64,000 nt of DNA from Methylobacter sp. (GTDB lineage: Bacteria > Pseudomonadota > Gammaproteobacteria > Methylococcales > Methylomonadaceae): positions 62,001 through 126,000 of the forward strand of contig JAQUOU010000001.1 in the NCBI GenBank assembly GCA_028716975.1, given 5' to 3'. Both the position numbers and the translations under genes were made by a program. Positions within the stretch are counted from its first letter, which is position 1, and every line of letters starts with the position of its first letter. Shown here in pieces: positions 1 through 64,000 of this stretch. The notes beneath the pieces are model-generated. The model saw only the letters and a list, made by a program, of their open reading frames with translations, did not search any database and was not told the origin of the DNA.

Positions 1-730
1 TTTCCCATGCCTTATTGCACTGACGGTCATTTTCGCAATAAAACAGGCCCAATTTATTGGCCTCCTTGATGCTGGCTATTTTGGCTTGCGGCTGCGGCTC
101 TGTTCTTGACTGGGTCAGAAACAAAAATCGTTCAATATCAGCATTATATTCCTCTTTGATCAGATTCTGTTTGTCAATACGGATACTGATGGCATTGCGT
201 GCCTCTTGAATCTGATCTTGAGTCGATTGTATGTTAGCCAGCAGTTTTTCAGGAACTTTTTGGGCGTTGCGCTCCAGGTTCGCCGCCTTTTTTTGTTGTT
301 CTTCAAGCTGGTTTATCAGGCGATCCAGATTGCTTTCCATGACTTTTTTTTGAGTGTCCAGCGCTTGCAGCTTAACTTTAATGGTTGCCAGTAAATCTTC
401 CTTAGAGTGGAAAGTACTCAATAAAGCCTTATCATGGATTTTTTGATTAGCAATAATTTTTTCCTGGTCGCTTCGTAATTTTGCGAGCCGTTTTTCCAGC
501 TCTAATTGTTCTTTTGTTTTCGCTTTTTCAGTGACTTCAAGAACCCTGCCCGTTTTGCTTAGGGAGTCCCGACGGTATTGAGAATGTTCCGGCGGCACCT
601 GATCTGAGAAAAAAGTATTTCCCTGCTCGTCAATCCACCGGTACATTTTTTTTGCAAAACCATTCTGGCTGCTCAAAAAACATACTAAACAGGCTAAAAA
701 AACAGTTGCAAAATTAATGCGTGCCGGCAT
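1..730 (-). CDS. DUF4124 domain-containing exported protein (partial, C-terminus beyond window)
   Basis: An open reverse-strand frame starts at an ATG at 730 and runs off the left edge without a stop. The first ~30 residues form a signal peptide (FATVFLACLVCFLS). They are followed by KKMYRWIDEQGNTFFSDQVP, the typical start of a DUF4124 domain, a small periplasmic beta domain of unknown function. Residues from about 60 to 200 are rich in K, E, Q and L with a coiled-coil look (KTKEQLELEKRLAKLRSDQE). Near the left edge comes a Cys pair (YCENDRQCNKAW). The protein is probably periplasmic. The DUF4124 call is firm; no function is known. Confidence 0.8.
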   Translation of the reverse strand, partial: MPARINFATVFLACLVCFLSSQNGFAKKMYRWIDEQGNTFFSDQVPPEHSQYRRDSLSKTGRVLEVTEKAKTKEQLELEKRLAKLRSDQEKIIANQKIHDKALLSTFHSKEDLLATIKVKLQALDTQKKVMESNLDRLINQLEEQQKKAANLERNAQKVPEKLLANIQSTQDQIQEARNAISIRIDKQNLIKEEYNADIERFLFLTQSRTEPQPQAKIASIKEANKLGLFYCENDRQCNKAWE

Positions 731-848
731 AGATATTCAATAGGTTTTTACTGAATTGGAATTATAAAGATAGCAAAGATTGAATCTTATTGCTTGCAGG
801 CCTTGGTTTTAATTGGAACGGATGAAGGGCTCATAAGCAACCCGCAGC

Positions 849-1151
849 TTACAGGGAAAACTCAAACCGGAGAGGTTCAGGCAAAGGAGGAAGGCGTTGC
901 GGCGAAATAATAACCACCCGTTTCTCCCTGCCTGACTCACCCGAGACAAGACTGCATGCTGTTTTGCTGACAGCAAATTCCTCGGCTATAAACTTTATCA
1001 GCTGTTGATTTGCCTTGCCGTCTATTGGCGGGGCTTTAATTCTAAGCTTTAAGCGCTCGCCATAGAGACCGGACCATTCGTTTTTACTGGCTTTGGGTTG
1101 AACATGGAGATTCAGTGTCAAAACGCCATGCTTGTAGGTATGCCAGCTCAA
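849..1151 (-). CDS. yggU: DUF167 family protein YggU
   Basis: A 100-residue DUF167/YggU protein of unknown function. Diagnostic stretches are LNLHVQPKASKNEW and RIKAPPIDGKANQQLIKFIA. The start is a TTG overlapping the stop of yggT (TTGA arrangement), so the two are translationally coupled. It is the last gene of proC-yggT-yggU, a gene order conserved in many gammaproteobacteria. Confidence 0.9.
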   Translation of the reverse strand: MSWHTYKHGVLTLNLHVQPKASKNEWSGLYGERLKLRIKAPPIDGKANQQLIKFIAEEFAVSKTACSLVSGESGREKRVVIISPQRLPPLPEPLRFEFSL

Positions 1152-1723
1152 CCGATCAGGCTGGCTAATTCGTGCAGAGGCGGCAGAATGACCATTTTCG
1201 CCAGTTGTAAAAGCAGCAGGGCGACTAAAGGCGATAAGTCTATGCCGCCCAAATCGGGAATAAATTTACGGCAGGTATTCAGTAACGGCTCGGTCAGGCT
1301 AAATAAAATGGACGTTGCGGCCTGAAAAGCTCCCGGATTCAGCCAGCTGAGTATTGCCCTGCCGAACACCGCGAAGATGAATACATTGATCAGTAAGGTG
1401 ATTAATTGGGTAAGCGATAAAATAGTCAATGCGCCTATGCTGATAGTGACGCCTTTCAGTAGCAATATGGAAAAGTCGGCAAACATTTGCAAAGTGAGCA
1501 CAAGAATCAGTGAAGAGGTATCTATCTTGCCCATCGACGGCACATATCGGCGCAAAATCCTTAAAGGGGGATGCGTGATTTTTACCAGGAATTGTGAAAT
1601 AGGATTGTAAAATTCTGCGCCGCACCATTGCAGTAAAAAACGCAGCACTACGGCCAGAATATAAAGAGAAAACAGCGTATCGATTAAAAAAATGACCGGG
1701 TTGGTCATATAGGTAGAAGTCAT
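1148..1723 (-). CDS. yggT: YggT family integral membrane protein
   Basis: A 191-residue protein with two YGGT repeats, each a hydrophobic hairpin. The first has LFSLYILAVVLRFLLQWC followed by NPISQFLVKITHPPLRILRR. The second has FAVFGRAILSWLNP and TEPLLNTCRKFIPDLGGIDLSPL. Four membrane segments are expected. The family has been linked to osmotic tolerance and FtsZ-associated functions, but its role is not settled. It overlaps proC by 4 bases upstream and yggU by 4 bases downstream, which indicates one transcript. Confidence 0.92.
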   Translation of the reverse strand: MTSTYMTNPVIFLIDTLFSLYILAVVLRFLLQWCGAEFYNPISQFLVKITHPPLRILRRYVPSMGKIDTSSLILVLTLQMFADFSILLLKGVTISIGALTILSLTQLITLLINVFIFAVFGRAILSWLNPGAFQAATSILFSLTEPLLNTCRKFIPDLGGIDLSPLVALLLLQLAKMVILPPLHELASLIG

Positions 1724-2550
1724 AAATTACTTTCCGTTTGCTTGGACATTTCAATAGAGCGGTTATGTGCTGACTGTATGGCTTTTGAAACCAGCTCAAT
1801 AAAGCCGCCTTGCTCAAAAGTTTCTATCGCCTTCTGTGTGGTGCCGCCTGGAGAGGTAACCCGCAGGCGTAATTGTTCAGGAGACTCCGGCGATTCCAGC
1901 GCTATTTTAGCAGCACCCAAGGCTGTTTGTTGAACTAATAAGCGCGCGGTGACTTCATCTAAACCCAATTCCAAAGCGGCTTTTTCCATAGCTTCCATGA
2001 GCAGGAAGTAATAGGCAGGACCGCTGCCGGAAATGGCCGTGACTGCATCCAGTTCGCTTTCTTTTTCAACCCAGAGCGCAATGCCGACCGAGCGCAAAAT
2101 ATTTTCCGCCAGCGTGCGTTGCTCAGCCGTTACCTTGCTGTTGGCATGCATAACGGTTGCGCCGGTTAATACCAGGGCCGGCGTATTGGGCATGCAGCGA
2201 ACGATGGCAATCTCATGGCCTAACCAGTGATTCAGGCTGTTTTGAGTAATGCCGGCGGCGATGGATACCACCAGTAATTTTTTTTGCTGAATCGATGCGG
2301 CGGCATTTTTCGCCACTTCCTTCAGCGCCTGCGGTTTGACGGCCAGGACAATAACGTCAACCTGGTCAATAACCGCCTCATTGCTTGCCAAGGTGTTGAC
2401 ATTTAAATTGGCTGCCAGTGATTCCAGTATTTCCGGGTTAATATCCGATACCCAAAGCTGCCGGGGTGAATGGCCGCTGGCGATTAATCCGCTTATTAAA
2501 CTGGTGGCCATGTTACCGCCACCTATAAACCCTATCTTAGTTGTTTTCAT
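1720..2550 (-). CDS. proC: pyrroline-5-carboxylate reductase
   Basis: ProC catalyses the last step of proline synthesis, NAD(P)H-dependent reduction of pyrroline-5-carboxylate, in the cytoplasm. The 276 residues fit the family. The N-terminal Rossmann motif is IGFIGGGNMATSLISGL, and the C-terminal substrate and dimer region has the signature AISGSGPAYYFLLMEAM and VTSPGGTTQKAIETFEQGG. It is the first gene of the reverse-strand proC-yggT-yggU operon. The usual upstream neighbour yggS is absent; a divergent radical-SAM gene takes its place. Confidence 0.96.
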   Translation of the reverse strand: MKTTKIGFIGGGNMATSLISGLIASGHSPRQLWVSDINPEILESLAANLNVNTLASNEAVIDQVDVIVLAVKPQALKEVAKNAAASIQQKKLLVVSIAAGITQNSLNHWLGHEIAIVRCMPNTPALVLTGATVMHANSKVTAEQRTLAENILRSVGIALWVEKESELDAVTAISGSGPAYYFLLMEAMEKAALELGLDEVTARLLVQQTALGAAKIALESPESPEQLRLRVTSPGGTTQKAIETFEQGGFIELVSKAIQSAHNRSIEMSKQTESNL

Positions 2551-2688
2551 TTTCTACGATCTGTTTGTGGTGATTGAGTTGTGGTAATTAAAAATATTTT
2601 ACCCTATATGAGGCCTATTCAATAAATCACAAGGCTTTCGGCATGACAAGCTGTGCTAAAGTAAGCGTTCAAACCGGTAAAAATACTA

Positions 2689-3681
2689 ATGATTGAAACT
2701 ATTTATATAGAAGAAGCTATTTTACAGCACCCGCGCGTTAACGATATTGTTGCCCGTTTTCCGCAAGCTCGAAAAATTACTTGTGACCGGTACGGCGAAG
2801 TGTTTAATCCCAAAGCACAAAATTTCCGCCTGCAAAAACAAAAACCGGCGTTAATTCTGGCGGAAAAATACAAGAACTTTGCCCTGCCTGCACCTTCAGG
2901 CTACGGCATCGGCGCGAAAAGAAATTATTATTTTTCCCACATGCTCAACTGTCTGTACGATTGCCGGTACTGTTTTTTACAAGGCATGTATCAATCGGCC
3001 AATTATGTACTGTTTGTCAATTACGAAGATTTCCAGGAGGAAATCAGGCGGCTGTGCGCCGAATCGCCGGTTGAGGACATTCATTTTTTCTCCGGCTATG
3101 ATTGCGACAGCTTGGCTTTGGAGCCGGTAACCGGATTTGCCGAACAGTTTTTGCCGTTTTTTGGGCAGCTTCCCAATGCGTGGCTGGAGCTAAGAACTAA
3201 AAGCACCCAAGTCAGAAGCCTGCTGAATCGGGAACCACTATCCCGCTGTATTGTGGCGTTTAGTCTGTCTCCGGATGAAATTGCCGCAAAAGTCGAGGAT
3301 AAAGCGCCATCGCTAGCGCGTCGGCTTGAGGCGCTTTTTAAATTACAGGAACAGGGTTGGCAGATCGGCCTGCGGTTTGATCCATTGATTTACCAAACCG
3401 GCTATCAACAGCAGTATCAGCGTTTATTTGAACAGGTCTTTTCCGGCATTAATTTGGATAGGCTGCACTCGGTGAGTCTTGGCGCGTTCAGGTTGCCGGA
3501 GGGCTATTTTAAAAAAATCCATAAGCTTTACCCGGAGGAAAAGCTTTTTGCCGGTCCTTTAAGCCATCAGCAAGGCATGGTTTCCTACAGGCGGGAACTG
3601 GAACAGGACATGCTGCGCTACTGCACTGAACAATTATTGCTTTATATGCCTGAAGCCAAGCTTTTTCCATGCATACTGTAA
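2689..3681 (+). CDS. SPL family radical SAM protein (spore photoproduct lyase-like)
   Basis: A 330-residue radical SAM enzyme of the spore photoproduct lyase type. The cluster motif CLYDCRYC (CX3CX2C) binds the [4Fe-4S] cluster and sits near residue 90, just after FSHMLN, as in SplB. C-terminal sequences GLRFDPLI and SVSLGAFRLPEGYF are typical of SplB relatives in non-spore-forming bacteria, where DNA photolesion repair is the presumed but unproven role. It is divergent from proC, and its 3' end overlaps the next SDR gene by 13 bases, suggesting a two-gene operon. No strong ribosome binding site precedes the ATG. Confidence 0.85.
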   Translation: MIETIYIEEAILQHPRVNDIVARFPQARKITCDRYGEVFNPKAQNFRLQKQKPALILAEKYKNFALPAPSGYGIGAKRNYYFSHMLNCLYDCRYCFLQGMYQSANYVLFVNYEDFQEEIRRLCAESPVEDIHFFSGYDCDSLALEPVTGFAEQFLPFFGQLPNAWLELRTKSTQVRSLLNREPLSRCIVAFSLSPDEIAAKVEDKAPSLARRLEALFKLQEQGWQIGLRFDPLIYQTGYQQQYQRLFEQVFSGINLDRLHSVSLGAFRLPEGYFKKIHKLYPEEKLFAGPLSHQQGMVSYRRELEQDMLRYCTEQLLLYMPEAKLFPCIL

Positions 3682-4385
3682 AACGAACGGTGCTGGTAAC
3701 AGGCGCCAGCTCGGGAATAGGCCGCGCTATCGCCGAAAACTTATTGCAACAGGGGCATCATGTGATTGGCGCATCCCGGGATTGCCGGAAGTTTATGCGG
3801 CAAATGGCCACATTCAGTCCGGTGCAACTGGATTTGAGCCGGTTACAGGAATTACCGCAAAAACTCCGCGAACTTGAGCAAAGCTTCCCGCACATTGATG
3901 CGGTGGTTTTTTCAGCGGGAATGGGCCGGTTTGGTTCATTGGAAGAATTTTCCTACGGCCAGATTGAAGCCTTGATGACGATAAATTTTACCAGCCAGGT
4001 CTTTCTGACCAAGGCTTTGCTGCCGTCCTTAAAACACAAAGCCCACAGCGACCTGATTTTTATCGGTTCCGAAGCCGCTTTAAAAGGCAGCCGCAAAGGC
4101 GCGGTTTATTGCGCCGGCAAATTTGCCTTGCGCGGTTTTACCCAGGCTTTGCGCGAAGAATGCAGTAACAGCAATGTGCGGGTGTGCCTGATTAATCCCG
4201 GCATGGTCAAAACCGCATTTTTTGAGCAACTGTCTTTTGAGCCGGGCGACGACGAAAGCAATTATATTTTGCCGGAAGATGTGGCTGAAGCGGTAGCCTA
4301 TGTGCTTAATTCACGCTTGCACACGGTGATGGATGAAATCAACCTGAGTCCTTTGAACAAAGTGGTCAAGTTTAAAAAGCCATGA
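3669..4385 (+). CDS. SDR family NAD(P)-dependent oxidoreductase
   Basis: A classical short-chain dehydrogenase/reductase of 238 residues. The cofactor motif is VTGASSGIGRAIAENL at the N-terminus. The NAG-like motif is SAGMGRFG, and the catalytic Tyr-Lys pair is in YCAGKFALRGF, preceded by a Ser in FIGSEAALKGS. GASRD after the Rossmann fold suggests NADP preference. The substrate cannot be told. It overlaps the end of the radical-SAM gene and is probably co-transcribed with it. Confidence 0.9.
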   Translation: MHTVKRTVLVTGASSGIGRAIAENLLQQGHHVIGASRDCRKFMRQMATFSPVQLDLSRLQELPQKLRELEQSFPHIDAVVFSAGMGRFGSLEEFSYGQIEALMTINFTSQVFLTKALLPSLKHKAHSDLIFIGSEAALKGSRKGAVYCAGKFALRGFTQALREECSNSNVRVCLINPGMVKTAFFEQLSFEPGDDESNYILPEDVAEAVAYVLNSRLHTVMDEINLSPLNKVVKFKKP

Positions 4386-4410
4386 TTAAAAAGTGGGCTC
4401 AAAAGGCTGT

Positions 4411-4905
4411 TTAAACTTGACCCAGACTGCCGTTGTTTACATTAATAGCGAAGGCCCGGCCAAAACCGGCCACGTATCGCCCGGTTTCAGGACATAATGC
4501 AAATAAATGAAAGTCTGATAATGAGCGCAGCACACCTACAACTTCGCCGAATTTTTCCTGCAATGCATCTAACCGGGCCGCGTGCCTGTCATCATCACGG
4601 GCTATTTCCTTAGCACGACAGCTAAACACAGCCCGCTCTCTTACAAAAAGATTACGCGCTTCGGTTTCCGGACGAATAAATAATATCGACGCCTGCGGAT
4701 TGTTCAGTAAATTATTGGTATGGCCGGCCAGTTCACTGACATAGATATAGAAAATACCGGTTCTATCGCGCACAAACGGCGCATAGCTGATGTCAGGCGT
4801 GCAGTTTGCTGAAGCCGTCGCCAGCAATAATGTCTGCTGCGATGCAATCAGTTCATGGCAGCTTTTGGTAAAATTGTTAAGCTCTTCGCTGCTGATATCA
4901 ATCAT
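4411..4905 (-). CDS. pyridoxamine 5'-phosphate oxidase family (HugZ-like) protein
   Basis: A 164-residue split-barrel protein. TLLLATASANCTPDISYAPF and FYIYVSELAGHTNNLLNNP match HugZ/PNPOx-like proteins, which bind flavin or heme; the C-terminal GRYVAGFGRAFAI is typical of the HugZ subgroup. The function may be heme degradation or iron acquisition, or a general flavin reductase role. It lies convergent with the SDR gene, and its upstream region carries a MITE-like repeat. Confidence 0.75.
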   Translation of the reverse strand: MIDISSEELNNFTKSCHELIASQQTLLLATASANCTPDISYAPFVRDRTGIFYIYVSELAGHTNNLLNNPQASILFIRPETEARNLFVRERAVFSCRAKEIARDDDRHAARLDALQEKFGEVVGVLRSLSDFHLFALCPETGRYVAGFGRAFAINVNNGSLGQV

Positions 4906-4949
4906 TATTAACTCGGCCGCTATTAGATAAAGGTGTCATATTGTTATAA

Positions 4950-5096
4950 GGTAGCCTTTAACAATACAGTGCTTCGACAGGGCTCTCCTGAGCGTAGACG
5001 AAGGGCTCAGCACGAACGGATCAAATATAATCAATACCTTACGTTCGTGGTGAGCCTGTCGAACCATGAACGTATACTTATTTTTAGAGCTTCTCA
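4950..5096. repeat. MITE-like palindromic repeat, short form
   Basis: An intergenic element of about 147 bases. The ends are imperfect inverted repeats (GGTAGCCTTTAACAATA on the left, TATTTTTAGAGCTTC on the right). Inside are two inverted copies of the repeat core (CTCAGCACGAACGG; CGTTCGTGGTGAGCCTGTCG). The copy at 43671-43816 is alignable along its whole length, which shows that this is a discrete element. Confidence 0.75.
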
Positions 5097-5126
5097 TAAA
5101 ATAAAGCTTTCTTTTATTATCCTTTA

Positions 5127-5771
5127 TTATCCTTCAGCATTACTTGTTCGGACAGACCGGCATACGATCGCAAGCCAGGGCTGCTCATGGATGGGTTTTC
5201 CAAAAGGACGGTAATAATGATGCAGCACTTCGAAATCTGCCTGTTCAAGATAGGCTTTGCTGGCTTCTAATTCCATATAATGGCCATATCGCTGTCCGGA
5301 CCAGCCCTCGTTATTACCGCGCGGGTTGGATGAGAATAAAATCCCGCCGGGACGCAACGCATCCTGTAATTCATCAAGCACGCGCGGCAATTCCCCGCTG
5401 GGAACGTGGAAAAGCGAAGCATTGGCAAAAATGCCGTCGAACGCTTGCCGGGGTAAGGCCAAGTTAAGAAAGGTCTGATGGAGAACCGTGCAGCCTGTAT
5501 ACCGGCTAGCCATGCGGCAAAACATTTCACTGCCGTCCAAACCGGTTGGCCGGTGGCCTAATGACTGAAAATAACTGATATCCCGACCGGGGCCGCAACC
5601 AAAATCCAGAATATCGAGCTTTTTACCGGCCGGAAACGGCGCTAAGAATGCCTCATAATTTTGCGCTACATCATGATCTTTAGTGCCTTGCCAAAATGCC
5701 GCGGCATGCTGATTATAATGGCCCAGGGTGAGCGTTTCGATTTCTTCCAAATGTTCAGGCATTGCCTTCAT
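5127..5771 (-). CDS. class I SAM-dependent methyltransferase
   Basis: A 214-residue cytoplasmic methyltransferase. The SAM-binding motif I is DILDFGCGPGRDISYF, followed by the acidic residue of motif II in TGLDGSEMF. Post-motifs include FDGIFANASLFHVP and ALRPGGILFSS. The substrate cannot be inferred. It is followed in the same orientation by another methyltransferase, but more than 100 bases separate them. Confidence 0.85.
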   Translation of the reverse strand: MKAMPEHLEEIETLTLGHYNQHAAAFWQGTKDHDVAQNYEAFLAPFPAGKKLDILDFGCGPGRDISYFQSLGHRPTGLDGSEMFCRMASRYTGCTVLHQTFLNLALPRQAFDGIFANASLFHVPSGELPRVLDELQDALRPGGILFSSNPRGNNEGWSGQRYGHYMELEASKAYLEQADFEVLHHYYRPFGKPIHEQPWLAIVCRSVRTSNAEG

Positions 5772-5883
5772 AGTTCAGCCTTTTCTTTATTATTCTGTCT
5801 TATAATAACAGAGCAAAATACATTGGCTTATCCTGATGTTGTTAAATTGACCTTAGAGAAATTACTTGTAAAAACAAATTTTT

Positions 5884-6474
5884 TCAAGAACCTTCAATCA
5901 CAAGCAATTTTGTCGCCAACAAACAAAAGCCCTGATCTATTTCAACCACGCGAGTCTCGTAAAAGCCGGCCGCCGTGACTTGCTCAGTTAATCCTGCAAC
6001 CGGCTGATGCGATTGGGCCGTGAAACCCAGCGCCATTTTACCGCCCGCTTTCATGACACGAAGGATTTCTCTAAGCGCCGCCACCGCATCCGGCCAGACT
6101 TGCAGGGAGTTGATGGACATGACTTTGTCGAAACTGTTATCGTCGAATGGCAAATGTTCCACGGAGCTTAAGCGGAGGTCGATCCGGCCCGCGGCAATGG
6201 TTTTGGCGTTACGTGCCTCGGCCTGCTCGAGCATTTCCCGCGAACTGTCGATACCTGCGATAGAGCCTACCGGAGTGGATGCGGCCAACTGCTGAATGGC
6301 GACGCCCGGCCCGAAGCCCACTTCCAGCACGCGGTCCTCGGCCTGAACCTCAAGCAGGCCGAGGACCCACGGGGTAAAAGTCCCTTTCGTATGAGCCATG
6401 ATATAGCCACCCAATCGGCCTAACAATCCTTGGGGATGGCCGAACAGCCGCATTAATAGATTATCAAGGCTCAT
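5884..6474 (-). CDS. class I SAM-dependent methyltransferase
   Basis: A 196-residue methyltransferase with motif I RVLEVGFGPGVAIQQLA, motif II AGIDSSREMLEQA and motif IV/V SFDKVMSINSLQVW and MKAGGKMALGF, the arrangement of Methyltransf_11 proteins. Its first codons overlap in another frame the truncated 3' end of a YciI-family remnant (6464-6580), so its upstream region probably arose by a deletion that joined two genes. Substrate unknown. Confidence 0.85.
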   Translation of the reverse strand: MSLDNLLMRLFGHPQGLLGRLGGYIMAHTKGTFTPWVLGLLEVQAEDRVLEVGFGPGVAIQQLAASTPVGSIAGIDSSREMLEQAEARNAKTIAAGRIDLRLSSVEHLPFDDNSFDKVMSINSLQVWPDAVAALREILRVMKAGGKMALGFTAQSHQPVAGLTEQVTAAGFYETRVVEIDQGFCLLATKLLVIEGS

Positions 6475-6580
6475 TTTCCTCGTGGTATTCCGCCATTGCC
6501 GGCATAAGCTTTTCCTCAGGCATGACGCCGGCTTCCAAGTTCTTGCTGGCTTTGACTATAATCATGAATCGCATTGTCAT
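6464..6580 (-). pseudogene. truncated YciI (DGPF) family remnant
   Basis: A 38-codon frame starts MTMRFMIIVKASKNLEAGVM and continues PEEKLMPAMAEYHEE before a stop. This is the recognisable N-terminus of a YciI/DGPF protein, which is normally 120-150 residues long; the rest is missing. A good ribosome binding site (AGGAGAT) remains. The remnant runs straight into the start of the methyltransferase at 6474. It could still serve as a leader for that gene. Confidence 0.75.
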
Positions 6581-6666
6581 ATCTCCTGTGATTTTGTATT
6601 CGTTGACATTATGATTTCTCTGCGGATGTTATTAATACGCAGGAAAAAAGGAGCGTTTCGGCTGCA

Positions 6667-7161
6667 CTAACTTTTCCGCCAATAGTTCGCCGTCATGAAC
6701 AAGCGCCATTCCCCGTCATCGCCCAGCATGTGTGAGGTCACTGCCCGATGGCCGTTGTTCTTGATCTCGATCACGTCCCGGCACTTGACCAACTTTCCCT
6801 CGCTGGTGCAGCTTGGGCCCTCGGCATTAAGCGTCAACACTTTTTCATCCTTTTCCAGCGATCCTTCGTAGATCCACAGGTGAGACATCATTGATCCTAC
6901 CCAAGTCCCGATGTAATGTTTCTTCTGCGGATCATAGCCAAGCGTCATCAGCCAGTTCGCCGCGCCGCCGCCAGGCATTTCGCCGCGGCCTTCGCACAGC
7001 ACCCAAAGGCCGCCGATTGAGCGCACGCTCTCCGATCCCTTGAATTTCTCCGGCGCTTTGCCGGGCTCCATTATGCATTCGGATTCATACGTCCATTCGC
7101 CGACAAGCTGCTGTAGCCATTCGTGTTCTTTCTGCGGTTCGGTTTTCATCATTATCTCCAC
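6667..7161 (-). CDS. DUF1579 domain-containing protein
   Basis: A 164-residue cytoplasmic protein. HEWLQQLVGEWTYESECIM and SESVRSIGGLWVLCEGRGEM are typical of the DUF1579 lipocalin-like family. The function is unknown, but the family is a common companion of YciI and VOC genes in ECF42 loci, as here. The real start may be the second or third Met (MMKTEPQKEH). It lies directly downstream of a YciI gene in the same direction. Confidence 0.85.
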   Translation of the reverse strand: MEIMMKTEPQKEHEWLQQLVGEWTYESECIMEPGKAPEKFKGSESVRSIGGLWVLCEGRGEMPGGGAANWLMTLGYDPQKKHYIGTWVGSMMSHLWIYEGSLEKDEKVLTLNAEGPSCTSEGKLVKCRDVIEIKNNGHRAVTSHMLGDDGEWRLFMTANYWRKS

Positions 7162-7173
7162 TGTCTTTTATTG

Positions 7174-7530
7174 TTAATCACTGGGCAGGCCGGTGATTTC
7201 TCTCACCGGCCGGATCTCGACAGTACCCTTACGCGCCATTGGAATTCGTTCGGCAATACCGATCGCTTCATCGAGATTCCCGGCGTCGATGAGGAAATAG
7301 CCGCCCAGTTGTTCGTGTGTCTCTGCAAACGGGCCGTCGGTTACGAACCGTTTGCCGTCGCGTACGCGGACGCTGGTCGCCGTTGATGTTGGGTTTAGCG
7401 GATTGGCGGCTACGCATTGCCCGTTTGATTTAAGCTGGTGTGCAAGCTGCGTGGACTCTACGTAACACGCTTCCCGTTCAGGCTCACTCAATGCGAGTTC
7501 ATCACCGTAAATCAGCAACATATATTTCAT
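7174..7530 (-). CDS. YciI family (DGPF domain) protein
   Basis: An intact YciI/DGPF protein of 118 residues. It begins MKYMLLIYGDE, the usual family start, preceded by GCGGAGAT; an in-frame Met 51 bases upstream has no such support. The signature [20 protein letters not shown] gives the DGPF family its name, and the C-terminus is GTVEIRPVREI. Genes of this family are the standard partners of ECF42 sigma factors. The biochemical role is unknown. It sits between a PhnB-like VOC gene and the DUF1579 gene, all in one direction. Confidence 0.9.
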   Translation of the reverse strand: MKYMLLIYGDELALSEPEREACYVESTQLAHQLKSNGQCVAANPLNPTSTATSVRVRDGKRFVTDGPFAETHEQLGGYFLIDAGNLDEAIGIAERIPMARKGTVEIRPVREITGLPSD

Positions 7531-7577
7531 CTGTATCTCCGCGGTTGTATTTTTAGCCGTGGCCGTTATTGTTGATC

Positions 7578-8045
7578 TCACGCCTGCTTTATCTTGTCGA
7601 TGTCGATTTTATTCATTTGCAGCATTGCCTTCATGACTCTTTGGGCTTTTTCAGCATCCGTGTCATTCAACATCAACGTTTCGATTAATACAGAGGGAGT
7701 GATCTGCCATGACATACCATATTTGTCTTTAAGCCATCCGCATTGGAGCGGTTGTCCGCCCTCGGAGAGCTTCTCCCACAATTCATCAACTTCCGCCTGG
7801 GTCTCGCATTTTACGACAAACGATATGGCCGGCGAGAAAGTAAACTCCGGCCCCCCGTTTAATGCCGTAAAGTCTTGCCCATCTAGATGAAACGCCACTG
7901 TCATTACGGTTCCGGCAGGACGGGGGCCTGCTTCTCCATAATAAGTAGTAGTTACAATTCTTGAATTTTTAAAAATCGAGACATAAAAATTCACGGCCTC
8001 TTCGGCGTTATTGTTGAAACACAAGAATGGGGTAATTTTTTGCAT
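7578..8045 (-). CDS. VOC family protein, PhnB-like
   Basis: A 155-residue PhnB-type (glyoxalase/bleomycin-resistance fold) protein. It begins MQKITPFLCFNNNAEEAVNF and contains VMTVAFHLDGQDFTALNGGP and CGWLKDKYGMSWQITP, typical of the 3-demethylubiquinone-9 methyltransferase-like PhnB group of VOC proteins. The enzymatic activity is unknown. It is the first gene of a run VOC-YciI-DUF1579, with the intergenic repeat at 8098-8340 upstream. Confidence 0.9.
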   Translation of the reverse strand: MQKITPFLCFNNNAEEAVNFYVSIFKNSRIVTTTYYGEAGPRPAGTVMTVAFHLDGQDFTALNGGPEFTFSPAISFVVKCETQAEVDELWEKLSEGGQPLQCGWLKDKYGMSWQITPSVLIETLMLNDTDAEKAQRVMKAMLQMNKIDIDKIKQA

Positions 8046-8097
8046 ACGGTTTGCTCCTTAAAATGAGAAAGTTCTGATTGATTCTTTAGCCAGACTC

Positions 8098-8340
8098 ACT
8101 TCGACGAGCTTCCTTCGACAGGCTCAGGACGAACGGTTGGTATCGAGTTTAAGTCCTTCAACAAGCCCAGGGCGAACGATTTGTGCTAATTCCGTTCGGG
8201 GGCCCTTCGCCCATGCTCAGGAGAACCCTGTCGAACCCGTTCGTGGTGAGCCTTTCGCCACTGCTCAGGAGAGCCCCTTCGATTAGACTCAGGAGAGCCT
8301 TGTCGAACCATGAATGAAATAAACTTATCCAGGGTTTTCA
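8098..8340. repeat. palindromic intergenic repeat cluster
   Basis: This fills most of the gap 8046-8461. It has several inverted and direct copies of the core (TTCGACAGGCTCAGGACGAA; GTTCGTGGTGAGCC). The right end (CATGAATGAAATAAACTTATC) matches the terminal part of the element at 21539-21813. A 78-codon open frame across it is a repeat artefact. The ~120 bases between the repeat and the next gene hold an unrecognised short open frame and nothing else. Confidence 0.7.
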
Positions 8341-8461
8341 TAACGAAACTCCCAGTAGCAGCGTAAACATCGATATCGGGAAATTTCTGTACTTGACGAG
8401 TTTCAAGGATGGCATTGTCCAAAGCAGTTTCGCAGGATGCGCAGGATAGTATTTTTATCGT

Positions 8462-8869
8462 TTATTCCTGGTTGACTGCGCTTGGCTCCATATAGACCAA
8501 TTCCCAGATATGGCTATCCAAATCCTGAAACCCATGTGCATACATAAAGCCGTGGTCTTGAGGCTCGTTATAAGTTGTTCCACCGGCGGCCACGGCTTTG
8601 CGAACCATGTCATCGACTTTTCCCCGGCTCTCGACAGACAAACACACCAGCACTTCCGTGCTTTTCGTTGCATCGCAGATTTCTTTGGGAGTAAAAGTTT
8701 TGAACTTAGCTTCCGTTAAGAGCATGACGAATATAGTATCGCTCACAATCATGCAGGTGGCGGTCTCGTCAGTGAATTTAGGGTTAAATGTGAAGCCGAG
8801 TTGAGTAAAAAAATCCACAGACTCATTAAGATCTTTAACCGGCAGATTTACGAAAATTTGGGTAGCCAT
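8462..8869 (-). CDS. VOC family protein (glyoxalase-like)
   Basis: A 135-residue VOC protein beginning MATQIFVNLPVKDLNESVDF. It has the paired beta-alpha-beta-beta-beta modules typical of the fold (second module: VLVCLSVESRGKVDDMVRKA and GFQDLDSHIWELVYMEP). The Glu in WELVYME matches the usual metal-ligand position. The likely role is a lyase or dioxygenase, but the substrate is unknown. Part of the ECF42-linked gene group. Confidence 0.88.
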   Translation of the reverse strand: MATQIFVNLPVKDLNESVDFFTQLGFTFNPKFTDETATCMIVSDTIFVMLLTEAKFKTFTPKEICDATKSTEVLVCLSVESRGKVDDMVRKAVAAGGTTYNEPQDHGFMYAHGFQDLDSHIWELVYMEPSAVNQE

Positions 8870-9022
8870 GTTTTCTCCTTTTTAAAATTATTCCTGATTA
8901 GGAAGAATCTTCAGCCGATGCGTAACCCCGTGCCTCTTCCGTCATTCCGGCAGGGATTGCCGGAATGACGAATTTTTTAGTACTCGTTAAAGAGTCTTGC
9001 TATCAGGAATTTAATTATAAAG

Positions 9023-9496
9023 TCACGCCGGCTGCGCCTCGAAGCAAGCCTTCATTCTGCTTTCGAATTCGCTGGGATCGACATCTTCAATGTGCGTGGC
9101 AATGAGCCATTGATGGCCGTAAGGATCGACTACCTTGCCCATGCGATCGCCCCAAAATTGATTTTCGAGAGGCATTGCTTCTTTAGCGCCTGCCTTGATG
9201 GCGTTAGAAAAAGTGGCATCGGCATCGGTCACATAGAGATGCAGCGTGACCGGACTGCCGCCCAGTGCTTCAGGCGAAGAAGAACAGCCTTGATTCTCAT
9301 CTGAAAGCATGAACATCGAATCGCCAATTTTGAACTGCGCGTGGCCTATTTTTCCATCTGGAGTATTGAGCCGGAGTATCTCGCTCGCTCCAAAGGCTTT
9401 TTTGTAAAACTCAAGCGCGTCGGATGCGCCGCGTATCGTCAGGTATGGGGTAAGCGTGTGATAGCCGTCAGGTATGGGTTTAACGTTTGCGGTCAT
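9023..9496 (-). CDS. VOC family protein, PhnB-like
   Basis: A 157-residue VOC protein with PDGYHTLTPYLTIRGASDAL, IGHAQFKIGDSMFMLSDE and DRMGKVVDPYGHQWLIATH, the pattern of PhnB-like glyoxalase-fold proteins. A very good match to an ECF42-type promoter lies 60 bases upstream (9556-9583), between this gene and the DUF899 gene, so it can be read independently under sigma control. Confidence 0.9.
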   Translation of the reverse strand: MTANVKPIPDGYHTLTPYLTIRGASDALEFYKKAFGASEILRLNTPDGKIGHAQFKIGDSMFMLSDENQGCSSSPEALGGSPVTLHLYVTDADATFSNAIKAGAKEAMPLENQFWGDRMGKVVDPYGHQWLIATHIEDVDPSEFESRMKACFEAQPA

Positions 9497-9555
9497 GATT
9501 ATTCTCCTGGTTAACGTTTAAGGTTTAGTGCTTTTACTATTTTGCCTTCATGGTT

Positions 9556-9583
9556 AGTCGAATAGTGGATGCCTGGATCGACA
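9556..9583 (-). promoter_or_regulatory. candidate ECF42-type promoter
   Basis: On the reverse strand TGTCGA (9583-9578) is followed after exactly 17 bases by CGACT (9560-9556). The published ECF42 consensus from Streptomyces has TGTCGA at -35 and CG(A/T)C at -10. The site is intergenic and lies 60 bases before a PhnB-like gene. The same arrangement with identical spacing occurs at 12268-12295. Confidence 0.65.
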
Positions 9584-9653
9584 TGTCTGCTGAAATACTT
9601 TTCCCAGGAGACACCTTTCCAAATTGGAACTACTCAGCGCATACGATGAATCC

Positions 9654-10397
9654 TCATGCGTGGAGTTCCTCCGAACTGCAATAGGCGTCCGAACTTTTAG
9701 GGGCGTCCTCGTAGCGGTCGTGATGCCGCACCCAGTCCATGATGCCGGTTTCGTTGCGGCCTTTCGGCGTGAGGTCGAGATAGTTATATGCCCCAATCAG
9801 CAGGTCGCCCCCGCGCGCATAACTGGAATAGGTATGGAAAATATTTCCAGCCTCGTCCTTATAGAACACGCTGATGCCGGGCATTTCCTCAGCCGCCTCC
9901 TTGCTCATTTCGTAATTATAATAGACGTTGCCCTGGGCGATATCGTCCTTGTTGAAAGAGACGTGATAGTCGTAGTTAAAATTGCTGCCGTAGGATGACA
10001 CCCGCTTGAAGCGCCAGCCCATGCGCCGTTTGAAGGCTGCAAACTCGGGCCAGGGCGCCCGTGAAACCGCCACCAGCGCCACATCGTGATGCGCGAGATG
10101 CAGGTTGGCGCCGTCGATATGATCGGAGATAAACGGACAGCCCTTGCAGCCTTCCTTCCAGCCGGGACCGAACATGAAGGGATAAACAATTAATTGTCTG
10201 CGGCCGTCAAAAAGATCGGCGAGCGTTTGCCGGCCTTCGGGCCCATTGAACTCATAGGGTTTCTCAACTTTGACGCAGGGCAGGTCACGCCGTTCGGCGC
10301 TCAATTGATCGCGCCTCCGGGTGAACTCTTTTTCTTTGATCAAGTGTTGCTTGCGCGCGGCAAGCCATTCTTCTTGAGATACGATGCGATGATTCAT
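9654..10397 (-). CDS. DUF899 family thioredoxin-like protein
   Basis: A 247-residue DUF899 protein. It begins MNHRIVSQEEWLAARKQHL and has LADLFDGRRQLIVYPFMFGP followed by KGCPFISDHIDG, AAFKRRMGWRFKRVSSYGSN and HTYSSYARGGDLL. The fold is thioredoxin-like; a GCKGCPF motif sits where the active-site cysteines would be. The function is unproven, and the family is commonly found near ECF42 and DGPF genes. Confidence 0.92.
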   Translation of the reverse strand: MNHRIVSQEEWLAARKQHLIKEKEFTRRRDQLSAERRDLPCVKVEKPYEFNGPEGRQTLADLFDGRRQLIVYPFMFGPGWKEGCKGCPFISDHIDGANLHLAHHDVALVAVSRAPWPEFAAFKRRMGWRFKRVSSYGSNFNYDYHVSFNKDDIAQGNVYYNYEMSKEAAEEMPGISVFYKDEAGNIFHTYSSYARGGDLLIGAYNYLDLTPKGRNETGIMDWVRHHDRYEDAPKSSDAYCSSEELHA

Positions 10398-10502
10398 AAT
10401 TCAACCTCCATTGGATTGGATTTAAAGTTAATATTCTTCGCGATAAGTGCAGACAGTCTACCCTTTGGCTTTCCTGCACTATTGATCTGGCCTTTTAAAG
10501 TG

Positions 10503-10625
10503 TTAGTCCCGTTCGCCTTGAGCCTGTCGAAAGGCCAGGTAGGTTCGACAGGCTCACTACGAACGGGTTCGACAGGGCTCTGCTGAGCACGGCCGAAGAG
10601 CTCAGCTTGAACGGTTTCAAATATC
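10503..10625. repeat. palindromic intergenic repeat
   Basis: Three core units alternate in orientation (TTCGCCTTGAGCCTGTCGAA; TTCGACAGGCTCACTACGAA; TTCGACAGGGCTCTGCTGAG). The cluster interrupts the space between the DUF899 gene and the broken YciI gene and produces a spurious 95-codon frame there. Confidence 0.65.
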
Positions 10626-10677
10626 AAGGGGATCAATAACGTTGCGATATAGCCGGACAACATGAAACTCCCCGTTT

Positions 10678-11053
10678 TCACCTTATCTGCCGTTCGGATT
10701 CACTGCCGAACTCCCTGATCGGCCTAACTTCGATACTGCCGAAGCGCGCTGGTGGAATCCTGCCTGCAAGCTGAATGGCTTCGTTAAGGTCGCGGGCTTC
10801 GAGCAAGTAAAATCCGGCCAGCTGCTCTTTGGTTTCGGCGAAAGGACCGTCTGTTACAAGTAACCTTACTATTGCGCAGGCGCACTGTGGTGGCCGCATC
10901 CACCGATTGCAGCGCTTCTCCTCCCACGAAATGACCGCTAAGCCTGACTTCATTACCAAAAGATAAGCATTCCTCTACGAGATAATTCAACTCGCTTTGG
11001 GGCAGGGCATTCATGATCTTTTCTTCATAGTAAACAAGGCAGAGGTATTTCAT
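10678..11053 (-). pseudogene. YciI (DGPF) family gene broken by a one-base frameshift
   Basis: The 5' part (MKYLCLVYYEEKIMNALPQ to [10 protein letters not shown]) is in one frame. The conserved middle and end ([20 protein letters not shown] to IEVRPIREF) are in another. The break is near 10861-10868, where the reverse strand reads AAGGTTACTTGTAACAGAC; removing one T gives the family sequence K-V-L-V-T-D-G-P-F. Either this is a real recent pseudogene or a one-base sequencing error. It would otherwise be a second intact DGPF partner of the ECF42 sigma factor. Confidence 0.85.
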
Positions 11054-11184
11054 GGTGTTCTCCGGATAGGGTCACCCCCACACAGGGTTATATTCAGAAC
11101 TTGCCATCCGTGGTTTCCTCTTGTTTTCCCAAGTCAGCAGCAAAATGAGTGTTTATCATAGAGATTTTATATTTTGATGAACTT

Positions 11185-11715
11185 TTACTCCTTTTCAGCG
11201 ATAGCCTTCAGGTTGGCAAGACCTTCTTCGTACTTTTGTCCGACCATTTTTTCCATACTGAAGAAAAGCCCCATCAGCTTGGCGATGAAAGGGCTTGAAC
11301 CATACATGGCCTGGCTTACTCTTGCCGTATTACCTTGCGGCTCCAATTTGAATTCGACCGTGTTGCGGGCTTCAAACGGCTGAATGAAGTGAAGCTTGAT
11401 TATTAAATTTGAAGAAGGCGTTGATTCGATGATTTCCATACGCCCCTTACCAATGTCCCGGTTGCCTTGCCACTCATACACGGCGCCCTTGCCGGTAGCC
11501 GCGCCGCTGTAACTGCGCTGGATCGCCGGATCGATTTTTTCCCAGGGAGACCATGCTTCCCACTGATGGAAATCGTTGATGTAGGGAAATAGTTTTTCCG
11601 GCAATGCCTTAATATTAGTCGATCGCTCAATGCGGAAAGTATCAGGCCGGGTCGCGGCAAAACCGAGAACAGCAACGAGCAGAACGACGAGTATGAGCGT
11701 AATTGAATAGAGCAT
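11185..11715 (-). CDS. SRPBCC family protein (polyketide cyclase/START-like)
   Basis: A 176-residue protein with one N-terminal membrane segment (LILVVLLVAVLGFAA) and then an SRPBCC domain (FRIERSTNIKALPEKLFPYI, INDFHQWEAWSPWEKIDP, EFKLEPQGNTARVSQAMYG). The fold binds hydrophobic ligands. The C-terminal part EGLANLKAIAEKE is usual. It is the second gene after the SnoaL-like gene at 11736 and probably shares its candidate ECF42 promoter. Confidence 0.88.
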   Translation of the reverse strand: MLYSITLILVVLLVAVLGFAATRPDTFRIERSTNIKALPEKLFPYINDFHQWEAWSPWEKIDPAIQRSYSGAATGKGAVYEWQGNRDIGKGRMEIIESTPSSNLIIKLHFIQPFEARNTVEFKLEPQGNTARVSQAMYGSSPFIAKLMGLFFSMEKMVGQKYEEGLANLKAIAEKE

Positions 11716-11735
11716 TTTTATTTTCCATTTTAGGG

Positions 11736-12200
11736 TTAATAATCACCTATGTTCGGTTCAAGATCAGTCGCTGCCCTGCCGCTGCCATCCATATACAAAG
11801 GCACCGAGATATGCTCATGCGTAATCAGCCATTTACCATCGATCTTGCGGTAGCAAACCGTTACGCGCAACCACCCATCGGTATGTTCGCCGTTTGTTTT
11901 CGTTCCCGTAATCCGGTTGAGACTATGGCTGAATGCCACGTCATCACCGGTAGTGATGCTAAGATCACGTATCTCATATTCTATAAGGCCCTGGAATGAA
12001 GGCAGCCATTCTTCCCAGTTTTTTCTATAAGCATCCGTGCCCCTGTATTCAAGCGGGGGCTGGATGTCGAACACCACAATTTCCGGCGCGTAATGGGCCA
12101 TAAGCTTATTGATATCTTTAGCCTGGAATGCGTTCGCCCAATTATCTATTAACTCGCGAATACTGGCTTCATCAATTGCTTTGTTACTATGAGTTGTCAT
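11736..12200 (-). CDS. SnoaL-like / SgcJ-EcaC family protein
   Basis: A 154-residue NTF2-fold protein: SIRELIDNWANAFQAKDINK, MAHYAPEIVVFDIQPPLEYR, HSLNRITGTKTNGEHTDGWL and VCYRKIDGKWLITHEHISVP. Members are often annotated as ketosteroid-isomerase-like, and the activity is unknown. It directly follows the sigma factor gene in the same direction and has its own candidate ECF42 promoter 68 bases upstream. Confidence 0.88.
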   Translation of the reverse strand: MTTHSNKAIDEASIRELIDNWANAFQAKDINKLMAHYAPEIVVFDIQPPLEYRGTDAYRKNWEEWLPSFQGLIEYEIRDLSITTGDDVAFSHSLNRITGTKTNGEHTDGWLRVTVCYRKIDGKWLITHEHISVPLYMDGSGRAATDLEPNIGDY

Positions 12201-12267
12201 TGCTTTCTCCTGACTGCTCTTTTAAGTTCATAGCTATGCCTGTTTTCAATGGCCGGGATTTAACTCT

Positions 12268-12295
12268 GGTCGTTTGGTGCGGGTCAAAATCGACA
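12268..12295 (-). promoter_or_regulatory. candidate ECF42-type promoter
   Basis: On the reverse strand TGTCGA (12295-12290) is followed after 17 bases by CGACC (12272-12268). It sits in the short gap between the ECF42 sigma gene and the SnoaL-like gene that it would drive. The spacing and both hexamer-like boxes are the same as at 9556-9583. Confidence 0.65.
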
Positions 12296-12336
12296 GAGTT
12301 TTTTATTTCCGGTTAAATATTTTTTAGCTCCTCCGC

Positions 12337-13581
12337 CTAGTCCGGCAATTCCGTTAATCGTCGCTCAAGAAAACGTCTTTCAGGCTCTTGCCGGGTGAGG
12401 CTGAGCGCTTGCTTATAAGCCGCTTTGGCCGGCTCGGTTTGCCCGAGTCTGCGGAGCATATCCGCCTGAGCCGAATACGCCAGGTGATAGTCCGTCAAAT
12501 CGCCGCGCGAGAGTATGGCGTCGATGAGCGCGAGGCCCGCTTCCGGGCCATCGCGCATGGCCACGGCTACTGCGCGGTTCAATTCGATAACGGGCGAGGG
12601 AGTTACGCGCAGCAGCAAATCATAGAGCCCGATAATTTCTGTCCAGTCAGTTGCAGCGGCAATGGGCGCTTCGGCATGCACCGCCGCTATCGCCGCTTGC
12701 AATGTGTAGAAGCCAAACCGGTGTGAGCTTAGCGAGCGCCTGATCAACTCTGAGCCTTCGGCAATCTGCCCGCGATTCCAAAGCGTTCGATCCTGTTCGT
12801 CCAGCAGAATCAAATCGCCGTTCGGTGAGGTGCGAGCGGCGCGGCGCGAGTCGTGCAGCAACATCAGCGCCAATAGTCCCAAGGCTTCTGATTCCGGCAA
12901 GAGTTCGATTAAGAGCCTACCCAGGCGAATCGCCTCGCCCGAAAGATCGTGCCGCGTCAACTCGCTACCGGTGGAGGCCGAGTAGCCTTCGTTAAATACG
13001 AGGTAGATGACCCGCAGCAAGGAGTCAAGACGATCCGCCAAATCGGCTTGTTCAGGCACCTCATAGGGAATGCGCGCGTCGCGAATCTTGGCTTTGGCGC
13101 GCACAATGCGTTGCGCCACTGTAGTCGGCGTCGTGAGAAAGGCGCGGGCGATTTCTTCGGTAGTGAGGTCGCACACTTCGCGCAGCGTCAGGGCAACCTG
13201 CGCATCGGGCGAAAGGCTGGGATGACAGCAGGTAAATATCAGCCGCAGCCGGTCATCCTCAATATTTTCATCGTCAGCATCCGTAACCTCGGTATTGAGA
13301 TGCGCGGCGATTTCCTCAAGCGAGGCATTAAAGCGCGCGCGCTGCCGCAAATGATCAATAGCTTTAAACCGCCCCGCCGATACCAGCCAGGCGCGCGGAT
13401 TTACCGGCACACCGCCCTTCTGCCATTGCGTCAGCGCAGCAGCGAACGCATCATGCAACGCTTCCTCCGCAAGGTCGAAGTCTCCGAGCAGCCGAATCAA
13501 TGTCGCGAGTACGCGCCGCGATTCGGCTCGGTAAATCCCCGCCAAAGTTTCGTGCAGGTCTGCTTCAGCATTTTCGTTCAA
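12337..13581 (-). CDS. ECF42 group RNA polymerase sigma factor with C-terminal TPR-like extension
   Basis: A 414-residue extracytoplasmic-function sigma factor. Region 2 is in the N-terminal ~90 residues (LLGDFDLAEEALHDAFAAAL; PRAWLVSAGRFKAIDHLR). Region 4 is at about 130-180 (LTLREVCDLTTEEIARAFLT; VAQRIVRAKAKI). A long C-terminal extension of ~200 residues (VFNEGYSAS, LALMLLHDSRRAAR, LGQTEPAKAAYKQALSLTR) is TPR-like and replaces an anti-sigma factor in the ECF42 group. ECF42 factors are genetically linked to DGPF (YciI) genes, exactly as here. It probably controls the neighbouring small genes. Confidence 0.95.
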   Translation of the reverse strand: MNENAEADLHETLAGIYRAESRRVLATLIRLLGDFDLAEEALHDAFAAALTQWQKGGVPVNPRAWLVSAGRFKAIDHLRQRARFNASLEEIAAHLNTEVTDADDENIEDDRLRLIFTCCHPSLSPDAQVALTLREVCDLTTEEIARAFLTTPTTVAQRIVRAKAKIRDARIPYEVPEQADLADRLDSLLRVIYLVFNEGYSASTGSELTRHDLSGEAIRLGRLLIELLPESEALGLLALMLLHDSRRAARTSPNGDLILLDEQDRTLWNRGQIAEGSELIRRSLSSHRFGFYTLQAAIAAVHAEAPIAAATDWTEIIGLYDLLLRVTPSPVIELNRAVAVAMRDGPEAGLALIDAILSRGDLTDYHLAYSAQADMLRRLGQTEPAKAAYKQALSLTRQEPERRFLERRLTELPD

Positions 13582-13945
13582 TGCGTCACCTTTTATTTAA
13601 ACGAACTATTGACCCGACTAACAGGATTATAAAAAGTTTCTTTAATATAGCGCGAGCGCTATTTTTCAGCCCATTTTCAGAAGCATTAATTTACACACAA
13701 ATCTATCCTTATCGCTTTTTGAATAAGGCATCAGCTCTTTCTTGAATTGTAGATGGGGGACAAGTACTTCATGTGTTACTTTTCAGCAATTGAACAGCTA
13801 TAAAGCCAGAATATTAATTATTCAAACAGAAAAGCGGCGATAGTCTCGGGGAGTAAATTCAGCCTGCCAGGTTGATTACTGTTGACGAGCTGAGGTCTGT
13901 CAGCGTCTTTGCTGGAAGCTGAAGAGTAAAGTTTTCGATTAAACA

Positions 13946-14053
13946 TTAAAAGCCGGCCCATATTCCTTGTGTCTTAACCACTATAAACGTAATTAATTGA
14001 ATCAATAAAAAAAGCAATCCAACCGCCAACAATAGTTTTGTCAAATTATTCAT
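13946..14053 (-). CDS. 35-residue single-pass membrane peptide
   Basis: A short frame with ATG at 14053 and a good ribosome binding site (GAGGTAA, 6 bases upstream). The product is MNNLTKLLLAVGLLFLLIQL followed by ITFIVVKTQGIWAGF. Most of it is one hydrophobic helix with Lys near each end and a Gln in the membrane. It lies alone in the 634-base gap between the sigma factor gene and the BrnA antitoxin gene. I do not recognise a family. The rest of that gap shows only a hairpin-like G/C-rich stretch at about 14155-14220. Confidence 0.5.
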   Translation of the reverse strand: MNNLTKLLLAVGLLFLLIQLITFIVVKTQGIWAGF

Positions 14054-14215
14054 AACCGCTTACCTCATTTGATGTAAATACCCCCGTCTCTGCATAGCTA
14101 ATATTTTAATTATATTTTTCAGGCTAATTGTTTTGATTGAATTCAATAACTGGTAGGCTGGGTTGGGGAACGAACCCCGGTATTTTTAAATGATTGATGG
14201 GTTTACCAACCCCGC

Positions 14216-14455
14216 CTACGAGCTGGAGCGTTGGGTTAGACTCGTTGATGTTTTTGCCACTTCCAGCAGATAGCGAAGCGCTTTGTTTACCGCTTCATCA
14301 TTAGGGAAAGCTTCTGCAATATCAGGCTCAAGGAGTACCACATTGGTTTCCGCCTTGATTAGGTTCGCATACTTTCCGCGTACGATTTCACCAAAATCCG
14401 ACCGCTTATATTCTGGTCGAAGTTCGCCTTTCATTTCCGATTTAACCTTCTTCAT
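14216..14455 (-). CDS. brnA: BrnA-like antitoxin
   Basis: A 79-residue protein starting MKKVKSEMKGELRPEYKRSD. This start overlaps the end of the BrnT toxin gene, the usual BrnTA arrangement; a longer upstream frame has no support. RSDFGEIVRGKYANL and DIAEAFPNDEAVNKALRYLL fit the BrnA-type antitoxin with a C-terminal ribbon-helix-helix segment. It should neutralise BrnT and autorepress the pair. Confidence 0.8.
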   Translation of the reverse strand: MKKVKSEMKGELRPEYKRSDFGEIVRGKYANLIKAETNVVLLEPDIAEAFPNDEAVNKALRYLLEVAKTSTSLTQRSSS

Positions 14456-14714
14456 AAATTTGCCTCTCAGCATTGTTTGCCTGTCTTGCCGATATGATGC
14501 GAATCGCATCTCCTCTGCCGGTATGCAATACCGCAAGTAACCGTCCTTGGGAAGAAATACCAAATGTTACAAATCGTTCCTCCTCACTCGAGTGGTCAGG
14601 GTCGGGAGCAGTAGCCGAAAATATATCACGCAATGCGCTGGTTGCCTTTTCAAAAGTAATACCATGTTTACGGTGATTCGAAGTGGCTTTTTTCGGATCC
14701 CATTCAAAATGCAT
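14442..14714 (-). CDS. brnT: BrnT family ribonuclease toxin
   Basis: A 90-residue BrnT toxin: MHFEWDPKKATSNHRKHGIT, FEKATSALRDIF and ERFVTFGISSQGRLLAVLHT, ending RIISARQANNAERQIYEEG. The family is a RelE-fold ribonuclease that stops translation under stress. All the hallmark segments are present, so it looks intact. The gene overlaps its antitoxin and lies next to a group II intron remnant, in an accessory pocket. Confidence 0.88.
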   Translation of the reverse strand: MHFEWDPKKATSNHRKHGITFEKATSALRDIFSATAPDPDHSSEEERFVTFGISSQGRLLAVLHTGRGDAIRIISARQANNAERQIYEEG

Positions 14715-14771
14715 ATTGGATAGTTACTGTTGTCATCATTCGGTGAAATGTCTGTCGGTTTCCTCCTTACC

Positions 14772-14852
14772 GTGTTCAACCGCCGTATGCAGAAAACTGC
14801 ATGTCCGGTGATGTGGGAGGGATAACGGGCGCAATCCCATTATCTCCCCGAT
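14772..14852 (+). mobile_element. 3' remnant of a group II intron (domains V-VI)
   Basis: The sequence GCCGTATGCAGAAAACTGCA, followed by TGTCCGGTG and ATGTGGGAGG, has the stem-loop and flanks of a bacterial group II intron domain V. The next segment folds into a second hairpin (GGGATAACGGG with CCCATTATCTCCC), as domain VI does. It ends in CCCCGAT, a usual intron 3' terminus. No reverse-transcriptase frame or 5' part is present; BrnT lies immediately to the left. It is a truncated relic running opposite to the adjoining VOC gene. Confidence 0.55.
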
Positions 14853-14861
14853 CCGTGTTCC

Positions 14862-15230
14862 TTAGTCAGTGTTTTGCCCTATCCCCCACAGTACACGGGA
14901 AGGATCGAGTAGGCAGAAGTCTTTCATCCGCCAGGGTTGCGTCTCGATATCAGTGATCTTCACGCCGTACTTCGACGTGACACCACTAGCGGTTACGTGA
15001 TTCCACCACGCATCTACATCCTCAACGAGGATGTGCATCATGAAATTCTCGGCCTGAGACTCAGCGCAGAAGTCTTGGAGTAGGAAGCTCGCGTGACCAA
15101 AGTGGAAGTAAGTAATGCCACCTACATCGGAAGCCATCGTGAATCCGAGGTCCTTGTAGAACTGCTTCGACAGCTCAAAGTCCTTAGCAGGGACGAAGGG
15201 TTTGATCTCGATAACGTGAAGATTCGACAT
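14862..15230 (-). CDS. VOC family protein
   Basis: A 122-residue glyoxalase-fold protein: IEIKPFVPAKDFELSKQFYK, DLGFTMASDVGGITYFHFGH, VDAWWNHVTASGVTSKYGVK and FCLLDPSRVLWGIGQN. It resembles the short VOC proteins often carried as mobile cassettes. A good ribosome binding site (AGGAGGAG) precedes the ATG. It is flanked downstream by the intron remnant and upstream by GTTAGGC and an inverted repeat (15260-15305). Confidence 0.85.
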   Translation of the reverse strand: MSNLHVIEIKPFVPAKDFELSKQFYKDLGFTMASDVGGITYFHFGHASFLLQDFCAESQAENFMMHILVEDVDAWWNHVTASGVTSKYGVKITDIETQPWRMKDFCLLDPSRVLWGIGQNTD

Positions 15231-15259
15231 AACGCTCCTCCTGCGACGCCTAACGTAAT

Positions 15260-15305
15260 ATATACGACATCGATTGTCTTATAAAACCCATAACTTGTCG
15301 TATAT
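15260..15305. repeat. inverted repeat upstream of the VOC gene
   Basis: ATATACGACA (15260-15269) and its exact complement TGTCGTATAT (15296-15305) enclose 26 bases. It lies 30-75 bases upstream of the VOC start and may be an operator or part of a degenerate recombination site. Nothing else is recognisable in the gap 15231-15633. Confidence 0.5.
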
Positions 15306-15633
15306 TCTTCATAAATTCATCAAACTAATTATTTCGATTGAATGGAGTATAAAACAATAGGACATGGCCCACAAACAAAAACGACATTAGTTTTTTCCCC
15401 AAAAAGGTTTGATAAAGTCGCCGTACAGCATGGTAATGAACAATAGATTTTGACCGAAAGGATAATTATAGTTTCAGACATTATCGGCAAAAGTCTGCAT
15501 TCTTTCTTTACCATGTCAGTTCAAATCTGGATTAATACATTTGATCTCTTAGCAAGATGCATCATTGCCAAGCCTGCACTGCCCATCACATTAGTTGAGT
15601 TAAAATACAAAACTCCCTCTGTATGCGGACGAC

Positions 15634-18054
15634 TCACTCCTTAACTCTACCCATACGCTGTTCAGTTTCCAGGACGTGTTGTGTGGTTGTTAAGACGGTA
15701 TCGGGATTCAGGCTCATTGAGTCTATGCCGATTTCGACCAGGAATTCCGCCATTTCGGGATAATCCGACGGTGCCTGCCCGCATAGACCGCAGTGTTTGC
15801 CGTTACGCCTGGCACCCTCTACGGCAAGCCGGATCATTTCCTTGACGCCGGGGTCGCGCTCGTCAAAATCCTCAGCGACAATGGCGGAATCGCGGTCTAC
15901 GCCTAAGGTAAGCTGGGTAAGATCATTTGAGCCTATGGAAAAGCCGTCAAAGTGCTGTGAGAAGGCGTCGATCTGGATGACGTTGTTGGGAATTTCACAC
16001 ATGACATAAATTTCCAGGCCGTTTACGCCCCGCTTTAAACCCAGTTGCGCCATGTACTCGAGGACGCGCCGGGCTTCCTCGACACGGCGGCAAAACGGAA
16101 TCATCAAAATGACATTGGTCAGGCCCATGTCATTGCGTACGCGTTTCATCGCAGCACATTCCAGGGCAAAACCTTCGGCATAGGCGGGGTGCGTGTAGCG
16201 TGAGGCCCCGCGAAAGCCGATCATCGGGTTGGCTTCGTCAAACTCAAACCAGCGTCCGCCCAGCAAGGTTGCGTATTCATTGGTTTTAAAATCGGACATG
16301 CGCACCACGACGGGCTTGGGGAAAAACGCTGCGGCAATAGTTCCCACGCCTTCCGATAATTGTCGGATAAAGAAATCCTTCGGGCTTGCGTAATTGGCTG
16401 CAAGCGCCTGAAGCTGCTCCCGCTCACCGGCATCCGGGACTTTCTCGGGATGAATCAGCGCCATCGGATGCGCTTTGATATATTCGGTAATGATGAATTC
16501 CATACGCGCCAAACCGACGCCGTCATTGGGCAAAAAGCTGGTTTTAAAGGCCAGTTCGGGATTACCGATATTCAGCATGATATGGGTTTCAGGATGTTGC
16601 AGCCCCGATAAATCCGTAGTGATAATGTCGAAGTCAAGAATGCCCTCATAGACTTTGCCATTATCGCCTTCGGCGCATGACACGGTTACGGGAGCAGTGT
16701 CTTTAATGGCCGTGGTCGCGTTGTCGCAGCCGATTACTGCCGGCACGCCCAATTCCCGGGAGATAATCGCCGCGTGACAGGTGCGTCCGCCGCGGTTGGT
16801 GACAATCGCCGAAGCAATCTTCATCACCGGCTCCCAGTCCGGGGTGGTCATATCCGCAACCAGCACATCGCCCGGTTTAAACTCCCCCAGTTGTTCCAGT
16901 TTGTGAATGATACGGGCATTGCCTGTTGCAATCTTGCTGCCTACCGCATGGCCTGTAACCAGCGGCTGCGCTTTTGTTTTAAGCTGGTATTGTTCCAGAA
17001 TCATGCCGTGCTTTTGGGATACCACAGTTTCGGGCCTGGCCTGAACGATATATAAAATGCCGTCAATGCCATCCTTCGCCCATTCCATATCCATCGGCCT
17101 GGCTTGCCCGGCCTTGGCGCTGTAATGCTTTTCTATTTTAATGGCGTAGTCAGCCAGGGTTAGAACATCCTGATCGTTAAGGCAGAAATGATTCCGCTCT
17201 TCAGCAGAGGTCACAATATTGCGGGTAGATTCGCGGGTGCTGCCGTCGCTATACACCATTTTTATTTTTTTTGCGCCCAGGCTGTGTTTGAGCACGGCAC
17301 GATGCCCTTGTTCGAAGGTGGGCTTGTGTACATAAAACTCGTCCGGGTCAACTGCGCCCTGCACGACATTTTCACCCAAACCGTATGCCCCCGTGATAAA
17401 AACCACGTCGCTGAAGCCCGATTCGGTATCCAGGGAAAACATGACGCCGCTGGCGCTCAGGTCGGATCGCACCATTTTCATCACGCCTATCGACAGCGCC
17501 AGTTTGAAATGGTCAAAGTCCTGGTCGATCCGGTAATGGATGGCGCGGTCGGTAAACAGGCTGGCGAAACAGCGTTTGCAGGCTTCAAGCAACGCCTGGT
17601 CGCCGCGTATATTCAGATAAGTATCCTGCTGCCCGGCAAAGCTGGCTGTTGGCAAATCTTCGGCAGTCGCCGAGCTGCGTACGGCAACGCTTAAATCCTC
17701 ACCGTACTGATCGCGCAACTGGACAAATGCCTGGAGAATCTGGCTTTCAAGATCGGCAGGAAAAGGCGCTGCATAAACGATTTCCCGCGCTTTACGAGCG
17801 CATCTGGCAAGATCGGCGACATCGTCAGGCTTCAAATCATCGAGAGCCTCATGAAGCGCCTTCCAGCTACCTGACTGGTCCAGCAAATAACGATAGGCTT
17901 CGGCGGTCACGGTAAAACCGTTGGGAATATTGATGCCTTGAGAGGTCAATTCGCGATACATTTCGCCTAATGAGGCATTTTTGCCACCCACCAGCGGAAC
18001 ATCGTCGATAGTTAACTCATTAAACCAGCGAATATAGTTTGTTTGTTCAGGCAT
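15634..18054 (-). CDS. ppsA: phosphoenolpyruvate synthase
   Basis: PpsA converts pyruvate, ATP and water to phosphoenolpyruvate, AMP and phosphate for gluconeogenesis. The 806 residues fit the family. The N-terminal ATP-grasp domain has VPLVGGKNASLGEMYREL and VAVRSSATAEDLPTASFAGQ. The swivelling phosphohistidine domain has GGRTCHAAIISRELGVPAVI with the His at about residue 427. The C-terminal barrel ends with GLCGQAPSDYPEMAEFLVE containing the catalytic Cys. It stands alone; no PpsR-type regulator gene is nearby. A palindromic repeat lies upstream. Confidence 0.97.
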   Translation of the reverse strand: MPEQTNYIRWFNELTIDDVPLVGGKNASLGEMYRELTSQGINIPNGFTVTAEAYRYLLDQSGSWKALHEALDDLKPDDVADLARCARKAREIVYAAPFPADLESQILQAFVQLRDQYGEDLSVAVRSSATAEDLPTASFAGQQDTYLNIRGDQALLEACKRCFASLFTDRAIHYRIDQDFDHFKLALSIGVMKMVRSDLSASGVMFSLDTESGFSDVVFITGAYGLGENVVQGAVDPDEFYVHKPTFEQGHRAVLKHSLGAKKIKMVYSDGSTRESTRNIVTSAEERNHFCLNDQDVLTLADYAIKIEKHYSAKAGQARPMDMEWAKDGIDGILYIVQARPETVVSQKHGMILEQYQLKTKAQPLVTGHAVGSKIATGNARIIHKLEQLGEFKPGDVLVADMTTPDWEPVMKIASAIVTNRGGRTCHAAIISRELGVPAVIGCDNATTAIKDTAPVTVSCAEGDNGKVYEGILDFDIITTDLSGLQHPETHIMLNIGNPELAFKTSFLPNDGVGLARMEFIITEYIKAHPMALIHPEKVPDAGEREQLQALAANYASPKDFFIRQLSEGVGTIAAAFFPKPVVVRMSDFKTNEYATLLGGRWFEFDEANPMIGFRGASRYTHPAYAEGFALECAAMKRVRNDMGLTNVILMIPFCRRVEEARRVLEYMAQLGLKRGVNGLEIYVMCEIPNNVIQIDAFSQHFDGFSIGSNDLTQLTLGVDRDSAIVAEDFDERDPGVKEMIRLAVEGARRNGKHCGLCGQAPSDYPEMAEFLVEIGIDSMSLNPDTVLTTTQHVLETEQRMGRVKE

Positions 18055-18133
18055 AATGTTTTCTCTTTCAGCGAAGTGATACAGGGTTGAGGAAAGATAT
18101 TAATGATTCTATGATTTATTGTTACATTTTGCA

Positions 18134-18394
18134 CCTAAGGAATCTCTTCAAAAGCTGATTCCGCTCATGGTTAGACAAGGCTCTCCTGAGTCTAACCGAA
18201 GGGGCTCTCCTGAGCAGTGGCGAAGGGCTCACCACGAACGGGTTCGACACCGCTCTCCTGAGTGTAATCAAAGGGGCTCTCCTGAGTGTAGCTGGACTCC
18301 CCCGGGACGGAATTACCACAAACCGTTCGTCCTGAGCTTGTCGAAGGAAGCTTGTCGAAGGAAGCTTGTCGAAGAACTGTGCAAATATTCCTTA
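18134..18394. repeat. MITE-like palindromic repeat with 14-base tandem units
   Basis: This fills most of the 18055-18516 gap. The left end (TAAGGAATCTCTTC, then GCTCATGGTTAGACAAGG) and right end (AATATTCCTTAA) are related to the element at 21539-21813. The interior alternates core units in both orientations and finishes in three tandem copies of a 14-base unit (CTTGTCGAAGGAAG) near 18337-18376. Open frames across it are artefacts. Confidence 0.75.
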
Positions 18395-18516
18395 ACGCTT
18401 AACACGGCGAAATAAGTACTGAATGAATAATAACCGTAAAAGGTTAAGCTCCTGTTACTTATAGGCCCAATTATTTGAAATAATAGGGCATTAAATCATT
18501 TCAACACGGAACGCTA

Positions 18517-19425
18517 ATGGCAAAAAAAACACTACTCCCCGCTGAAAGTCCTTTTTCATCGGCTAAGCAAGATGTCATAAATGTCTCTGCCGATCCCAGT
18601 ACGCCCCAGAGCCGATCCCCTTCGTATCGATTGGCATACAATGATTTTGATTTCATGATGCGGGATGAATTGCGGCCGGTACGGTTACAGCTTGAATTGC
18701 TTAAGCCTGAACTAACCCAATTGGAACATGCTATTCAATCGACCGTCGTCATATTCGGCAGCGCCCGCATTTCTGAGCATGAAAATGCTCAAAATGCATT
18801 GTTAAGCGCTGAACAGGCGCTGGATGCCAATCCCAGTGACCCGGAGCTTCAAAAAAATGCTGCCATCGCACAGCGAGTCCTGGATAAAAGCCATTATTAT
18901 GACGAGGCCCGCAAGTTGGGAGCACTAATCACCGAGGAAGCGAGAAGATTTCAGCATTCCATGATCGTAGTGACCGGCGGCGGACCCGGAATTATGGAGG
19001 CCGCCAATCGAGGCGCTGCGGATATGGGCGGTAAAAGCATGGGACTCAATATTGTCCTGCCCGGCGAGCAGAAACCTAATCCTTATATTACTCCCGACCT
19101 GTGTTTTCAGTTTCACTACTTTGCGATACGGAAAATGCATTTTTTGATGCGCGCCATCGCGCTGGTAACTTTTCCCGGCGGCTTCGGCACCCTGGATGAA
19201 CTTTTTGAAACGCTTACTTTAATTCAGACCAAAAAGGTAAGACCTGTTCCGGTCATTCTGGTCGGTAAGGCATACTGGGATAAGATTATTAATTTTGACG
19301 CCCTGGTTGAGGAGGGAGTGATTGCTGAATGCGACCGTCAACTCATACGTTATGCGGAAAAGGCTGAAGAGATCTGGCGTCTTATACTGGAAGACTATTC
19401 AGTAAATGGCAGTAACATCACATAA
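18517..19425 (+). CDS. LOG family protein (TIGR00730-type Rossmann fold)
   Basis: A 302-residue LOG/lysine-decarboxylase-like protein. The two signatures are VTGGGPGIMEAANRGAADMG and FPGGFGTLDELFETLTLIQT. The long N-terminal section with TVVIFGSARI is usual in the larger members. The family includes nucleotide 5'-monophosphate phosphoribohydrolases that release cytokinin-type bases, but this larger subgroup is uncharacterised and may have another nucleotide-hydrolase role. It stands upstream of the pyruvate-kinase-like gene in the same direction. Confidence 0.9.
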   Translation: MAKKTLLPAESPFSSAKQDVINVSADPSTPQSRSPSYRLAYNDFDFMMRDELRPVRLQLELLKPELTQLEHAIQSTVVIFGSARISEHENAQNALLSAEQALDANPSDPELQKNAAIAQRVLDKSHYYDEARKLGALITEEARRFQHSMIVVTGGGPGIMEAANRGAADMGGKSMGLNIVLPGEQKPNPYITPDLCFQFHYFAIRKMHFLMRAIALVTFPGGFGTLDELFETLTLIQTKKVRPVPVILVGKAYWDKIINFDALVEEGVIAECDRQLIRYAEKAEEIWRLILEDYSVNGSNIT

Positions 19426-19649
19426 TCAAGAGGCTGGAGATTTCCTGAGTCCAACAATTGTGCGTTTACTTATCAGGGAAAGTCTTGCACTTATATTATT
19501 TTAAAAACTGGTACGGAAACCGGCTTATTTAGAGTATTTACGGAGGGATGATTTTTGACTGCAAACCTGTGGATTTCATCAAACTGTCACATTTTTTAAT
19601 TACTCTCGATTTATTAAAATGTAATGTTTTATTAATCAAGTATCCAAAT

Positions 19650-21533
19650 ATGGCAGACTCTAAAAAAACCAATCTCGATCCCTACGACCATGTGCTGAAG
19701 CAACTTCTTGCAGAGGTCATCGAATTGCGCGAAAAAATTGAAATCAATTCAAATCAGCGTCTGCAAAAGTATCAAGGCAACTTTCATTCCGGTTATTTTT
19801 CCAAAAGCGCCTGCAATCTTGCGCATTACCTGGCTATGCGGCAACTCGATCTGCGCCATTTACAGGATCGCCTGGCTCAGGCCGGTTTATCTTCACTAGG
19901 CAGAGCTGAAGCATCAGTATTATCGACTTTGGATTTATTGATAGATTTGTTGAAACGGGCAACAAACAAGCACTATCTGCAGGGTGAAAAAAATCCCGGC
20001 GAATTTGGTTTTAATCGGGGCCGGCAATTGCTGGAGCAGCATACAATGGAATTATTCGGGCCTTTTAATGAGCGAGGAAGAGCGCATGTTATGGTGACCT
20101 TGGGTACCGAAGCTTCCTGGGATTACACCTTGGTCAGTTCATTACTTGAAAAGGGCATGACCTGTGCGCGTATTAACTGTGCACACGATGAGGCAGTTGT
20201 CTGGCAGGGAATGATAAGAAATATCCGTCGCGCAGAAACAGAAAAGGGCCGTACCTGCCGTATTCTTATGGATCTTGCAGGACACAAGATTCGCACAGGC
20301 CCCGTTGCTCTTGGTCCTTCGGTTCATCATATCAGCGTACAAAAAGACCGGACGGGTAAGATCCTGGGTCCAGGCTATCTGATTTTAACAGTCAGCCCGG
20401 AAAACCCTTCAACTGATAATTTATTATTCCGGGCTCCAATCCCTAAGCCGCTTCATAAGAGACTGGCGCCCGGAATGCAGCTGGGTTTTATTGACAACCA
20501 AAACAAACAGCGTTGCCTGAAAGTGGAAAAAGCGCTTTCTGATACGGATTGGCTGGTGAGCAGTGAAAAAGCGGCTTATCTTGTTTCAGGTTGCACATTA
20601 ACGCTGTCAATGGCTCAACAGTCAGATAAACCCAAATCAGTTGATAAGTTTACGTTGGGGGAGTTTGCCGGCGAGCCTCTGGATATTCGTGTATTTAAAA
20701 ATGAGTTGCTTTTGTTAACTGCCGGCGAAATTGAGGGTAAACCGGCTGAATATGATAATAATGGGGGTTTGATTCATCCTGCTCAAATTGGCTGTACGCT
20801 TTCATCGCTAATAGAAAAACTTGAAATAGGCCAGCCGGTCTGGATTGATGATGGAAAACTGGGGGCGGTCGTTGAATCAGTGACGGAGCAGGGCGCCTTA
20901 TTGCGTATAGTGGTCGCAAAAACCGGTGGCGTTCGTATTCAAAGCGACAAAGGTATTAATTTTCCGGGAGCCGAATTTAATTTGCCTCCTCTAACTGATA
21001 AAGATTTGACCGATCTGGACTTTATCTGTGTTCATGCCGATTTAGTGGGTTTTTCATTTGTAGAAACGCTGGTGGAAATGGAGTATTTGATGGCCGAACT
21101 GGCAAAACGGAATGCATCGGATCTGCCTATCATCGCTAAAATAGAAACCAATCGTGCAGTAAAAAACCTTCCCGATATCATCTTGGGGACTATCGGCAGG
21201 CATAACCTCGGCATTATGATTGCCAGAGGGGATTTATCGGTAGAATTAGGCAGCGCCAGGCTCGCTGAAATTCAGGAAGAACTCCTGTGGTTGTGTGAAG
21301 CGGCTCATGTGCCGGTCATCTGGGCAACCCAGGTGCTTGAGTCCATCGCTAAAAAAGGCACCCGTTCAAGGCCTGAGTTTACCGATGCGGCCATGGCGGT
21401 CAGGGCGGAATGCGTCATGCTGAATAAAGGACCTTATATACTCGATGCAATTGAAGCGTTGGTGAATGTTATGGTTCGCATGGATGAACATCAACGGAAA
21501 AAGTTTTCCCGATTGAGGGCTTTGCACTGGTAA
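19650..21533 (+). CDS. pyruvate kinase-like protein with N-terminal helical domain and no C-terminal domain
   Basis: A 627-residue protein starting MADSKKTNLDPYDHV; an upstream in-frame ATG at 19548 follows GGAGG too closely to be convincing. Residues 1-150 form a helical domain (CNLAHYLAMRQLDLRHLQDR, LSSLGRAEASVLSTLDLLID). A pyruvate-kinase barrel follows: HVMVTLGTEASWDYTLVSSL, MTCARINCAHDEA, MDLAGHKIRTG (His where the family usually has Pro), IIAKIETNRAVKNLPDI, MIARGDLSVELGSA and IWATQVLESIAKKGTRSRPE. The allosteric C-terminal domain is missing. It may be a true kinase or a related phosphotransferase. A giant inverted repeat begins six bases after the stop. Confidence 0.85.
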   Translation: MADSKKTNLDPYDHVLKQLLAEVIELREKIEINSNQRLQKYQGNFHSGYFSKSACNLAHYLAMRQLDLRHLQDRLAQAGLSSLGRAEASVLSTLDLLIDLLKRATNKHYLQGEKNPGEFGFNRGRQLLEQHTMELFGPFNERGRAHVMVTLGTEASWDYTLVSSLLEKGMTCARINCAHDEAVVWQGMIRNIRRAETEKGRTCRILMDLAGHKIRTGPVALGPSVHHISVQKDRTGKILGPGYLILTVSPENPSTDNLLFRAPIPKPLHKRLAPGMQLGFIDNQNKQRCLKVEKALSDTDWLVSSEKAAYLVSGCTLTLSMAQQSDKPKSVDKFTLGEFAGEPLDIRVFKNELLLLTAGEIEGKPAEYDNNGGLIHPAQIGCTLSSLIEKLEIGQPVWIDDGKLGAVVESVTEQGALLRIVVAKTGGVRIQSDKGINFPGAEFNLPPLTDKDLTDLDFICVHADLVGFSFVETLVEMEYLMAELAKRNASDLPIIAKIETNRAVKNLPDIILGTIGRHNLGIMIARGDLSVELGSARLAEIQEELLWLCEAAHVPVIWATQVLESIAKKGTRSRPEFTDAAMAVRAECVMLNKGPYILDAIEALVNVMVRMDEHQRKKFSRLRALHW

Positions 21534-21538
21534 TCAGC

Positions 21539-21813
21539 TTAAGGAAGCTCTGAATAAGTTGATTCTGCTCATGGTTCGACAAGCTTCCTTCGACAAGGCT
21601 CTCCTGAGTTTATCGAAGGGCTCACCACGAACGGCATCAGCACCGCTCTCCTGAGCCTAGTCGAAGCCTGTCATGAGCTTGTCGAATGAGGCTCACCACG
21701 AACGGCATTAGCACCAGCCGTTCGTCCTGAGCCCTTCGATAAACTCAGGAGAGCCTTGTCGAAGGAAGCTTGTCGAACCATGAACAGAATCAACTTATTC
21801 AGAGCTTCCTTAA
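21539..21813. repeat. MITE-like element with ~96-base near-perfect inverted repeats
   Basis: The left arm (21539-21634) and right arm (21718-21813) are inverted copies that differ at about three positions. Both ends are TTAAGGAAGCTCTGAATAAG on their own strands. The spacer of ~83 bases has further core copies. It fills the space between the pyruvate-kinase-like gene and glgP, so the transcript would form a very long hairpin. It is the best preserved copy of the family in this window. Confidence 0.85.
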
Positions 21814-21857
21814 TTTTTTCTTCAGTATTAAACTCAAATTCTTTTCGATATTAGACT

Positions 21858-24410
21858 ATGCCAACTAAACACTTTGTAACCAGCAAACCCAAATTATCAA
21901 TCATTCAACTCCCTGACCAGGGAATGGCAAAAGAAGATTTGATTGATGATTTCAAGCAGTATTACATTCATTTGCTAGGCAGGGATGAGCGCTGCCGCTC
22001 CCCTTTTTATGCGGGTGAAGCCTTATCTCTGGCAATTCGCGACCGTTTGATGGAGCGTTGGAAAACCACCCACCACGCTTATAAACTGGCAGAGTGCAGG
22101 AGGGTTTTTTATCTGTCCATGGAGTTTTTGATGGGCCGCACTTTAAGTAATGCCATGCTAAACCTGGGTGTAACCGATGTAGCGACACAGGCCATGTATG
22201 ATCTCGGCATTGAAATTGAAGAATTGATCACCAGTGAAGAGGATGCAGGACTTGGCAATGGCGGGCTGGGCCGTCTGGCGGCCTGTATTATAGATAGCTG
22301 CGCTACCTTGCAGCTACCCGTGATCGGCTATGGGTTACGCTATGAATACGGCATGTTTACCCAGAATATTATTAATGGGGAGCAGGTTGAAAAACCCGAT
22401 CATTGGCTTCGTCATGGCAATGTCTGGGAAATTGAGCGTCTGGAATATTCGCACCGGATCAAATTTGGCGGCCGCTCCACAATACAGGCTGATGCCACCG
22501 GCAAACCGCGGTTTTGCTGGGTAGACACCCGCGATGTACTGGCAGTGCCTTTCGATACGCCGGTGCCGGGTTACCGGAATGGCACTGTCAATTCCCTGCG
22601 CTTGTGGAAGGCGGTGGCTACCGAAGAGTTTAACCTGGATGAGTTTAATGCCGGGGATTATGAAGAAGCAGTCGCCGCAAAAATTGCTGCTGAAAATATT
22701 ACCATGGTGCTGTATCCCAATGACGCCAGTGCAAACGGTAAAGAGCTGAGACTGCGCCAACAATATTTTCTGGCGTCCGCCAGTTTGCAGGATGTCACTA
22801 CGCACTGGGTGGGTTTGCAGGGCGAGGATTTTAGTCATTTTGCCGAAAAAAGCTGTTTCCAGTTAAACGATACTCATCCGAGTATCGCCATTGCCGAACT
22901 TATGCGCCTGCTGATGGACATCCACAATTTAACGTGGGATGAGGCATGGACAATTACCAAAAATACAATGGCTTATACCAACCATACTTTACTGCCCGAA
23001 GCGCTGGAAAAATGGCCTGTTAAATTGATGCAAGGGTTACTGCCGCGATTAATGGATATTATTTTTGAAATTAACGCCCATTTTATGGCTGAAGTTTCGG
23101 CGCGCTGGCCGGGAGATACCGAGCGTTTACGTAGAATGTCCATTATAGAAGAAGGTTATGAGCAGCAAGTAAGAATGGCTTATTTGGCTATAGCGGGCAG
23201 TTTTTCAGTTAATGGTGTCGCGGCACTCCATTCAAAGTTATTGCAGCAAGGCTTATTTCGGGATTTCTATGAATTGTGGCCGCATAAATTCAATAATAAA
23301 ACTAACGGCGTAACGCCGCGCCGCTGGCTTGCAGCTTGTAATCCCGCGCTGGCAAGCCTGATCACGGAAACCATTGGCGATAGCTGGATTACCGATTTAT
23401 CGCAATTAAAAAAATTGAAACCCTATGCTGAAGATGCTCAATTCCGGCAACGCTGGCGTGCTGTCAAGCAGGCGGCAAAACAGCGTTTGATCGACTATAA
23501 AAAGCAGCAGCATAATATTGAACTTAATATCGACGCCTTATTCGATGTGCAGGTCAAACGCATCCATGAATACAAGCGGCAGCTATTAAATGTATTGCAT
23601 GTTATTTATCTCTATAACCGTATTAAAAAGGGTGACACCGAAAACTGGGTGGCAAGATGCGTATTAATCGGCGGTAAAGCGGCTCCCGGTTATCTTATGG
23701 CCAAAAAAATAATCAAGCTGATTAATAATGTCGCCCATGTCATTAACTCGGATCCGTCGATAGGCGGTAAATTGGCGTTGATATTTCTGCCTGATTACCG
23801 TGTGTCGGCCATGGAAAAAATTTGCCCCGGCGCTGATCTTTCCGAACAGATTTCAACTGCCGGCAAAGAGGCCTCAGGTACCGGTAATATGAAACTGATG
23901 ATGAACGGGGCCATCACTATCGGTACATTGGATGGCGCTAATATTGAAATTCGTGAAGAAGTAGGCGATGAAAACTTTTTCCTGTTTGGTTTGACTGAAG
24001 AGCAAATTGCCATAAAGCGGGAACATTATGACCCTGTTGCTGTTATCAGTCAGGATGAAGATTTGCAGCAGGTCATGCAGCTTCTGGAATCGCGGCATTT
24101 TAATCAGTTTGAGCCGGATATATTTGATGACTTGATCAATTCCATAAAAAGTCCTCATGATCCGTGGATGACAGTTGCTGACTTTCGAAGTTATATCGAA
24201 GCCCAGAAGCGCGTCGAAGAGGCCTATCGGGATCATGATCATTGGGCCAAAATGAGCATTTTAAATTGCGCGAGCAGTGGCAAATTCTCTACCGACAGGA
24301 CAGTCAGCGAATATAACCGGGATATCTGGAAATTAAAACCGCAATCAGTAACGCATACACCTGAAAAGAGCATTTATGAAGTCAAACATTCCGCTGACCC
24401 TATTGTATAG
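21858..24410 (+). CDS. glgP: glycogen/starch/alpha-glucan phosphorylase
   Basis: An 850-residue phosphorylase that releases glucose-1-phosphate from storage glucan. The N-terminal region has FYLSMEFLMGRTLSNAMLNL and GNGGLGRLAACIIDSCATLQ. The pyridoxal-phosphate site is in KEASGTGNMKLMMNGAITIG and TLDGANIEIREEVG. HEYKRQLLNVLHVIYLYNRI is also typical. The length is slightly above the usual 800-830, through short tails at both ends. It links glycogen use to the neighbouring pyruvate-metabolising genes. The repeat element lies immediately upstream. Confidence 0.97.
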   Translation: MPTKHFVTSKPKLSIIQLPDQGMAKEDLIDDFKQYYIHLLGRDERCRSPFYAGEALSLAIRDRLMERWKTTHHAYKLAECRRVFYLSMEFLMGRTLSNAMLNLGVTDVATQAMYDLGIEIEELITSEEDAGLGNGGLGRLAACIIDSCATLQLPVIGYGLRYEYGMFTQNIINGEQVEKPDHWLRHGNVWEIERLEYSHRIKFGGRSTIQADATGKPRFCWVDTRDVLAVPFDTPVPGYRNGTVNSLRLWKAVATEEFNLDEFNAGDYEEAVAAKIAAENITMVLYPNDASANGKELRLRQQYFLASASLQDVTTHWVGLQGEDFSHFAEKSCFQLNDTHPSIAIAELMRLLMDIHNLTWDEAWTITKNTMAYTNHTLLPEALEKWPVKLMQGLLPRLMDIIFEINAHFMAEVSARWPGDTERLRRMSIIEEGYEQQVRMAYLAIAGSFSVNGVAALHSKLLQQGLFRDFYELWPHKFNNKTNGVTPRRWLAACNPALASLITETIGDSWITDLSQLKKLKPYAEDAQFRQRWRAVKQAAKQRLIDYKKQQHNIELNIDALFDVQVKRIHEYKRQLLNVLHVIYLYNRIKKGDTENWVARCVLIGGKAAPGYLMAKKIIKLINNVAHVINSDPSIGGKLALIFLPDYRVSAMEKICPGADLSEQISTAGKEASGTGNMKLMMNGAITIGTLDGANIEIREEVGDENFFLFGLTEEQIAIKREHYDPVAVISQDEDLQQVMQLLESRHFNQFEPDIFDDLINSIKSPHDPWMTVADFRSYIEAQKRVEEAYRDHDHWAKMSILNCASSGKFSTDRTVSEYNRDIWKLKPQSVTHTPEKSIYEVKHSADPIV

Positions 24411-24708
24411 CAAGTTGATTCCGGTGTCATGGTTCGACAGGCTCACCACGAACGGAATCAGGCGCTCTTGAGTGTGGACTAAGGACTCACATTGAACGGG
24501 TTCGACGAGTCTCCTGAACATACGCACAGGCTCACCACGAATGGTTCGACAGGCTCACCACGAACGGCATCACCACAGACCGTTCGTCCTGAGCCTGTCG
24601 AAGGAAGCCTGTCGAAGGAAGCCTGTCGAAGGAAGCCTGTCGAAGGAAGCCTGTCGAAGGAAGCCTGTCGAAGGAAACCGGTCGAAGGACTGTGCAGAGA
24701 TTCCTTAA
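24411..24708. repeat. palindromic repeat with seven 14-base tandem units
   Basis: The left end (AAGTTGATTCCGGTGTCATGG) and right end (GAGATTCCTTAA) belong to the same family as the neighbouring repeats. From 24594 to 24690 the unit CCTGTCGAAGGAAG occurs six times in a row, followed by a diverged seventh (CCGGTCGAAGG). The remainder of the gap to 24882 contains no recognisable gene. An open frame across the array is an artefact. Confidence 0.8.
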
Positions 24709-24882
24709 AAAAGACCGTAGCTATTTATCATCAGGGAGTTTAACATCGGCTAAACCCGGACAAAAAAACAAGCCAGCATTATTGTAGGAATTCATCCACA
24801 CTTCATGCCAATACCATCGAAAAATCAATAACGAGAGGCCAAGGTAATTTTCCAGCCTTTTTAAAAAAGGAGATGTCAATAA

Positions 24883-25749
24883 ATGCCAGAAACCGTTCAT
24901 CAAATCAGCCGTCTTATCCAGCACAGAGGAATGACAATTCCCACCTTTCTTTATGGCACGGCCTGGAAAGAGGATCAAACTGAAGCCTTAACCTATGCAG
25001 CCGTCGAGTCCGGGTTTCTAGGGATAGATACCGCCAATCAGCGGCGTCATTATGTTGAGGCTGGCGTAGGCAGGGCTATCCAGCGTGTTTTAGACGCAAA
25101 AAAGCTGAATCGCAGTGATCTGTTCCTGCAAACAAAATTCACCTTTGTTGAAGGGCAGGATCATCGTCTTCCTTATGATCCGAAAGCAGACTATGCAACC
25201 CAGGTCGAACAATCTTTTGCCAGTTCATTGGAGCATCTGGGCGCTTCGTACCTGGATTCGTATATTTTGCACGGTCCGTCTTCAAACCACGGCCTGAAAA
25301 CCGCCGATTGGGAGGTCTGGCGCGCAATGGAAAATTTGCAGAAAGCAGGTTCTGTGAAACTGATAGGCGTTTCCAATATTAACTTTGAGCAATTGTTACT
25401 GCTGATTGAGAAGTCCGAAGTCAAACCCGCTTTTGTGCAAAACCGGTGTTTTGCCCGGACAAAATGGGATGCCAAAATTCGCACCTTATGCAAGGCAAAT
25501 AACATTATTTATCAAGGCTTCTCCTTGCTTACCGCTAACTCGATGGAATTGAACCGGCCTGAAATTCATAAGATCGTAAAGCGGCTGGATTGCTCATTGA
25601 TGCAGGTAGTGTTCCGGTTCGCTCTCCAAATCGGCATGATTCCGTTGACCGGCACCACCAGCAAGAGCCATATGCAGGAAGACCTGGCAACGTATGAAAT
25701 TGAATTAACCGAGGCAGAAGCGGCTGCTATCGAGAGCATTGCCTACTAG
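24883..25749 (+). CDS. aldo/keto reductase
   Basis: A 288-residue NAD(P)H-dependent aldo/keto reductase. TIPTFLYGTAWKEDQTE opens the barrel. IDTANQRRHYVEAGVG holds the catalytic Asp and Tyr, in the variant spacing seen in one AKR subgroup. LFLQTKFTF has the catalytic Lys and YLDSYILHGPS the His. IPLTGTTSKSHMQEDLA is the cofactor-phosphate region. The substrate is unknown. A Shine-Dalgarno sequence (AAGGAGATG) precedes the ATG. Confidence 0.92.
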   Translation: MPETVHQISRLIQHRGMTIPTFLYGTAWKEDQTEALTYAAVESGFLGIDTANQRRHYVEAGVGRAIQRVLDAKKLNRSDLFLQTKFTFVEGQDHRLPYDPKADYATQVEQSFASSLEHLGASYLDSYILHGPSSNHGLKTADWEVWRAMENLQKAGSVKLIGVSNINFEQLLLLIEKSEVKPAFVQNRCFARTKWDAKIRTLCKANNIIYQGFSLLTANSMELNRPEIHKIVKRLDCSLMQVVFRFALQIGMIPLTGTTSKSHMQEDLATYEIELTEAEAAAIESIAY

Positions 25750-26256
25750 GAATTTTCCAACCTTTATCCTGATCAGTAAGATGACTCTGCCAGAGCGAAA
25801 AAGGTTGTCATTCCGGCAAAACCTGCCACGGTCAGGGATGTGGGAAGCCGGAATTCAGGGGGACGGTTTGTGCTAATGTCCTGCTGCTCGACTTATGCGC
25901 AATTCCATCCATAGTTTCATATCCGCAACTGAATATCCAGACAACCTTATACATACTTGATTTTTTGTCCACATTTTAGTCTTTTTGTACTGATGCACTT
26001 CCTTTAATACATTTTCTGAAGATACCGCCGAATTTAAAAAGCTTGATTTTAAACAGGATGCGAATAGAATCCGCAATCCGGAGCCATTGCCCGACAAAGG
26101 CAAAACCCGGATTTGGTCAGTTACTCATTTGACATGAGAAGCTGGGTTAAAGTCACTCAAGTACGATGCAGGTTAAATGTGGAAGTTGCAGACATAGTTC
26201 AAAAATGGTTCACATTTCCCAAATTAGCTATTACCCGATATTACCGGAGGTAGTTT
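25750..26256. other. gene-poor gap with a degenerate palindromic repeat
   Basis: Near 25806-25870 lies a degenerate copy of a second intergenic palindrome (CATTCCGGCA... / ...AGCCGGAATTC), whose cleaner version is at about 8943-8970 (CATTCCGGCAGGGATTGCCG). The rest has no recognisable gene; a 76-codon reverse frame at 25873-26103 shows no family features. Confidence 0.4.
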
Positions 26257-26805
26257 ATGGCATCGGCTTTTTCACATGCTGTTGTTGCAGTCGCGCTCAG
26301 TAAAGGTTTCAGAATTGAAAAAACGGGTATACGGAGTTTTTTGCTGGGGATATTTTGCGCCATTGCTCCTGATTTGGATGTAATCGGTTTTCGCTATGGC
26401 GTTCAGTATGGGGATGTATGGGGGCATCGGGGCATAACGCACTCGCTATTTTTTTCTGCAGGGCTTAGCTTGATTTTGACTTTATTATTTTATTTTCGGA
26501 GCCCAGCCACCCTTATGTCTCGCGCCTTTCTCTATTTGTTCGCGTGCGGTTCTTCGCATGGTTTACTTGACGCCCTGACGAACGGCGGTCTTGGCGTGGC
26601 TTTTTTCTCACCCTTCAATACCGCCCGGTATTTCTTTGGATTTCGACCTATCGCCGTATCGCCTATCGGTGTGCATCAGTTTTTTACCGAACGTGGAGCA
26701 CAGGTTTTAATCAGTGAGTTCAAATGGATTTGGCTTCCTTCCCTGGTTTTTGTTGCAGCAGTCAGCTTGTTTGAACGTCTTCTATGCAGAAAACGCAAAG
26801 ACTGA
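26257..26805 (+). CDS. YdjM-like membrane-bound metal-dependent hydrolase
   Basis: A 182-residue inner-membrane protein of the YdjM/DUF457 family. The metal ligands are in MASAFSHAVVAVALSKG, AIAPDLDVIGF and WGHRGITHSLFFSAGLSL. Several hydrophobic segments follow (LILTLLFYFR, FLYLFACGSSHGLLDAL). Members are predicted phospholipase-like hydrolases, and some are SOS-regulated in enterobacteria. A strong ribosome binding site (GGAGGTAG) precedes the ATG. Confidence 0.9.
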   Translation: MASAFSHAVVAVALSKGFRIEKTGIRSFLLGIFCAIAPDLDVIGFRYGVQYGDVWGHRGITHSLFFSAGLSLILTLLFYFRSPATLMSRAFLYLFACGSSHGLLDALTNGGLGVAFFSPFNTARYFFGFRPIAVSPIGVHQFFTERGAQVLISEFKWIWLPSLVFVAAVSLFERLLCRKRKD

Positions 26806-26977
26806 AAAACCTTTGGAGTCGATGTTTTCACTACTAAGTTCAATTTTTTAATTTTAACCCATCTATTTCCCCATGCCTTATACGAAGCCCTTAACGGCAT
26901 ATAAACCTGGCCAAAGGTCAAGCCGGGTTAGCTGTTGATGACAACTTTGCCTTTAAAATGACTCTTCAAAAAAGCGC

Positions 26978-27343
26978 ATGGAACCAGTAATCGCTAATAT
27001 CTATACCCACATTCCGGAGCAGTTACCGGAAGAAATGTTTGAATGCCTGTTAAAAAGCGATCAAGTCATTATTGAGCGTATTATTTCCAAAGGACATATT
27101 ACAGCTAGGGGACATTGGTATGATCAGGAGTGGGATGAATGGATTCTGGTGCTTCAGGGGAAGGCCACGCTAATGTATGAAAACGATAACCGCTTGATTA
27201 CGTTGGTTCCAGGCGATTATGTGCTGATCCCTGCCCACACCCGGCACAGGGTTGTATGGACTCAGCCTGATCTTGCCACCTTATGGCTTGCTGTGCTTTT
27301 ACATAAACCCAAAGAAAGTTTAAACGGCAATTTATCTGCCTGA
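26978..27343 (+). CDS. cupin domain-containing protein
   Basis: A 121-residue single cupin. The two motifs are GHWYDQEWDEWILVLQGKAT and PGDYVLIPAHTRHRVVWTQP, with the usual metal-binding His and Glu positions only partly kept. The protein is cytoplasmic. Such small cupins act as isomerases, dioxygenases or ligand-binding proteins; the specific function is unknown. Confidence 0.88.
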   Translation: MEPVIANIYTHIPEQLPEEMFECLLKSDQVIIERIISKGHITARGHWYDQEWDEWILVLQGKATLMYENDNRLITLVPGDYVLIPAHTRHRVVWTQPDLATLWLAVLLHKPKESLNGNLSA

Positions 27344-27476
27344 AAGCGAGCACTTAAATTTACACTGATACACCGGCTACCGGCACATAGACGATTACAA
27401 AATAGATCAACCTATGCGCGAGTATAATAATTATAATATTGCAATTAACGCAAAATATCATCGAAATTAAAAACTT

Positions 27477-28073
27477 ATGGAAGAACTACTGGTAGGCTGG
27501 CTTAAGGAATACGGTTACATTATCTTGTTCCTGTGGAGCATAATGGAAGGCGAAATGGGCCTGATCATGGCGGGAACCATGGCTCATACGGGCGACATGC
27601 AATACTTTATGGCGATATTTGTAGGGGGTCTGGGCGGTTTTACCGGCGATCAAATCTATTTTTATATTGGCCGCTTAAATAAAGGTTTCATTCAGCGCAA
27701 ACTGCAAAGTCAACGGCTTAAGTTCGCAATCGCGCATTTGCTGTTAAAAAAATACGGCTGGCCCATTATTTTTATGCAGCGTTATATGTATGGGTTACGC
27801 ACTGTCATTCCCATGTCGATCGGTATTACCAAATACTCAGCAAAACGGTTTGCCTTCATTAACCTGATTAGTGCATGGGTATGGGCGGCAATTACTATCA
27901 CCCCGGCTTATTTATTTGGCGAGGAAATATTAAATGTTTTAGACATTGCCAAACAGCATTGGTATTTTGCGTTGCCCATAGCAGGAGGGTTCCTGTATTT
28001 TGTTCACGCATGGTTTCAAAAGCTGGAGCGGCATTTTCTGCAAAAACGGCTTGACCGTTCGTTCACCCGGTAG
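27477..28073 (+). CDS. DedA family inner-membrane protein
   Basis: A 198-residue DedA protein: GYIILFLWSIMEGEMGLIMA, FVGGLGGFTGDQIYFYIGR, FMQRYMYGLRTVIPMSIGIT and FINLISAWVWAAITITPAYL. The basic motif RYMYGLRT is the family's functional Arg region. DedA proteins move lipid carriers across the membrane (undecaprenyl phosphate or phospholipid flippase). Four to five membrane segments are expected. Confidence 0.92.
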   Translation: MEELLVGWLKEYGYIILFLWSIMEGEMGLIMAGTMAHTGDMQYFMAIFVGGLGGFTGDQIYFYIGRLNKGFIQRKLQSQRLKFAIAHLLLKKYGWPIIFMQRYMYGLRTVIPMSIGITKYSAKRFAFINLISAWVWAAITITPAYLFGEEILNVLDIAKQHWYFALPIAGGFLYFVHAWFQKLERHFLQKRLDRSFTR

Positions 28074-28189
28074 ATTTTAAACATCCCGCCTACAGGGTTT
28101 TTATTGGCTTAGCTGGTAATTAGCCGATAGGATACTACGGATAACCACTAGCAAAGAAATAGCTTAGCTACTCAGTAAGAACAGGTATT

Positions 28190-28250
28190 AAAAAAAGGGC
28201 CGGTTAATGCGAAAGTCCCGCGTGGCTTTCGAGAAACGTACCGGCCCGAG
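28190..28250 (-). terminator. Rho-independent terminator with a bulged long stem
   Basis: GGGCCGGT (28197-28204) and ACCGGCCC (28240-28247) pair, with an inner stem GCGAAAG / CTTTCG. On the reverse strand the hairpin is followed by seven T residues (complement of 28190-28196). It ends the transcript of the small gene at 28255-28458, which supports that gene being real. Confidence 0.85.
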
Positions 28251-28254
28251 TCCG

Positions 28255-28458
28255 CTATTCGTACAATCCAAACCAATCCACAGAAGGACGGGCAGGCTCA
28301 GAAGGTTTTGCCTTTGTACGCTGAAAAAAGTCCTCGAGAATATATTCCAGGCCATAAAAACTTCCACCGTCAAATTCCTGGCAGAAGGTATCAAAATCAT
28401 CATTAACGTTAGCATCTGGGATTTTGCTGGTATTATTTGCTTTCATTGTCATCACCAC
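28255..28458 (-). CDS. small acidic protein of unknown function
   Basis: A 67-residue frame; the likely start is the third Met (MKANNTSKIPDANVND). The product is acidic and aromatic: DDFDTFCQEFDGGSFYGLEY and ILEDFFQRTKAKPSEPARPS, ending WFGLYE. I do not recognise a family. The strong terminator just after the stop indicates a dedicated short transcript. The position between DedA and the APH-kinase gene gives no functional hint. Confidence 0.6.
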   Translation of the reverse strand: MVMTMKANNTSKIPDANVNDDFDTFCQEFDGGSFYGLEYILEDFFQRTKAKPSEPARPSVDWFGLYE

Positions 28459-28689
28459 ACATTCGTGTCAATCTCTTAAAGTAGTTTAGTAAAACTAAAC
28501 TAAAGAGCCATGATTTTATTAAAATATAAAACCAAGGCTAAACCATATATCTATAAATGTAGCTTAAAATTAACAGAATGTTGCTGAATGGTAAATGAAT
28601 GGATAAATAATTTTTTCAGACCGGTAACAACCCGGCTTTTTAGAGCGGGTCATAGGTCATGTTATCCTGCTGTTTCATCTCGTCAGTAT

Positions 28690-28908
28690 GGATCGACAAC
28701 TCACCACGAACGGAATGGAATCAACACAAACCGTTCGTCCTGAGCCCTTCGACTACGCTCAGGAGAGCTTTGTCGAATGGGGCTCAGTACGAACTGATAA
28801 GTCACTGATTTTAATGAACCACCGTTCGTCCTGAGCCCTTCGATAAACTCAGGAGAGCCTTGTCGAAGGAAGCTTGTCGGAGTGCAATCTTTAGAGGTTC
28901 CCTTAATA
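28690..28908. repeat. palindromic intergenic repeat
   Basis: Several core units in both orientations (CTCACCACGAACGG; CGTTCGTCCTGAGCCCTTCG; CTTGTCGAAGGAAGCTTGTC) fill the gap before the kinase gene. The right end TTAGAGGTTCCCTTAA resembles the termini of related elements. The ~230 bases before it contain nothing recognisable. Confidence 0.7.
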
Positions 28909-28946
28909 ATAAGTCCTGACAAACATTCACAACTTTAACATTTGAC

Positions 28947-30545
28947 ATGAGCAACTCATCAACCGGCAATAAGGCGACGGCAATACCCGATCCGGACTTT
29001 ACCTTGATTAAAGCATTAGGTGAAACCAGTGCTTATGGTCATGAAGTCGCTTCTGTCCGTCTGATTGAAACCCACATTTCCTGGGTGCTGCTGACCGGAC
29101 AGTACGCCTACAAAATCAAAAAGCCGGTTAACTTCGGTTTCCTGGATTTTTCTACCCTGAAAAAACGGCAGTTCTTCTGTCTCGAAGAATTAAGGCTCAA
29201 TCGTCGTCTGGCTGCACACCTGTATCTTGAGGTAGTGCCGATAACAGGCAAAGCCGATCATCCCAAAATGGATGGCACAGGCGAAGCTATTGAATATGCC
29301 GTTAAGATGATTCAATTTCCTTCAGGGCAATTGCTCAGCGAACATGCAAAAAGCGGGAATCTGGGCATAGATGAAATTGATCAAATGGCCGCTATTATTG
29401 CTGATTTTCATGAAACGATTGAAAAGGCGGCAGCAGACTCTCCGTATGGCAATAGTGAGGATATAAAACATTGGTTTATCGGAAATTTTGACCATATCAG
29501 ACCGCTGCTGGAAAATGACAGTCACAAACAGCAGTTACACGCTATAGAGATATGGGGTAATCGCGAATGGCGCAATAAGAAAGCGTTAATACAACAGCGT
29601 AAACAGCAAGGAAAGGTGCGCGAATGCCACGGTGATCTGCATCTGGGTAACATGACCTTCATAAATGGGCAGCTAACCCTGTTTGATTGCATTGAATTTA
29701 ATCCGATGCTGCGCTGGATTGACGTCTTCAGTGAAGCCGCTTTCTTGATTATCGACCTGCTGCATTTTGGCTATGAACGCCATGCCTGGCGTTTTCTTAA
29801 TCATTATCTTCAGCATACCGGCGATTACCCCGGACTGGCTTTATTGCGCTACTACCTGGTTTATCGGGCGCTGGTACGCGGCAAGGTTTCTTTACTGGGT
29901 ATGGCGCAGCACCGGGATAATGACATTATTTGCAGACAGGCACTCGATGAATACAGCATATTTGCAAACCTGGCTGAACGCTTTACCAAAGATGGCCGGG
30001 CGATTTTGATCATTACGCATGGCTATTCGGGTTCAGGCAAGTCCACCTTTGCAGGTCAGCTTGCTGAAAAAATCGGCGCCTTACAAATACGCTCGGATAT
30101 AGAACGTAAGCGGCTATTTGGCTACCGGGCTCAGGAACATACGGGTAGCGATATTGATAACGGACTTTATACGCAAGCGGCGGGGCTGAAAACTTACCAA
30201 CGTCTTGCCGAGCTCGCTAAAGTTGTGATTGAAGCCGGTTTTAGTGCAATTGTCGACGCGGCTTTCCTTAAACTCGAGCAGCGCACTATGTTTCGACGGC
30301 TGGCTGCTGACTGCGGTGTGCCGTTTTTTATTATCGATTTTCAAGCATCTGATAAAGAATTAATCAACCGTATCAAGCAACGTCAACAACAGCAAAACGA
30401 TGCTTCGGAAGCGACTATTGAAGTTCTCCGGCAACAGCAATTATCGGCGCAACCTCTGTTAGAGGAAGAACGGGGTTGTGTCATAACCATTAATACCGAG
30501 AGCAGTAATGCCTTGGAAACACTGTTAGGTCACTTTGATGGTTAA
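28947..30545 (+). CDS. APH-like kinase fused to a P-loop ATP-binding kinase domain
   Basis: A 532-residue two-domain protein. Residues ~40-330 are an aminoglycoside-phosphotransferase-like kinase: WVLLTGQYAYKIKKPVNFGF holds the ATP-binding Lys, HGDLHLGNMTF the catalytic loop and LFDCIEFNPMLRWIDV the metal site. Residues ~350-530 carry a Walker A (THGYSGSGKSTFAGQLAEK) and a nucleotide-kinase-like fold with IRSDIERKRLFG. This fusion is common in proteobacteria, but the substrate is unknown; antibiotic resistance is not implied. Confidence 0.9.
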   Translation: MSNSSTGNKATAIPDPDFTLIKALGETSAYGHEVASVRLIETHISWVLLTGQYAYKIKKPVNFGFLDFSTLKKRQFFCLEELRLNRRLAAHLYLEVVPITGKADHPKMDGTGEAIEYAVKMIQFPSGQLLSEHAKSGNLGIDEIDQMAAIIADFHETIEKAAADSPYGNSEDIKHWFIGNFDHIRPLLENDSHKQQLHAIEIWGNREWRNKKALIQQRKQQGKVRECHGDLHLGNMTFINGQLTLFDCIEFNPMLRWIDVFSEAAFLIIDLLHFGYERHAWRFLNHYLQHTGDYPGLALLRYYLVYRALVRGKVSLLGMAQHRDNDIICRQALDEYSIFANLAERFTKDGRAILIITHGYSGSGKSTFAGQLAEKIGALQIRSDIERKRLFGYRAQEHTGSDIDNGLYTQAAGLKTYQRLAELAKVVIEAGFSAIVDAAFLKLEQRTMFRRLAADCGVPFFIIDFQASDKELINRIKQRQQQQNDASEATIEVLRQQQLSAQPLLEEERGCVITINTESSNALETLLGHFDG

Positions 30546-30600
30546 TTTCAACTCAATGCCGGTGAAGCACTTGCACAAAGTCATTACGGTAGACTATCTA

Positions 30601-30872
30601 AGGGGAAGCTTTAAAAATAAGTTATGCTCATGGTTCGACAGGCTCACCACGAACGGAATCGACAAGGCTCTCCTGAGTGCAATCGAAGGGGCTCTCCTGA
30701 GCATCGTCGAAGGGCTCACCACGAACGGAGCAGACAGGCTCACCACGAACGGGTTCGATAGGGATCTCTTGAGTGTAGGCGAAGAGCTCACCACGAATGG
30801 CTCTATTAGTTATGTTCGTGGTGAATCGTGAGCTTGTCGAACGCTCGAACCACTGTATTTTCAGAAGTTACC
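30601..30872. repeat. MITE-like palindromic repeat upstream of atpD
   Basis: The left end GGGGAAGCTTTAAAAATAAG and right end TATTTTCAGAAGTTACC are imperfect inverted repeats, related to the ends of the element at 43671-43816. The interior carries six or more core units. Its right end lies 40 bases before the atpD start and therefore occupies the usual promoter region of the N-ATPase genes. Confidence 0.75.
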
Positions 30873-30902
30873 AAAGGATACTACCTCTTTCTAATTACCT
30901 GA

Positions 30903-32302
<1,400 letters not shown>

Positions 32303-32303
<1 letters not shown>

Positions 32304-32701
32304 TGAATCAATTCGTGCTGAACCTGTTTGACGCCACTCGTGAACAGAGAATATCTGATGTCACTTCCTTTGTTGGAGAAGATGCCTCCGGCAGTTTTGG
32401 CATTCAGTCCAATCATGCACGATTTATGACCACGCTGGTTTTCGGGCTTGCGCGTTTCCGGGTAAAGAGTGAAAACTGGCAATATCTGGCTTTACCCGGA
32501 GGCGTTGTTTATTTCAACAATAATGAATTAACAATAAGCACCCGGCATTTTTTGGTAGACACCGATCTTGAACGAATCATCGCCTTATTGGAGCAGCAGT
32601 TAATAACCGAGGAAGAAAATGTGCGCACGACAAGGGAAAGTCTGCACAAAATGGAACAGGCCATGCTTAAACGCATGCTGGCTCTTACATGTAAAACCTG
32701 A
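32303..32701 (+). CDS. atpC: N-type ATPase subunit epsilon
   Basis: A 132-residue epsilon subunit. The ATG overlaps the atpD stop (TAATG), so the pair is coupled; a longer upstream start is inside atpD. The N-terminal beta-sandwich is recognisable (LNLFDATREQRISDVTSFVG, YLALPGGVVYFNNNELTIST), and a C-terminal helical part follows (LLEQQLITEEENVRTTRESL). The stop codon TGA falls inside the left terminal repeat of the element at 32697-32829, so the last residues may be supplied by the insertion. Confidence 0.92.
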
Positions 32702-32829
32702 ACCGCAGTTGAGTATTTCAAAATTCCGTTCGCCCTGAGCGTGTCGAAGGGTGAGCGTGTGAAAGCTGTTCATGCTTCGACAAAGCTCAGCACGAACGGC
32801 TTTCATAGGCTCCAACTGCGGTTTTTAGG
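32697..32829. mobile_element. MITE-like element with CAACTGCGGTTTTTAG ends, at the atpC/atpQ break
   Basis: The left end (CCTGAACCGCAGTTGAG) and right end (CTCCAACTGCGGTTTTTAGG) are inverted repeats. Between them lie the core palindromes (TTCGCCCTGAGCGTGTCGAA; TGCTTCGACAAAGCTCAGCA). A second full copy with perfect 16-base ends is at 61601-61768. It begins exactly where atpQ should follow atpC. Confidence 0.8.
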
Positions 32830-32883
32830 CAAAATAATATGACAGTCATGATCATGAATAACCAAGCTCAGATCCGCTCCTGA

Positions 32884-33849
32884 TCATGCAAACGGTTGCT
32901 TATCCGCACTCTCATTCCTCTCCAGTGCCGAACGATCCCACCCGCCAAAATCGGCGGCTGCCTCATAGCTGCTCTGCAAGAAATTAAGCAGCGCCCCGTC
33001 GGGGGACGCCGATTGCCGAACGTCATCATAGGGGAGAATGAACTCTCCAAGCTCTGAATTGTAAGCCGCTCCGCCAGGACTGACCTTTGCCGTACGAAAG
33101 CCGTCAGGCTCGGGATAGGCGTAGGCGTAGAAAACCGCCTGCGGCATCTGGTCATTTCCGGGCCAGAATCCGCAACTGCTCACTTCGTGGGAATAGGCCT
33201 CACGCGCGACCCAATCCGGCAAGTGAGGCACACCGCCAGGGTGCTCCGGTGCTTTCCGCCCCGAAAAGCGGGTGACGGCCAAATCGAAGCTTCCCCAGAA
33301 AAAATGCACGGGGCTGCACTTACCGGTAAAGCGGGCGCGAAATTGCTTAAATACCCGGTCGGCCTGTATCAAAATACGCCAGAATCGATTTGCGCGGTCG
33401 GGCTCGTATACCGCATGCACATAGTCTTTCTCAAACGGAATGGCGTTTACCACTTCGTTAGGCGTGGTGTGAATCTTCACGTCGATGCTTAGCTGAGCCA
33501 ATTTTGCAAACAGCTCCTTATAAAAGTCAGCAACCGGGCGAAGCAAAAGTGACATTTCCTTAATCTCGCCGTTGCTGACCTGAATCAAGAGCTTATGGTC
33601 GATGAAATCGAAATCAATTTGAAAAGCCCGGGCCTCATAGGGAATCGGCGAGGTGGTTAACCCGCGGGCAGTAACATAAAGGGGCACATGCCAGGAGTGA
33701 TTGACCCAGGGTGTCAGACCTAGCCTGATTTTGCCGACAATCTGAGTCCACATATGAAGTGTCTCATAAGTAGCTTTCCACTCCTGAAAAGGCAGGCTCG
33801 GCCATTGATTAGTAGGGGTAGTGATGCGGGAAGAACTTAAATGCGTCAT
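32884..33849 (-). CDS. DUF5996 family protein
   Basis: A 321-residue DUF5996 protein. The ATG at 33849 (MTHLSSS) is preceded by GGAGGAGAT and is preferred over a Met 21 bases upstream. Hallmarks: WPSLPFQEWKATYETLHMWT, QIVGKIRLGLTPWVNHSWHV, TSPIPYEARAFQIDFDFIDH, VHFFWGSFDLAVTRFSGRKA and HEVSSCGFWPGN. The function is unknown. It lies inside the stretch separating the two halves of the N-ATPase operon, between a MITE-like element and a duplicated intergenic segment. Confidence 0.92.
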   Translation of the reverse strand: MTHLSSSRITTPTNQWPSLPFQEWKATYETLHMWTQIVGKIRLGLTPWVNHSWHVPLYVTARGLTTSPIPYEARAFQIDFDFIDHKLLIQVSNGEIKEMSLLLRPVADFYKELFAKLAQLSIDVKIHTTPNEVVNAIPFEKDYVHAVYEPDRANRFWRILIQADRVFKQFRARFTGKCSPVHFFWGSFDLAVTRFSGRKAPEHPGGVPHLPDWVAREAYSHEVSSCGFWPGNDQMPQAVFYAYAYPEPDGFRTAKVSPGGAAYNSELGEFILPYDDVRQSASPDGALLNFLQSSYEAAADFGGWDRSALERNESADKQPFA

Positions 33850-33872
33850 ATCTCCTCCGTCCATTATCAAAA

Positions 33873-33976
33873 GTGTTGATCTAAATTATTGATAAAAAAT
33901 AAAATAGTCCTTATTTTAAAAACATCAAATCTATCACATCCTAAAATAAAGACAACACGCCCTGGAACATTTATCC
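33873..33976. repeat. ~104-base intergenic duplicate, copy A
   Basis: It begins GTGTTGATCTA and contains AAAAATAAAATAG, CACATCCTAAAATAAAG and ATTTATCC, all in the same order and spacing as in the segment at 38872-38974. It lies just upstream of the DUF5996 gene. The remainder of the gap up to 34393 is A/T-rich with no recognisable gene. Confidence 0.65.
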
Positions 33977-34393
33977 CCTCTATGTTTAAATTACTCGGTC
34001 TCGGGCAAAAACCGTTTAACAGGTCCACCTCTCGTGCGTTGTATCCACCCGGCGCGGAGCAATTTCTAATTCGACTAGCCTCAAGGCAAAATCACGGCTT
34101 CAACTCAGAATCAGGCGGGATAGGCATTGCTGTTTATCATTGAACTATAAGCTTTAAAAATCATCTATTTATTGTTGAAATGAAAAATAGCGATCATAGG
34201 AATTATGCCGGTTATTATCGTATTTTTCGCGATACTTTTTATCTACTAGAAAGTTAATAATCCCCTCCAATTGATTAGCTCAAACGTGAATAATAACGAG
34301 TTATTCCCATTAACTCAGTTGACTTTATTTTAGAGTTACTCATGCCTCGGATTGAGGGCATGAATATCCTCTCTATAGATTCCTACATATAAA

Positions 34394-37066
34394 ATGAGTC
34401 GTACTAAAGTATTTTTTAAAAATGTCTATATAGCTTCAATAATGGGAATTGCGGCTATCTTGTTTATTTTAAAGTATCTACACTTTATTTTTGCAGGCTC
34501 GTCATCGCTACTGCTCTTTTTAATCGTGATTGCCTATACCGCGTGGTACGGTGGATTAAGAGCGGGACTTTTCGCCACCGGGATGAGTGCGGCGGCTAAT
34601 GCTTATCTTTTAGTTGAACCTTACCACGATTTATATATCGCCAATTCCAGTGAAATACTGCGCACCGTGTTATTAGTTAGTGCTGGCGTAATGGCTAGCC
34701 TGATCCTCGCACTCTTACACAAAAAACAACACCAGACCTTACATATGGTTATGCAACGAGAGAAACAGCTTAACAAGGAAATCGCCGAGCGCACCCGAAT
34801 GCAGGCAGACCGGCATTTATATATCTCCCTCGCTAAAAGCAATACCGAATTTATGGCCATGTGCGATACAGAATGCAGGGCTTTTTTCATCAACGATGCC
34901 GGCCTGCGTCTCGTAGGTCTGGATAATCTCGAGCAAGGCCTTAAAACACATATCGTGGAACTTTTTTTCCCGGAAGATCAGGCATTTATTATGAATGAGT
35001 TCTTTCCTGCGGTAATACAAAAGGGCCGTGGCGAGATCGAAATTCGCTTCCGGCATTTCAAAACCGGGGAAGCGCTGTGGATGATTTACAACGTCTTCGC
35101 CCTAAAAGATTTAAACGACGAAATAGTTGGATTCGGTACCGTGAGCACGAACATCACTGAGCGCAAACATGCCGAAGAGGCTTTGCGTAAGAGTCAGATG
35201 GAACTGAATCGTGCTCAGGCAGTCGCTCATATCGGCAGTTGGCGCAAGGACTTCCGCAAAAATATATTGGAATGGTCTGACGAACATTTTCGAATTTGCG
35301 GCCTATCTAAAGACACGCCTTTAACGTGTCACTCATTTCTTGATATCGTGCATCCGGCAGACCGGCAGCTAGTCGAAGCGGCATGGAAAGATGCCCTTGC
35401 CGGCAAGCCCTATGATATTGAACATCGAATTATAGTAGGCGACAAAATCAAATGGGTGCGTGAACTGGCCGAACTTGAATTTGACGAGTCGGGATTGCTG
35501 CTCAGCGGTTTTGGAACGACTGAAGATATTACCGATTTCAAAATCAGCCAGGAAACGTTACATCAGGAGCGGAGTTTCCTGAGACAAGTCATCGATGCGT
35601 CGCCCAGTGTGATTTTTGTCAAAGACCGGGAAGGACGATTTCTTTTAGGGAATGAAGCTTTGGCCCAATCCTATGGCACTAAACCTGAAAACTTGATAGG
35701 GCTGACCGAGAACAGCTTTAATTCCAACGCTGACGAAGTAGCTCAATTTGCTCATGATGACCTTGAGGTTATAAGCTCCCGCAAATCCAAGGTTATTTCG
35801 GAGGTAAAAGTCACGCATTCCGATAGCTCAGTACATTGGTACAGCACAGTCAAAATTCCGCTGCTCGACGGTGAGGGAAATTGTAACAAACTGCTGTGTG
35901 TAGCAACCGATATTACCGAGCGCAAACGCGCGCTAGAAGCGATGCGCCTGGCTGACCGCCGTAAAGACGAATATCTGGCAGTACTGGCCCACGAGCTCCG
36001 CAATCCTCTGGCGCCCATCCGCAATGCCGTGCAGTTGTTGAAAATGCAGGAGCTTACACACCCCAAACTGGCAGCGAGCTTTAATATTATCGACCGCCAG
36101 GTAACTCATATGGCCCGGCTACTTGATGACCTGCTGGATGTAGCTCTTATCATGCGGGGCAAAATCACACTGAAGACCGAGCGTTTGGAACTTACCGGCA
36201 TTGTGAATACTGCATTGGAAACAAGCAGCCCGCTGATTGAATCGCGCGGACAGGAGTTAATTCTCTTACAGACCACGACGCCTCAATGGATCAAAGGCGA
36301 CCGTGTCAGGCTGACACAAGTGCTGTCTAACCTGCTGAATAATGCATCCAAGTATACCAGCGAAGGAGGTAAAATCACGCTAAGCGTGACGCGCGAAGGT
36401 TCTGATGCGGTCATTGAGGTCAGTGATACAGGCATCGGCATTGCCCCGGAGACTCTGCCGCAGATCTTTGATCTTTTTACTCAGGCCAACCATTCTCTGG
36501 CCCATACTCAAGGCGGCCTGGGGATTGGGCTGACGCTGGTGCGGAAGCTGGTCGAAATACATGGCGGCACAGTGACGGCAGCCAGCGCCGGCCAAGGTCA
36601 GGGCAGTTCTTTTACCGTGAGGTTGCCGGCATTATTGGTGAACTCATCCGCTACTGAACCGGCAGTGATCGAACCTGCGTTACCAATGCCTAAATTCCGT
36701 ATTTTAGTCGTGGATGACTATGTAGATGCAGCAGAAAGCCTGGCGCTGGTGTTGCAAACGGAAGGGCATGAAGTCGAAACAGCCGATTGCGGCATGAAAG
36801 CCCTGGAGCGGGCTCAAGTTTTTCAACCGCAGGTCGTTCTGCTAGATATCGGCCTTCCGGACGTGGACGGTTATGAGATCGCCAAACGGCTGCGCACATT
36901 ACCGGAGACCCGGGATGCTATCCTGATCGCTGTAACAGGCTACGGTCAGACTGAAGACCGTGAACTTTCAAAAGTGGCCGGATTCAACCATCACTTGCTC
37001 AAGCCAATAGATTTTGTAAAATTATCAGCCTTATTGGCATCGTCGCAAAACAGCCAGGGCGGGTAA
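34394..37066 (+). CDS. hybrid sensor histidine kinase/response regulator
   Basis: An 890-residue membrane kinase. The N-terminal ~115 residues contain four hydrophobic segments (IMGIAAILFILKYLHFIFAG, LLFLIVIAYTAWYG, VLLVSAGVMASLILALLH), like DUF4118. Three PAS modules follow at about 145-265, 275-385 and 395-515. HisKA has the phospho-acceptor His at residue 533 (LAVLAHELRNPLAPIRNAV). HATPase_c has NLLNNASKYTSEGG and GLGIGLTLVRKLVEIHGG. A C-terminal receiver has Asp818 in VVLLDIGLPDVDGYEIAK. No DNA-binding partner is adjacent, so its output is unknown. Confidence 0.95.
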   Translation: MSRTKVFFKNVYIASIMGIAAILFILKYLHFIFAGSSSLLLFLIVIAYTAWYGGLRAGLFATGMSAAANAYLLVEPYHDLYIANSSEILRTVLLVSAGVMASLILALLHKKQHQTLHMVMQREKQLNKEIAERTRMQADRHLYISLAKSNTEFMAMCDTECRAFFINDAGLRLVGLDNLEQGLKTHIVELFFPEDQAFIMNEFFPAVIQKGRGEIEIRFRHFKTGEALWMIYNVFALKDLNDEIVGFGTVSTNITERKHAEEALRKSQMELNRAQAVAHIGSWRKDFRKNILEWSDEHFRICGLSKDTPLTCHSFLDIVHPADRQLVEAAWKDALAGKPYDIEHRIIVGDKIKWVRELAELEFDESGLLLSGFGTTEDITDFKISQETLHQERSFLRQVIDASPSVIFVKDREGRFLLGNEALAQSYGTKPENLIGLTENSFNSNADEVAQFAHDDLEVISSRKSKVISEVKVTHSDSSVHWYSTVKIPLLDGEGNCNKLLCVATDITERKRALEAMRLADRRKDEYLAVLAHELRNPLAPIRNAVQLLKMQELTHPKLAASFNIIDRQVTHMARLLDDLLDVALIMRGKITLKTERLELTGIVNTALETSSPLIESRGQELILLQTTTPQWIKGDRVRLTQVLSNLLNNASKYTSEGGKITLSVTREGSDAVIEVSDTGIGIAPETLPQIFDLFTQANHSLAHTQGGLGIGLTLVRKLVEIHGGTVTAASAGQGQGSSFTVRLPALLVNSSATEPAVIEPALPMPKFRILVVDDYVDAAESLALVLQTEGHEVETADCGMKALERAQVFQPQVVLLDIGLPDVDGYEIAKRLRTLPETRDAILIAVTGYGQTEDRELSKVAGFNHHLLKPIDFVKLSALLASSQNSQGG

Positions 37067-37139
37067 CGCGGGAGTTCTGGTATAAGGCAAGGCATTATCA
37101 TCCCTTGACCCGCCGGTAGATACTTTAATCCTGGAGGCC

Positions 37140-37190
37140 GTGTGAAAGCCGTTCATGCTTCGACAGGCTCAGCACGAACGGCTTTCACAC
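37140..37190. repeat. isolated long hairpin of the palindromic repeat
   Basis: GTGTGAAAGCCGTTC (37140-37154) pairs with GAACGGCTTTCACAC (37176-37190) around a repeat core (TGCTTCGACAGGCTCAGCAC). It matches the right half of the elements at 32697 and 61601. It lies between two convergent genes and may act as a bidirectional terminator. Confidence 0.7.
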
Positions 37191-37266
37191 GCTCACCCAT
37201 TGGGTTTTCAGGTTAATTATTGAAGTGGTGCAGCACGAAGTGATCCTGTTGATCAACTGGCGAAAA

Positions 37267-37746
37267 TCATTCATCCAGAGGCAGGCGTAAAGGAATCATG
37301 GGCGAGAGTGCGAAGCCATGCCTTTGATAGAAGCGTTGGGCTGATTCATTAATGCGATCGGTCAATAAGGTAATGCGCTTGCAGCCGTTGCTGCGGGCAA
37401 ACTTAACGGCGTTTTCAAGCAAATAAGAACCTACACCGGAGCCGCGATAAGCAGGGGATATGATCATATCTTCGAGTAGCGCAACCTTAGCGCCTAGCGC
37501 TGTCGATACGGTGTAAAGAAGGCAAACCATTCCGACGACTTCACTGTCCTGGCGGACCAATAGAATGTTGCCGATTTCCGGATTGTTAATGATGCGGGCA
37601 AGGCCGAGTCTCTGCGCTTCGTGATTCGGCATGAACTCAAGTTCCTGGGAAAACAGGATCTCCAGCAATTCGCAGAGTGCCGGAATGTCGGTTAAAATTG
37701 CCAAGTGTATTTGCGCCATGCGCTCACGGCTATTTTCCTCTAACAT
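37267..37746 (-). CDS. GNAT family N-acetyltransferase
   Basis: A 159-residue GNAT protein. The acetyl-CoA binding loop is in ISPAYRGSGVGSYLLENAVK and is followed by RSNGCKRITLLTDRINESAQ and FYQRHGFALSPMIPLRL. The start may be the internal Met in ERMAQIHLAI. The substrate cannot be told from sequence. Confidence 0.88.
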   Translation of the reverse strand: MLEENSRERMAQIHLAILTDIPALCELLEILFSQELEFMPNHEAQRLGLARIINNPEIGNILLVRQDSEVVGMVCLLYTVSTALGAKVALLEDMIISPAYRGSGVGSYLLENAVKFARSNGCKRITLLTDRINESAQRFYQRHGFALSPMIPLRLPLDE

Positions 37747-37813
37747 ACCCCTAACCGGGTCCGGTTCAAGAAAGCGTTAATAAGTAAAAAGCCAAATGGC
37801 CACGCATACGTTG

Positions 37814-38218
37814 TCATGGGTTTTGGATATTCCTACGATACAACTCCTCTTGCATCAAATTGGCAAGGAACTCGTCGTCGCTCTGGCCCAGCATACCCTC
37901 CGCAGGCGTCTCAGCGCACCCGCGTTCCGCGTCATCAGCAATCTCTGTCGTACACCCAATCTCCTCGCACCGTTTACGTGTAAAAATGGATGGCTGTTCG
38001 CGATCAAACACCACAGACTGTTGCGGGCTGCTTTGCCGCACCAATACCGGTGCTATTAACTTTACGCCGCTGGTAGTCTTCAGGGAAAGTTCAATGCTCC
38101 TGCGCGCCTCCACAGTAGGCGAGCCGGAAACAACGATTTTCTCCTGAAGCAAAGTTCGCCCGTTCTGGTCTATAAACCGAATGACCACTTCCCCTTCGCC
38201 GGTGATAGAAATTTCCAT
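37814..38218 (-). CDS. uncharacterised protein of an ORFan pair (second gene)
   Basis: A 134-residue protein starting MEISITGEGEVVIRFIDQNG at 38218; a longer frame upstream overlaps its neighbour and is not supported. The N-terminal ~60 residues look beta-rich with regular alternation (LLQEKIVVSGSPTVEARRSI). The C-terminal half is acidic and Cys-containing (RCEEIGCTTEIADDAERGCA, DEFLANLMQEELYRR). I recognise no family. It lies 44 bases downstream of the gene at 38263 and is probably co-transcribed with it. Confidence 0.55.
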   Translation of the reverse strand: MEISITGEGEVVIRFIDQNGRTLLQEKIVVSGSPTVEARRSIELSLKTTSGVKLIAPVLVRQSSPQQSVVFDREQPSIFTRKRCEEIGCTTEIADDAERGCAETPAEGMLGQSDDEFLANLMQEELYRRNIQNP

Positions 38219-38262
38219 GTTAGCCTCCGCCAAAATTGTTGTGCTGAAACCCAATCCAAAGC

Positions 38263-38691
38263 TTATCCAGGGAGAACTTCGTCGAGATAAGCATGCGAGC
38301 CCACCCTCCGGCCAAGTACGAACCTGAAATCTCCCGAGGGTGAGGAAAAGCCGAAGTCTTGTATCCGTAGAACGGCTATAGTGTAACCATTTAGGGGAGG
38401 CGATGAAACATGCGAAGGTGCGTGCAATATTACCGGTGGATTTCCGCCGCCAACAAGAATCATCTGCGTGAAAGCGCTCTCTGAAGAAAAGTCCAGCCAA
38501 GCAAAGCCGGATGCACCTTCTATATCTCTGCCGTAGAAGAACTGGTTCTTCTCGGTGGCGATTTCTCGGACGGTCGTCCGGTCACCGTCCAGGTCGTCAA
38601 GCGCAAGCACAAGGATAGACGGTGCGTCGGAGACCTCTGCCTGAATGATTTGCTCCACTTCAATCTGGAGCATTATGCTGCCTTTTGCCAT
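38263..38691 (-). CDS. uncharacterised protein of an ORFan pair (first gene)
   Basis: A 142-residue protein. The start could be MAKGSIMLQIEVEQIIQAEV or the second Met. It appears beta-rich (SILVLALDDLDGDRTTVREI, TQMILVGGGNPPVILHAPSH, TIAVLRIQDFGFSSP), with no signal peptide and no membrane segment. I recognise no family. The last residues SHAYLDEVLPG precede a 44-base gap to the second gene. A copy of the intergenic duplicate lies 180 bases upstream. Confidence 0.55.
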   Translation of the reverse strand: MAKGSIMLQIEVEQIIQAEVSDAPSILVLALDDLDGDRTTVREIATEKNQFFYGRDIEGASGFAWLDFSSESAFTQMILVGGGNPPVILHAPSHVSSPPLNGYTIAVLRIQDFGFSSPSGDFRFVLGRRVGSHAYLDEVLPG

Positions 38692-38871
38692 TGTCCGCCT
38701 CCCTCATAGCTTTGAACCGGTGAACTTAACAAAGAATATACTCATCGCACATCCCTGCCGACATCTTCACCCCGTCCCCTTCTGGAAATGGTCAGCGGGA
38801 CGAAATTTAAAAAAACCGAACGCGATGTGTGAATACTATAGAAGCCCCCTATACGCATATCCTTTCGTAAG

Positions 38872-38974
38872 GTGTTGATCTATTCATCAATGAAAAATAA
38901 AATAGCCTATATTTCAACCATTTCTGCAATTTACCACATCCCACAATAAAGGCAACATATCCTGCCATTTATCC
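38872..38974. repeat. ~103-base intergenic duplicate, copy B
   Basis: Partner of 33873-33976: GTGTTGATCTA, AAAAATAAAATAG, CACATCCCACAATAAAGG and ATTTATCC in the same order. The two copies differ at many positions, so the duplication is old or the element is a diverged repeat. Nothing else is recognisable in the gap 38692-39114. Confidence 0.65.
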
Positions 38975-39114
38975 GTTCCTGCCCGAATCACTCTATCGAA
39001 TGCGGTATAATAGCCGTTTCAAACCAGTATAAAATTCATACCGGGCGGGCTTATCGGGCTTTGATTAAACGCTTTATTTTAAGCTCATTATTTATCAGGA
39101 TGAAAATATCGCCC

Positions 39115-40080
39115 TTATAGCCATCCTGCCTTTTTAAAGCGGTAATAAAGGATGCTGCAGACTACGCTGATAGCGGCCAGCGCCGACGGATAACCGTATT
39201 TCCACCGCAATTCCGGCATGACTTCAAAGTTCATGCCCCAGATTCCCGCGAAAGCCGTTGCGACTGCGAATAAACCGGCCCAGGCGGCTAGCCTTTTGGT
39301 TACTTCGCTTTCCTCGATAGTCACCATCGATAGATTGACCTGAATCGCCGTGCCTATCGTGTCGCGTATCGTATCTATTGAAGTATTGATATGGTTAAGA
39401 TGATCGTAGACATCGCGAAAATATTCCTGACTATTGACACAGACTGCCGGCACCCGGCCCCGGTGCAATTTACCTGTATTTTCCATTAAGGGGGCGACCG
39501 CATGTTTAAGCGTCATTACCTTGCGCTTGAGCACGTACAGGCGTTCAATATTGGAACGCGCGGAGCCTTTTACGAAAATATGCTCTTCGATATTTTCAAG
39601 CTCGGTTTCAAGCGTATCCAGGACCGGGAAATAACGATCAACGACCGCATCCATCAAGGCATAAAACACGAAGCCTGCGCCCTGGCTCAGTAAATGCGGT
39701 TCCCGCTCGCAACGGCCGCGGACGCCCAGGAAGCCTTTACGGCTGCGATTACGCACCGAAAGAACAAAATTCGTACCCACGAAAACATCGACTTCCCCGA
39801 CCCTAAGCTGGTCGCCATCCATTTCCACTAAATGCATTACGGCAAAGACAGAGTCGCCGTATTCATCTATTTTCGGGCGCTGATGGCTGACCCAGGCATC
39901 TTCAACAGCAAGCGGATGCAAATCAAATTCCTCGCGCATTTTTTCCAGTTCGGCCAGCTCGGCATCCTGTAAGGCAACCCAGACAAAACAACCAGGTATT
40001 ATCAGATAATCGCTGATTTCCTCAATTGAAATGTCCTTGAGCTTTTTTCCTTCCTGATACGCGACACAGTTAATCAGCAT
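39115..40080 (-). CDS. corA: CorA family magnesium/divalent cation transporter
   Basis: A 321-residue CorA protein with a large cytoplasmic domain (PGCFVWVALQDAELAELEKM, AVEDAWVSHQRPKIDEYGDS) and two C-terminal membrane helices. The pore signature GMN is in FAGIWGMNFEVMPELRWKYG with the MPEL periplasmic loop. It ends with basic residues, as is common. It imports Mg2+ or Co2+. It stands alone. Confidence 0.95.
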   Translation of the reverse strand: MLINCVAYQEGKKLKDISIEEISDYLIIPGCFVWVALQDAELAELEKMREEFDLHPLAVEDAWVSHQRPKIDEYGDSVFAVMHLVEMDGDQLRVGEVDVFVGTNFVLSVRNRSRKGFLGVRGRCEREPHLLSQGAGFVFYALMDAVVDRYFPVLDTLETELENIEEHIFVKGSARSNIERLYVLKRKVMTLKHAVAPLMENTGKLHRGRVPAVCVNSQEYFRDVYDHLNHINTSIDTIRDTIGTAIQVNLSMVTIEESEVTKRLAAWAGLFAVATAFAGIWGMNFEVMPELRWKYGYPSALAAISVVCSILYYRFKKAGWL

Positions 40081-40218
40081 GAATGATGTTTCCGATAAAT
40101 GGTTTGCAAGTAAACGTAACTGAGCCGGTCATCTTAGGAACAGCACAACCGCTGGACCGGTTTAATTCGTATAGTTTTGCGGCGCATATTAGCATGGCAG
40201 GCGGGTTTTAAGAGTGCG

Positions 40219-41355
40219 TCATATAAATCTGTCCGGCAGCCATCCCCTATTAACGCATTCCCGGAAACACCAGTCTGGCGTTGTTTCGGTTTTATAGCTC
40301 CAGAAAAACCAGCCCAGGTATTGTTCAAACGTCGCCAACTCCGCGGCGGCATAGGCGCGGTACGCCACCGTCAATTGAAAATTGTCCAGACCTTCCAGAG
40401 CATGATTGAAGGGACCGCTGGCCCACAGCGATACGACCTTTAAATTGATGCCCAGACTCCATTCGCCTACATAAGTCCGCAAGCCGCGATCGCAGTTAAT
40501 ATTATCCGCTTCGTTTTTCCAATCAATAACGGTCTTTTGGACATGCCCGTAAAGATCGAGATCCAGGTCTTCACGCACAAAGCATTGATAGCGGTGAATA
40601 TCGAGTACCGCATTGCTGAATTCCGGTTCTGTTAAAAAACCGGTGTATTCAGTGTAAGAGCGGAAGCCGTCACTAAAAACCACCGCGACATCTTCAGGTT
40701 TACAGTAATTACGGATTCGGAAGTAGGCATCGGTGTTATATTTTTTTAACACATCGGTAGGGATATCCCAGCGCGGTTCATTCAGCACTTCGATGGCATG
40801 TAAGGCGGGGCGGTTGCGGTAGCGTTCGGCCAGCCGTTCGAGCACTCGCAAGGAATGGCTGATATAGTCTTCGTTAGTGTGCCATTCGCAGACATCTTTA
40901 ATACCGCCGTTGTCAAAGCCATTCTGGCAACCGGGCGCAGCATGCAGATCCAGGACGACATGCAAGCCAAATTCCTCGGCCCAATCGAAGGCGCGGTCCA
41001 GTATGTCTATGCCGCCCGCCACAAAAGGATGCGTATATTCACCATAAGCTCTGTGATAAGGATAATCCGGCCCGAATATCCAGTGACCCACCGGAATGCG
41101 TATCGCATTAATGCCGGTTTGGGCAATCCAGGCAAAGTCATCGCGGGTGATAAACGTATTCCAGTGCTGTTTCAATGTTTGCTCTGCCCGCGCGCCCAGT
41201 TCTACGCAGTACGAGGTTTCATCCGTCGCCTGCAGACCATCAAAAAGACTGGGCACCATCCATTTTTCAATGACCAGCCAGCTGCCAAGATTAACGCCGC
41301 GTAGCTTTTTCCCGAATTTGTTGTCGAAACAAGTGTTCATATTATTGCCTGTCAT
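40219..41355 (-). CDS. GH5 family glucan 1,3-beta-glucosidase-like enzyme without signal peptide
   Basis: A 378-residue glycoside hydrolase. LRGVNLGSWLVIEKWMVPSL at the start and INAIRIPVGHWIFGPDYPYH are typical of exo-beta-1,3-glucanases. The acid/base Glu is in AIEVLNEPRWDIP and the nucleophile Glu in TYVGEWSLGIN. The start may be MNTCFDNKFGKK. There is no signal peptide, so it should act in the cytoplasm on an imported or internal glucan. It follows a degenerate ABC-type transporter by 27 bases. Confidence 0.9.
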   Translation of the reverse strand: MTGNNMNTCFDNKFGKKLRGVNLGSWLVIEKWMVPSLFDGLQATDETSYCVELGARAEQTLKQHWNTFITRDDFAWIAQTGINAIRIPVGHWIFGPDYPYHRAYGEYTHPFVAGGIDILDRAFDWAEEFGLHVVLDLHAAPGCQNGFDNGGIKDVCEWHTNEDYISHSLRVLERLAERYRNRPALHAIEVLNEPRWDIPTDVLKKYNTDAYFRIRNYCKPEDVAVVFSDGFRSYTEYTGFLTEPEFSNAVLDIHRYQCFVREDLDLDLYGHVQKTVIDWKNEADNINCDRGLRTYVGEWSLGINLKVVSLWASGPFNHALEGLDNFQLTVAYRAYAAAELATFEQYLGWFFWSYKTETTPDWCFRECVNRGWLPDRFI

Positions 41356-41382
41356 ATTGAATATTAGCGAAACCCGAAAGCT

Positions 41383-43077
41383 TTACAAGGTAATTCGCCG
41401 CCGGTGAAATCTCCCTACCGTCGGCTGGTTGGTCACTGTCAATAGCGCCGCATCAGGCAATTCCTGGCAAATCAACCGGAACATCTCGATTTCACCATCA
41501 GGGGTAAGCGAATCAAATGCTTCCTGCAATAAAATCCACTTGGGCCGCCGCAGCAGCAGCCTAACCAATCCCAAGCGTTGCTGCTGCTCACGCGATAATG
41601 CCTTATCCCAGAAATCAACCTGGTCAAGTTGGGCGGTCAATTCCTTCACCCCCGCAAGCTTCAGCGCTTGCTCAAGCGAAATCTGACTGACGGCTTCATC
41701 GAAAGACGGATAGCAAATCGCCGCGCGTAATGTGCCGGCCGGTAAATAAGGTCTCGGCGGCATAAAAAACATCGGCTCGTCATCGGGCAACTCAATGCGC
41801 CCTGATCCCCACGGCCACAGACCTGCTATCGCCTTAAATAACCTGGAGCCATCAAACGTATTGCCGACGATAAGAACACGCTCCCCTGCCCTTATTTCAG
41901 CATTTAGCGAAGGGATGCAGACGACGTTGTCGAGTCTTGCGATACATAAATCCTGAAACCGCAGAATAGAATCTTCGCCTTTTTCCAGCACGATCCGGTG
42001 CGGGTCGGATCGTTCAAGCTCCAGTTCCAAATTGTCCAGTGCTTTCATTAAACCCAGTACGCGCTCGACCGATGCACGCCATTGCGCAACCGTAGACATA
42101 TTATCGACCGGCCACGATAATGCGGAGGTCATCTGTTGAAATGACTGAACCGATTGCATTAACGCGCCCAGAGTGATACTTCCGAGAATATAGCGCGGGG
42201 CGGATACCAGCACAGGGAACGCCATCGACAATACCGAATAGCCGGATGTGAACAGCATAATATTCGACAACGCATGTGTTTGGCGGTTATAGGCGCCGGC
42301 AATATCCTGAAACAGCCTGAAAAAACGCTTTTGCTCGTCAGCTTCGCTATGAATCAACGCTATCGCCAGCGAATTTTCACGCGCCGTCACCAGGTTGAAA
42401 CGGAAATTAGCCTCTACCGTTTGCCTGCTGTCTGTGGCCTTAATTAACGGTTTGCCGATACGCCAACCTAAAAATGACGCAATAACCGCGTAAAAAATCG
42501 CTATCCAGACCAGATGGCCGTATACGGAAATTTCAACAAACCCTAAATTAACAATCACTTTCCCCGACAGCGTCCAGAGAATAGCTGTAAAACTGATCAG
42601 CACCAGCAGGCTGTAGAACAGCGAATGACACAACGTGATCGCATCTTCAGTGGCAATACGAATATCCTCGGCAATGCGGCCATCGGGATTGTCGTGATTT
42701 GCCGACTGTATATGCGTCACCTGATAATGATGCGCCTTATCCATCCATTGGCCGATGACGCGTTCCGTCAACCAGCTGCGCCACTCTACCTGCATACGGC
42801 GCTTTATTTTTAAATGGGTAGCGGTTGCAGCCATACTGACGGCAAAAATCAGGATAAGCAGGGCGACCTGTTTCCATAAACCATGCATCGAGTGCTGTTC
42901 AAGGGCATTGAAAAGCGCCGCGCTCCATTCGGTAATAACCACGGCAATAACTATCTGAATGACAGTAAGGATGATCAGCGCCAGCGTCCGTTTGCGAATA
43001 GCGTCCTTATTTTCAGAGCTCCAGAAAGGACCGGCCAGACGTATGAATTGGAGGAAAAATCCATTTGAATACTGCAT
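41383..43077 (-). CDS. ABC transporter permease/ATPase of the SbmA/BacA-YddA type with degenerate ATPase domain
   Basis: A 564-residue half-transporter. The membrane domain (ABC_membrane_2) covers residues ~1-330, with FRFNLVTARENSLAIALIHS and the start FIRLAGPFWSSENKDA. The ATPase domain at ~370-564 has lost key residues. Walker A reads GNTFDGSRLFKAIAGLWPWG, without the Lys. The signature reads LSREQQQRLGLVRLLLRRPK. Walker B reads WILLQEAFDSL, with Gln for Asp. The reading frame is open and otherwise well conserved. It probably works as a secondary transporter or in a non-hydrolytic role. Confidence 0.88.
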   Translation of the reverse strand: MQYSNGFFLQFIRLAGPFWSSENKDAIRKRTLALIILTVIQIVIAVVITEWSAALFNALEQHSMHGLWKQVALLILIFAVSMAATATHLKIKRRMQVEWRSWLTERVIGQWMDKAHHYQVTHIQSANHDNPDGRIAEDIRIATEDAITLCHSLFYSLLVLISFTAILWTLSGKVIVNLGFVEISVYGHLVWIAIFYAVIASFLGWRIGKPLIKATDSRQTVEANFRFNLVTARENSLAIALIHSEADEQKRFFRLFQDIAGAYNRQTHALSNIMLFTSGYSVLSMAFPVLVSAPRYILGSITLGALMQSVQSFQQMTSALSWPVDNMSTVAQWRASVERVLGLMKALDNLELELERSDPHRIVLEKGEDSILRFQDLCIARLDNVVCIPSLNAEIRAGERVLIVGNTFDGSRLFKAIAGLWPWGSGRIELPDDEPMFFMPPRPYLPAGTLRAAICYPSFDEAVSQISLEQALKLAGVKELTAQLDQVDFWDKALSREQQQRLGLVRLLLRRPKWILLQEAFDSLTPDGEIEMFRLICQELPDAALLTVTNQPTVGRFHRRRITL

Positions 43078-44032
43078 GTTTTGTGCTCCGGATTATCGGA
43101 AAAAATAGTCAAACGGCGTCATGCAAACACCTGTCTCCTGTTTTTATCGTTCTTAATGACGCCACAAGACGCTCATCCGACATCCTGCTCTTACGCAGGT
43201 AAAATCATAGCCAGACCTGTAGCCGTTTCTGCATTATTGTTTAACAGATATTAATATTATATTTATTATTAACGACATAGTCGGACTAATTTCAGTTCTG
43301 GATGAGAATCGAGGGAGAAAAAAGGCTTGCCTGTGTCTTAAAAGCCACTCCTTTACTGCAGATTCTCTATAAATACTCGAAAAGCCGCGCCAAGGTGTCT
43401 TAAGCTTATATAAAGAGCGATTGCTTTAACATTTCAGGCTATCCCGGAGAGATACTTATAATGAAAGAAGTGATGACCAAAATTTATGTATCCGGCGCAT
43501 AAAATTCGATCAGCCTAAGCCCGTAAGCTAATGAATTGGCATACAAATGTTGGGTTACTCGATAAAGCCGTTAACCCAACCCGCGCGAACTGCTGGATTT
43601 ATTAATTTTCTATGGATCTGCCGCGTTAATAGCATCGAAAATTTCGGCCTGATTTTTTCATGTCGCTATAGGTAACCTCTAAAAATACCGTGCTTAGCCA
43701 AGGCTCTCCTGAGCGTAGACCAAAAGCTCAGCACGAACGGTTCTAAATGCTATCAAAAAGTTAAGTTCGTGGTGAGTTTGTTGAACCATGAGCGTAACTT
43801 ATTTTTAGAGCCTCCCTATAGCCGTTCAAAACCGGCAATAGCACAAAATGTTTTCTACCGGAATAATTTCATTAAACCGTCATATTCGTTCTATAGCATT
43901 GGCAGTTAATAACTCATCTTGCTGACTCGACAATCCGGAGAGCCGGTTTAAAGAATCAGCACAGGTGACGATCACTGCCGGGTCGCCTGTCCTGCTATGG
44001 TCGACTAGAAACAACTACCATCCAGGGGTTTT
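43078..44032. other. long intergenic region with one MITE-like repeat
   Basis: A 955-base gap between divergent genes. The MITE-like element at 43671-43816 is described separately. A 13-codon frame (MKEVMTKIYVSGA, 43461-43502) has a fair ribosome binding site but no family. A hairpin-like GGGTTACTC...GTTAACCC lies near 43552-43580. No protein-coding gene is supported. Confidence 0.4.
43671..43816. repeat. MITE-like palindromic repeat, short form
   Basis: The ends GGTAACCTCTAAAAATA and TATTTTTAGAGCCTCCC are clear inverted repeats. The interior (CTCTCCTGAGCGTAGACCAA; CTCAGCACGAACGG; GTTCGTGGTGAG) aligns over its length with 4950-5096. Confidence 0.8.
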
Positions 44033-45085
44033 ATGACTTTGAGAATTGCCTTCATCAGCGATGCCTGGCATCCGCAAATAAACGGCGTGGTGACCACCAT
44101 CGAAAACACCTGCTCAACCCTGGAACGGTCCGGCCATCGCATTAAACTCATAACTCCTGAGCAGTTTAAAACCATTCCCTGCCCAACTTACCCGTCAATC
44201 CGGTTAGCGCTGGCCTGTTACGGAAAATTAACAAGGCTATTGGATGAATTCAACCCTGAACGCATTCATATAGCCACGGAAGGCCCATTGGGGCTGGCGG
44301 CGCGGCGCTATTGCCTGAGCCGGAGTCTGGCCTTCACCACGTCATTTCATACTTTGTTCGCAGAATACGTTAACTTGCGCTTTAAAATTCCCGTCTCATG
44401 GGGTTACGGTTTTTTGCGCTGGTTTCATGCGCCGGCAAAACGGGTCATGGTTGCCACGTCCTCGATAGAATCGGATATGAAAGCAAGGGGATTTAAAAAT
44501 AGCCTGGTTCGCTGGTCTCGCGGCGTAAATCCTGATTTTCATTATCCAAGAGCTAAGGCTTTCATAACACTGCCTCGCCCGATTTGCATGTTTGTTGGAA
44601 GAGTAGCTATTGAAAAGAATATTGAGGCATTTTTATCTTTAGATATTCCGGGTACAAAAATTGTGGTGGGAGACGGTCCGCAACTGAACGAACTTAAAGT
44701 CAAATTTCCTGAAACGGTTTTTGCCGGTTTCCAGACCGGTGAACCCTTGGCTCAATATCTGGCTGCCGCGGATGTGTTTGTATTTCCCAGTCGCACCGAC
44801 ACCTTCGGCATTGTCTTGCTGGAAGCATTAGCCAGCGGCTTGCCGGTTGCGGCTTTCCCCGTAAACGGGCCAATTGATGTAATTACCAGCGATAAAGTGG
44901 GTAGGCTTGATGAAGATTTAAAGAAAGCAATTGCCGAGGCGTTAAAATTGGACGCGCGGGACTGCCGGAATTATGCCCTTAACTATTCCTGGACTTATTG
45001 TACCGAGCAGTTTTTTAATAATCTTGTCTCCGCTTCTGAAGGAAGTAAGCAGCCGGCAAGTAAGTCAGTCCATAGGCTGAGTTAG
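44033..45085 (+). CDS. GT4 family glycosyltransferase
   Basis: A 350-residue GT-B glycosyltransferase. It starts MTLRIAFISDAWHPQINGVV and has EGPLGLAARRYC and FTTSFHTLFAEYVNLRFK. The C-terminal nucleotide-sugar site is in ADVFVFPSRTDTFGIVLLEA and LASGLPVAAFPVNGPIDVI. It resembles alpha-mannosyltransferases and sulfoquinovosyl/glycolipid transferases that glycosylate membrane lipids. The exact donor and acceptor are not clear. Confidence 0.9.
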   Translation: MTLRIAFISDAWHPQINGVVTTIENTCSTLERSGHRIKLITPEQFKTIPCPTYPSIRLALACYGKLTRLLDEFNPERIHIATEGPLGLAARRYCLSRSLAFTTSFHTLFAEYVNLRFKIPVSWGYGFLRWFHAPAKRVMVATSSIESDMKARGFKNSLVRWSRGVNPDFHYPRAKAFITLPRPICMFVGRVAIEKNIEAFLSLDIPGTKIVVGDGPQLNELKVKFPETVFAGFQTGEPLAQYLAAADVFVFPSRTDTFGIVLLEALASGLPVAAFPVNGPIDVITSDKVGRLDEDLKKAIAEALKLDARDCRNYALNYSWTYCTEQFFNNLVSASEGSKQPASKSVHRLS

Positions 45086-45140
45086 CGGCTTTGCCGTGCA
45101 AGCTAATATTTGTACAGCGATTCATTAGTTTACTGCTTAG

Positions 45141-45171
45141 ATTAATAACCCAACACATGTGGGTTATTAAT
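45141..45171. terminator. perfect 12-base inverted repeat, possible bidirectional terminator
   Basis: ATTAATAACCCA (45141-45152) and TGGGTTATTAAT (45160-45171) flank a 7-base loop, 56 bases after the glycosyltransferase stop. The A/T ends could give a U-tract in both directions. A second hairpin (GGTGGTTC...GAACCACC) lies near 45203-45227. Confidence 0.5.
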
Positions 45172-45574
45172 CACCGGACGACCGTACGGCGGATGAATTG
45201 TAGGGTGGTTCCGCTTTAGCGAACCACCAACACGAAATATCATACAGACTTCTACACCGACATTTCCAAGCGTGTGTTTTTATGTGGGCGGCATGCCTGG
45301 ACATTTTCCATTGTTTGGCATTGGCGAATTGTCGCTTTACTCCGAATCCGCCCTCGATACTACTACAATACTCCTTGAACTGGCAAAACGTCTTGTGATA
45401 ACGATTCAATATTCGTCACGAGTTTGGGCGAAGAGAAATCCGGGCAGCTTCCCTTCTTTCGCCGGTATGCTCGGACAGTCTCCTAGCGAATGCCAGTCCT
45501 GCCAATTGATGCATAATGCTAACCGGGTTAATTTGAAAGGAGAAGTCATGCGAAAAATCAATTCATTGACATAG

Positions 45575-45641
45575 CTTGAACACTTGGAGTAAAAATACAC
45601 CCGGTCGATGCGTTAGCCTTCAGGTGTTCAAGTTCGACCGG
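45575..45641 (+). promoter_or_regulatory. interleaved double inverted repeat (possible pseudoknot or switch) in the leader of the Gly-rich protein gene
   Basis: Segment A (CTTGAACACTTG, 45575-45586) pairs with A' (CAGGTGTTCAAG, 45621-45632). Segment B (CCGGTCGA, 45601-45608) pairs with B' (TCGACCGG, 45634-45641). The order A-B-A'-B' means that the two stems interleave and can form either a pseudoknot or two alternative hairpins. It lies 127 bases upstream of the start codon at 45769. No other gene is visible in 45086-45768. Confidence 0.45.
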
Positions 45642-45768
45642 AATCAGTATTCAAATTAATCCGAATACGCACGATGGGTCTTTGGTGTCGTTTATCTAAA
45701 CCCACCCACCGATGACGTTATTGACAGCCATCAATTCTCATGTCCACACGTCCATAAGGAATCAGGCT

Positions 45769-48700
45769 ATGAAGTTAAATCCATTAAGCAAAGCCATATC
45801 GGTAATTTTGATTGTCGGCACCGCCGGCGTAACGCCCCAGCCGGCATGGGCTGATACCATCGTTGTCACCGGCAGTGACGGCGCGGCCGGTACGCAAGGC
45901 ATACCCGGCAATCCGGGAACCGATGGCGGCAATGGCGCGGCAGGCGGCGATGTCTCGGCGCTCGCTAACGGATTGACGTTAGACAACAATGCCACTGCAA
46001 CCGGCGGAATGGGTGGAGCTGGCGGCGCTGGGGGAGCGGGTACGCCTAATGGCGCAAATGGAGGTAATGGCGGCAAGGGTGGTAAAGGCGGCAATGCGCA
46101 GGCCACTGCGGCCACTGACTTAAGCCAAAGTTTAAACACGGCGGCGACCGCGTCGGCATCTGCCGGTAATGGCGGCGCCGGCGGTATCGGCGGCGCAGGG
46201 TCGATGCCCGGCATTGATGGAACCCGCGGTAGCGCAGGAACGGGCGGTGATGCTTTGGCGACGGCTTCATCCCGTAATACCGGCAGCGGCGGCAGTGCCG
46301 CCAACGCGGTTTCATACGGCGGTAGCGGCGCCGGTACAGGTAGCGATATAGGCTCTGGCGCGAATGGCGGCAGCGCAAATTCGTCGGCCAGCGCGACCAG
46401 CGCGACCGGCATTGGTATCACGATCGCGCAAAGCACCGCTCAGGGCGGTAACGGCGGTCAAGGGTATGGCGACGCCGCCCAAAAAGGCGGCAATGGCGCC
46501 ACCGCTACCGCCACCGCTAGCGGCAGTTCCAGCCGAGGCGGCGATGTCCAAGTTTATGCTTACCAAAGTGGGGGAAGTGGTGGTTACGGCTTTGGTAGTG
46601 GTGGCATCGGTGGCAATGGCGCCAACGGCGGCAATGGCGCCGATTCCATCATGCATAATGCCGTTACCGGTTCGACCAGCGGGGTATTGACCCTCGGTCA
46701 GTACGCCACTGGCGGTAATGGCGGGGGAACCTTTGACGGTGCAAGCGGATTGGCCGGTATGGCCATTTCCAGCTTGTCGGCAAGCAATACCGAAAGCAGT
46801 TCGCTAAACACCAGAACAAGCGCGATCGGCGGCGTGGGCGGCGATTTTAACTATATAGGCGGCTCCAAGGGCGGCGATGCCATAGCCATTAATACCACGG
46901 ATAGCCATGGTGACGGGCACAACATCAATGCCAACAGCTATGCTGAAGGCGGTCGCGGTGGAAATAACGGTATCTATGGTTCAGGTATGACGGGCGGTAA
47001 CGCCACCAGTATAACCACGGGTACCGCCAACGGTAACAGTTATGTTCAGGTCAACGATAAAGCAACCGGAGGTAGTGGAGGCTATGGCTATCCGAGTGGA
47101 GCCGGTATAGGCGGTTCTGCTTCTTCTTTCGCTTTTGGCAGTAATGCCGGTAATCAAAGCGTTGAAGTCACCAGTACCGCCATTGGCGGTGTTAGCTACG
47201 GTGGCGCCACAGCCAGGGCTAGAGGCAGTTCCAGCGGCGGCGGCAATGTCACTGTTAACGCATACCAATACGGCGGTAGCACTGACGGCGGTAACGGCGC
47301 CTATTCCAGCATGCACAATGCGGTAACCGGTTCGACTGGCGGTACGCTCACCTTGGGACAGTATGCTTACGGCGGTAACTCCAGGTTTTTCCAGGATAGA
47401 TATAACGAGTTCGTTGGAAACGGCGGCGCCGCTGCCTCTACCCTAAATGTGGTCAATTCCAATAGCCAGGTTTTAAACACCGTAACGCACGCTAGCGGCG
47501 GTACCGGTAGTGGTAATATTTTCGGGTACTATGATACTGCCGGTGCTGGGGGGAATGCTACCGCCGATAATACCGCCTATAGCTACGGCAACGGACGCAG
47601 CATACATGTGAATAGCGAGGCAGTAGGCGGCGGCGGTGGATCTAGCTTTTACGGCGACGGGGATAAAGGCGGGGATGCCACCAGCCATTCAAGCGGCTCT
47701 TCTGGCAACAGCAGCAATATTTATGTCAGCAATGAGGCGACAGGCGGCGGCGGTGGATCTAGCTTTTACTCCGGCGCGGGTAAAGGCGGCGATGCCGCCA
47801 GCAATGCAAACGGCCAATCCAGCGGTAACGGCTATTATATTCAGGTCAACGATAAAGCAACCGGAGGGAATGGAGGGAATGTTGAGAGTTTTATTTCTTC
47901 TCTTGATGGCGGCAACGGCGGCGCTGCAACGTCTATCGCTGGCGCCGGCAGTTCCGGCAATGGAGGTGTTTCTGTAGCCAGTCATGCTACTGGCGGCAAC
48001 GGAGGCGCCGTTAATAGGTATGTACAGTTGGATGCAGATTATGCCGGCAACGCCAATAATGGCGGCAACGGCGGGGCGGCAGTCTCTAACGCTAGTGCGG
48101 ACGTCAATGCGACGGGTGGCCAGAGCATTTCTGTCGCCAGCAACGCTAAGGGCGGTCAGGGCGGCTCCAATGCCAGCCCTTACGGCCGCAGCGGTAACGG
48201 CGGCAGCGCTTCTGCAACCACAAACGCCAGTAACCGCGGCAATCAATCAGTTTATGCCACAAGTTCAGCGGCTGGCGGTAGGGGGGGCGAATCGCGGAAC
48301 GGTTCTTATCAAGGCTTGGCCGGCGATGCTCAAGCACACACCACAGCGCGCAGCCTAGGCTATGCGTCAAGTTCCGCAACCGCAACGGCTGGCACCGGCT
48401 CAGCGCTCGCCAAGCTGGTAATGGCCGAAGCCACCTCGGTGGGGGGTAACGGTGCGTATGCCAAAGCGGCAGCCAGTCAAAACCGTTCCGATTCGTCTTC
48501 TTTTGCCTCGGTCTCTGCCTTAGCCAGCGTTTCTAACGCCGTTGCCGGCACCAGCGACGTAAAGGCGTCGCTTGGACAACCGGCGCCAGCCGCCTCGTTG
48601 GCCAACAGTAAGGAAGCGGCCGCTTATGCCACCGCTTTACCTTTATCGACCGATGCGGCTGCCGCCGTGGCTGGCCATGCCAATGTCAGCCGCGATTTCA

Positions 48701-49236
48701 ACATTAGTGCTAACCCGCAAGCGTGGTTGTTGGGTAACCAGGGCGTATTAAATACCGCACTCGACGGAAGCGTCCATGATTATTCCAGCGAGATCGATCT
48801 GAACATTAATACGGCGGGCTATAACAATCAGCAAGATTTATTGCTGGGATTGCTATCGCCGGTATTTGGCGCCAATGATCTAGGGGCTAACGACCTGTTG
48901 AGCTTAAACATCATGGTCTCCGGCGCTGGCGGTACGCTATCGAAAGACTATAGTTTTAGCGAGTTGCTTAACCTTAACGCCGCCGGCAGCGCCGCGAATT
49001 TCTTCCACGACAAAACCTTGGATTTGGGCCCCTGGTCAGGACTTGTGACAACGGCCGACGCCAATCTGGATATCGCGTTAATCCTTAATCTGCATACCCA
49101 CACTAGCTATACCGGCATGAGCTTCAATTATCTTCTGGGTGTCAGCGCGGTACCGGTACCGGCTGCATTCTGGCTATTTGCTTCGGCATTGTTGGGCTGG
49201 GCTGGCTTTAATCGCCTTAAACAAACCTCTGTTTGA
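45769..49236 (+). CDS. giant Gly/Ala/Ser-rich repetitive protein with VPxPA-CTERM sorting signal
   Basis: A 1155-residue exported protein. The start MKLNPLSKAISVILIVGTAG has AAGGA upstream and a signal peptide ending near PAWA-DT. Residues ~25-950 are very rich in Gly, Asn, Ala and Ser, with recurrent GGNGG, ATGG and GGDA units. Longer internal repeats include QVNDKATGG, SMHNAVTGSTGGTLTLGQYA and GGGGGSSFY. A non-repetitive C-terminal domain (~970-1120) precedes VPVPAAFWLFASALLGWAGF and NRLKQ, the VPxPA-type PEP-CTERM signal read by an exosortase. The protein is likely surface-attached or matrix-bound. The antisense Pro-rich frames are artefacts. Confidence 0.88.
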   Translation: MKLNPLSKAISVILIVGTAGVTPQPAWADTIVVTGSDGAAGTQGIPGNPGTDGGNGAAGGDVSALANGLTLDNNATATGGMGGAGGAGGAGTPNGANGGNGGKGGKGGNAQATAATDLSQSLNTAATASASAGNGGAGGIGGAGSMPGIDGTRGSAGTGGDALATASSRNTGSGGSAANAVSYGGSGAGTGSDIGSGANGGSANSSASATSATGIGITIAQSTAQGGNGGQGYGDAAQKGGNGATATATASGSSSRGGDVQVYAYQSGGSGGYGFGSGGIGGNGANGGNGADSIMHNAVTGSTSGVLTLGQYATGGNGGGTFDGASGLAGMAISSLSASNTESSSLNTRTSAIGGVGGDFNYIGGSKGGDAIAINTTDSHGDGHNINANSYAEGGRGGNNGIYGSGMTGGNATSITTGTANGNSYVQVNDKATGGSGGYGYPSGAGIGGSASSFAFGSNAGNQSVEVTSTAIGGVSYGGATARARGSSSGGGNVTVNAYQYGGSTDGGNGAYSSMHNAVTGSTGGTLTLGQYAYGGNSRFFQDRYNEFVGNGGAAASTLNVVNSNSQVLNTVTHASGGTGSGNIFGYYDTAGAGGNATADNTAYSYGNGRSIHVNSEAVGGGGGSSFYGDGDKGGDATSHSSGSSGNSSNIYVSNEATGGGGGSSFYSGAGKGGDAASNANGQSSGNGYYIQVNDKATGGNGGNVESFISSLDGGNGGAATSIAGAGSSGNGGVSVASHATGGNGGAVNRYVQLDADYAGNANNGGNGGAAVSNASADVNATGGQSISVASNAKGGQGGSNASPYGRSGNGGSASATTNASNRGNQSVYATSSAAGGRGGESRNGSYQGLAGDAQAHTTARSLGYASSSATATAGTGSALAKLVMAEATSVGGNGAYAKAAASQNRSDSSSFASVSALASVSNAVAGTSDVKASLGQPAPAASLANSKEAAAYATALPLSTDAAAAVAGHANVSRDFNISANPQAWLLGNQGVLNTALDGSVHDYSSEIDLNINTAGYNNQQDLLLGLLSPVFGANDLGANDLLSLNIMVSGAGGTLSKDYSFSELLNLNAAGSAANFFHDKTLDLGPWSGLVTTADANLDIALILNLHTHTSYTGMSFNYLLGVSAVPVPAAFWLFASALLGWAGFNRLKQTSV

Positions 49237-49623
49237 GCTGACTGAGTACTACGAGGCATTCGATGTTCTGACGCGCCAACTCCGCGCCTTAAGGTAGACG
49301 ACATGCAGCTTTTTCTCAGGTCAGTGCTGATGGATGGTCATGAATTATTAGTACACTTCGTCAATGGCCTTGTCAGTAAAGTCGACCTCTAGGCTGTCAG
49401 GTTTTGTACTTAAATTTAGGCATAATAACGCATTCATTTTCCACAAATGCGGCCGCAGAGAGTATAAAAAAATAACAGCGGCGAATGCGCTTACAGGCAG
49501 GTCTGGAAGATGCAGGTTACTAACCGTTACCTTTGCGCAGGTGGATTCTTAGCGCAGTCATTGTCAACGATTTGCCGGGTATCGATGCGAAAGCTATAGC
49601 CGTGATGCCAGAAATCTAACGAT
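49237..49623. other. intergenic region without recognisable features
   Basis: 387 bases between the convergent Gly-rich protein gene and HAD gene. No credible frame, repeat core or terminator with a clear U-tract was found. Confidence 0.4.
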
Positions 49624-50283
49624 TCATGGAATAGGCTGGGTAGTACTAACAAAATGAGCGAGCAGCTTGGGAAGCTGTAACATATCGTCAAATAATACTT
49701 CGTCTCCGGGTCGGCGTGACGAGGTTTCACCCTCTCGCACATACTGGAAGGCTTTCATCCCTGCCGCCGCGGCGGCCTCCATTCCCACTTCGCTATCTTC
49801 TATAACCACGCATTGGCCCGGCATAAAACCCATAGCCTTGGCTGCGTATTGGAATATCGCCGGCTCCGGCTTCCAGGAACCAACTTCATATGAACTGAAG
49901 ATGCTGTCGCCAAAGTAAGGGGCAAGGCCGCTGACTTGCAATGCCTGACGGATTTTCAAAAGCGGCCCGCTTGAGGCAATGCATTTGGGGAAGCTCGTGG
50001 CTTCGAGCATTTCAATAACGCCGGGCATGGGTTTCAACTCATGAAAGAAGAGTTCGGCAACACGCTGGCGATAATGCTGTTCAAACGTGTCTGGCAGATT
50101 CTGGCAAAGACGGCTTTCAAGATCAGCAAGAATTGGCGCCAGCTTTTTGCCGCGGTACCGCTGGATCATTGATTCCACTGTATCATTCAGTTGAGGAAGC
50201 AATTCGAGAAACGCTTGATTGCAAAGTCCTTCACTATCGACGAGCGTACCGTCCAGGTCAAAAATTACACAGATAGTGGTCAT
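49624..50283 (-). CDS. HAD family hydrolase (YieH/6-phosphogluconate phosphatase-like)
   Basis: A 219-residue HAD phosphatase. Motif I is VIFDLDGTLVDSEGL with the nucleophilic Asp. Motif II is KCIASSGP. Motifs III and IV are in VGSWKPEPAIFQYAAKAMGF and CVVIEDSEVGMEAAAAAGMK. The cap domain is helical. The substrate is a small sugar or sugar-acid phosphate by similarity. The gene lies at the right edge of the segment that splits the N-ATPase operon. Confidence 0.9.
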   Translation of the reverse strand: MTTICVIFDLDGTLVDSEGLCNQAFLELLPQLNDTVESMIQRYRGKKLAPILADLESRLCQNLPDTFEQHYRQRVAELFFHELKPMPGVIEMLEATSFPKCIASSGPLLKIRQALQVSGLAPYFGDSIFSSYEVGSWKPEPAIFQYAAKAMGFMPGQCVVIEDSEVGMEAAAAAGMKAFQYVREGETSSRRPGDEVLFDDMLQLPKLLAHFVSTTQPIP

Positions 50284-50405
50284 CTACCAAGATGCTCAAG
50301 GCAATATATACCATGTCCCTTATCCAATAATCCCGCTGTCATATCGTATAATCATCTCTGGTTAAAATTATCTTATTGTTAAATAAGAATAAAGTATAAG
50401 TCAAC

Positions 50406-50540
50406 ATGACAAACCACGCCAATAAACACGGCATTTTCCCACCCAAGAAATTACTGGATTAAACACCCAGCAAGATTCGTTTTAAGCAGTATAGCCTGAG
50501 CATCGAAAATGCTTATATTTCCTAAATTAAGAAATTGTAC
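50406..50540 (+). pseudogene. N-terminal remnant of an integron-type tyrosine recombinase
   Basis: In one frame from the ATG at 50406 the translation reads MTNHANKHGIFPPKKLLD, stop, TPSKIRFKQYSLSIENAYIS, stop, IKKLYALAG, stop. This follows the N-terminal arm of IntI-type integrases (consensus near PPKLLDQVRxxIRxKHYSxRTEQAYxxWIKRFI), with Q and W codons replaced by stops. Nothing of the catalytic domain remains. It lies 210 bases before atpQ, at the right-hand break of the N-ATPase operon. The rest of 50284-50750 shows nothing else. Confidence 0.75.
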
Positions 50541-50750
50541 GCCCTGGCTGGATAATTTTGGTATTCTCAAATCAAGACACTTGCCGATATTGTTGGTTGT
50601 TTTTAAAAATATATCCAGTCCACCAGATCAGTTAGTTTAATTTCAGGCAAGGTGGAACTTTACTAAAATCGAAGTAGCATTGCTGTTACACAACAAACAA
50701 TAATAGGAAGGTAGAATAGGTTTCGTACCCCAATCTCTTTTATTTTGACC

Positions 50751-51023
50751 ATGAACAATCAACAGCGCCTCAAAAAGAAGATTGAAGGCCAGATTAAACG
50801 CATTAAAAAAGCGGAACATGATAGACCGAATCTGTTCTCACAAACGGTCGGTCTCGGCACATTGGGTTTAGTGATGGTGCTGCCTATTATTGGCGGTGTG
50901 TATCTGGGGCATTGGCTGGACAGTATAGGGGAAGGTTACTCAGCACATTGGACGCTGAGTTTATTGTTTGCCGGATTGGTTATCGGGATTTTTAATGTGT
51001 ACTTTCTGATTAAAGATAAATAG
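50751..51023 (+). CDS. atpQ: N-type ATPase accessory subunit AtpQ (AtpI-like)
   Basis: A 90-residue protein of the ATPase gene-1 family. The ATG at 50751 (MNNQQRLKKK) is chosen over an in-frame TTG two codons upstream. A basic N-terminus (KIEGQIKRIKKAEHDR) precedes two membrane helices (TVGLGTLGLVMVLPIIGGVY and WTLSLLFAGLVIGIFNVYFL). In N-ATPase operons AtpQ is followed by AtpR; here only 63 bases separate it from atpB, so atpR is missing. It may help assemble the c ring. Confidence 0.88.
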   Translation: MNNQQRLKKKIEGQIKRIKKAEHDRPNLFSQTVGLGTLGLVMVLPIIGGVYLGHWLDSIGEGYSAHWTLSLLFAGLVIGIFNVYFLIKDK

Positions 51024-51086
51024 AGGAAGCGTCCTCTACCCTTATAGAGAGATTTTTTCTTTATCAACTATTAGCGAGTATCCATC

Positions 51087-51752
51087 ATGGATCATGAATT
51101 TTCATTTGCCCTGGGTCATGTAATAATTGGCGCATCTATCCTTACCACCTGGGGAATAATGCTGGTGATTACGGGGATAGCCTGGTTTACAACCCGGCGC
51201 CTGGATATGTTGCCAGATTCGTTGCAAACCACGGTTGAAGGCATTGTTGCAGCCATTGATGAGGCCATAAGCGCTGTCGCGCCTGAACACGGACGGCAAA
51301 TCATGCCTTTTATCGCTTCCCTTTGGCTGTTTTTGATTATTGCCAATCTTGTTGGCTTAATACCGGGCCTGCATTCGCCTACCCGCGATCTTTCGGTTAC
51401 CTCGGCGCTGGCTGTGTTAGTATTTTTATCGGCGCACTGGTTTGGCATAAAAACACAGGGGTTGAAGAATTATCTGCATCATTACCTGACACCCAGCCCG
51501 ATTTTGCTGCCTTTTCATATTATCAGTGAATTTACCCGCACTCTGGCGTTGGCCATGCGTCTATTCGGCAATATGATGAGCCTGGAATTGGCGGCCATGC
51601 TGGTTTTGCTGGTGGCCGGTTTTCTCGCCCCCATTCCTATTTTAATGTTGCATATCATAGAAGCACTGGTACAAGCTTATATTTTCGGCATGCTGGCGCT
51701 GATCTATCTGGCCGGCGCCATGCAATCCCAACAACTTAACTCACAGGAATAA
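51087..51752 (+). CDS. atpB: N-type ATPase Fo subunit a
   Basis: A 221-residue a subunit with five to six membrane helices. The essential Arg is in FTRTLALAMRLFGNMMSLEL, and the last helices are PIPILMLHIIEALVQAYIFG and MLALIYLAGAMQSQ. AIDEAISAVAPEHGRQIMPF near the N-terminus is typical of the N-ATPase group. It forms the ion path with the c ring. Confidence 0.94.
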   Translation: MDHEFSFALGHVIIGASILTTWGIMLVITGIAWFTTRRLDMLPDSLQTTVEGIVAAIDEAISAVAPEHGRQIMPFIASLWLFLIIANLVGLIPGLHSPTRDLSVTSALAVLVFLSAHWFGIKTQGLKNYLHHYLTPSPILLPFHIISEFTRTLALAMRLFGNMMSLELAAMLVLLVAGFLAPIPILMLHIIEALVQAYIFGMLALIYLAGAMQSQQLNSQE

Positions 51753-51755
51753 CTT

Positions 51756-52025
51756 ATGACCGACATAGCCTTGATTGTGCTTGGCTCCAGCGTCGCCGCC
51801 ATTATCGGAATCGCGCTCGGAGTCATGATGCCTGCGCTGGCCATGGGTAAAGCCATAGGTAGTGCGCTAGATGCCTTATCGCGGCAGCCTGAATCGGAAC
51901 GTTCGATTCTGCGCACGCTGTTTATCGGTTTGGCCATGATCGAATCACTGGCGATTTATTGCCTGGTTATTATCTTGATTGTGCTGTTCAAAAATCCATT
52001 ACTTGAATACATAGTCAATAAATAA
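51756..52025 (+). CDS. atpE: N-type ATPase Fo subunit c
   Basis: An 89-residue hairpin proteolipid. Helix 1 runs to GVMMPALAMGKAIGSALDAL, the loop is SRQPES, and helix 2 is LFIGLAMIESLAIYCLVIIL with the ion-binding Glu63 followed by Ser64 and Tyr68. N-ATPase c subunits usually have a second carboxylate or Gln in helix 1 (motif G-x-G-E/Q-G); here that position is Met30. This changes the expected cation site and argues against a classical Na+ site. Confidence 0.93.
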   Translation: MTDIALIVLGSSVAAIIGIALGVMMPALAMGKAIGSALDALSRQPESERSILRTLFIGLAMIESLAIYCLVIILIVLFKNPLLEYIVNK

Positions 52026-52043
52026 GCTCATCTGAAAGCCTCT

Positions 52044-52793
52044 ATGGAATTCAATATCTCCACCTTCACTCTTGAAATCATCAATTTCCTGATTCTAATA
52101 TGGATTTTGCAGCGGCTTTTTTATAAACCGCTACTGGAAGTTATCGCCACGCGCAAACAGACTATTGACCAATCGCTTGCCGATGCCAAAAAGCTGCATC
52201 AAGAAGCTGTTGAGCTGCGCACTATTTATGAAAGTCGCCAACAACTGTGGGAACAGGAAAAGCAGGCCGCGCTCGCCGCGCTGCATCAACAAATCGAAGC
52301 CGAAAGAGGCGTTCAAATAGACAGGCTTCATGCTGAACTTGAACAGGAACGGCAAAAAGCCAAGGTAACCCTCACACGTCAACAGCAGGAGCTTCAACAA
52401 CAAGCCGAAAAACAGGCGTTACAAAACGGCGCCCGCTTTGCCGGGCTGCTGCTGCAGCAAGCAGCCGGAGCGGAATTGGAGGCGCGTTTATTCGACCTGT
52501 TGCTGGATAATCTCAAGACTTTACCCGAAGCATGCAAACTCGGCTTGCAAATTCTGGAGCATAAAAAATCCACCGTTATAAAAATCACCAGTGTTTACCC
52601 GCTTGCTATTGATCAGAAGCAGCAGTTAGAGCAAAAGCTGGGTTTGTTAATCAACAGTCCGATTAATTTTCAATATTTTCAAGATGCCGCATTAATCGCG
52701 GGTTTTCGGATCGATATTGGCGCCTGGGTTTTGCATGCCAATTTGAAACACGAACTGGCCGGTTTTGCCGAGATGGCTAATGAAGCCGAATAA
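52044..52793 (+). CDS. atpF: N-type ATPase Fo subunit b, long form
   Basis: A 249-residue b subunit: one N-terminal membrane helix ([20 protein letters not shown]), then a long charged coiled coil (residues ~35-140) and a C-terminal domain that takes over the role of the delta subunit. N-ATPases lack a separate delta gene and have this extended b. It overlaps the atpA start by 14 bases. Confidence 0.92.
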
Positions 52794-54267
52794 ATCTACC
52801 AGCGTTCTGCAAAGGCAGGCAGACTGGCTCGCTAATTACAAGCCAGGGCTTCGTGTTACCGAACAAGGCACAGTGGTTTCCGTCGGTGACGGCATTACCT
52901 GGATCAAGGGCCTGCCTTCGGCCGCCATCGAAGATATACTGATTTTTGCCGATGGCAGCCGCGGCATGGTGTTTGACCTTAACCGCGATAGAATCGGCGC
53001 TATTTTATTGTATGAAACCGAAGCGCTGACGTCAGGCACGACAGTTTTTCTGTCCCGGCACTCACTCAGCATACCGGTAGCTGAGGACTTTTTAGGCCGG
53101 ATTATCGACCCATTAGGAATGCCATTGGATGGCCTGCCGCCGCCAGCCCATGCAGGACGGGAAAACCTGGAAAAAGCATCACCGGCAATTATCGCGCGGG
53201 ATTTTGTTCATAAACCTTTATATACCGGCATTAAAATTATCGACACACTGATTCCGATAGGTAAAGGCCAGCGGCAATTGATAATCGGCGATGAAGGACT
53301 GGGCAGAACATCAATCGCTATCGATACCGTCATTAATCAAAAAGACCAGGATGTGCTCTGCATCTATGTCATGATCGGCCAGAAGCGTTCCTCCGTTGTC
53401 AGCACCATAGAAACCCTGAGATCTTATCAAGCGCTGGACTACACCGTCTGTGTCGTCGCCGAAGCCAGCGCTTTGCCCGGTTTACAGTATATCGCTCCGT
53501 TTGCAGGCTGTGCGCTGGCGGAATACTGGATGGCGCGAGGACGTGATACGCTGATTATTTACGACGACCTGTCCACCCATGCCAGAACCTATCGGGAACT
53601 GTCCCTGCTGCTGCGCAGGCCACCGGGGCGAGAAGCTTATCCCGGCGACATCTTCTTTGTCCATTCACGTCTTTTGGAGCGCTCAACCTGCCTGAATGCC
53701 GAAAACGGCGGCGGCAGCCTGACAGCATTGCCCATAGTCGAAACCAAACAAGGTGAAATTGCGGCCTATATTCCAACTAACCTGATCTCCATTACCGACG
53801 GGCAAATCTACTTGAATAATGAGCTATTTGTTTCAGGATTCCGTCCGGCTATCGATATCACCAAATCAGTATCCAGGATAGGCGGTAAAGCCCAGCATCC
53901 GGGCATTAGCACTCAATCAGGACAAATGAAACTGGAATATCTACAGTTTTTGGAGCTGGAGATGTTTACCCGCTTCGGCCAGCGCCTTGAAGCCTCTATG
54001 GAGGAGCGGATTAAAAGAGGCCGGCTGTTACGGGAAATACTGAAGCAGGATCGCCTCTCTCCGCTGAGTTGCTGTTTTCAATTGGCCTGGCTGATTGCCT
54101 TTAATGACGGTTTTTTTAATGCGGCAGAGCCTAAGGAAATAGGTAAAGTTCTGGCAAAAATCGAACAAGGCACTGCAACCACGACACTCACGCTGGACAG
54201 CAGCCATGAACAATGGCGACAAGCGATCCAGGACTGGCTGAACCTTGACGCCAAGCAGCCGTCATGA
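52780..54267 (+). CDS. atpA: N-type ATPase F1 subunit alpha with degenerate P-loop
   Basis: A 495-residue alpha subunit starting [20 protein letters not shown]; the ATG lies inside the end of atpF. The nucleotide site, GDRQTGKT in ordinary alpha subunits, reads [18 protein letters not shown], with Arg175 for the Walker Lys and the Gln and Thr also changed. Other motifs are kept: [35 protein letters not shown] and [16 protein letters not shown], with the arginine finger. Noncatalytic nucleotide binding is therefore doubtful. The gene is followed by atpG with an ATGA overlap. Confidence 0.94.
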
Positions 54268-55085
54268 GCCAAAGCCGCGAACTGCAACTGCATATCACTC
54301 AAATGGAGGAGATACGCGTCATTTTAAACTCAATGAAAAACCTGGCTTTACTGGAAATTCATAAGCTGGCCCGTTTTCAAAACATGCAGGGTCAGGTTGT
54401 GACTAATATTGAAAATGCGGCGATTGATTTCCTGGCTTTTTACCCTTGCTTGCCCCCGGCAGAGAATAACGCCAAGCATATTTGCATTTTAATGGGGGCT
54501 GAGCGCGGTTTTTGCGGTGATTTCAATGAAAGCCTGATTAATGCCATTGCGCCAGAAACTTATTCAGGCATCATTGCAATTGGCAGCAGGCTTTATAACA
54601 AGCTGGCTGGTAACCTCTCCAATTTAATGTTCTCAATCGAAGGGGCCAATGTCGCTGAAGAAGTACCCGCCATCCTTAACCGTCTGATCGATAACATTAA
54701 CTCATTGGAGACAACAGATAGTTTGTTGATCTTGACTATCGTTTATCATGACAACGCCGCCAGCCGGATTACTCAAAAACAGGTGCTTCCTCCCTTCCCT
54801 GAGCAAAATAAGGAAAGGCCCAATTATAAACATCCGCCCCTGCTCAATCTTGATCCGGCTGATTTCTTTTCTGATCTGGTCGATCATTACTTATTCGCTG
54901 TACTGCATGAAATCTTTTATAACTCCCTGATATCGGAAAATCATCGGCGTTTGCAGCACCTGGAAGGAGCGGTAAAGCATCTGGATGATGAAACGGTAAC
55001 TCTGCGCCGAAAATCGCAGGTCTATCGCCAGGAAGAGATTACCGAGGAAATTGAGGTCATTCTATTGAACGCAGAGAACTTTTAA
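54264..55085 (+). CDS. atpG: N-type ATPase F1 subunit gamma
   Basis: A 273-residue gamma subunit, the rotating shaft. The N-terminal helix [20 protein letters not shown] and C-terminal helix [20 protein letters not shown] are the usual coiled pair; [16 protein letters not shown] is the conserved region. It is the last gene of the downstream half-operon. Nothing like atpR or delta follows it. Confidence 0.93.
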
Positions 55086-55170
55086 AGGGTGCTTCTTGCA
55101 AAATTTTATAGCAGTAAGCGGGCAAATTATAAAATAAATAAACGGCTGAAGCCGGCTTATGGAAAAAGAC

Positions 55171-55551
55171 TTACCGACTCCACATGGCGATCAATTTTCG
55201 GCATTCGGCTGTCCATTTACACTCTGTATCTTTACAGAGTATGGGGTATTCAAACCGGAAGCAAGGGCTATGATGGCAAGCAATCTGAATCGCATGTATA
55301 AGCTCTATCTCGGAGTTTATGCGGGCCGGATGTGAGACGCCAATAGCTTCTGCCAACTCTTGCAGACTTAAAATTGTTAGTCCCCCATCTTCCTCCCAAT
55401 TTGAAATATAATATGACACCAGCCATTCGGAAAATTCTTTTTCAGCTTCCAGCCAATCGTCCAGTTCATGGCCGGGTTTCATTCCCCTTGCTTCCGCTTT
55501 GTAATAAGCAGCTTCTGAAATCCACTGACGACGGGTTATACTTTCCAGCAC
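55171..55551 (-). CDS. DUF2934 protein with C-terminal Cys cluster
   Basis: A 126-residue protein. The N-terminal ~40 residues (WISEAAYYKAEARGMKPGHE, then LDDWLEAEKEFSEWL) form a DUF2934 domain. The middle resembles a small helical domain (LSLQELAEAIGVSHPARINS). The C-terminal part has five Cys (ACHHSPCFRFEYPILCKDTE, CKWTAECRKL), a possible zinc or iron-sulfur site. The function is unknown. It stands between, and opposite to, the N-ATPase and hydrogenase operons. Confidence 0.75.
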   Translation of the reverse strand: MLESITRRQWISEAAYYKAEARGMKPGHELDDWLEAEKEFSEWLVSYYISNWEEDGGLTILSLQELAEAIGVSHPARINSEIELIHAIQIACHHSPCFRFEYPILCKDTECKWTAECRKLIAMWSR

Positions 55552-55718
55552 ATATTTTTCCTTTGTTGAGGATTGTTGTTTGTAGGAATAGCTAACCCCT
55601 ATAAAATAAATTAATCCCTTGCAATTATACGAATGACCTTTGATTACTTGAGTTCAAAAATAAATATTAAGACTCCGTTTAACACTGAAAGACTCTAAAA
55701 TTTAGGGGAATAGACAAA

Positions 55719-57506
55719 ATGAAACAATTTATTCAGGATCTCTCGGAAAAAAATCACCATCAGGCAACTCGACTGCTGCAAATTCTAAGGGCGATTCAGT
55801 CCCGCTATCATTATGTACCAGCAGATGCAATAGAACAGTTAGCCGGCTTGTTAAACAAGCCCCGTACCCAAATTATCAGCGTCGTTGAATTTTACAGCTT
55901 TTTTCATTTACAACCTAAAGGACAATTTGAAATCCTGATCAGCGATTCCATTACGGATCATATGCTGGGCAAGATAAATTTAACCTCCTATCTGGCCAGG
56001 CAACTGAAAGTTGCGGTCGGTGAAGTGCGCGAAGACGGGATAGTCAGCCTGGATAATACCTCGTGCACCGGTATGTGTGATCAAGGCCCTGCCGGATTGG
56101 TTAACGGCTACGCCTTGACTCGGCTGGATCGCGCCAGGATTGATGTCATCACTGACTTGATTAATCAACAAAAACCCCTTGCCGCATGGCCTGTCGAATT
56201 ATTTCATATTGAAGATAATATCCATAAGCCCGGCCTGTTATTGAAACAACAGATTAATCAGGGTGCAGCACTGAATGTGGCGTTTAAAAGAGGACTGAAA
56301 GAAACGCTGGCGGAGATTGATAAATCCGGCTTGCGGGGACGGGGCGGAGCCGGGTTTAAAACAGCGATGAAATGGCAATTCTGCTCGGAAGAAGCACAGA
56401 GCGAGCGCTATGTGGTGTGTAATGCCGATGAAGGCGAGCCGGGCACTTTTAAAGACCGCGTGTTGTTAAATTCATTCGCGCACCAGGTTTTTGAAGGCAT
56501 GACCCTGTGCGCCGCGATTATTGGCGCGCAAAAAGGTTTTCTGTATTTGCGCGGCGAGTATCTCTATCTTTACGATCAGCTGCAATGCATTTTAGATGAA
56601 CGCCGAAAAGCCGGTCTGCTGGGTATTGATATTCTTGGGCAAGGGCTGAATTTTGATATTGAAATCTGTATGGGAGCGGGCGCTTATATTTGTGGTGAAG
56701 AGTCCGCGTTAATCGAATCCCTTGAAGGCAAACCCGGCATTCCCAGAAACCGTCCTCCTTATCCTGTTACTCAGGGCTATTTGGGGAAACCTACGGTCGT
56801 TAATAATGTGGAAACGTTTCTGGCGGCGGCAGCCATTGCTGTAAACGGCGGCGACTGGTTTGCAAGCGTGGGTACGGCTAAATCAAAAGGCACTAAAATT
56901 CTCAGCATCAGCGGCGATTGCGCCCGCCCCGGCATTTACGAATATCCGTTCGGCACAACCATTGAGACTGTTTTAATGGATTGCGGAGCAGCTAATGTAA
57001 TGGGAGTCCAGGTGGGCGGGCCTTCGGGAACATTTATTTCCAATCAGGAGTTCGATCGAAAGCTGGCTTTTGAAGATTTAGCCACCGGCGGATCATTTAT
57101 TATCTTTGACGAAAGCCGTAATATTCTCGATATGGTCAATAACTTCACGCACTTTTTCGCCCATGAAAGCTGCGGTTTCTGTACCCCATGCCGGGTTGGA
57201 ACGTCCTTATTAAAGAAGCAGTTTGATAAAATTGTTGAGGGACACGGTTCAGCTGGCGATGTTGCGGCGCTTGAAGAATTGTGCCAGGTAATTAAAGGCT
57301 ACAGTCATTGCGGCTTGGGACAAACGGCCGCAAATCCGGTGTTAACTACGTTAGAGCGTTATCCTGAGCTGTATCAGGACAAATTGAAGAAAATCAGTTA
57401 TGAACCCGGATTTGACCTGGATGGCGCGCTGGAAATAGCGCGGCGCATGGCGAACCGCACTGATGCGGGCGCGCATTTAACGCAAGTTGGAGAAGATCAT
57501 GAGTAA
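55719..57506 (+). CDS. hoxF: NAD-reducing hydrogenase diaphorase subunit HoxF
   Basis: A 595-residue NuoE-NuoF type fusion. Residues ~1-170 are NuoE-like, but of the four usual [2Fe-2S] cysteines only the pair in SCTGMCDQGPAGLVNG is visible. Residues ~180-595 are NuoF-like: GRGGAGFKTAMKWQFC binds NADH, ADEGEPGTFKDR and GAGAYICGEESALIESLEG bind FMN, and SCGFCTPCRVGTSLLKK with a later Cys holds a [4Fe-4S] cluster. It passes electrons between HoxU and NAD. A ribosome binding site (AGGGGA) precedes the ATG. Confidence 0.96.
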   Translation: MKQFIQDLSEKNHHQATRLLQILRAIQSRYHYVPADAIEQLAGLLNKPRTQIISVVEFYSFFHLQPKGQFEILISDSITDHMLGKINLTSYLARQLKVAVGEVREDGIVSLDNTSCTGMCDQGPAGLVNGYALTRLDRARIDVITDLINQQKPLAAWPVELFHIEDNIHKPGLLLKQQINQGAALNVAFKRGLKETLAEIDKSGLRGRGGAGFKTAMKWQFCSEEAQSERYVVCNADEGEPGTFKDRVLLNSFAHQVFEGMTLCAAIIGAQKGFLYLRGEYLYLYDQLQCILDERRKAGLLGIDILGQGLNFDIEICMGAGAYICGEESALIESLEGKPGIPRNRPPYPVTQGYLGKPTVVNNVETFLAAAAIAVNGGDWFASVGTAKSKGTKILSISGDCARPGIYEYPFGTTIETVLMDCGAANVMGVQVGGPSGTFISNQEFDRKLAFEDLATGGSFIIFDESRNILDMVNNFTHFFAHESCGFCTPCRVGTSLLKKQFDKIVEGHGSAGDVAALEELCQVIKGYSHCGLGQTAANPVLTTLERYPELYQDKLKKISYEPGFDLDGALEIARRMANRTDAGAHLTQVGEDHE

Positions 57507-58215
57507 AACAATTACCATCGACAGCAAAATGATCCCCTTCCAGGAAGGGCAAACCATTATGGAAGCCGCGACCGCCGCAGGCGTCTATATTCCGCATTTA
57601 TGCCATCATCCGGAATTCACGCCGCACGGCAGCTGCAAGCTGTGCACGGTAAATGTGAATGGCCGGGGCTGCACTGCCTGCACATACCCCGCCATTGACG
57701 GACAGGAAATACTCAATGAAACTAAGGAACTGAATGACGACCGGCGCAAAATCACGCAAATGCTGTTCGTGGAAGGCAATCATTTATGCCCGGGCTGCGA
57801 AAAAAGCGGCAATTGCCAATTGCAGGCCGTCGGTTATTATCTAAATATGCTCGACAATCATTTTGCGCATTTTTTCGCCAGGCGGGATCTGGATGCCTCT
57901 CATCCCGATGTCTTGATTGACCGAAACCGCTGCATCTTTTGCACGCTGTGCGTACGCGCAAGCCGGGAAAAAGACGGTAAAGACGTATTTGCCATCAGTG
58001 GCCGCGGCATCAACAAGCAATTGGTCTTCAATTCTGAAAGCGGTCAATTGAAGGATACCGGTCTGGGCGTTAACGATCAGGCCGCGCACATCTGTCCAAC
58101 CGGGGCCATTTTAATCAAACGCACCGGTTTTACCGTGCCTATTGGCGAGCGCCGGTTTGATCACAATGACATCGCTGAAACCGGTTTAGAACAGGAGCAC
58201 AGCGATCATGGCTAA
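57499..58215 (+). CDS. hoxU: NAD-reducing hydrogenase diaphorase subunit HoxU
   Basis: A 238-residue NuoG-N-terminal-like iron-sulfur protein. The [2Fe-2S] ligands are in HLCHHPEFTPHGSCKLC and GRGCTAC. The His/Cys-ligated cluster is in GNHLCPGCEKSGNCQLQ. A further [4Fe-4S] site is in RNRCIFCTLCVRASREKDG with a later CPTGAI. It starts MSKTITID inside the last codons of hoxF and overlaps hoxY, so translation is coupled. Confidence 0.95.
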   Translation: MSKTITIDSKMIPFQEGQTIMEAATAAGVYIPHLCHHPEFTPHGSCKLCTVNVNGRGCTACTYPAIDGQEILNETKELNDDRRKITQMLFVEGNHLCPGCEKSGNCQLQAVGYYLNMLDNHFAHFFARRDLDASHPDVLIDRNRCIFCTLCVRASREKDGKDVFAISGRGINKQLVFNSESGQLKDTGLGVNDQAAHICPTGAILIKRTGFTVPIGERRFDHNDIAETGLEQEHSDHG

Positions 58216-58747
58216 TAAAACTAGAGTAGCAACTGTTTCACTGGCCGGCTGTTTCGGCTGCCACATGTCCCTGCTCGATATCGATGAACGTATGTTGCAG
58301 TTGGCGGAGCTCATTGAATTTGACCGGTCGCCGCTTACCGATATAGAGCACTGCACAAACTGCGACATAGGCCTGATTGAAGGAGGTGTGTGTAATTCGG
58401 AAAACGTGCATGTGTTGCGGGAGTTTCGTAAAAACTGCAAAATTCTCGTGGCTGTCGGCGCCTGCGCCATTAATGGCGGTCTACCTTCGTTAAGAAACTT
58501 TATCCCCCTGGAAGAATGTCTGGCGGAAGCCTATCTCGATGGCATCGGCGTCGAAAACCCGCAGATTCCCAGCGATCCCGAATTGCCGTTGCTATTGAAT
58601 AAGGTGTATCCGATTCATGAAGTCGTCAAAATAGATTATTTTTTGCCGGGTTGCCCGCCTTCAGCCGATGTATTCTGGAAATTCCTGACCGACCTGCTCG
58701 ATGGACGCGAGCCGTCGCTGCCTTATGAGCTGGTGCATTATGATTGA
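58208..58747 (+). CDS. hoxY: NAD-reducing hydrogenase small subunit HoxY
   Basis: A 179-residue [NiFe] small subunit of the bidirectional class, with one proximal [4Fe-4S] cluster: SLAGCFGCHMSLLDIDERML, ILVAVGACAINGGLPSLRNF and YFLPGCPPSADVFWKF. It has no Tat signal and is cytoplasmic. It should pair with HoxH, whose gene normally follows at once; here a toxin-antitoxin pair separates them by about 620 bases. Confidence 0.95.
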   Translation: MANKTRVATVSLAGCFGCHMSLLDIDERMLQLAELIEFDRSPLTDIEHCTNCDIGLIEGGVCNSENVHVLREFRKNCKILVAVGACAINGGLPSLRNFIPLEECLAEAYLDGIGVENPQIPSDPELPLLLNKVYPIHEVVKIDYFLPGCPPSADVFWKFLTDLLDGREPSLPYELVHYD

Positions 58748-58765
58748 GTTGAAAAGGGAGAAAAT

Positions 58766-58990
58766 ATGAAAACAAAAGAACTGATCGCAGAAGCTGTATC
58801 TTTACCCGTCGAAGAAAGAGCTTTGCTTGTGGACTCTTTGCTGAGAAGCTTGAATGCGCCTGAATCCGGTATTGATAAGAAATGGGCCGCAATTGCAAAT
58901 GATCGCCTTCAACAATTAAAAGCCGGTGAGGTGACGGCACAACCGGCGGATGAGGTTTTTAAAAAAATAACCGCTAGATTTCAGCAATGA
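58766..58990 (+). CDS. addiction-module antitoxin (PF09720-type)
   Basis: A 74-residue protein: MKTKELIAEAVSLPVEERAL, LVDSLLRSLNAPESGIDKKW and EVTAQPADEVFKKITARF. This is the usual short antitoxin of the addiction-module family paired with RelE/ParE toxins. It overlaps the toxin start (ATGA). A ribosome binding site (AAAGGGAG) precedes the ATG. It lies inside the hox operon, between hoxY and hoxH. Confidence 0.88.
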   Translation: MKTKELIAEAVSLPVEERALLVDSLLRSLNAPESGIDKKWAAIANDRLQQLKAGEVTAQPADEVFKKITARFQQ

Positions 58991-59277
58991 ATATTTTGTT
59001 TCATCCTGATGCGGAATTAGAATTCAATAAAGCCATCGATTATTACGAAGCAATAGAAAATGGATTGGGTTATGATTTTTCGCTAGAAATTGTTTCTACC
59101 ATCGCTAGAATTGTTGATTTTCCAAAAGCTTGGCTTATCCTTGAAGGAGAGATTAGAAGAGCCTTAGTAAGGCGGTTTCCGTATGGCATTTAATATGCCG
59201 AAGATCAAGACACTATTACTATTGTTGCAGTTATGCACCTTCACAGAGATCCCCGATATTGGAAGCATAGAACATAG
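58987..59277 (+). pseudogene. RelE/ParE-type toxin with in-frame stop codon
   Basis: The gene reads MNILFHPDAELEFNKAIDYY to RALVRRFPYGI and then hits TAA at 59191-59193. The frame continues without shift: YAEDQDTITIVAVMHLHRDP, RYWKHRT, stop at 59277. This is the complete C-terminus of a RelE/ParE toxin, so one nonsense mutation (probably TTA to TAA) has removed the last ~30 residues, including the HRDPRYW catalytic region. The toxin is probably inactive. Confidence 0.88.
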
Positions 59278-59372
59278 CGCAGGTTAAGTTAGCGATAGCG
59301 TAACCCAACATTCCCGCTTCGATGCGTCGGGGTTCGAACCTCGTCCCAACCCTGCAAAATAGGAGAATAAGC

Positions 59373-60872
59373 ATGTATGAACATTTAGAAACAGCTGAAA
59401 ACAGGGAAAACCTGAAACGGGTTGTTGTGGATCCTGTCTCGCGCGTTGAAGGACACGGCAAGGTCACGTTACTGCTGGATGAAAATAATAAGGTCCGGCA
59501 AGCCCGGCTGCATATCGTTGAGTTTCGCGGCTTTGAGCGTTTTATTCAGGGCCGGCCTTACTGGGAATTACCGGTATTAGTCCAGCGTTTATGTGGCATT
59601 TGTCCCGTGAGTCATCATTTAGCCGCTGCTAAAGCCATAGACCAGTTGGTCGGCGTTGACCCTGAAAACCTGCCGGTATCAGCCGATAAATTAAGACGGC
59701 TGCTGCATTTTGGGCAAGTGCTGCAATCTCACGCCCTGCATTTCTTTCATTTATCCAGCCCTGATTTATTGTTTGGTTTTGAAAGCGATATAGCCAAGCG
59801 TTCGATTATTGCCGTCCTGGGCGAATATCCCGATATTGGCTTGCAGGGCGTTAAGCTGCGCAAATACGGACAGGAAGTGATTCGTATGATTTCCGGTAAA
59901 CGCGTGCATGGCACGGGCGCGATTGCCGGCGGCATGAATAAGGCGCTGACCAAGGCCGAACGTGATTATTTACTGGAAGACATCGACCAGATAATAACCT
60001 GGTCTGAAGGTTCGGTTGCGCTCATAAAAAAAGTGCATTGCTCCAACCTGCCCTATTACGACGATTTCGCCACCATACGCTCCAATTACTTGGGATTAAT
60101 CAAGCCTGATGGCGGACTGGAACTTTATCATGGCGGCCTGCGCGCCAAAAAAGATAACGGCGAAATAATTATGGATCACATCGATTATTGCCAATATAAC
60201 GATTATATCCATGAAGAAGTCCGGTCATGGACGTACATGAAATTTCCTTACCTGTTATCCCTGGGACAGGAAAACGGCTGGTATCGCGTCGGGCCGCTGG
60301 CGCGGGTAAATAACTGCGACTACATCGATACACCGTTAGCGGAAGCGGCGCGAGTAGAATTTAAAGCGCACAGCGAGGAAACCATGATCCATAGCACGCT
60401 GGCATTTCATTGGGCGCGCCTGATCGAGGCCCTGCACTGCGCCGAAAGTATTAAAGAGTTGCTTCATGATCCCGACATTCTGGGGCATGATTTAGTGGCC
60501 CAGGGCGACAAGCGTTATGAAGGCGTCGGCGTGATTGAAGCGCCGCGCGGCACCTTATTCCATCATTATCAAGTCGATGAAAACGACATCGTCACCAAAG
60601 CCAATTTAATCGTCTCGACCACCAGCAATAACATGGCGATGAATGAATCAGTGCGGCAAGTGGCGGCGGAGTATCTATCGGGCCGGGAATTGACCGAACC
60701 GTTATTGAATAACCTGGAGGTGGCGATTCGCGCTTATGATCCGTGTTTATCCTGTGCGACCCATGCCGTAGGAAAAATGCCGTTGCAACTTGAACTCATT
60801 GATGCGGAAGGCAAACTGGTTGACAAGCTGGTTAAGCACAGTGACGGTCAAATCGAGCGGCTTGATGGTTAA
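59373..60872 (+). CDS. hoxH: NAD-reducing hydrogenase large subunit HoxH
   Basis: The 499-residue [NiFe] active-site subunit. It starts MYEHLETAENRENLKRVVVD with AGGAGA upstream; a longer upstream frame is not supported. The first NiFe motif is RLCGICPVSHHLAAAKAI and the second is DPCLSCATH near the C-terminus. The cleavable tail AVGKMPLQLELIDAEGKLVD follows, indicating that the protein is made as a precursor processed by HoxW. It catalyses reversible hydrogen oxidation in the cytoplasm. Confidence 0.96.
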   Translation: MYEHLETAENRENLKRVVVDPVSRVEGHGKVTLLLDENNKVRQARLHIVEFRGFERFIQGRPYWELPVLVQRLCGICPVSHHLAAAKAIDQLVGVDPENLPVSADKLRRLLHFGQVLQSHALHFFHLSSPDLLFGFESDIAKRSIIAVLGEYPDIGLQGVKLRKYGQEVIRMISGKRVHGTGAIAGGMNKALTKAERDYLLEDIDQIITWSEGSVALIKKVHCSNLPYYDDFATIRSNYLGLIKPDGGLELYHGGLRAKKDNGEIIMDHIDYCQYNDYIHEEVRSWTYMKFPYLLSLGQENGWYRVGPLARVNNCDYIDTPLAEAARVEFKAHSEETMIHSTLAFHWARLIEALHCAESIKELLHDPDILGHDLVAQGDKRYEGVGVIEAPRGTLFHHYQVDENDIVTKANLIVSTTSNNMAMNESVRQVAAEYLSGRELTEPLLNNLEVAIRAYDPCLSCATHAVGKMPLQLELIDAEGKLVDKLVKHSDGQIERLDG

Positions 60873-61350
60873 ACCGGTTTTACTGTTCGGCTATGGCAAC
60901 CTCAGCCGCGGCGATGACGCGCTGGGGCCGTTATTACTGGAATTTCTCGAGGACACAGTAAATCCGGACAAAATTGAAATACTGACTGATTTCCAGTTGC
61001 AGATAGAACACGCGCTGGATCTGGAAAATAGGGAACTGGTTTTATTTATCGATGCGTCTGTCTCGTGTGCCGGCGCTTTCGATTTTGCTCTGCTTGAGCC
61101 CGCCAGGGATAAAAGCTACACCACGCATGCCATGAGCCCGGCAGCCGTTTTGGATGTGTATCAATCCATAAAAAAACAAACGCCGCCGCCGTGTTTTTTA
61201 CTGAGCATCAAAGGGGAAAAGTTCGAACTGGGCGAAGGCTTAAGCGCCAATGCTCAACAGCATTTAGCGCAGGCATGCCGGTTTACCGGGAACCTGTTAA
61301 ACACTCCTGACAGTTCGGCGTGGAGGCGGCAGGCAAAGTCACTGCTATAA
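60865..61350 (+). CDS. hoxW: hydrogenase maturation endopeptidase HoxW
   Basis: A 161-residue HybD/HoxW-type protease. The start MVKPVLLFGYGNLSRGDDAL overlaps the hoxH stop and carries the nickel-sensing Glu/Asp region; VLFIDASVSCAGAFDFALLE and HAMSPAAVL have the other metal-binding positions. It removes the C-terminal peptide of HoxH after nickel insertion. It is the last gene of the hox operon here. Confidence 0.93.
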   Translation: MVKPVLLFGYGNLSRGDDALGPLLLEFLEDTVNPDKIEILTDFQLQIEHALDLENRELVLFIDASVSCAGAFDFALLEPARDKSYTTHAMSPAAVLDVYQSIKKQTPPPCFLLSIKGEKFELGEGLSANAQQHLAQACRFTGNLLNTPDSSAWRRQAKSLL

Positions 61351-61600
61351 AGCTTTTCAGTTGATAACCGGCTGCAGCCCAATAATAAATTACTGAACCA
61401 AGCCCTAGAGATGCGCAAAGAAAAAGACGAAAACCTGGAGATGCTGAGGGGCGCCGGGGGGATTTACCGGGGGCGCTCTTCGGAGCAAGCGTTGACCATC
61501 GAAACGCTGAGATCCGGAGCGGAGTTTCATCTCAAGCCGGGTATGGAACATTGCCTGATACTCATCAAAAACCTGCTTGTAATCGAGCGTTCCAGTGATC
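61351..61600. other. intergenic region after hoxW
   Basis: The 250 bases hold open frames on both strands (forward 68 codons starting MRKEKDENLEMLRGAGGIYR; reverse ending LQVFVFFFAHL), but neither shows a family I recognise. The forward frame runs into the MITE-like element at 61601. Confidence 0.35.
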
Positions 61601-61768
61601 CTAAAAACCGCAGTTGAGCATACCAAAATTCCGTTCGCCCTGAGCTTGTCGAAGGGTAGGCGGAATTTTGGTATGCTCCCCCAATGGGTGAGCATGTGAA
61701 AAAGCCGTTCATGCTTCGACAGGCTCAGCACGAACGGCTTTTTCACACGCTCCAACTGCGGTTTTTAG
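61601..61768. mobile_element. MITE-like element with perfect 16-base terminal inverted repeats
   Basis: CTAAAAACCGCAGTTG (61601-61616) and CAACTGCGGTTTTTAG (61753-61768) are exact complements. The 168-base element contains a repeated CCAAAATTCCG / CGGAATTTTGG pair and the core palindrome (GCCGTTCATGCTTCGACAGG). It matches the diverged copy at 32697-32829. No frame is encoded. Confidence 0.85.
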
Positions 61769-61815
61769 ATTGATCCAAAAGACCTCATCTTCATTTACGA
61801 ACCGGACGAAAACTG

Positions 61816-62751
61816 ATGAATACTGACTTCTACTCCTTCGGCGAAATTCTCTGGGACTGTCTGCCATCCGGCAGACACGCAGGCGGCGCTCCGTTTAACG
61901 TGACCGCGCATCTGGCGCAGTTGGGAGTCTCCGTTTCGCTAATATCGGCCGTCGGCCAGGATGCTCTCGGCGATGAGATTCTGGAGGTGGCGAAAGACAA
62001 AGGTGTCAATGTGGAATTCGTCAGCCGAGTTAGACCCGGTCTTCAAACGGGCATTGTGCTCGTAACGGTGGACGAAAACGGGAACGCGGCCTACGAGCTT
62101 GTCCAACCGGCCGCCTGGGATGAAATCATAGTCCCTGACAAGGCGCTCAAGGCCGTTGCGAAAGCGCGCGCCTTCGCGTTCGGATCGCTCGCCAGCCGCT
62201 CCCCCTACAACCTGGAGCAGCTGGATAGGCTTCTCGCGGTAAAGGGGCCATTGAAGTTTTTCGACGTAAATCTGCGTCCGCCCTCCGCAGATCCGGCCCT
62301 CGTCATAAAACTCGCAAAGCGCGCCGATATTATCAAGCTGAACGACGGCGAAGTCGGCCGGCTTGCCTCCTGGCTGCGGACGGGAGAAATGACGGCGACC
62401 ACGCCGCGAGATGCGGGGGCAATTTCGAAAGCTTGCGCTATCGTTGCCGAAGCGACAAATGCCTCGCGTATCTGCGTCACGCTGGCTGAGGAAGGCGCGG
62501 CCTTGTGGGAGCGAGACAAGCCGCTGGTTACCGCGCCCGCTCCACATGTAATTGTTAAAGACACGGTCGGGGCGGGAGATGCTTTCATGGCGGGCCTCAT
62601 GGTAGGCAAGACGCGCGGAACCGATACGCGCGCGGTGCTTGAAAATGCCTGCCGCCTCGGGGCTTTCGTCGCATCCCACAATGGCGCCACGCCTTTATTG
62701 CCGCCGGAGCTCGTTAAGGATTTCAACCAAGCAAACGGGGATTTTAGGTAA
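61816..62751 (+). CDS. PfkB family carbohydrate kinase (fructokinase-like)
   Basis: A 311-residue ribokinase-fold sugar kinase. The start MNTDFYSFGEILWDCLPSGR and AGGAPFNVTAHLAQLGVSVS are typical of fructokinases. KTRIxxGAGD-type motif: KDTVGAGDAFMAGLMVGKTR holds the catalytic Asp, and FFDVNLRPP is also conserved. The base composition is higher in G+C than its neighbours: two sampled 60-base lines have 34 and 40 G+C, against 30 in a hoxH line. It is flanked by MITE-like elements on both sides, so it may have been acquired. Confidence 0.9.
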   Translation: MNTDFYSFGEILWDCLPSGRHAGGAPFNVTAHLAQLGVSVSLISAVGQDALGDEILEVAKDKGVNVEFVSRVRPGLQTGIVLVTVDENGNAAYELVQPAAWDEIIVPDKALKAVAKARAFAFGSLASRSPYNLEQLDRLLAVKGPLKFFDVNLRPPSADPALVIKLAKRADIIKLNDGEVGRLASWLRTGEMTATTPRDAGAISKACAIVAEATNASRICVTLAEEGAALWERDKPLVTAPAPHVIVKDTVGAGDAFMAGLMVGKTRGTDTRAVLENACRLGAFVASHNGATPLLPPELVKDFNQANGDFR

Positions 62752-62783
62752 CCGTTTCGCTCCATCTCTAAAATATCCAACCT

Positions 62784-63081
62784 TAGTTCTACTTTGTCAG
62801 ATTATACACAAGCGCGTCATACCCGCCGGAAGCGGGTATCCAGGGCCAAGGATGGCAAGCTTAAACCTATCCCTGGAACCTGGATTCATGCGAGGCTTTC
62901 CTGCCCCGCACCCCAATGGGGTAAATGCCAACCCGCTCCTGGCGGATTGGTCCGGCACAAATTCGTCTGGAACGAATTTGCATTTACCCGAAGGGCGTCA
63001 GGCAGGAGTGCCTGACGTGACTCCATGCCGGAATGACGATATTGAAAAGTAGGGGGCATGTAATGTGACAAAGTAGAACTA
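62784..63081. mobile_element. 298-base MITE-like element with 16-base terminal inverted repeats
   Basis: TAGTTCTACTTTGTCA (62784-62799) and TGACAAAGTAGAACTA (63066-63081) are perfect inverted repeats, with similarity continuing inward (ATTATAC / GTAAT). The interior holds several hairpins: CAAATTCGT...ACGAATTTG, CGTCAGGCA...TGCCTGACG and a CCGGAAGCGGG palindrome. No protein is encoded. It lies between the kinase and hypE genes. Confidence 0.8.
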
Positions 63082-63103
63082 GAGATAACCAACCGGACTG
63101 CTG

Positions 63104-64000
63104 TCAACAAATCCTCGGCAATTGCTCGCCGCTCAATAAATCCATCACCCGGCTAATGCCCATTGCGGTTTGCAGCGTTGCCAGCCCTTGCGGGTGAGTG
63201 GCTTTAACCTTGCCGATTAAACACGCCTGCCGGCCGAAGGGATGCCGATGTAAAGCGGCCAACGCTTGTTCGGTTTGCGCTTCCGGCACAAACAGCGCAA
63301 AACAGCCTTCGTTGGCAATGTAAAGAGGATCGAAGCCTAAAATTTCGCAGGCACTTTTGACATCCTCGTGTATTGGCAGCGCAGTTTCGTCTATTTCAAT
63401 AGCATAATGGGAGGCGGCAGCCAATTCTATCAGGCAGCTGGCCAGTCCGCCGCGTGTCAAGTCGCGCAGGCAGTGAATGTCGAGTCCGGCTTGAATTAAC
63501 AGCTGAACCAGGCCGGACAGGTCAGCGCAGTCGCTTTGCAGGGTGCTTTCAAAGTTTAAGCCTTCGCGCTCCAGCATGACGGCAATGCCGTGCCGGGCGA
63601 GGTCGCTGTTAATGATAATGCTGTCGCCTGCTTGAATACGTGCAGGCGACACGTTAATTTTTTCCTCAACCATGCCGATACCGGCGGTATTGATATAAAC
63701 CCCGTCGCCGCTGCCGTGATCGACCACTTTAGTGTCGCCCGTCACAATCAATACGCCCGCCTGTTGCGCGGCGTGCTGCATGGATTGGATGATGCGCTGC
63801 AGGTCGTTAATGGCGAAGCCTTCTTCAATGATCAGCGAGCAACTCAGGTATAACGGTAAGGCGCCGCTCATCGCCAAGTCGTTCAAGGTGCCGCACACCG
63901 CCAATTTGCCGATATCGCCGCCGGGGAAAAACAGCGGTTTCACGACATAGGAATCGGTGGTAAAAGCCAGCTTGGCTCCATTGATGTTTACTACCGCGCT
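63104..64000 (-). CDS. hypE: hydrogenase expression/formation protein HypE (partial, N-terminus beyond window)
   Basis: The frame is open to the right edge (VVNINGAKLAFTTDSYV before VKPLFFPGGDIGKLAVCGT), so the N-terminus lies outside; the GTG at 63943 is internal. About 298 residues are visible: LTRGGLASCLIELAAASHYA, IEIDETALPIHEDVKSACEI, EGCFALFVPEAQTEQALAAL and the ending GEQLPRIC, whose last Cys receives the carbamoyl group. HypE makes the thiocyanate-derived cyanide ligands of the NiFe centre, together with HypF. It points away from hoxFUYHW, so other hyp genes probably lie to the right. Confidence 0.96.
   Translation of the reverse strand, partial: SAVVNINGAKLAFTTDSYVVKPLFFPGGDIGKLAVCGTLNDLAMSGALPLYLSCSLIIEEGFAINDLQRIIQSMQHAAQQAGVLIVTGDTKVVDHGSGDGVYINTAGIGMVEEKINVSPARIQAGDSIIINSDLARHGIAVMLEREGLNFESTLQSDCADLSGLVQLLIQAGLDIHCLRDLTRGGLASCLIELAAASHYAIEIDETALPIHEDVKSACEILGFDPLYIANEGCFALFVPEAQTEQALAALHRHPFGRQACLIGKVKATHPQGLATLQTAMGISRVMDLLSGEQLPRIC

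Follow-up and report, generated by a model that had tools for sequence, protein, structure and literature searches.

Nearly one third of intI genes have been reported as pseudogenes (Nemergut et al. 2008, PMC2426708), and a chromosomal integron with such a gene is described there as a 'pseudointegron', while an attI and an intI without detectable attC constitute the In0 element of IntegronFinder 2.0 (PMC9024848). N-type ATPase operons (atpDCQRBEFAG) are known as horizontally acquired (PMC4154653). In the window, i.e. the whole 64,000-nucleotide stretch of Methylobacter sp. DNA that was analysed, integron remains lie inside a split N-type ATPase operon (Table 1). They resemble the pseudointegron in having stops, a frameshift and deletions, and in the presence of more than one intI per genome, but are far more decayed, most of the catalytic part being lost and no attC being left at the locus. 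Like In0, they consist of attI and intI without detectable attC, whereas the integrase here is a fragment that would be missed by a standard whole-protein model and one former cassette is present. The integrons of Methylobacter sp. KS41 (G159 C1, L087) and of genome G029 (C194, L013) share the intI lineage and the attI sequence with the relic and have attC sites of the family alongside, but differ from it in their intact integrases and other chromosomal places. The locus is an ordinary integron of a known kind, though unusually decayed. IntI was found in 77 of 151 genomes of the family, and the literature on integrons in Methylobacter yielded nothing on this locus. We consider it probable that the locus holds integron remains, namely a decayed attI, an internally deleted intI and one ex-cassette encoding a phosphatase-like HAD-family hydrolase, which arrived as a passenger at an already broken operon; the attI and intI homology, the exact core-site junction and the role of the HAD gene as a cassette in one relative have been demonstrated by sequence comparison.

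Table 1. Coordinates, strands and supporting evidence of the features at the split operon and of other integron debris in the window.
Feature	Position	Strand	Evidence or remark
Second attI and first intI codons	15238..15418	+	66% over 139 bp to G029, E 4e-12; nhmmer 2e-4
Small ORF (by eye resembling VOC/glyoxalase) placed as first cassette at the attI of 15.2 kb	14862..15230	-	starts 17 nt past core site
atpD-atpC, left half of split N-ATPase operon	30912..32701	+	TIGR03305, TIGR03166
Composite DNA between operon halves	32702..50292		34.1-43.1 kb core common to G001 C47, plus window-specific inserts; 43.1-50.3 kb unmatched there
Second intI fragment, ~codons 66-93	34056..34137	+	nhmmer E 4e-9 and 5.6e-9; protein QGKITASTQNQAG, stop, ALLFII, E 0.006
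Probable third intI fragment, ~codons 3-33	38990..39080	+	nhmmer E 1.1e-6, 19 bits versus null maximum of 5-8; weak as protein
HAD-family hydrolase gene, putative former first cassette at the 50.3-kb attI	49624..50283	-	HAD models; core site in orthologues; attC in RS1
attI core site CTTGAGC (decayed GTTRRRY), junction with HAD gene	50294..50300	-	attI homology stops here; fits GTTRRRY 6/7
Decayed attI / intI upstream region	50293..50405	+	part of 245-bp match to G029; G159 and 15.2-kb attI also match
intI pseudogene, N-terminal arm (piece originally reported)	50406..50540	+	DNA and protein homology
intI pseudogene, internal piece, ~codons 99-121, past internal deletion and frameshift	50541..50607	+	tblastn, 48%
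intI pseudogene, C-terminus KNISSPPDQLV and stop	50605..50640	+	matches IntI KGVTSPLDQLV and stop
Pre-atpQ sequence common to G062 and G004	50648..50750	+	touches relic; without intI in G062 and G004
atpQ to atpG, right half of split N-ATPase operon	50751..55085	+	TIGR02230, altF1_A, alt_F1F0_F1_al and gamma models

The frame with stops at 50406-50540, which in the ORF translation of the window reads MTNHANKHGIFPPKKLLD, stop, TPSKIRFKQYSLSIENAYIS, stop, IKKLYALAG, stop, had originally been predicted to be a relic of an integron-type integrase, and this was borne out by DNA comparison with 61 related genomes and by profiles. Positions 50293-50537 matched the 5′ end of the intact intI in G029 (L013 1501-1745) at 71% DNA identity over 245 bp (E 9e-29), and the intact intI of G015 matched the relic at 70% (E 3e-15); another match, to G008 L015 (38 bits), was put down to AT-richness and chance, as no intI lies there. 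A profile of ~20 family intI genes with their upstream DNA found the relic by nhmmer with 32 bits (E 6e-11), compared with a top score of 7.8 bits in 31 randomised windows (30 dinucleotide shuffles and the reversed window). The translated search for integron integrases proposed in the original prediction was likewise positive, giving E 3e-6 with a protein profile, a faint E 0.016 with the NCBIfam integron-integrase model NF011946 and the internal tblastn match, and Pfam had no match on the relic. The relic is thereby confirmed, by similarity beyond chance, as an integron-type integrase pseudogene.

While the frame itself was as first described, its extent had been drawn too short, and the true span is 50293-50640. 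Homology to relatives begins at 50293, the G029 match extending ~110 bases upstream of intI into the attI side, and the stretch up to the frame is non-coding. Past the frame, the internal piece PWLDNFG-ILKSRHLPILLVVF (50542-50607; in the alignment also written PWLDNFG-ILKSRHLPILLVVFK) matches IntI PWLDGFERSRKPRRLPVVL and is by itself weak in nhmmer (E 0.3-0.7), and the C-terminal KNISSPPDQLV with its stop scored 36, with a runner-up of 17, in an exhaustive control of the 3063 stop-terminated 11-mers of the window. Because N-terminal arm, internal piece and C-terminus with stop are all kept, the relic is a whole intI with a deleted middle and not an N-terminal arm alone. The region of the tyrosine recombinase catalytic residues and the intI-specific patch is deleted, all codons after ~121 being gone except the last eleven, and intI is thus present as a pseudogene only. 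Between the end of the relic and the atpQ ATG (50751), which lies downstream, are 110 bases. No second copy of it was found in its own genome by blastn, and Rfam had no match in the window, so no known structured RNA accounts for the region.

In the alignment of the 50.3-kb and 15.2-kb attI of the window with those of G029, G159 and G106, similarity was lost at the core site. The minus-strand attI sequences of the window end in GTATATATTGC before CTTGAGC (50.3 kb) and in GTATATATTAC before GTTAGGC (15.2 kb), and those of the relatives in GTATATATTAC before GTTGATC (G029), GTATACATTAC before GTTATGT (G159) and GTATATCAC before GTTGGGC (G106). An attI is thus found beside the intI with a cassette junction at its core, the core at 50.3 kb being decayed by one base. 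Directly past this core the HAD gene starts, in cassette orientation, and its DNA homology to orthologues spans 49637-50311 and no further. Five orthologues, those of G106, Methylobacter sp. KS41, M. luteus, M. marinus and Methylomicrobium sp. RS1, have a perfect GTTRRRY exactly 10 nt before the HAD ATG. In RS1 (L159), the core site is followed by HAD, GNAT and then a correctly oriented 123-bp attC (5225-5347), past which lie more attC; these bounds make HAD a genuine gene cassette in RS1, and the window keeps the attI side of them only. Neither the HAD orthologue of M. psychrotolerans nor the second copy in M. luteus has a core site, indicating that not all copies of the gene are cassettes. 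The attC scan of the window gave no convincing site (scores of 13-14, with a background of 19 matches per 400 kb at 13.5, and 14-20 in the relatives and on contig C9 of the same genome), so the proposed cassette status of the HAD gene in the window rests on its position, the one-mismatch core and the orthologues. CorA was also considered as a cassette and rejected, the core site being absent in three orthologues.

Further integron debris was detected in the window and elsewhere in the genome. The 15.2-kb attI retains an intact GTTAGGC core, and no attC was found for the small ORF beside it. The stretch past this ORF, 14740-14860, by eye resembles part of a group II intron, and Rfam at gathering threshold is empty there. 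In G106, an attI/intI-5′ relic (69%; L154 7508-7673), like the relic at 15.2 kb, adjoins the HAD orthologue. The genome search for an intact intI with attC sites, suggested at the outset, recovered attC sites on contig C9 (L009 8517-11268), but the second intI alongside them is nearly complete with two frameshifts, which may be real changes or assembly errors. On contig C11, attI and 36 intI codons lie at ~30.2 kb; among 400 kb sampled from the genome this was the sole clear relic, besides one further weak match (L115).

A different reading is that attI and the 5′ pieces of intI have been kept as promoters of former cassettes, i.e. that fossil attI regions drive domesticated genes. An attI with an intI 5′ piece is found beside an outward-reading gene at 50.3 kb, at 15.2 kb, at 30.2 kb of C11 and at the HAD orthologue of G106, and the minus strand has a match to TTGACT-18-AACAAT at 50404-50375. 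However, the scan for promoter consensus matches, which also bears on a cassette promoter Pc, gave 4 in the region, hardly above the shuffles (mean 2.2, sd 1.6); the pieces kept at 34.06 and 38.98 kb are not attI, and neutral decay accounts for the same facts. We regard retention as promoters as rather unlikely, and it is doubtful, somewhat more so, that decayed integrons leave attI and intI-5′ fossils that each drive one domesticated ex-cassette, as fixed promoter-gene units at several loci.

The ATPase genes around the relic were assigned to the N type by matches to alternate F1F0 subunit models (TIGR03305, TIGR03166, TIGR02230, TIGR03306 and TIGR03324), several of them below curated cut-offs. 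The subunit genes thus correspond to those of the N-type operon but stand in two halves, with 18 kb between atpC and atpQ, whereas atpD-atpC-atpQ-atpB are contiguous in most relatives examined, which makes the split derived. The atpB of the window is nearer to those of G159/G062 (90%) than to that of G001 (83%), the reverse of ppsA, and this conflict makes it plausible that the ATPase genes themselves were exchanged, a matter separate from integron mobility. Palindromic REP-like repeats (by eye, of the CCCTGAGCGTGTCGAAGG type) were seen at 32720-32820.

That the whole 18 kb was once mobile as a unit, as had been proposed, found no support. Similarity to G001 breaks off at 43109, which leaves the 18 kb with at least two parts, one of which is common to G001 at another locus; the CorA, ABC, GT4 and HAD orthologues sit at unrelated, separate places in relatives, no attC was found within the 18 kb, and its biggest genes, a plus-strand hybrid kinase and a PEP-CTERM-like repeat protein, are not oriented as cassettes would be. 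By these comparisons the 18 kb is a composite and not a cassette array, most of its genes not being cassettes. The repeat protein (45712-49236; 1174 aa) is glycine-rich with a PEP-CTERM-like end, VPVPAAFWLF...LLG, and has no Pfam or NCBIfam match.

The closest genome tested, the same-genus G001 (ppsA 92% identical), carries on its contig C47 (L185/L186) APH, a broken atpD, atpC, HK, GNAT, GH5 and ABC with 70-84% DNA identity to the window, and no intI at this left junction, which makes the left break older than the lineage of the window. It has neither the DUF/intI insert (atpC-HK) nor the CorA/intI insert (GNAT-GH5), and these are window-specific additions or losses in G001. The same-genus comparison comprises this one genome, whose matching locus has no right operon half, and so bears on the left break rather than on the succession of events at the right one. 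G001 C47 keeps residues 1-58 of a decayed atpD together with atpC and the four initial atpQ codons, and a short stretch of the window, 62869-62956, also matches near its end; a separate complete N-ATPase operon on C74 (L056) may mean that one copy was lost once another had been gained, or that it was replaced. Elsewhere, atpC is separated from atpQ by a short insert bounded by repeats in G062 and by a toxin-antitoxin-like one in G004, neither with intI, and the operon is opened by tamA-tamB-like genes in G152 and by an HNH/toxin-like segment in G007 and is inverted in G161 (inserts named from their ORFs). Across the N-ATPase loci of G004, G062, G152, G007, G161 and G159, the atpC-atpQ-atpB junctions have been opened repeatedly in the family, each time by unrelated DNA.

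The original prediction went further and had site-specific recombination or insertion cause the split, i.e. an integron would have entered between atpC and atpQ, gathered DNA and decayed. The relic does sit at the right break and, as the proposed comparison of the locus confirmed, none of the relatives examined has it at an N-ATPase locus; moreover, three intI pieces in 18 kb versus one clear relic in 400 kb of the same genome make the block look enriched, the sample being small and non-random. But the atpC-HK left junction exists in G001 without intI, the pre-atpQ DNA is common to G062 and G004 where intI is lacking, the block has no attC, and its large plus-strand genes do not have the cassette orientation; an integron as the cause is hence very unlikely. 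A MITE-like origin of the scraps, from a small mobile element derived from intI ends, is scarcely credible, as the several short attI and intI-5′ copies in one genome vary in extent, belong to different intI lineages (RVKHYSIRTE type on C9 and C11, RFKHYSLST type at 50.4 kb) and lose homology at the core site and not at terminal repeats.

In the passenger reading that we favour, the operon would have been broken earlier at the atpC-atpQ junction by a rearrangement, and the integron, to judge from the relatives, would be a later arrival at an insertion-prone place. A working integron may have inserted the HAD cassette by IntI-mediated recombination at attI, after which intI presumably decayed through stops, a frameshift and a deletion, and loss of the HAD attC would have frozen the gene in place. 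Two other intI fragments lie in the 18-kb DNA missing from G001, so repeated integron-linked insertions at the atpC-atpQ place are possible.

Integron debris of this sort escapes annotation by whole-protein models, the attI and intI remnant being recognisable only by DNA comparison with relatives. The locus also offers a worked case of a recombinase relic at a breakpoint that, judged by synteny, is in all probability a passenger rather than what caused the break, and its HAD gene is a testable candidate for a cassette turned into a fixed chromosomal gene.
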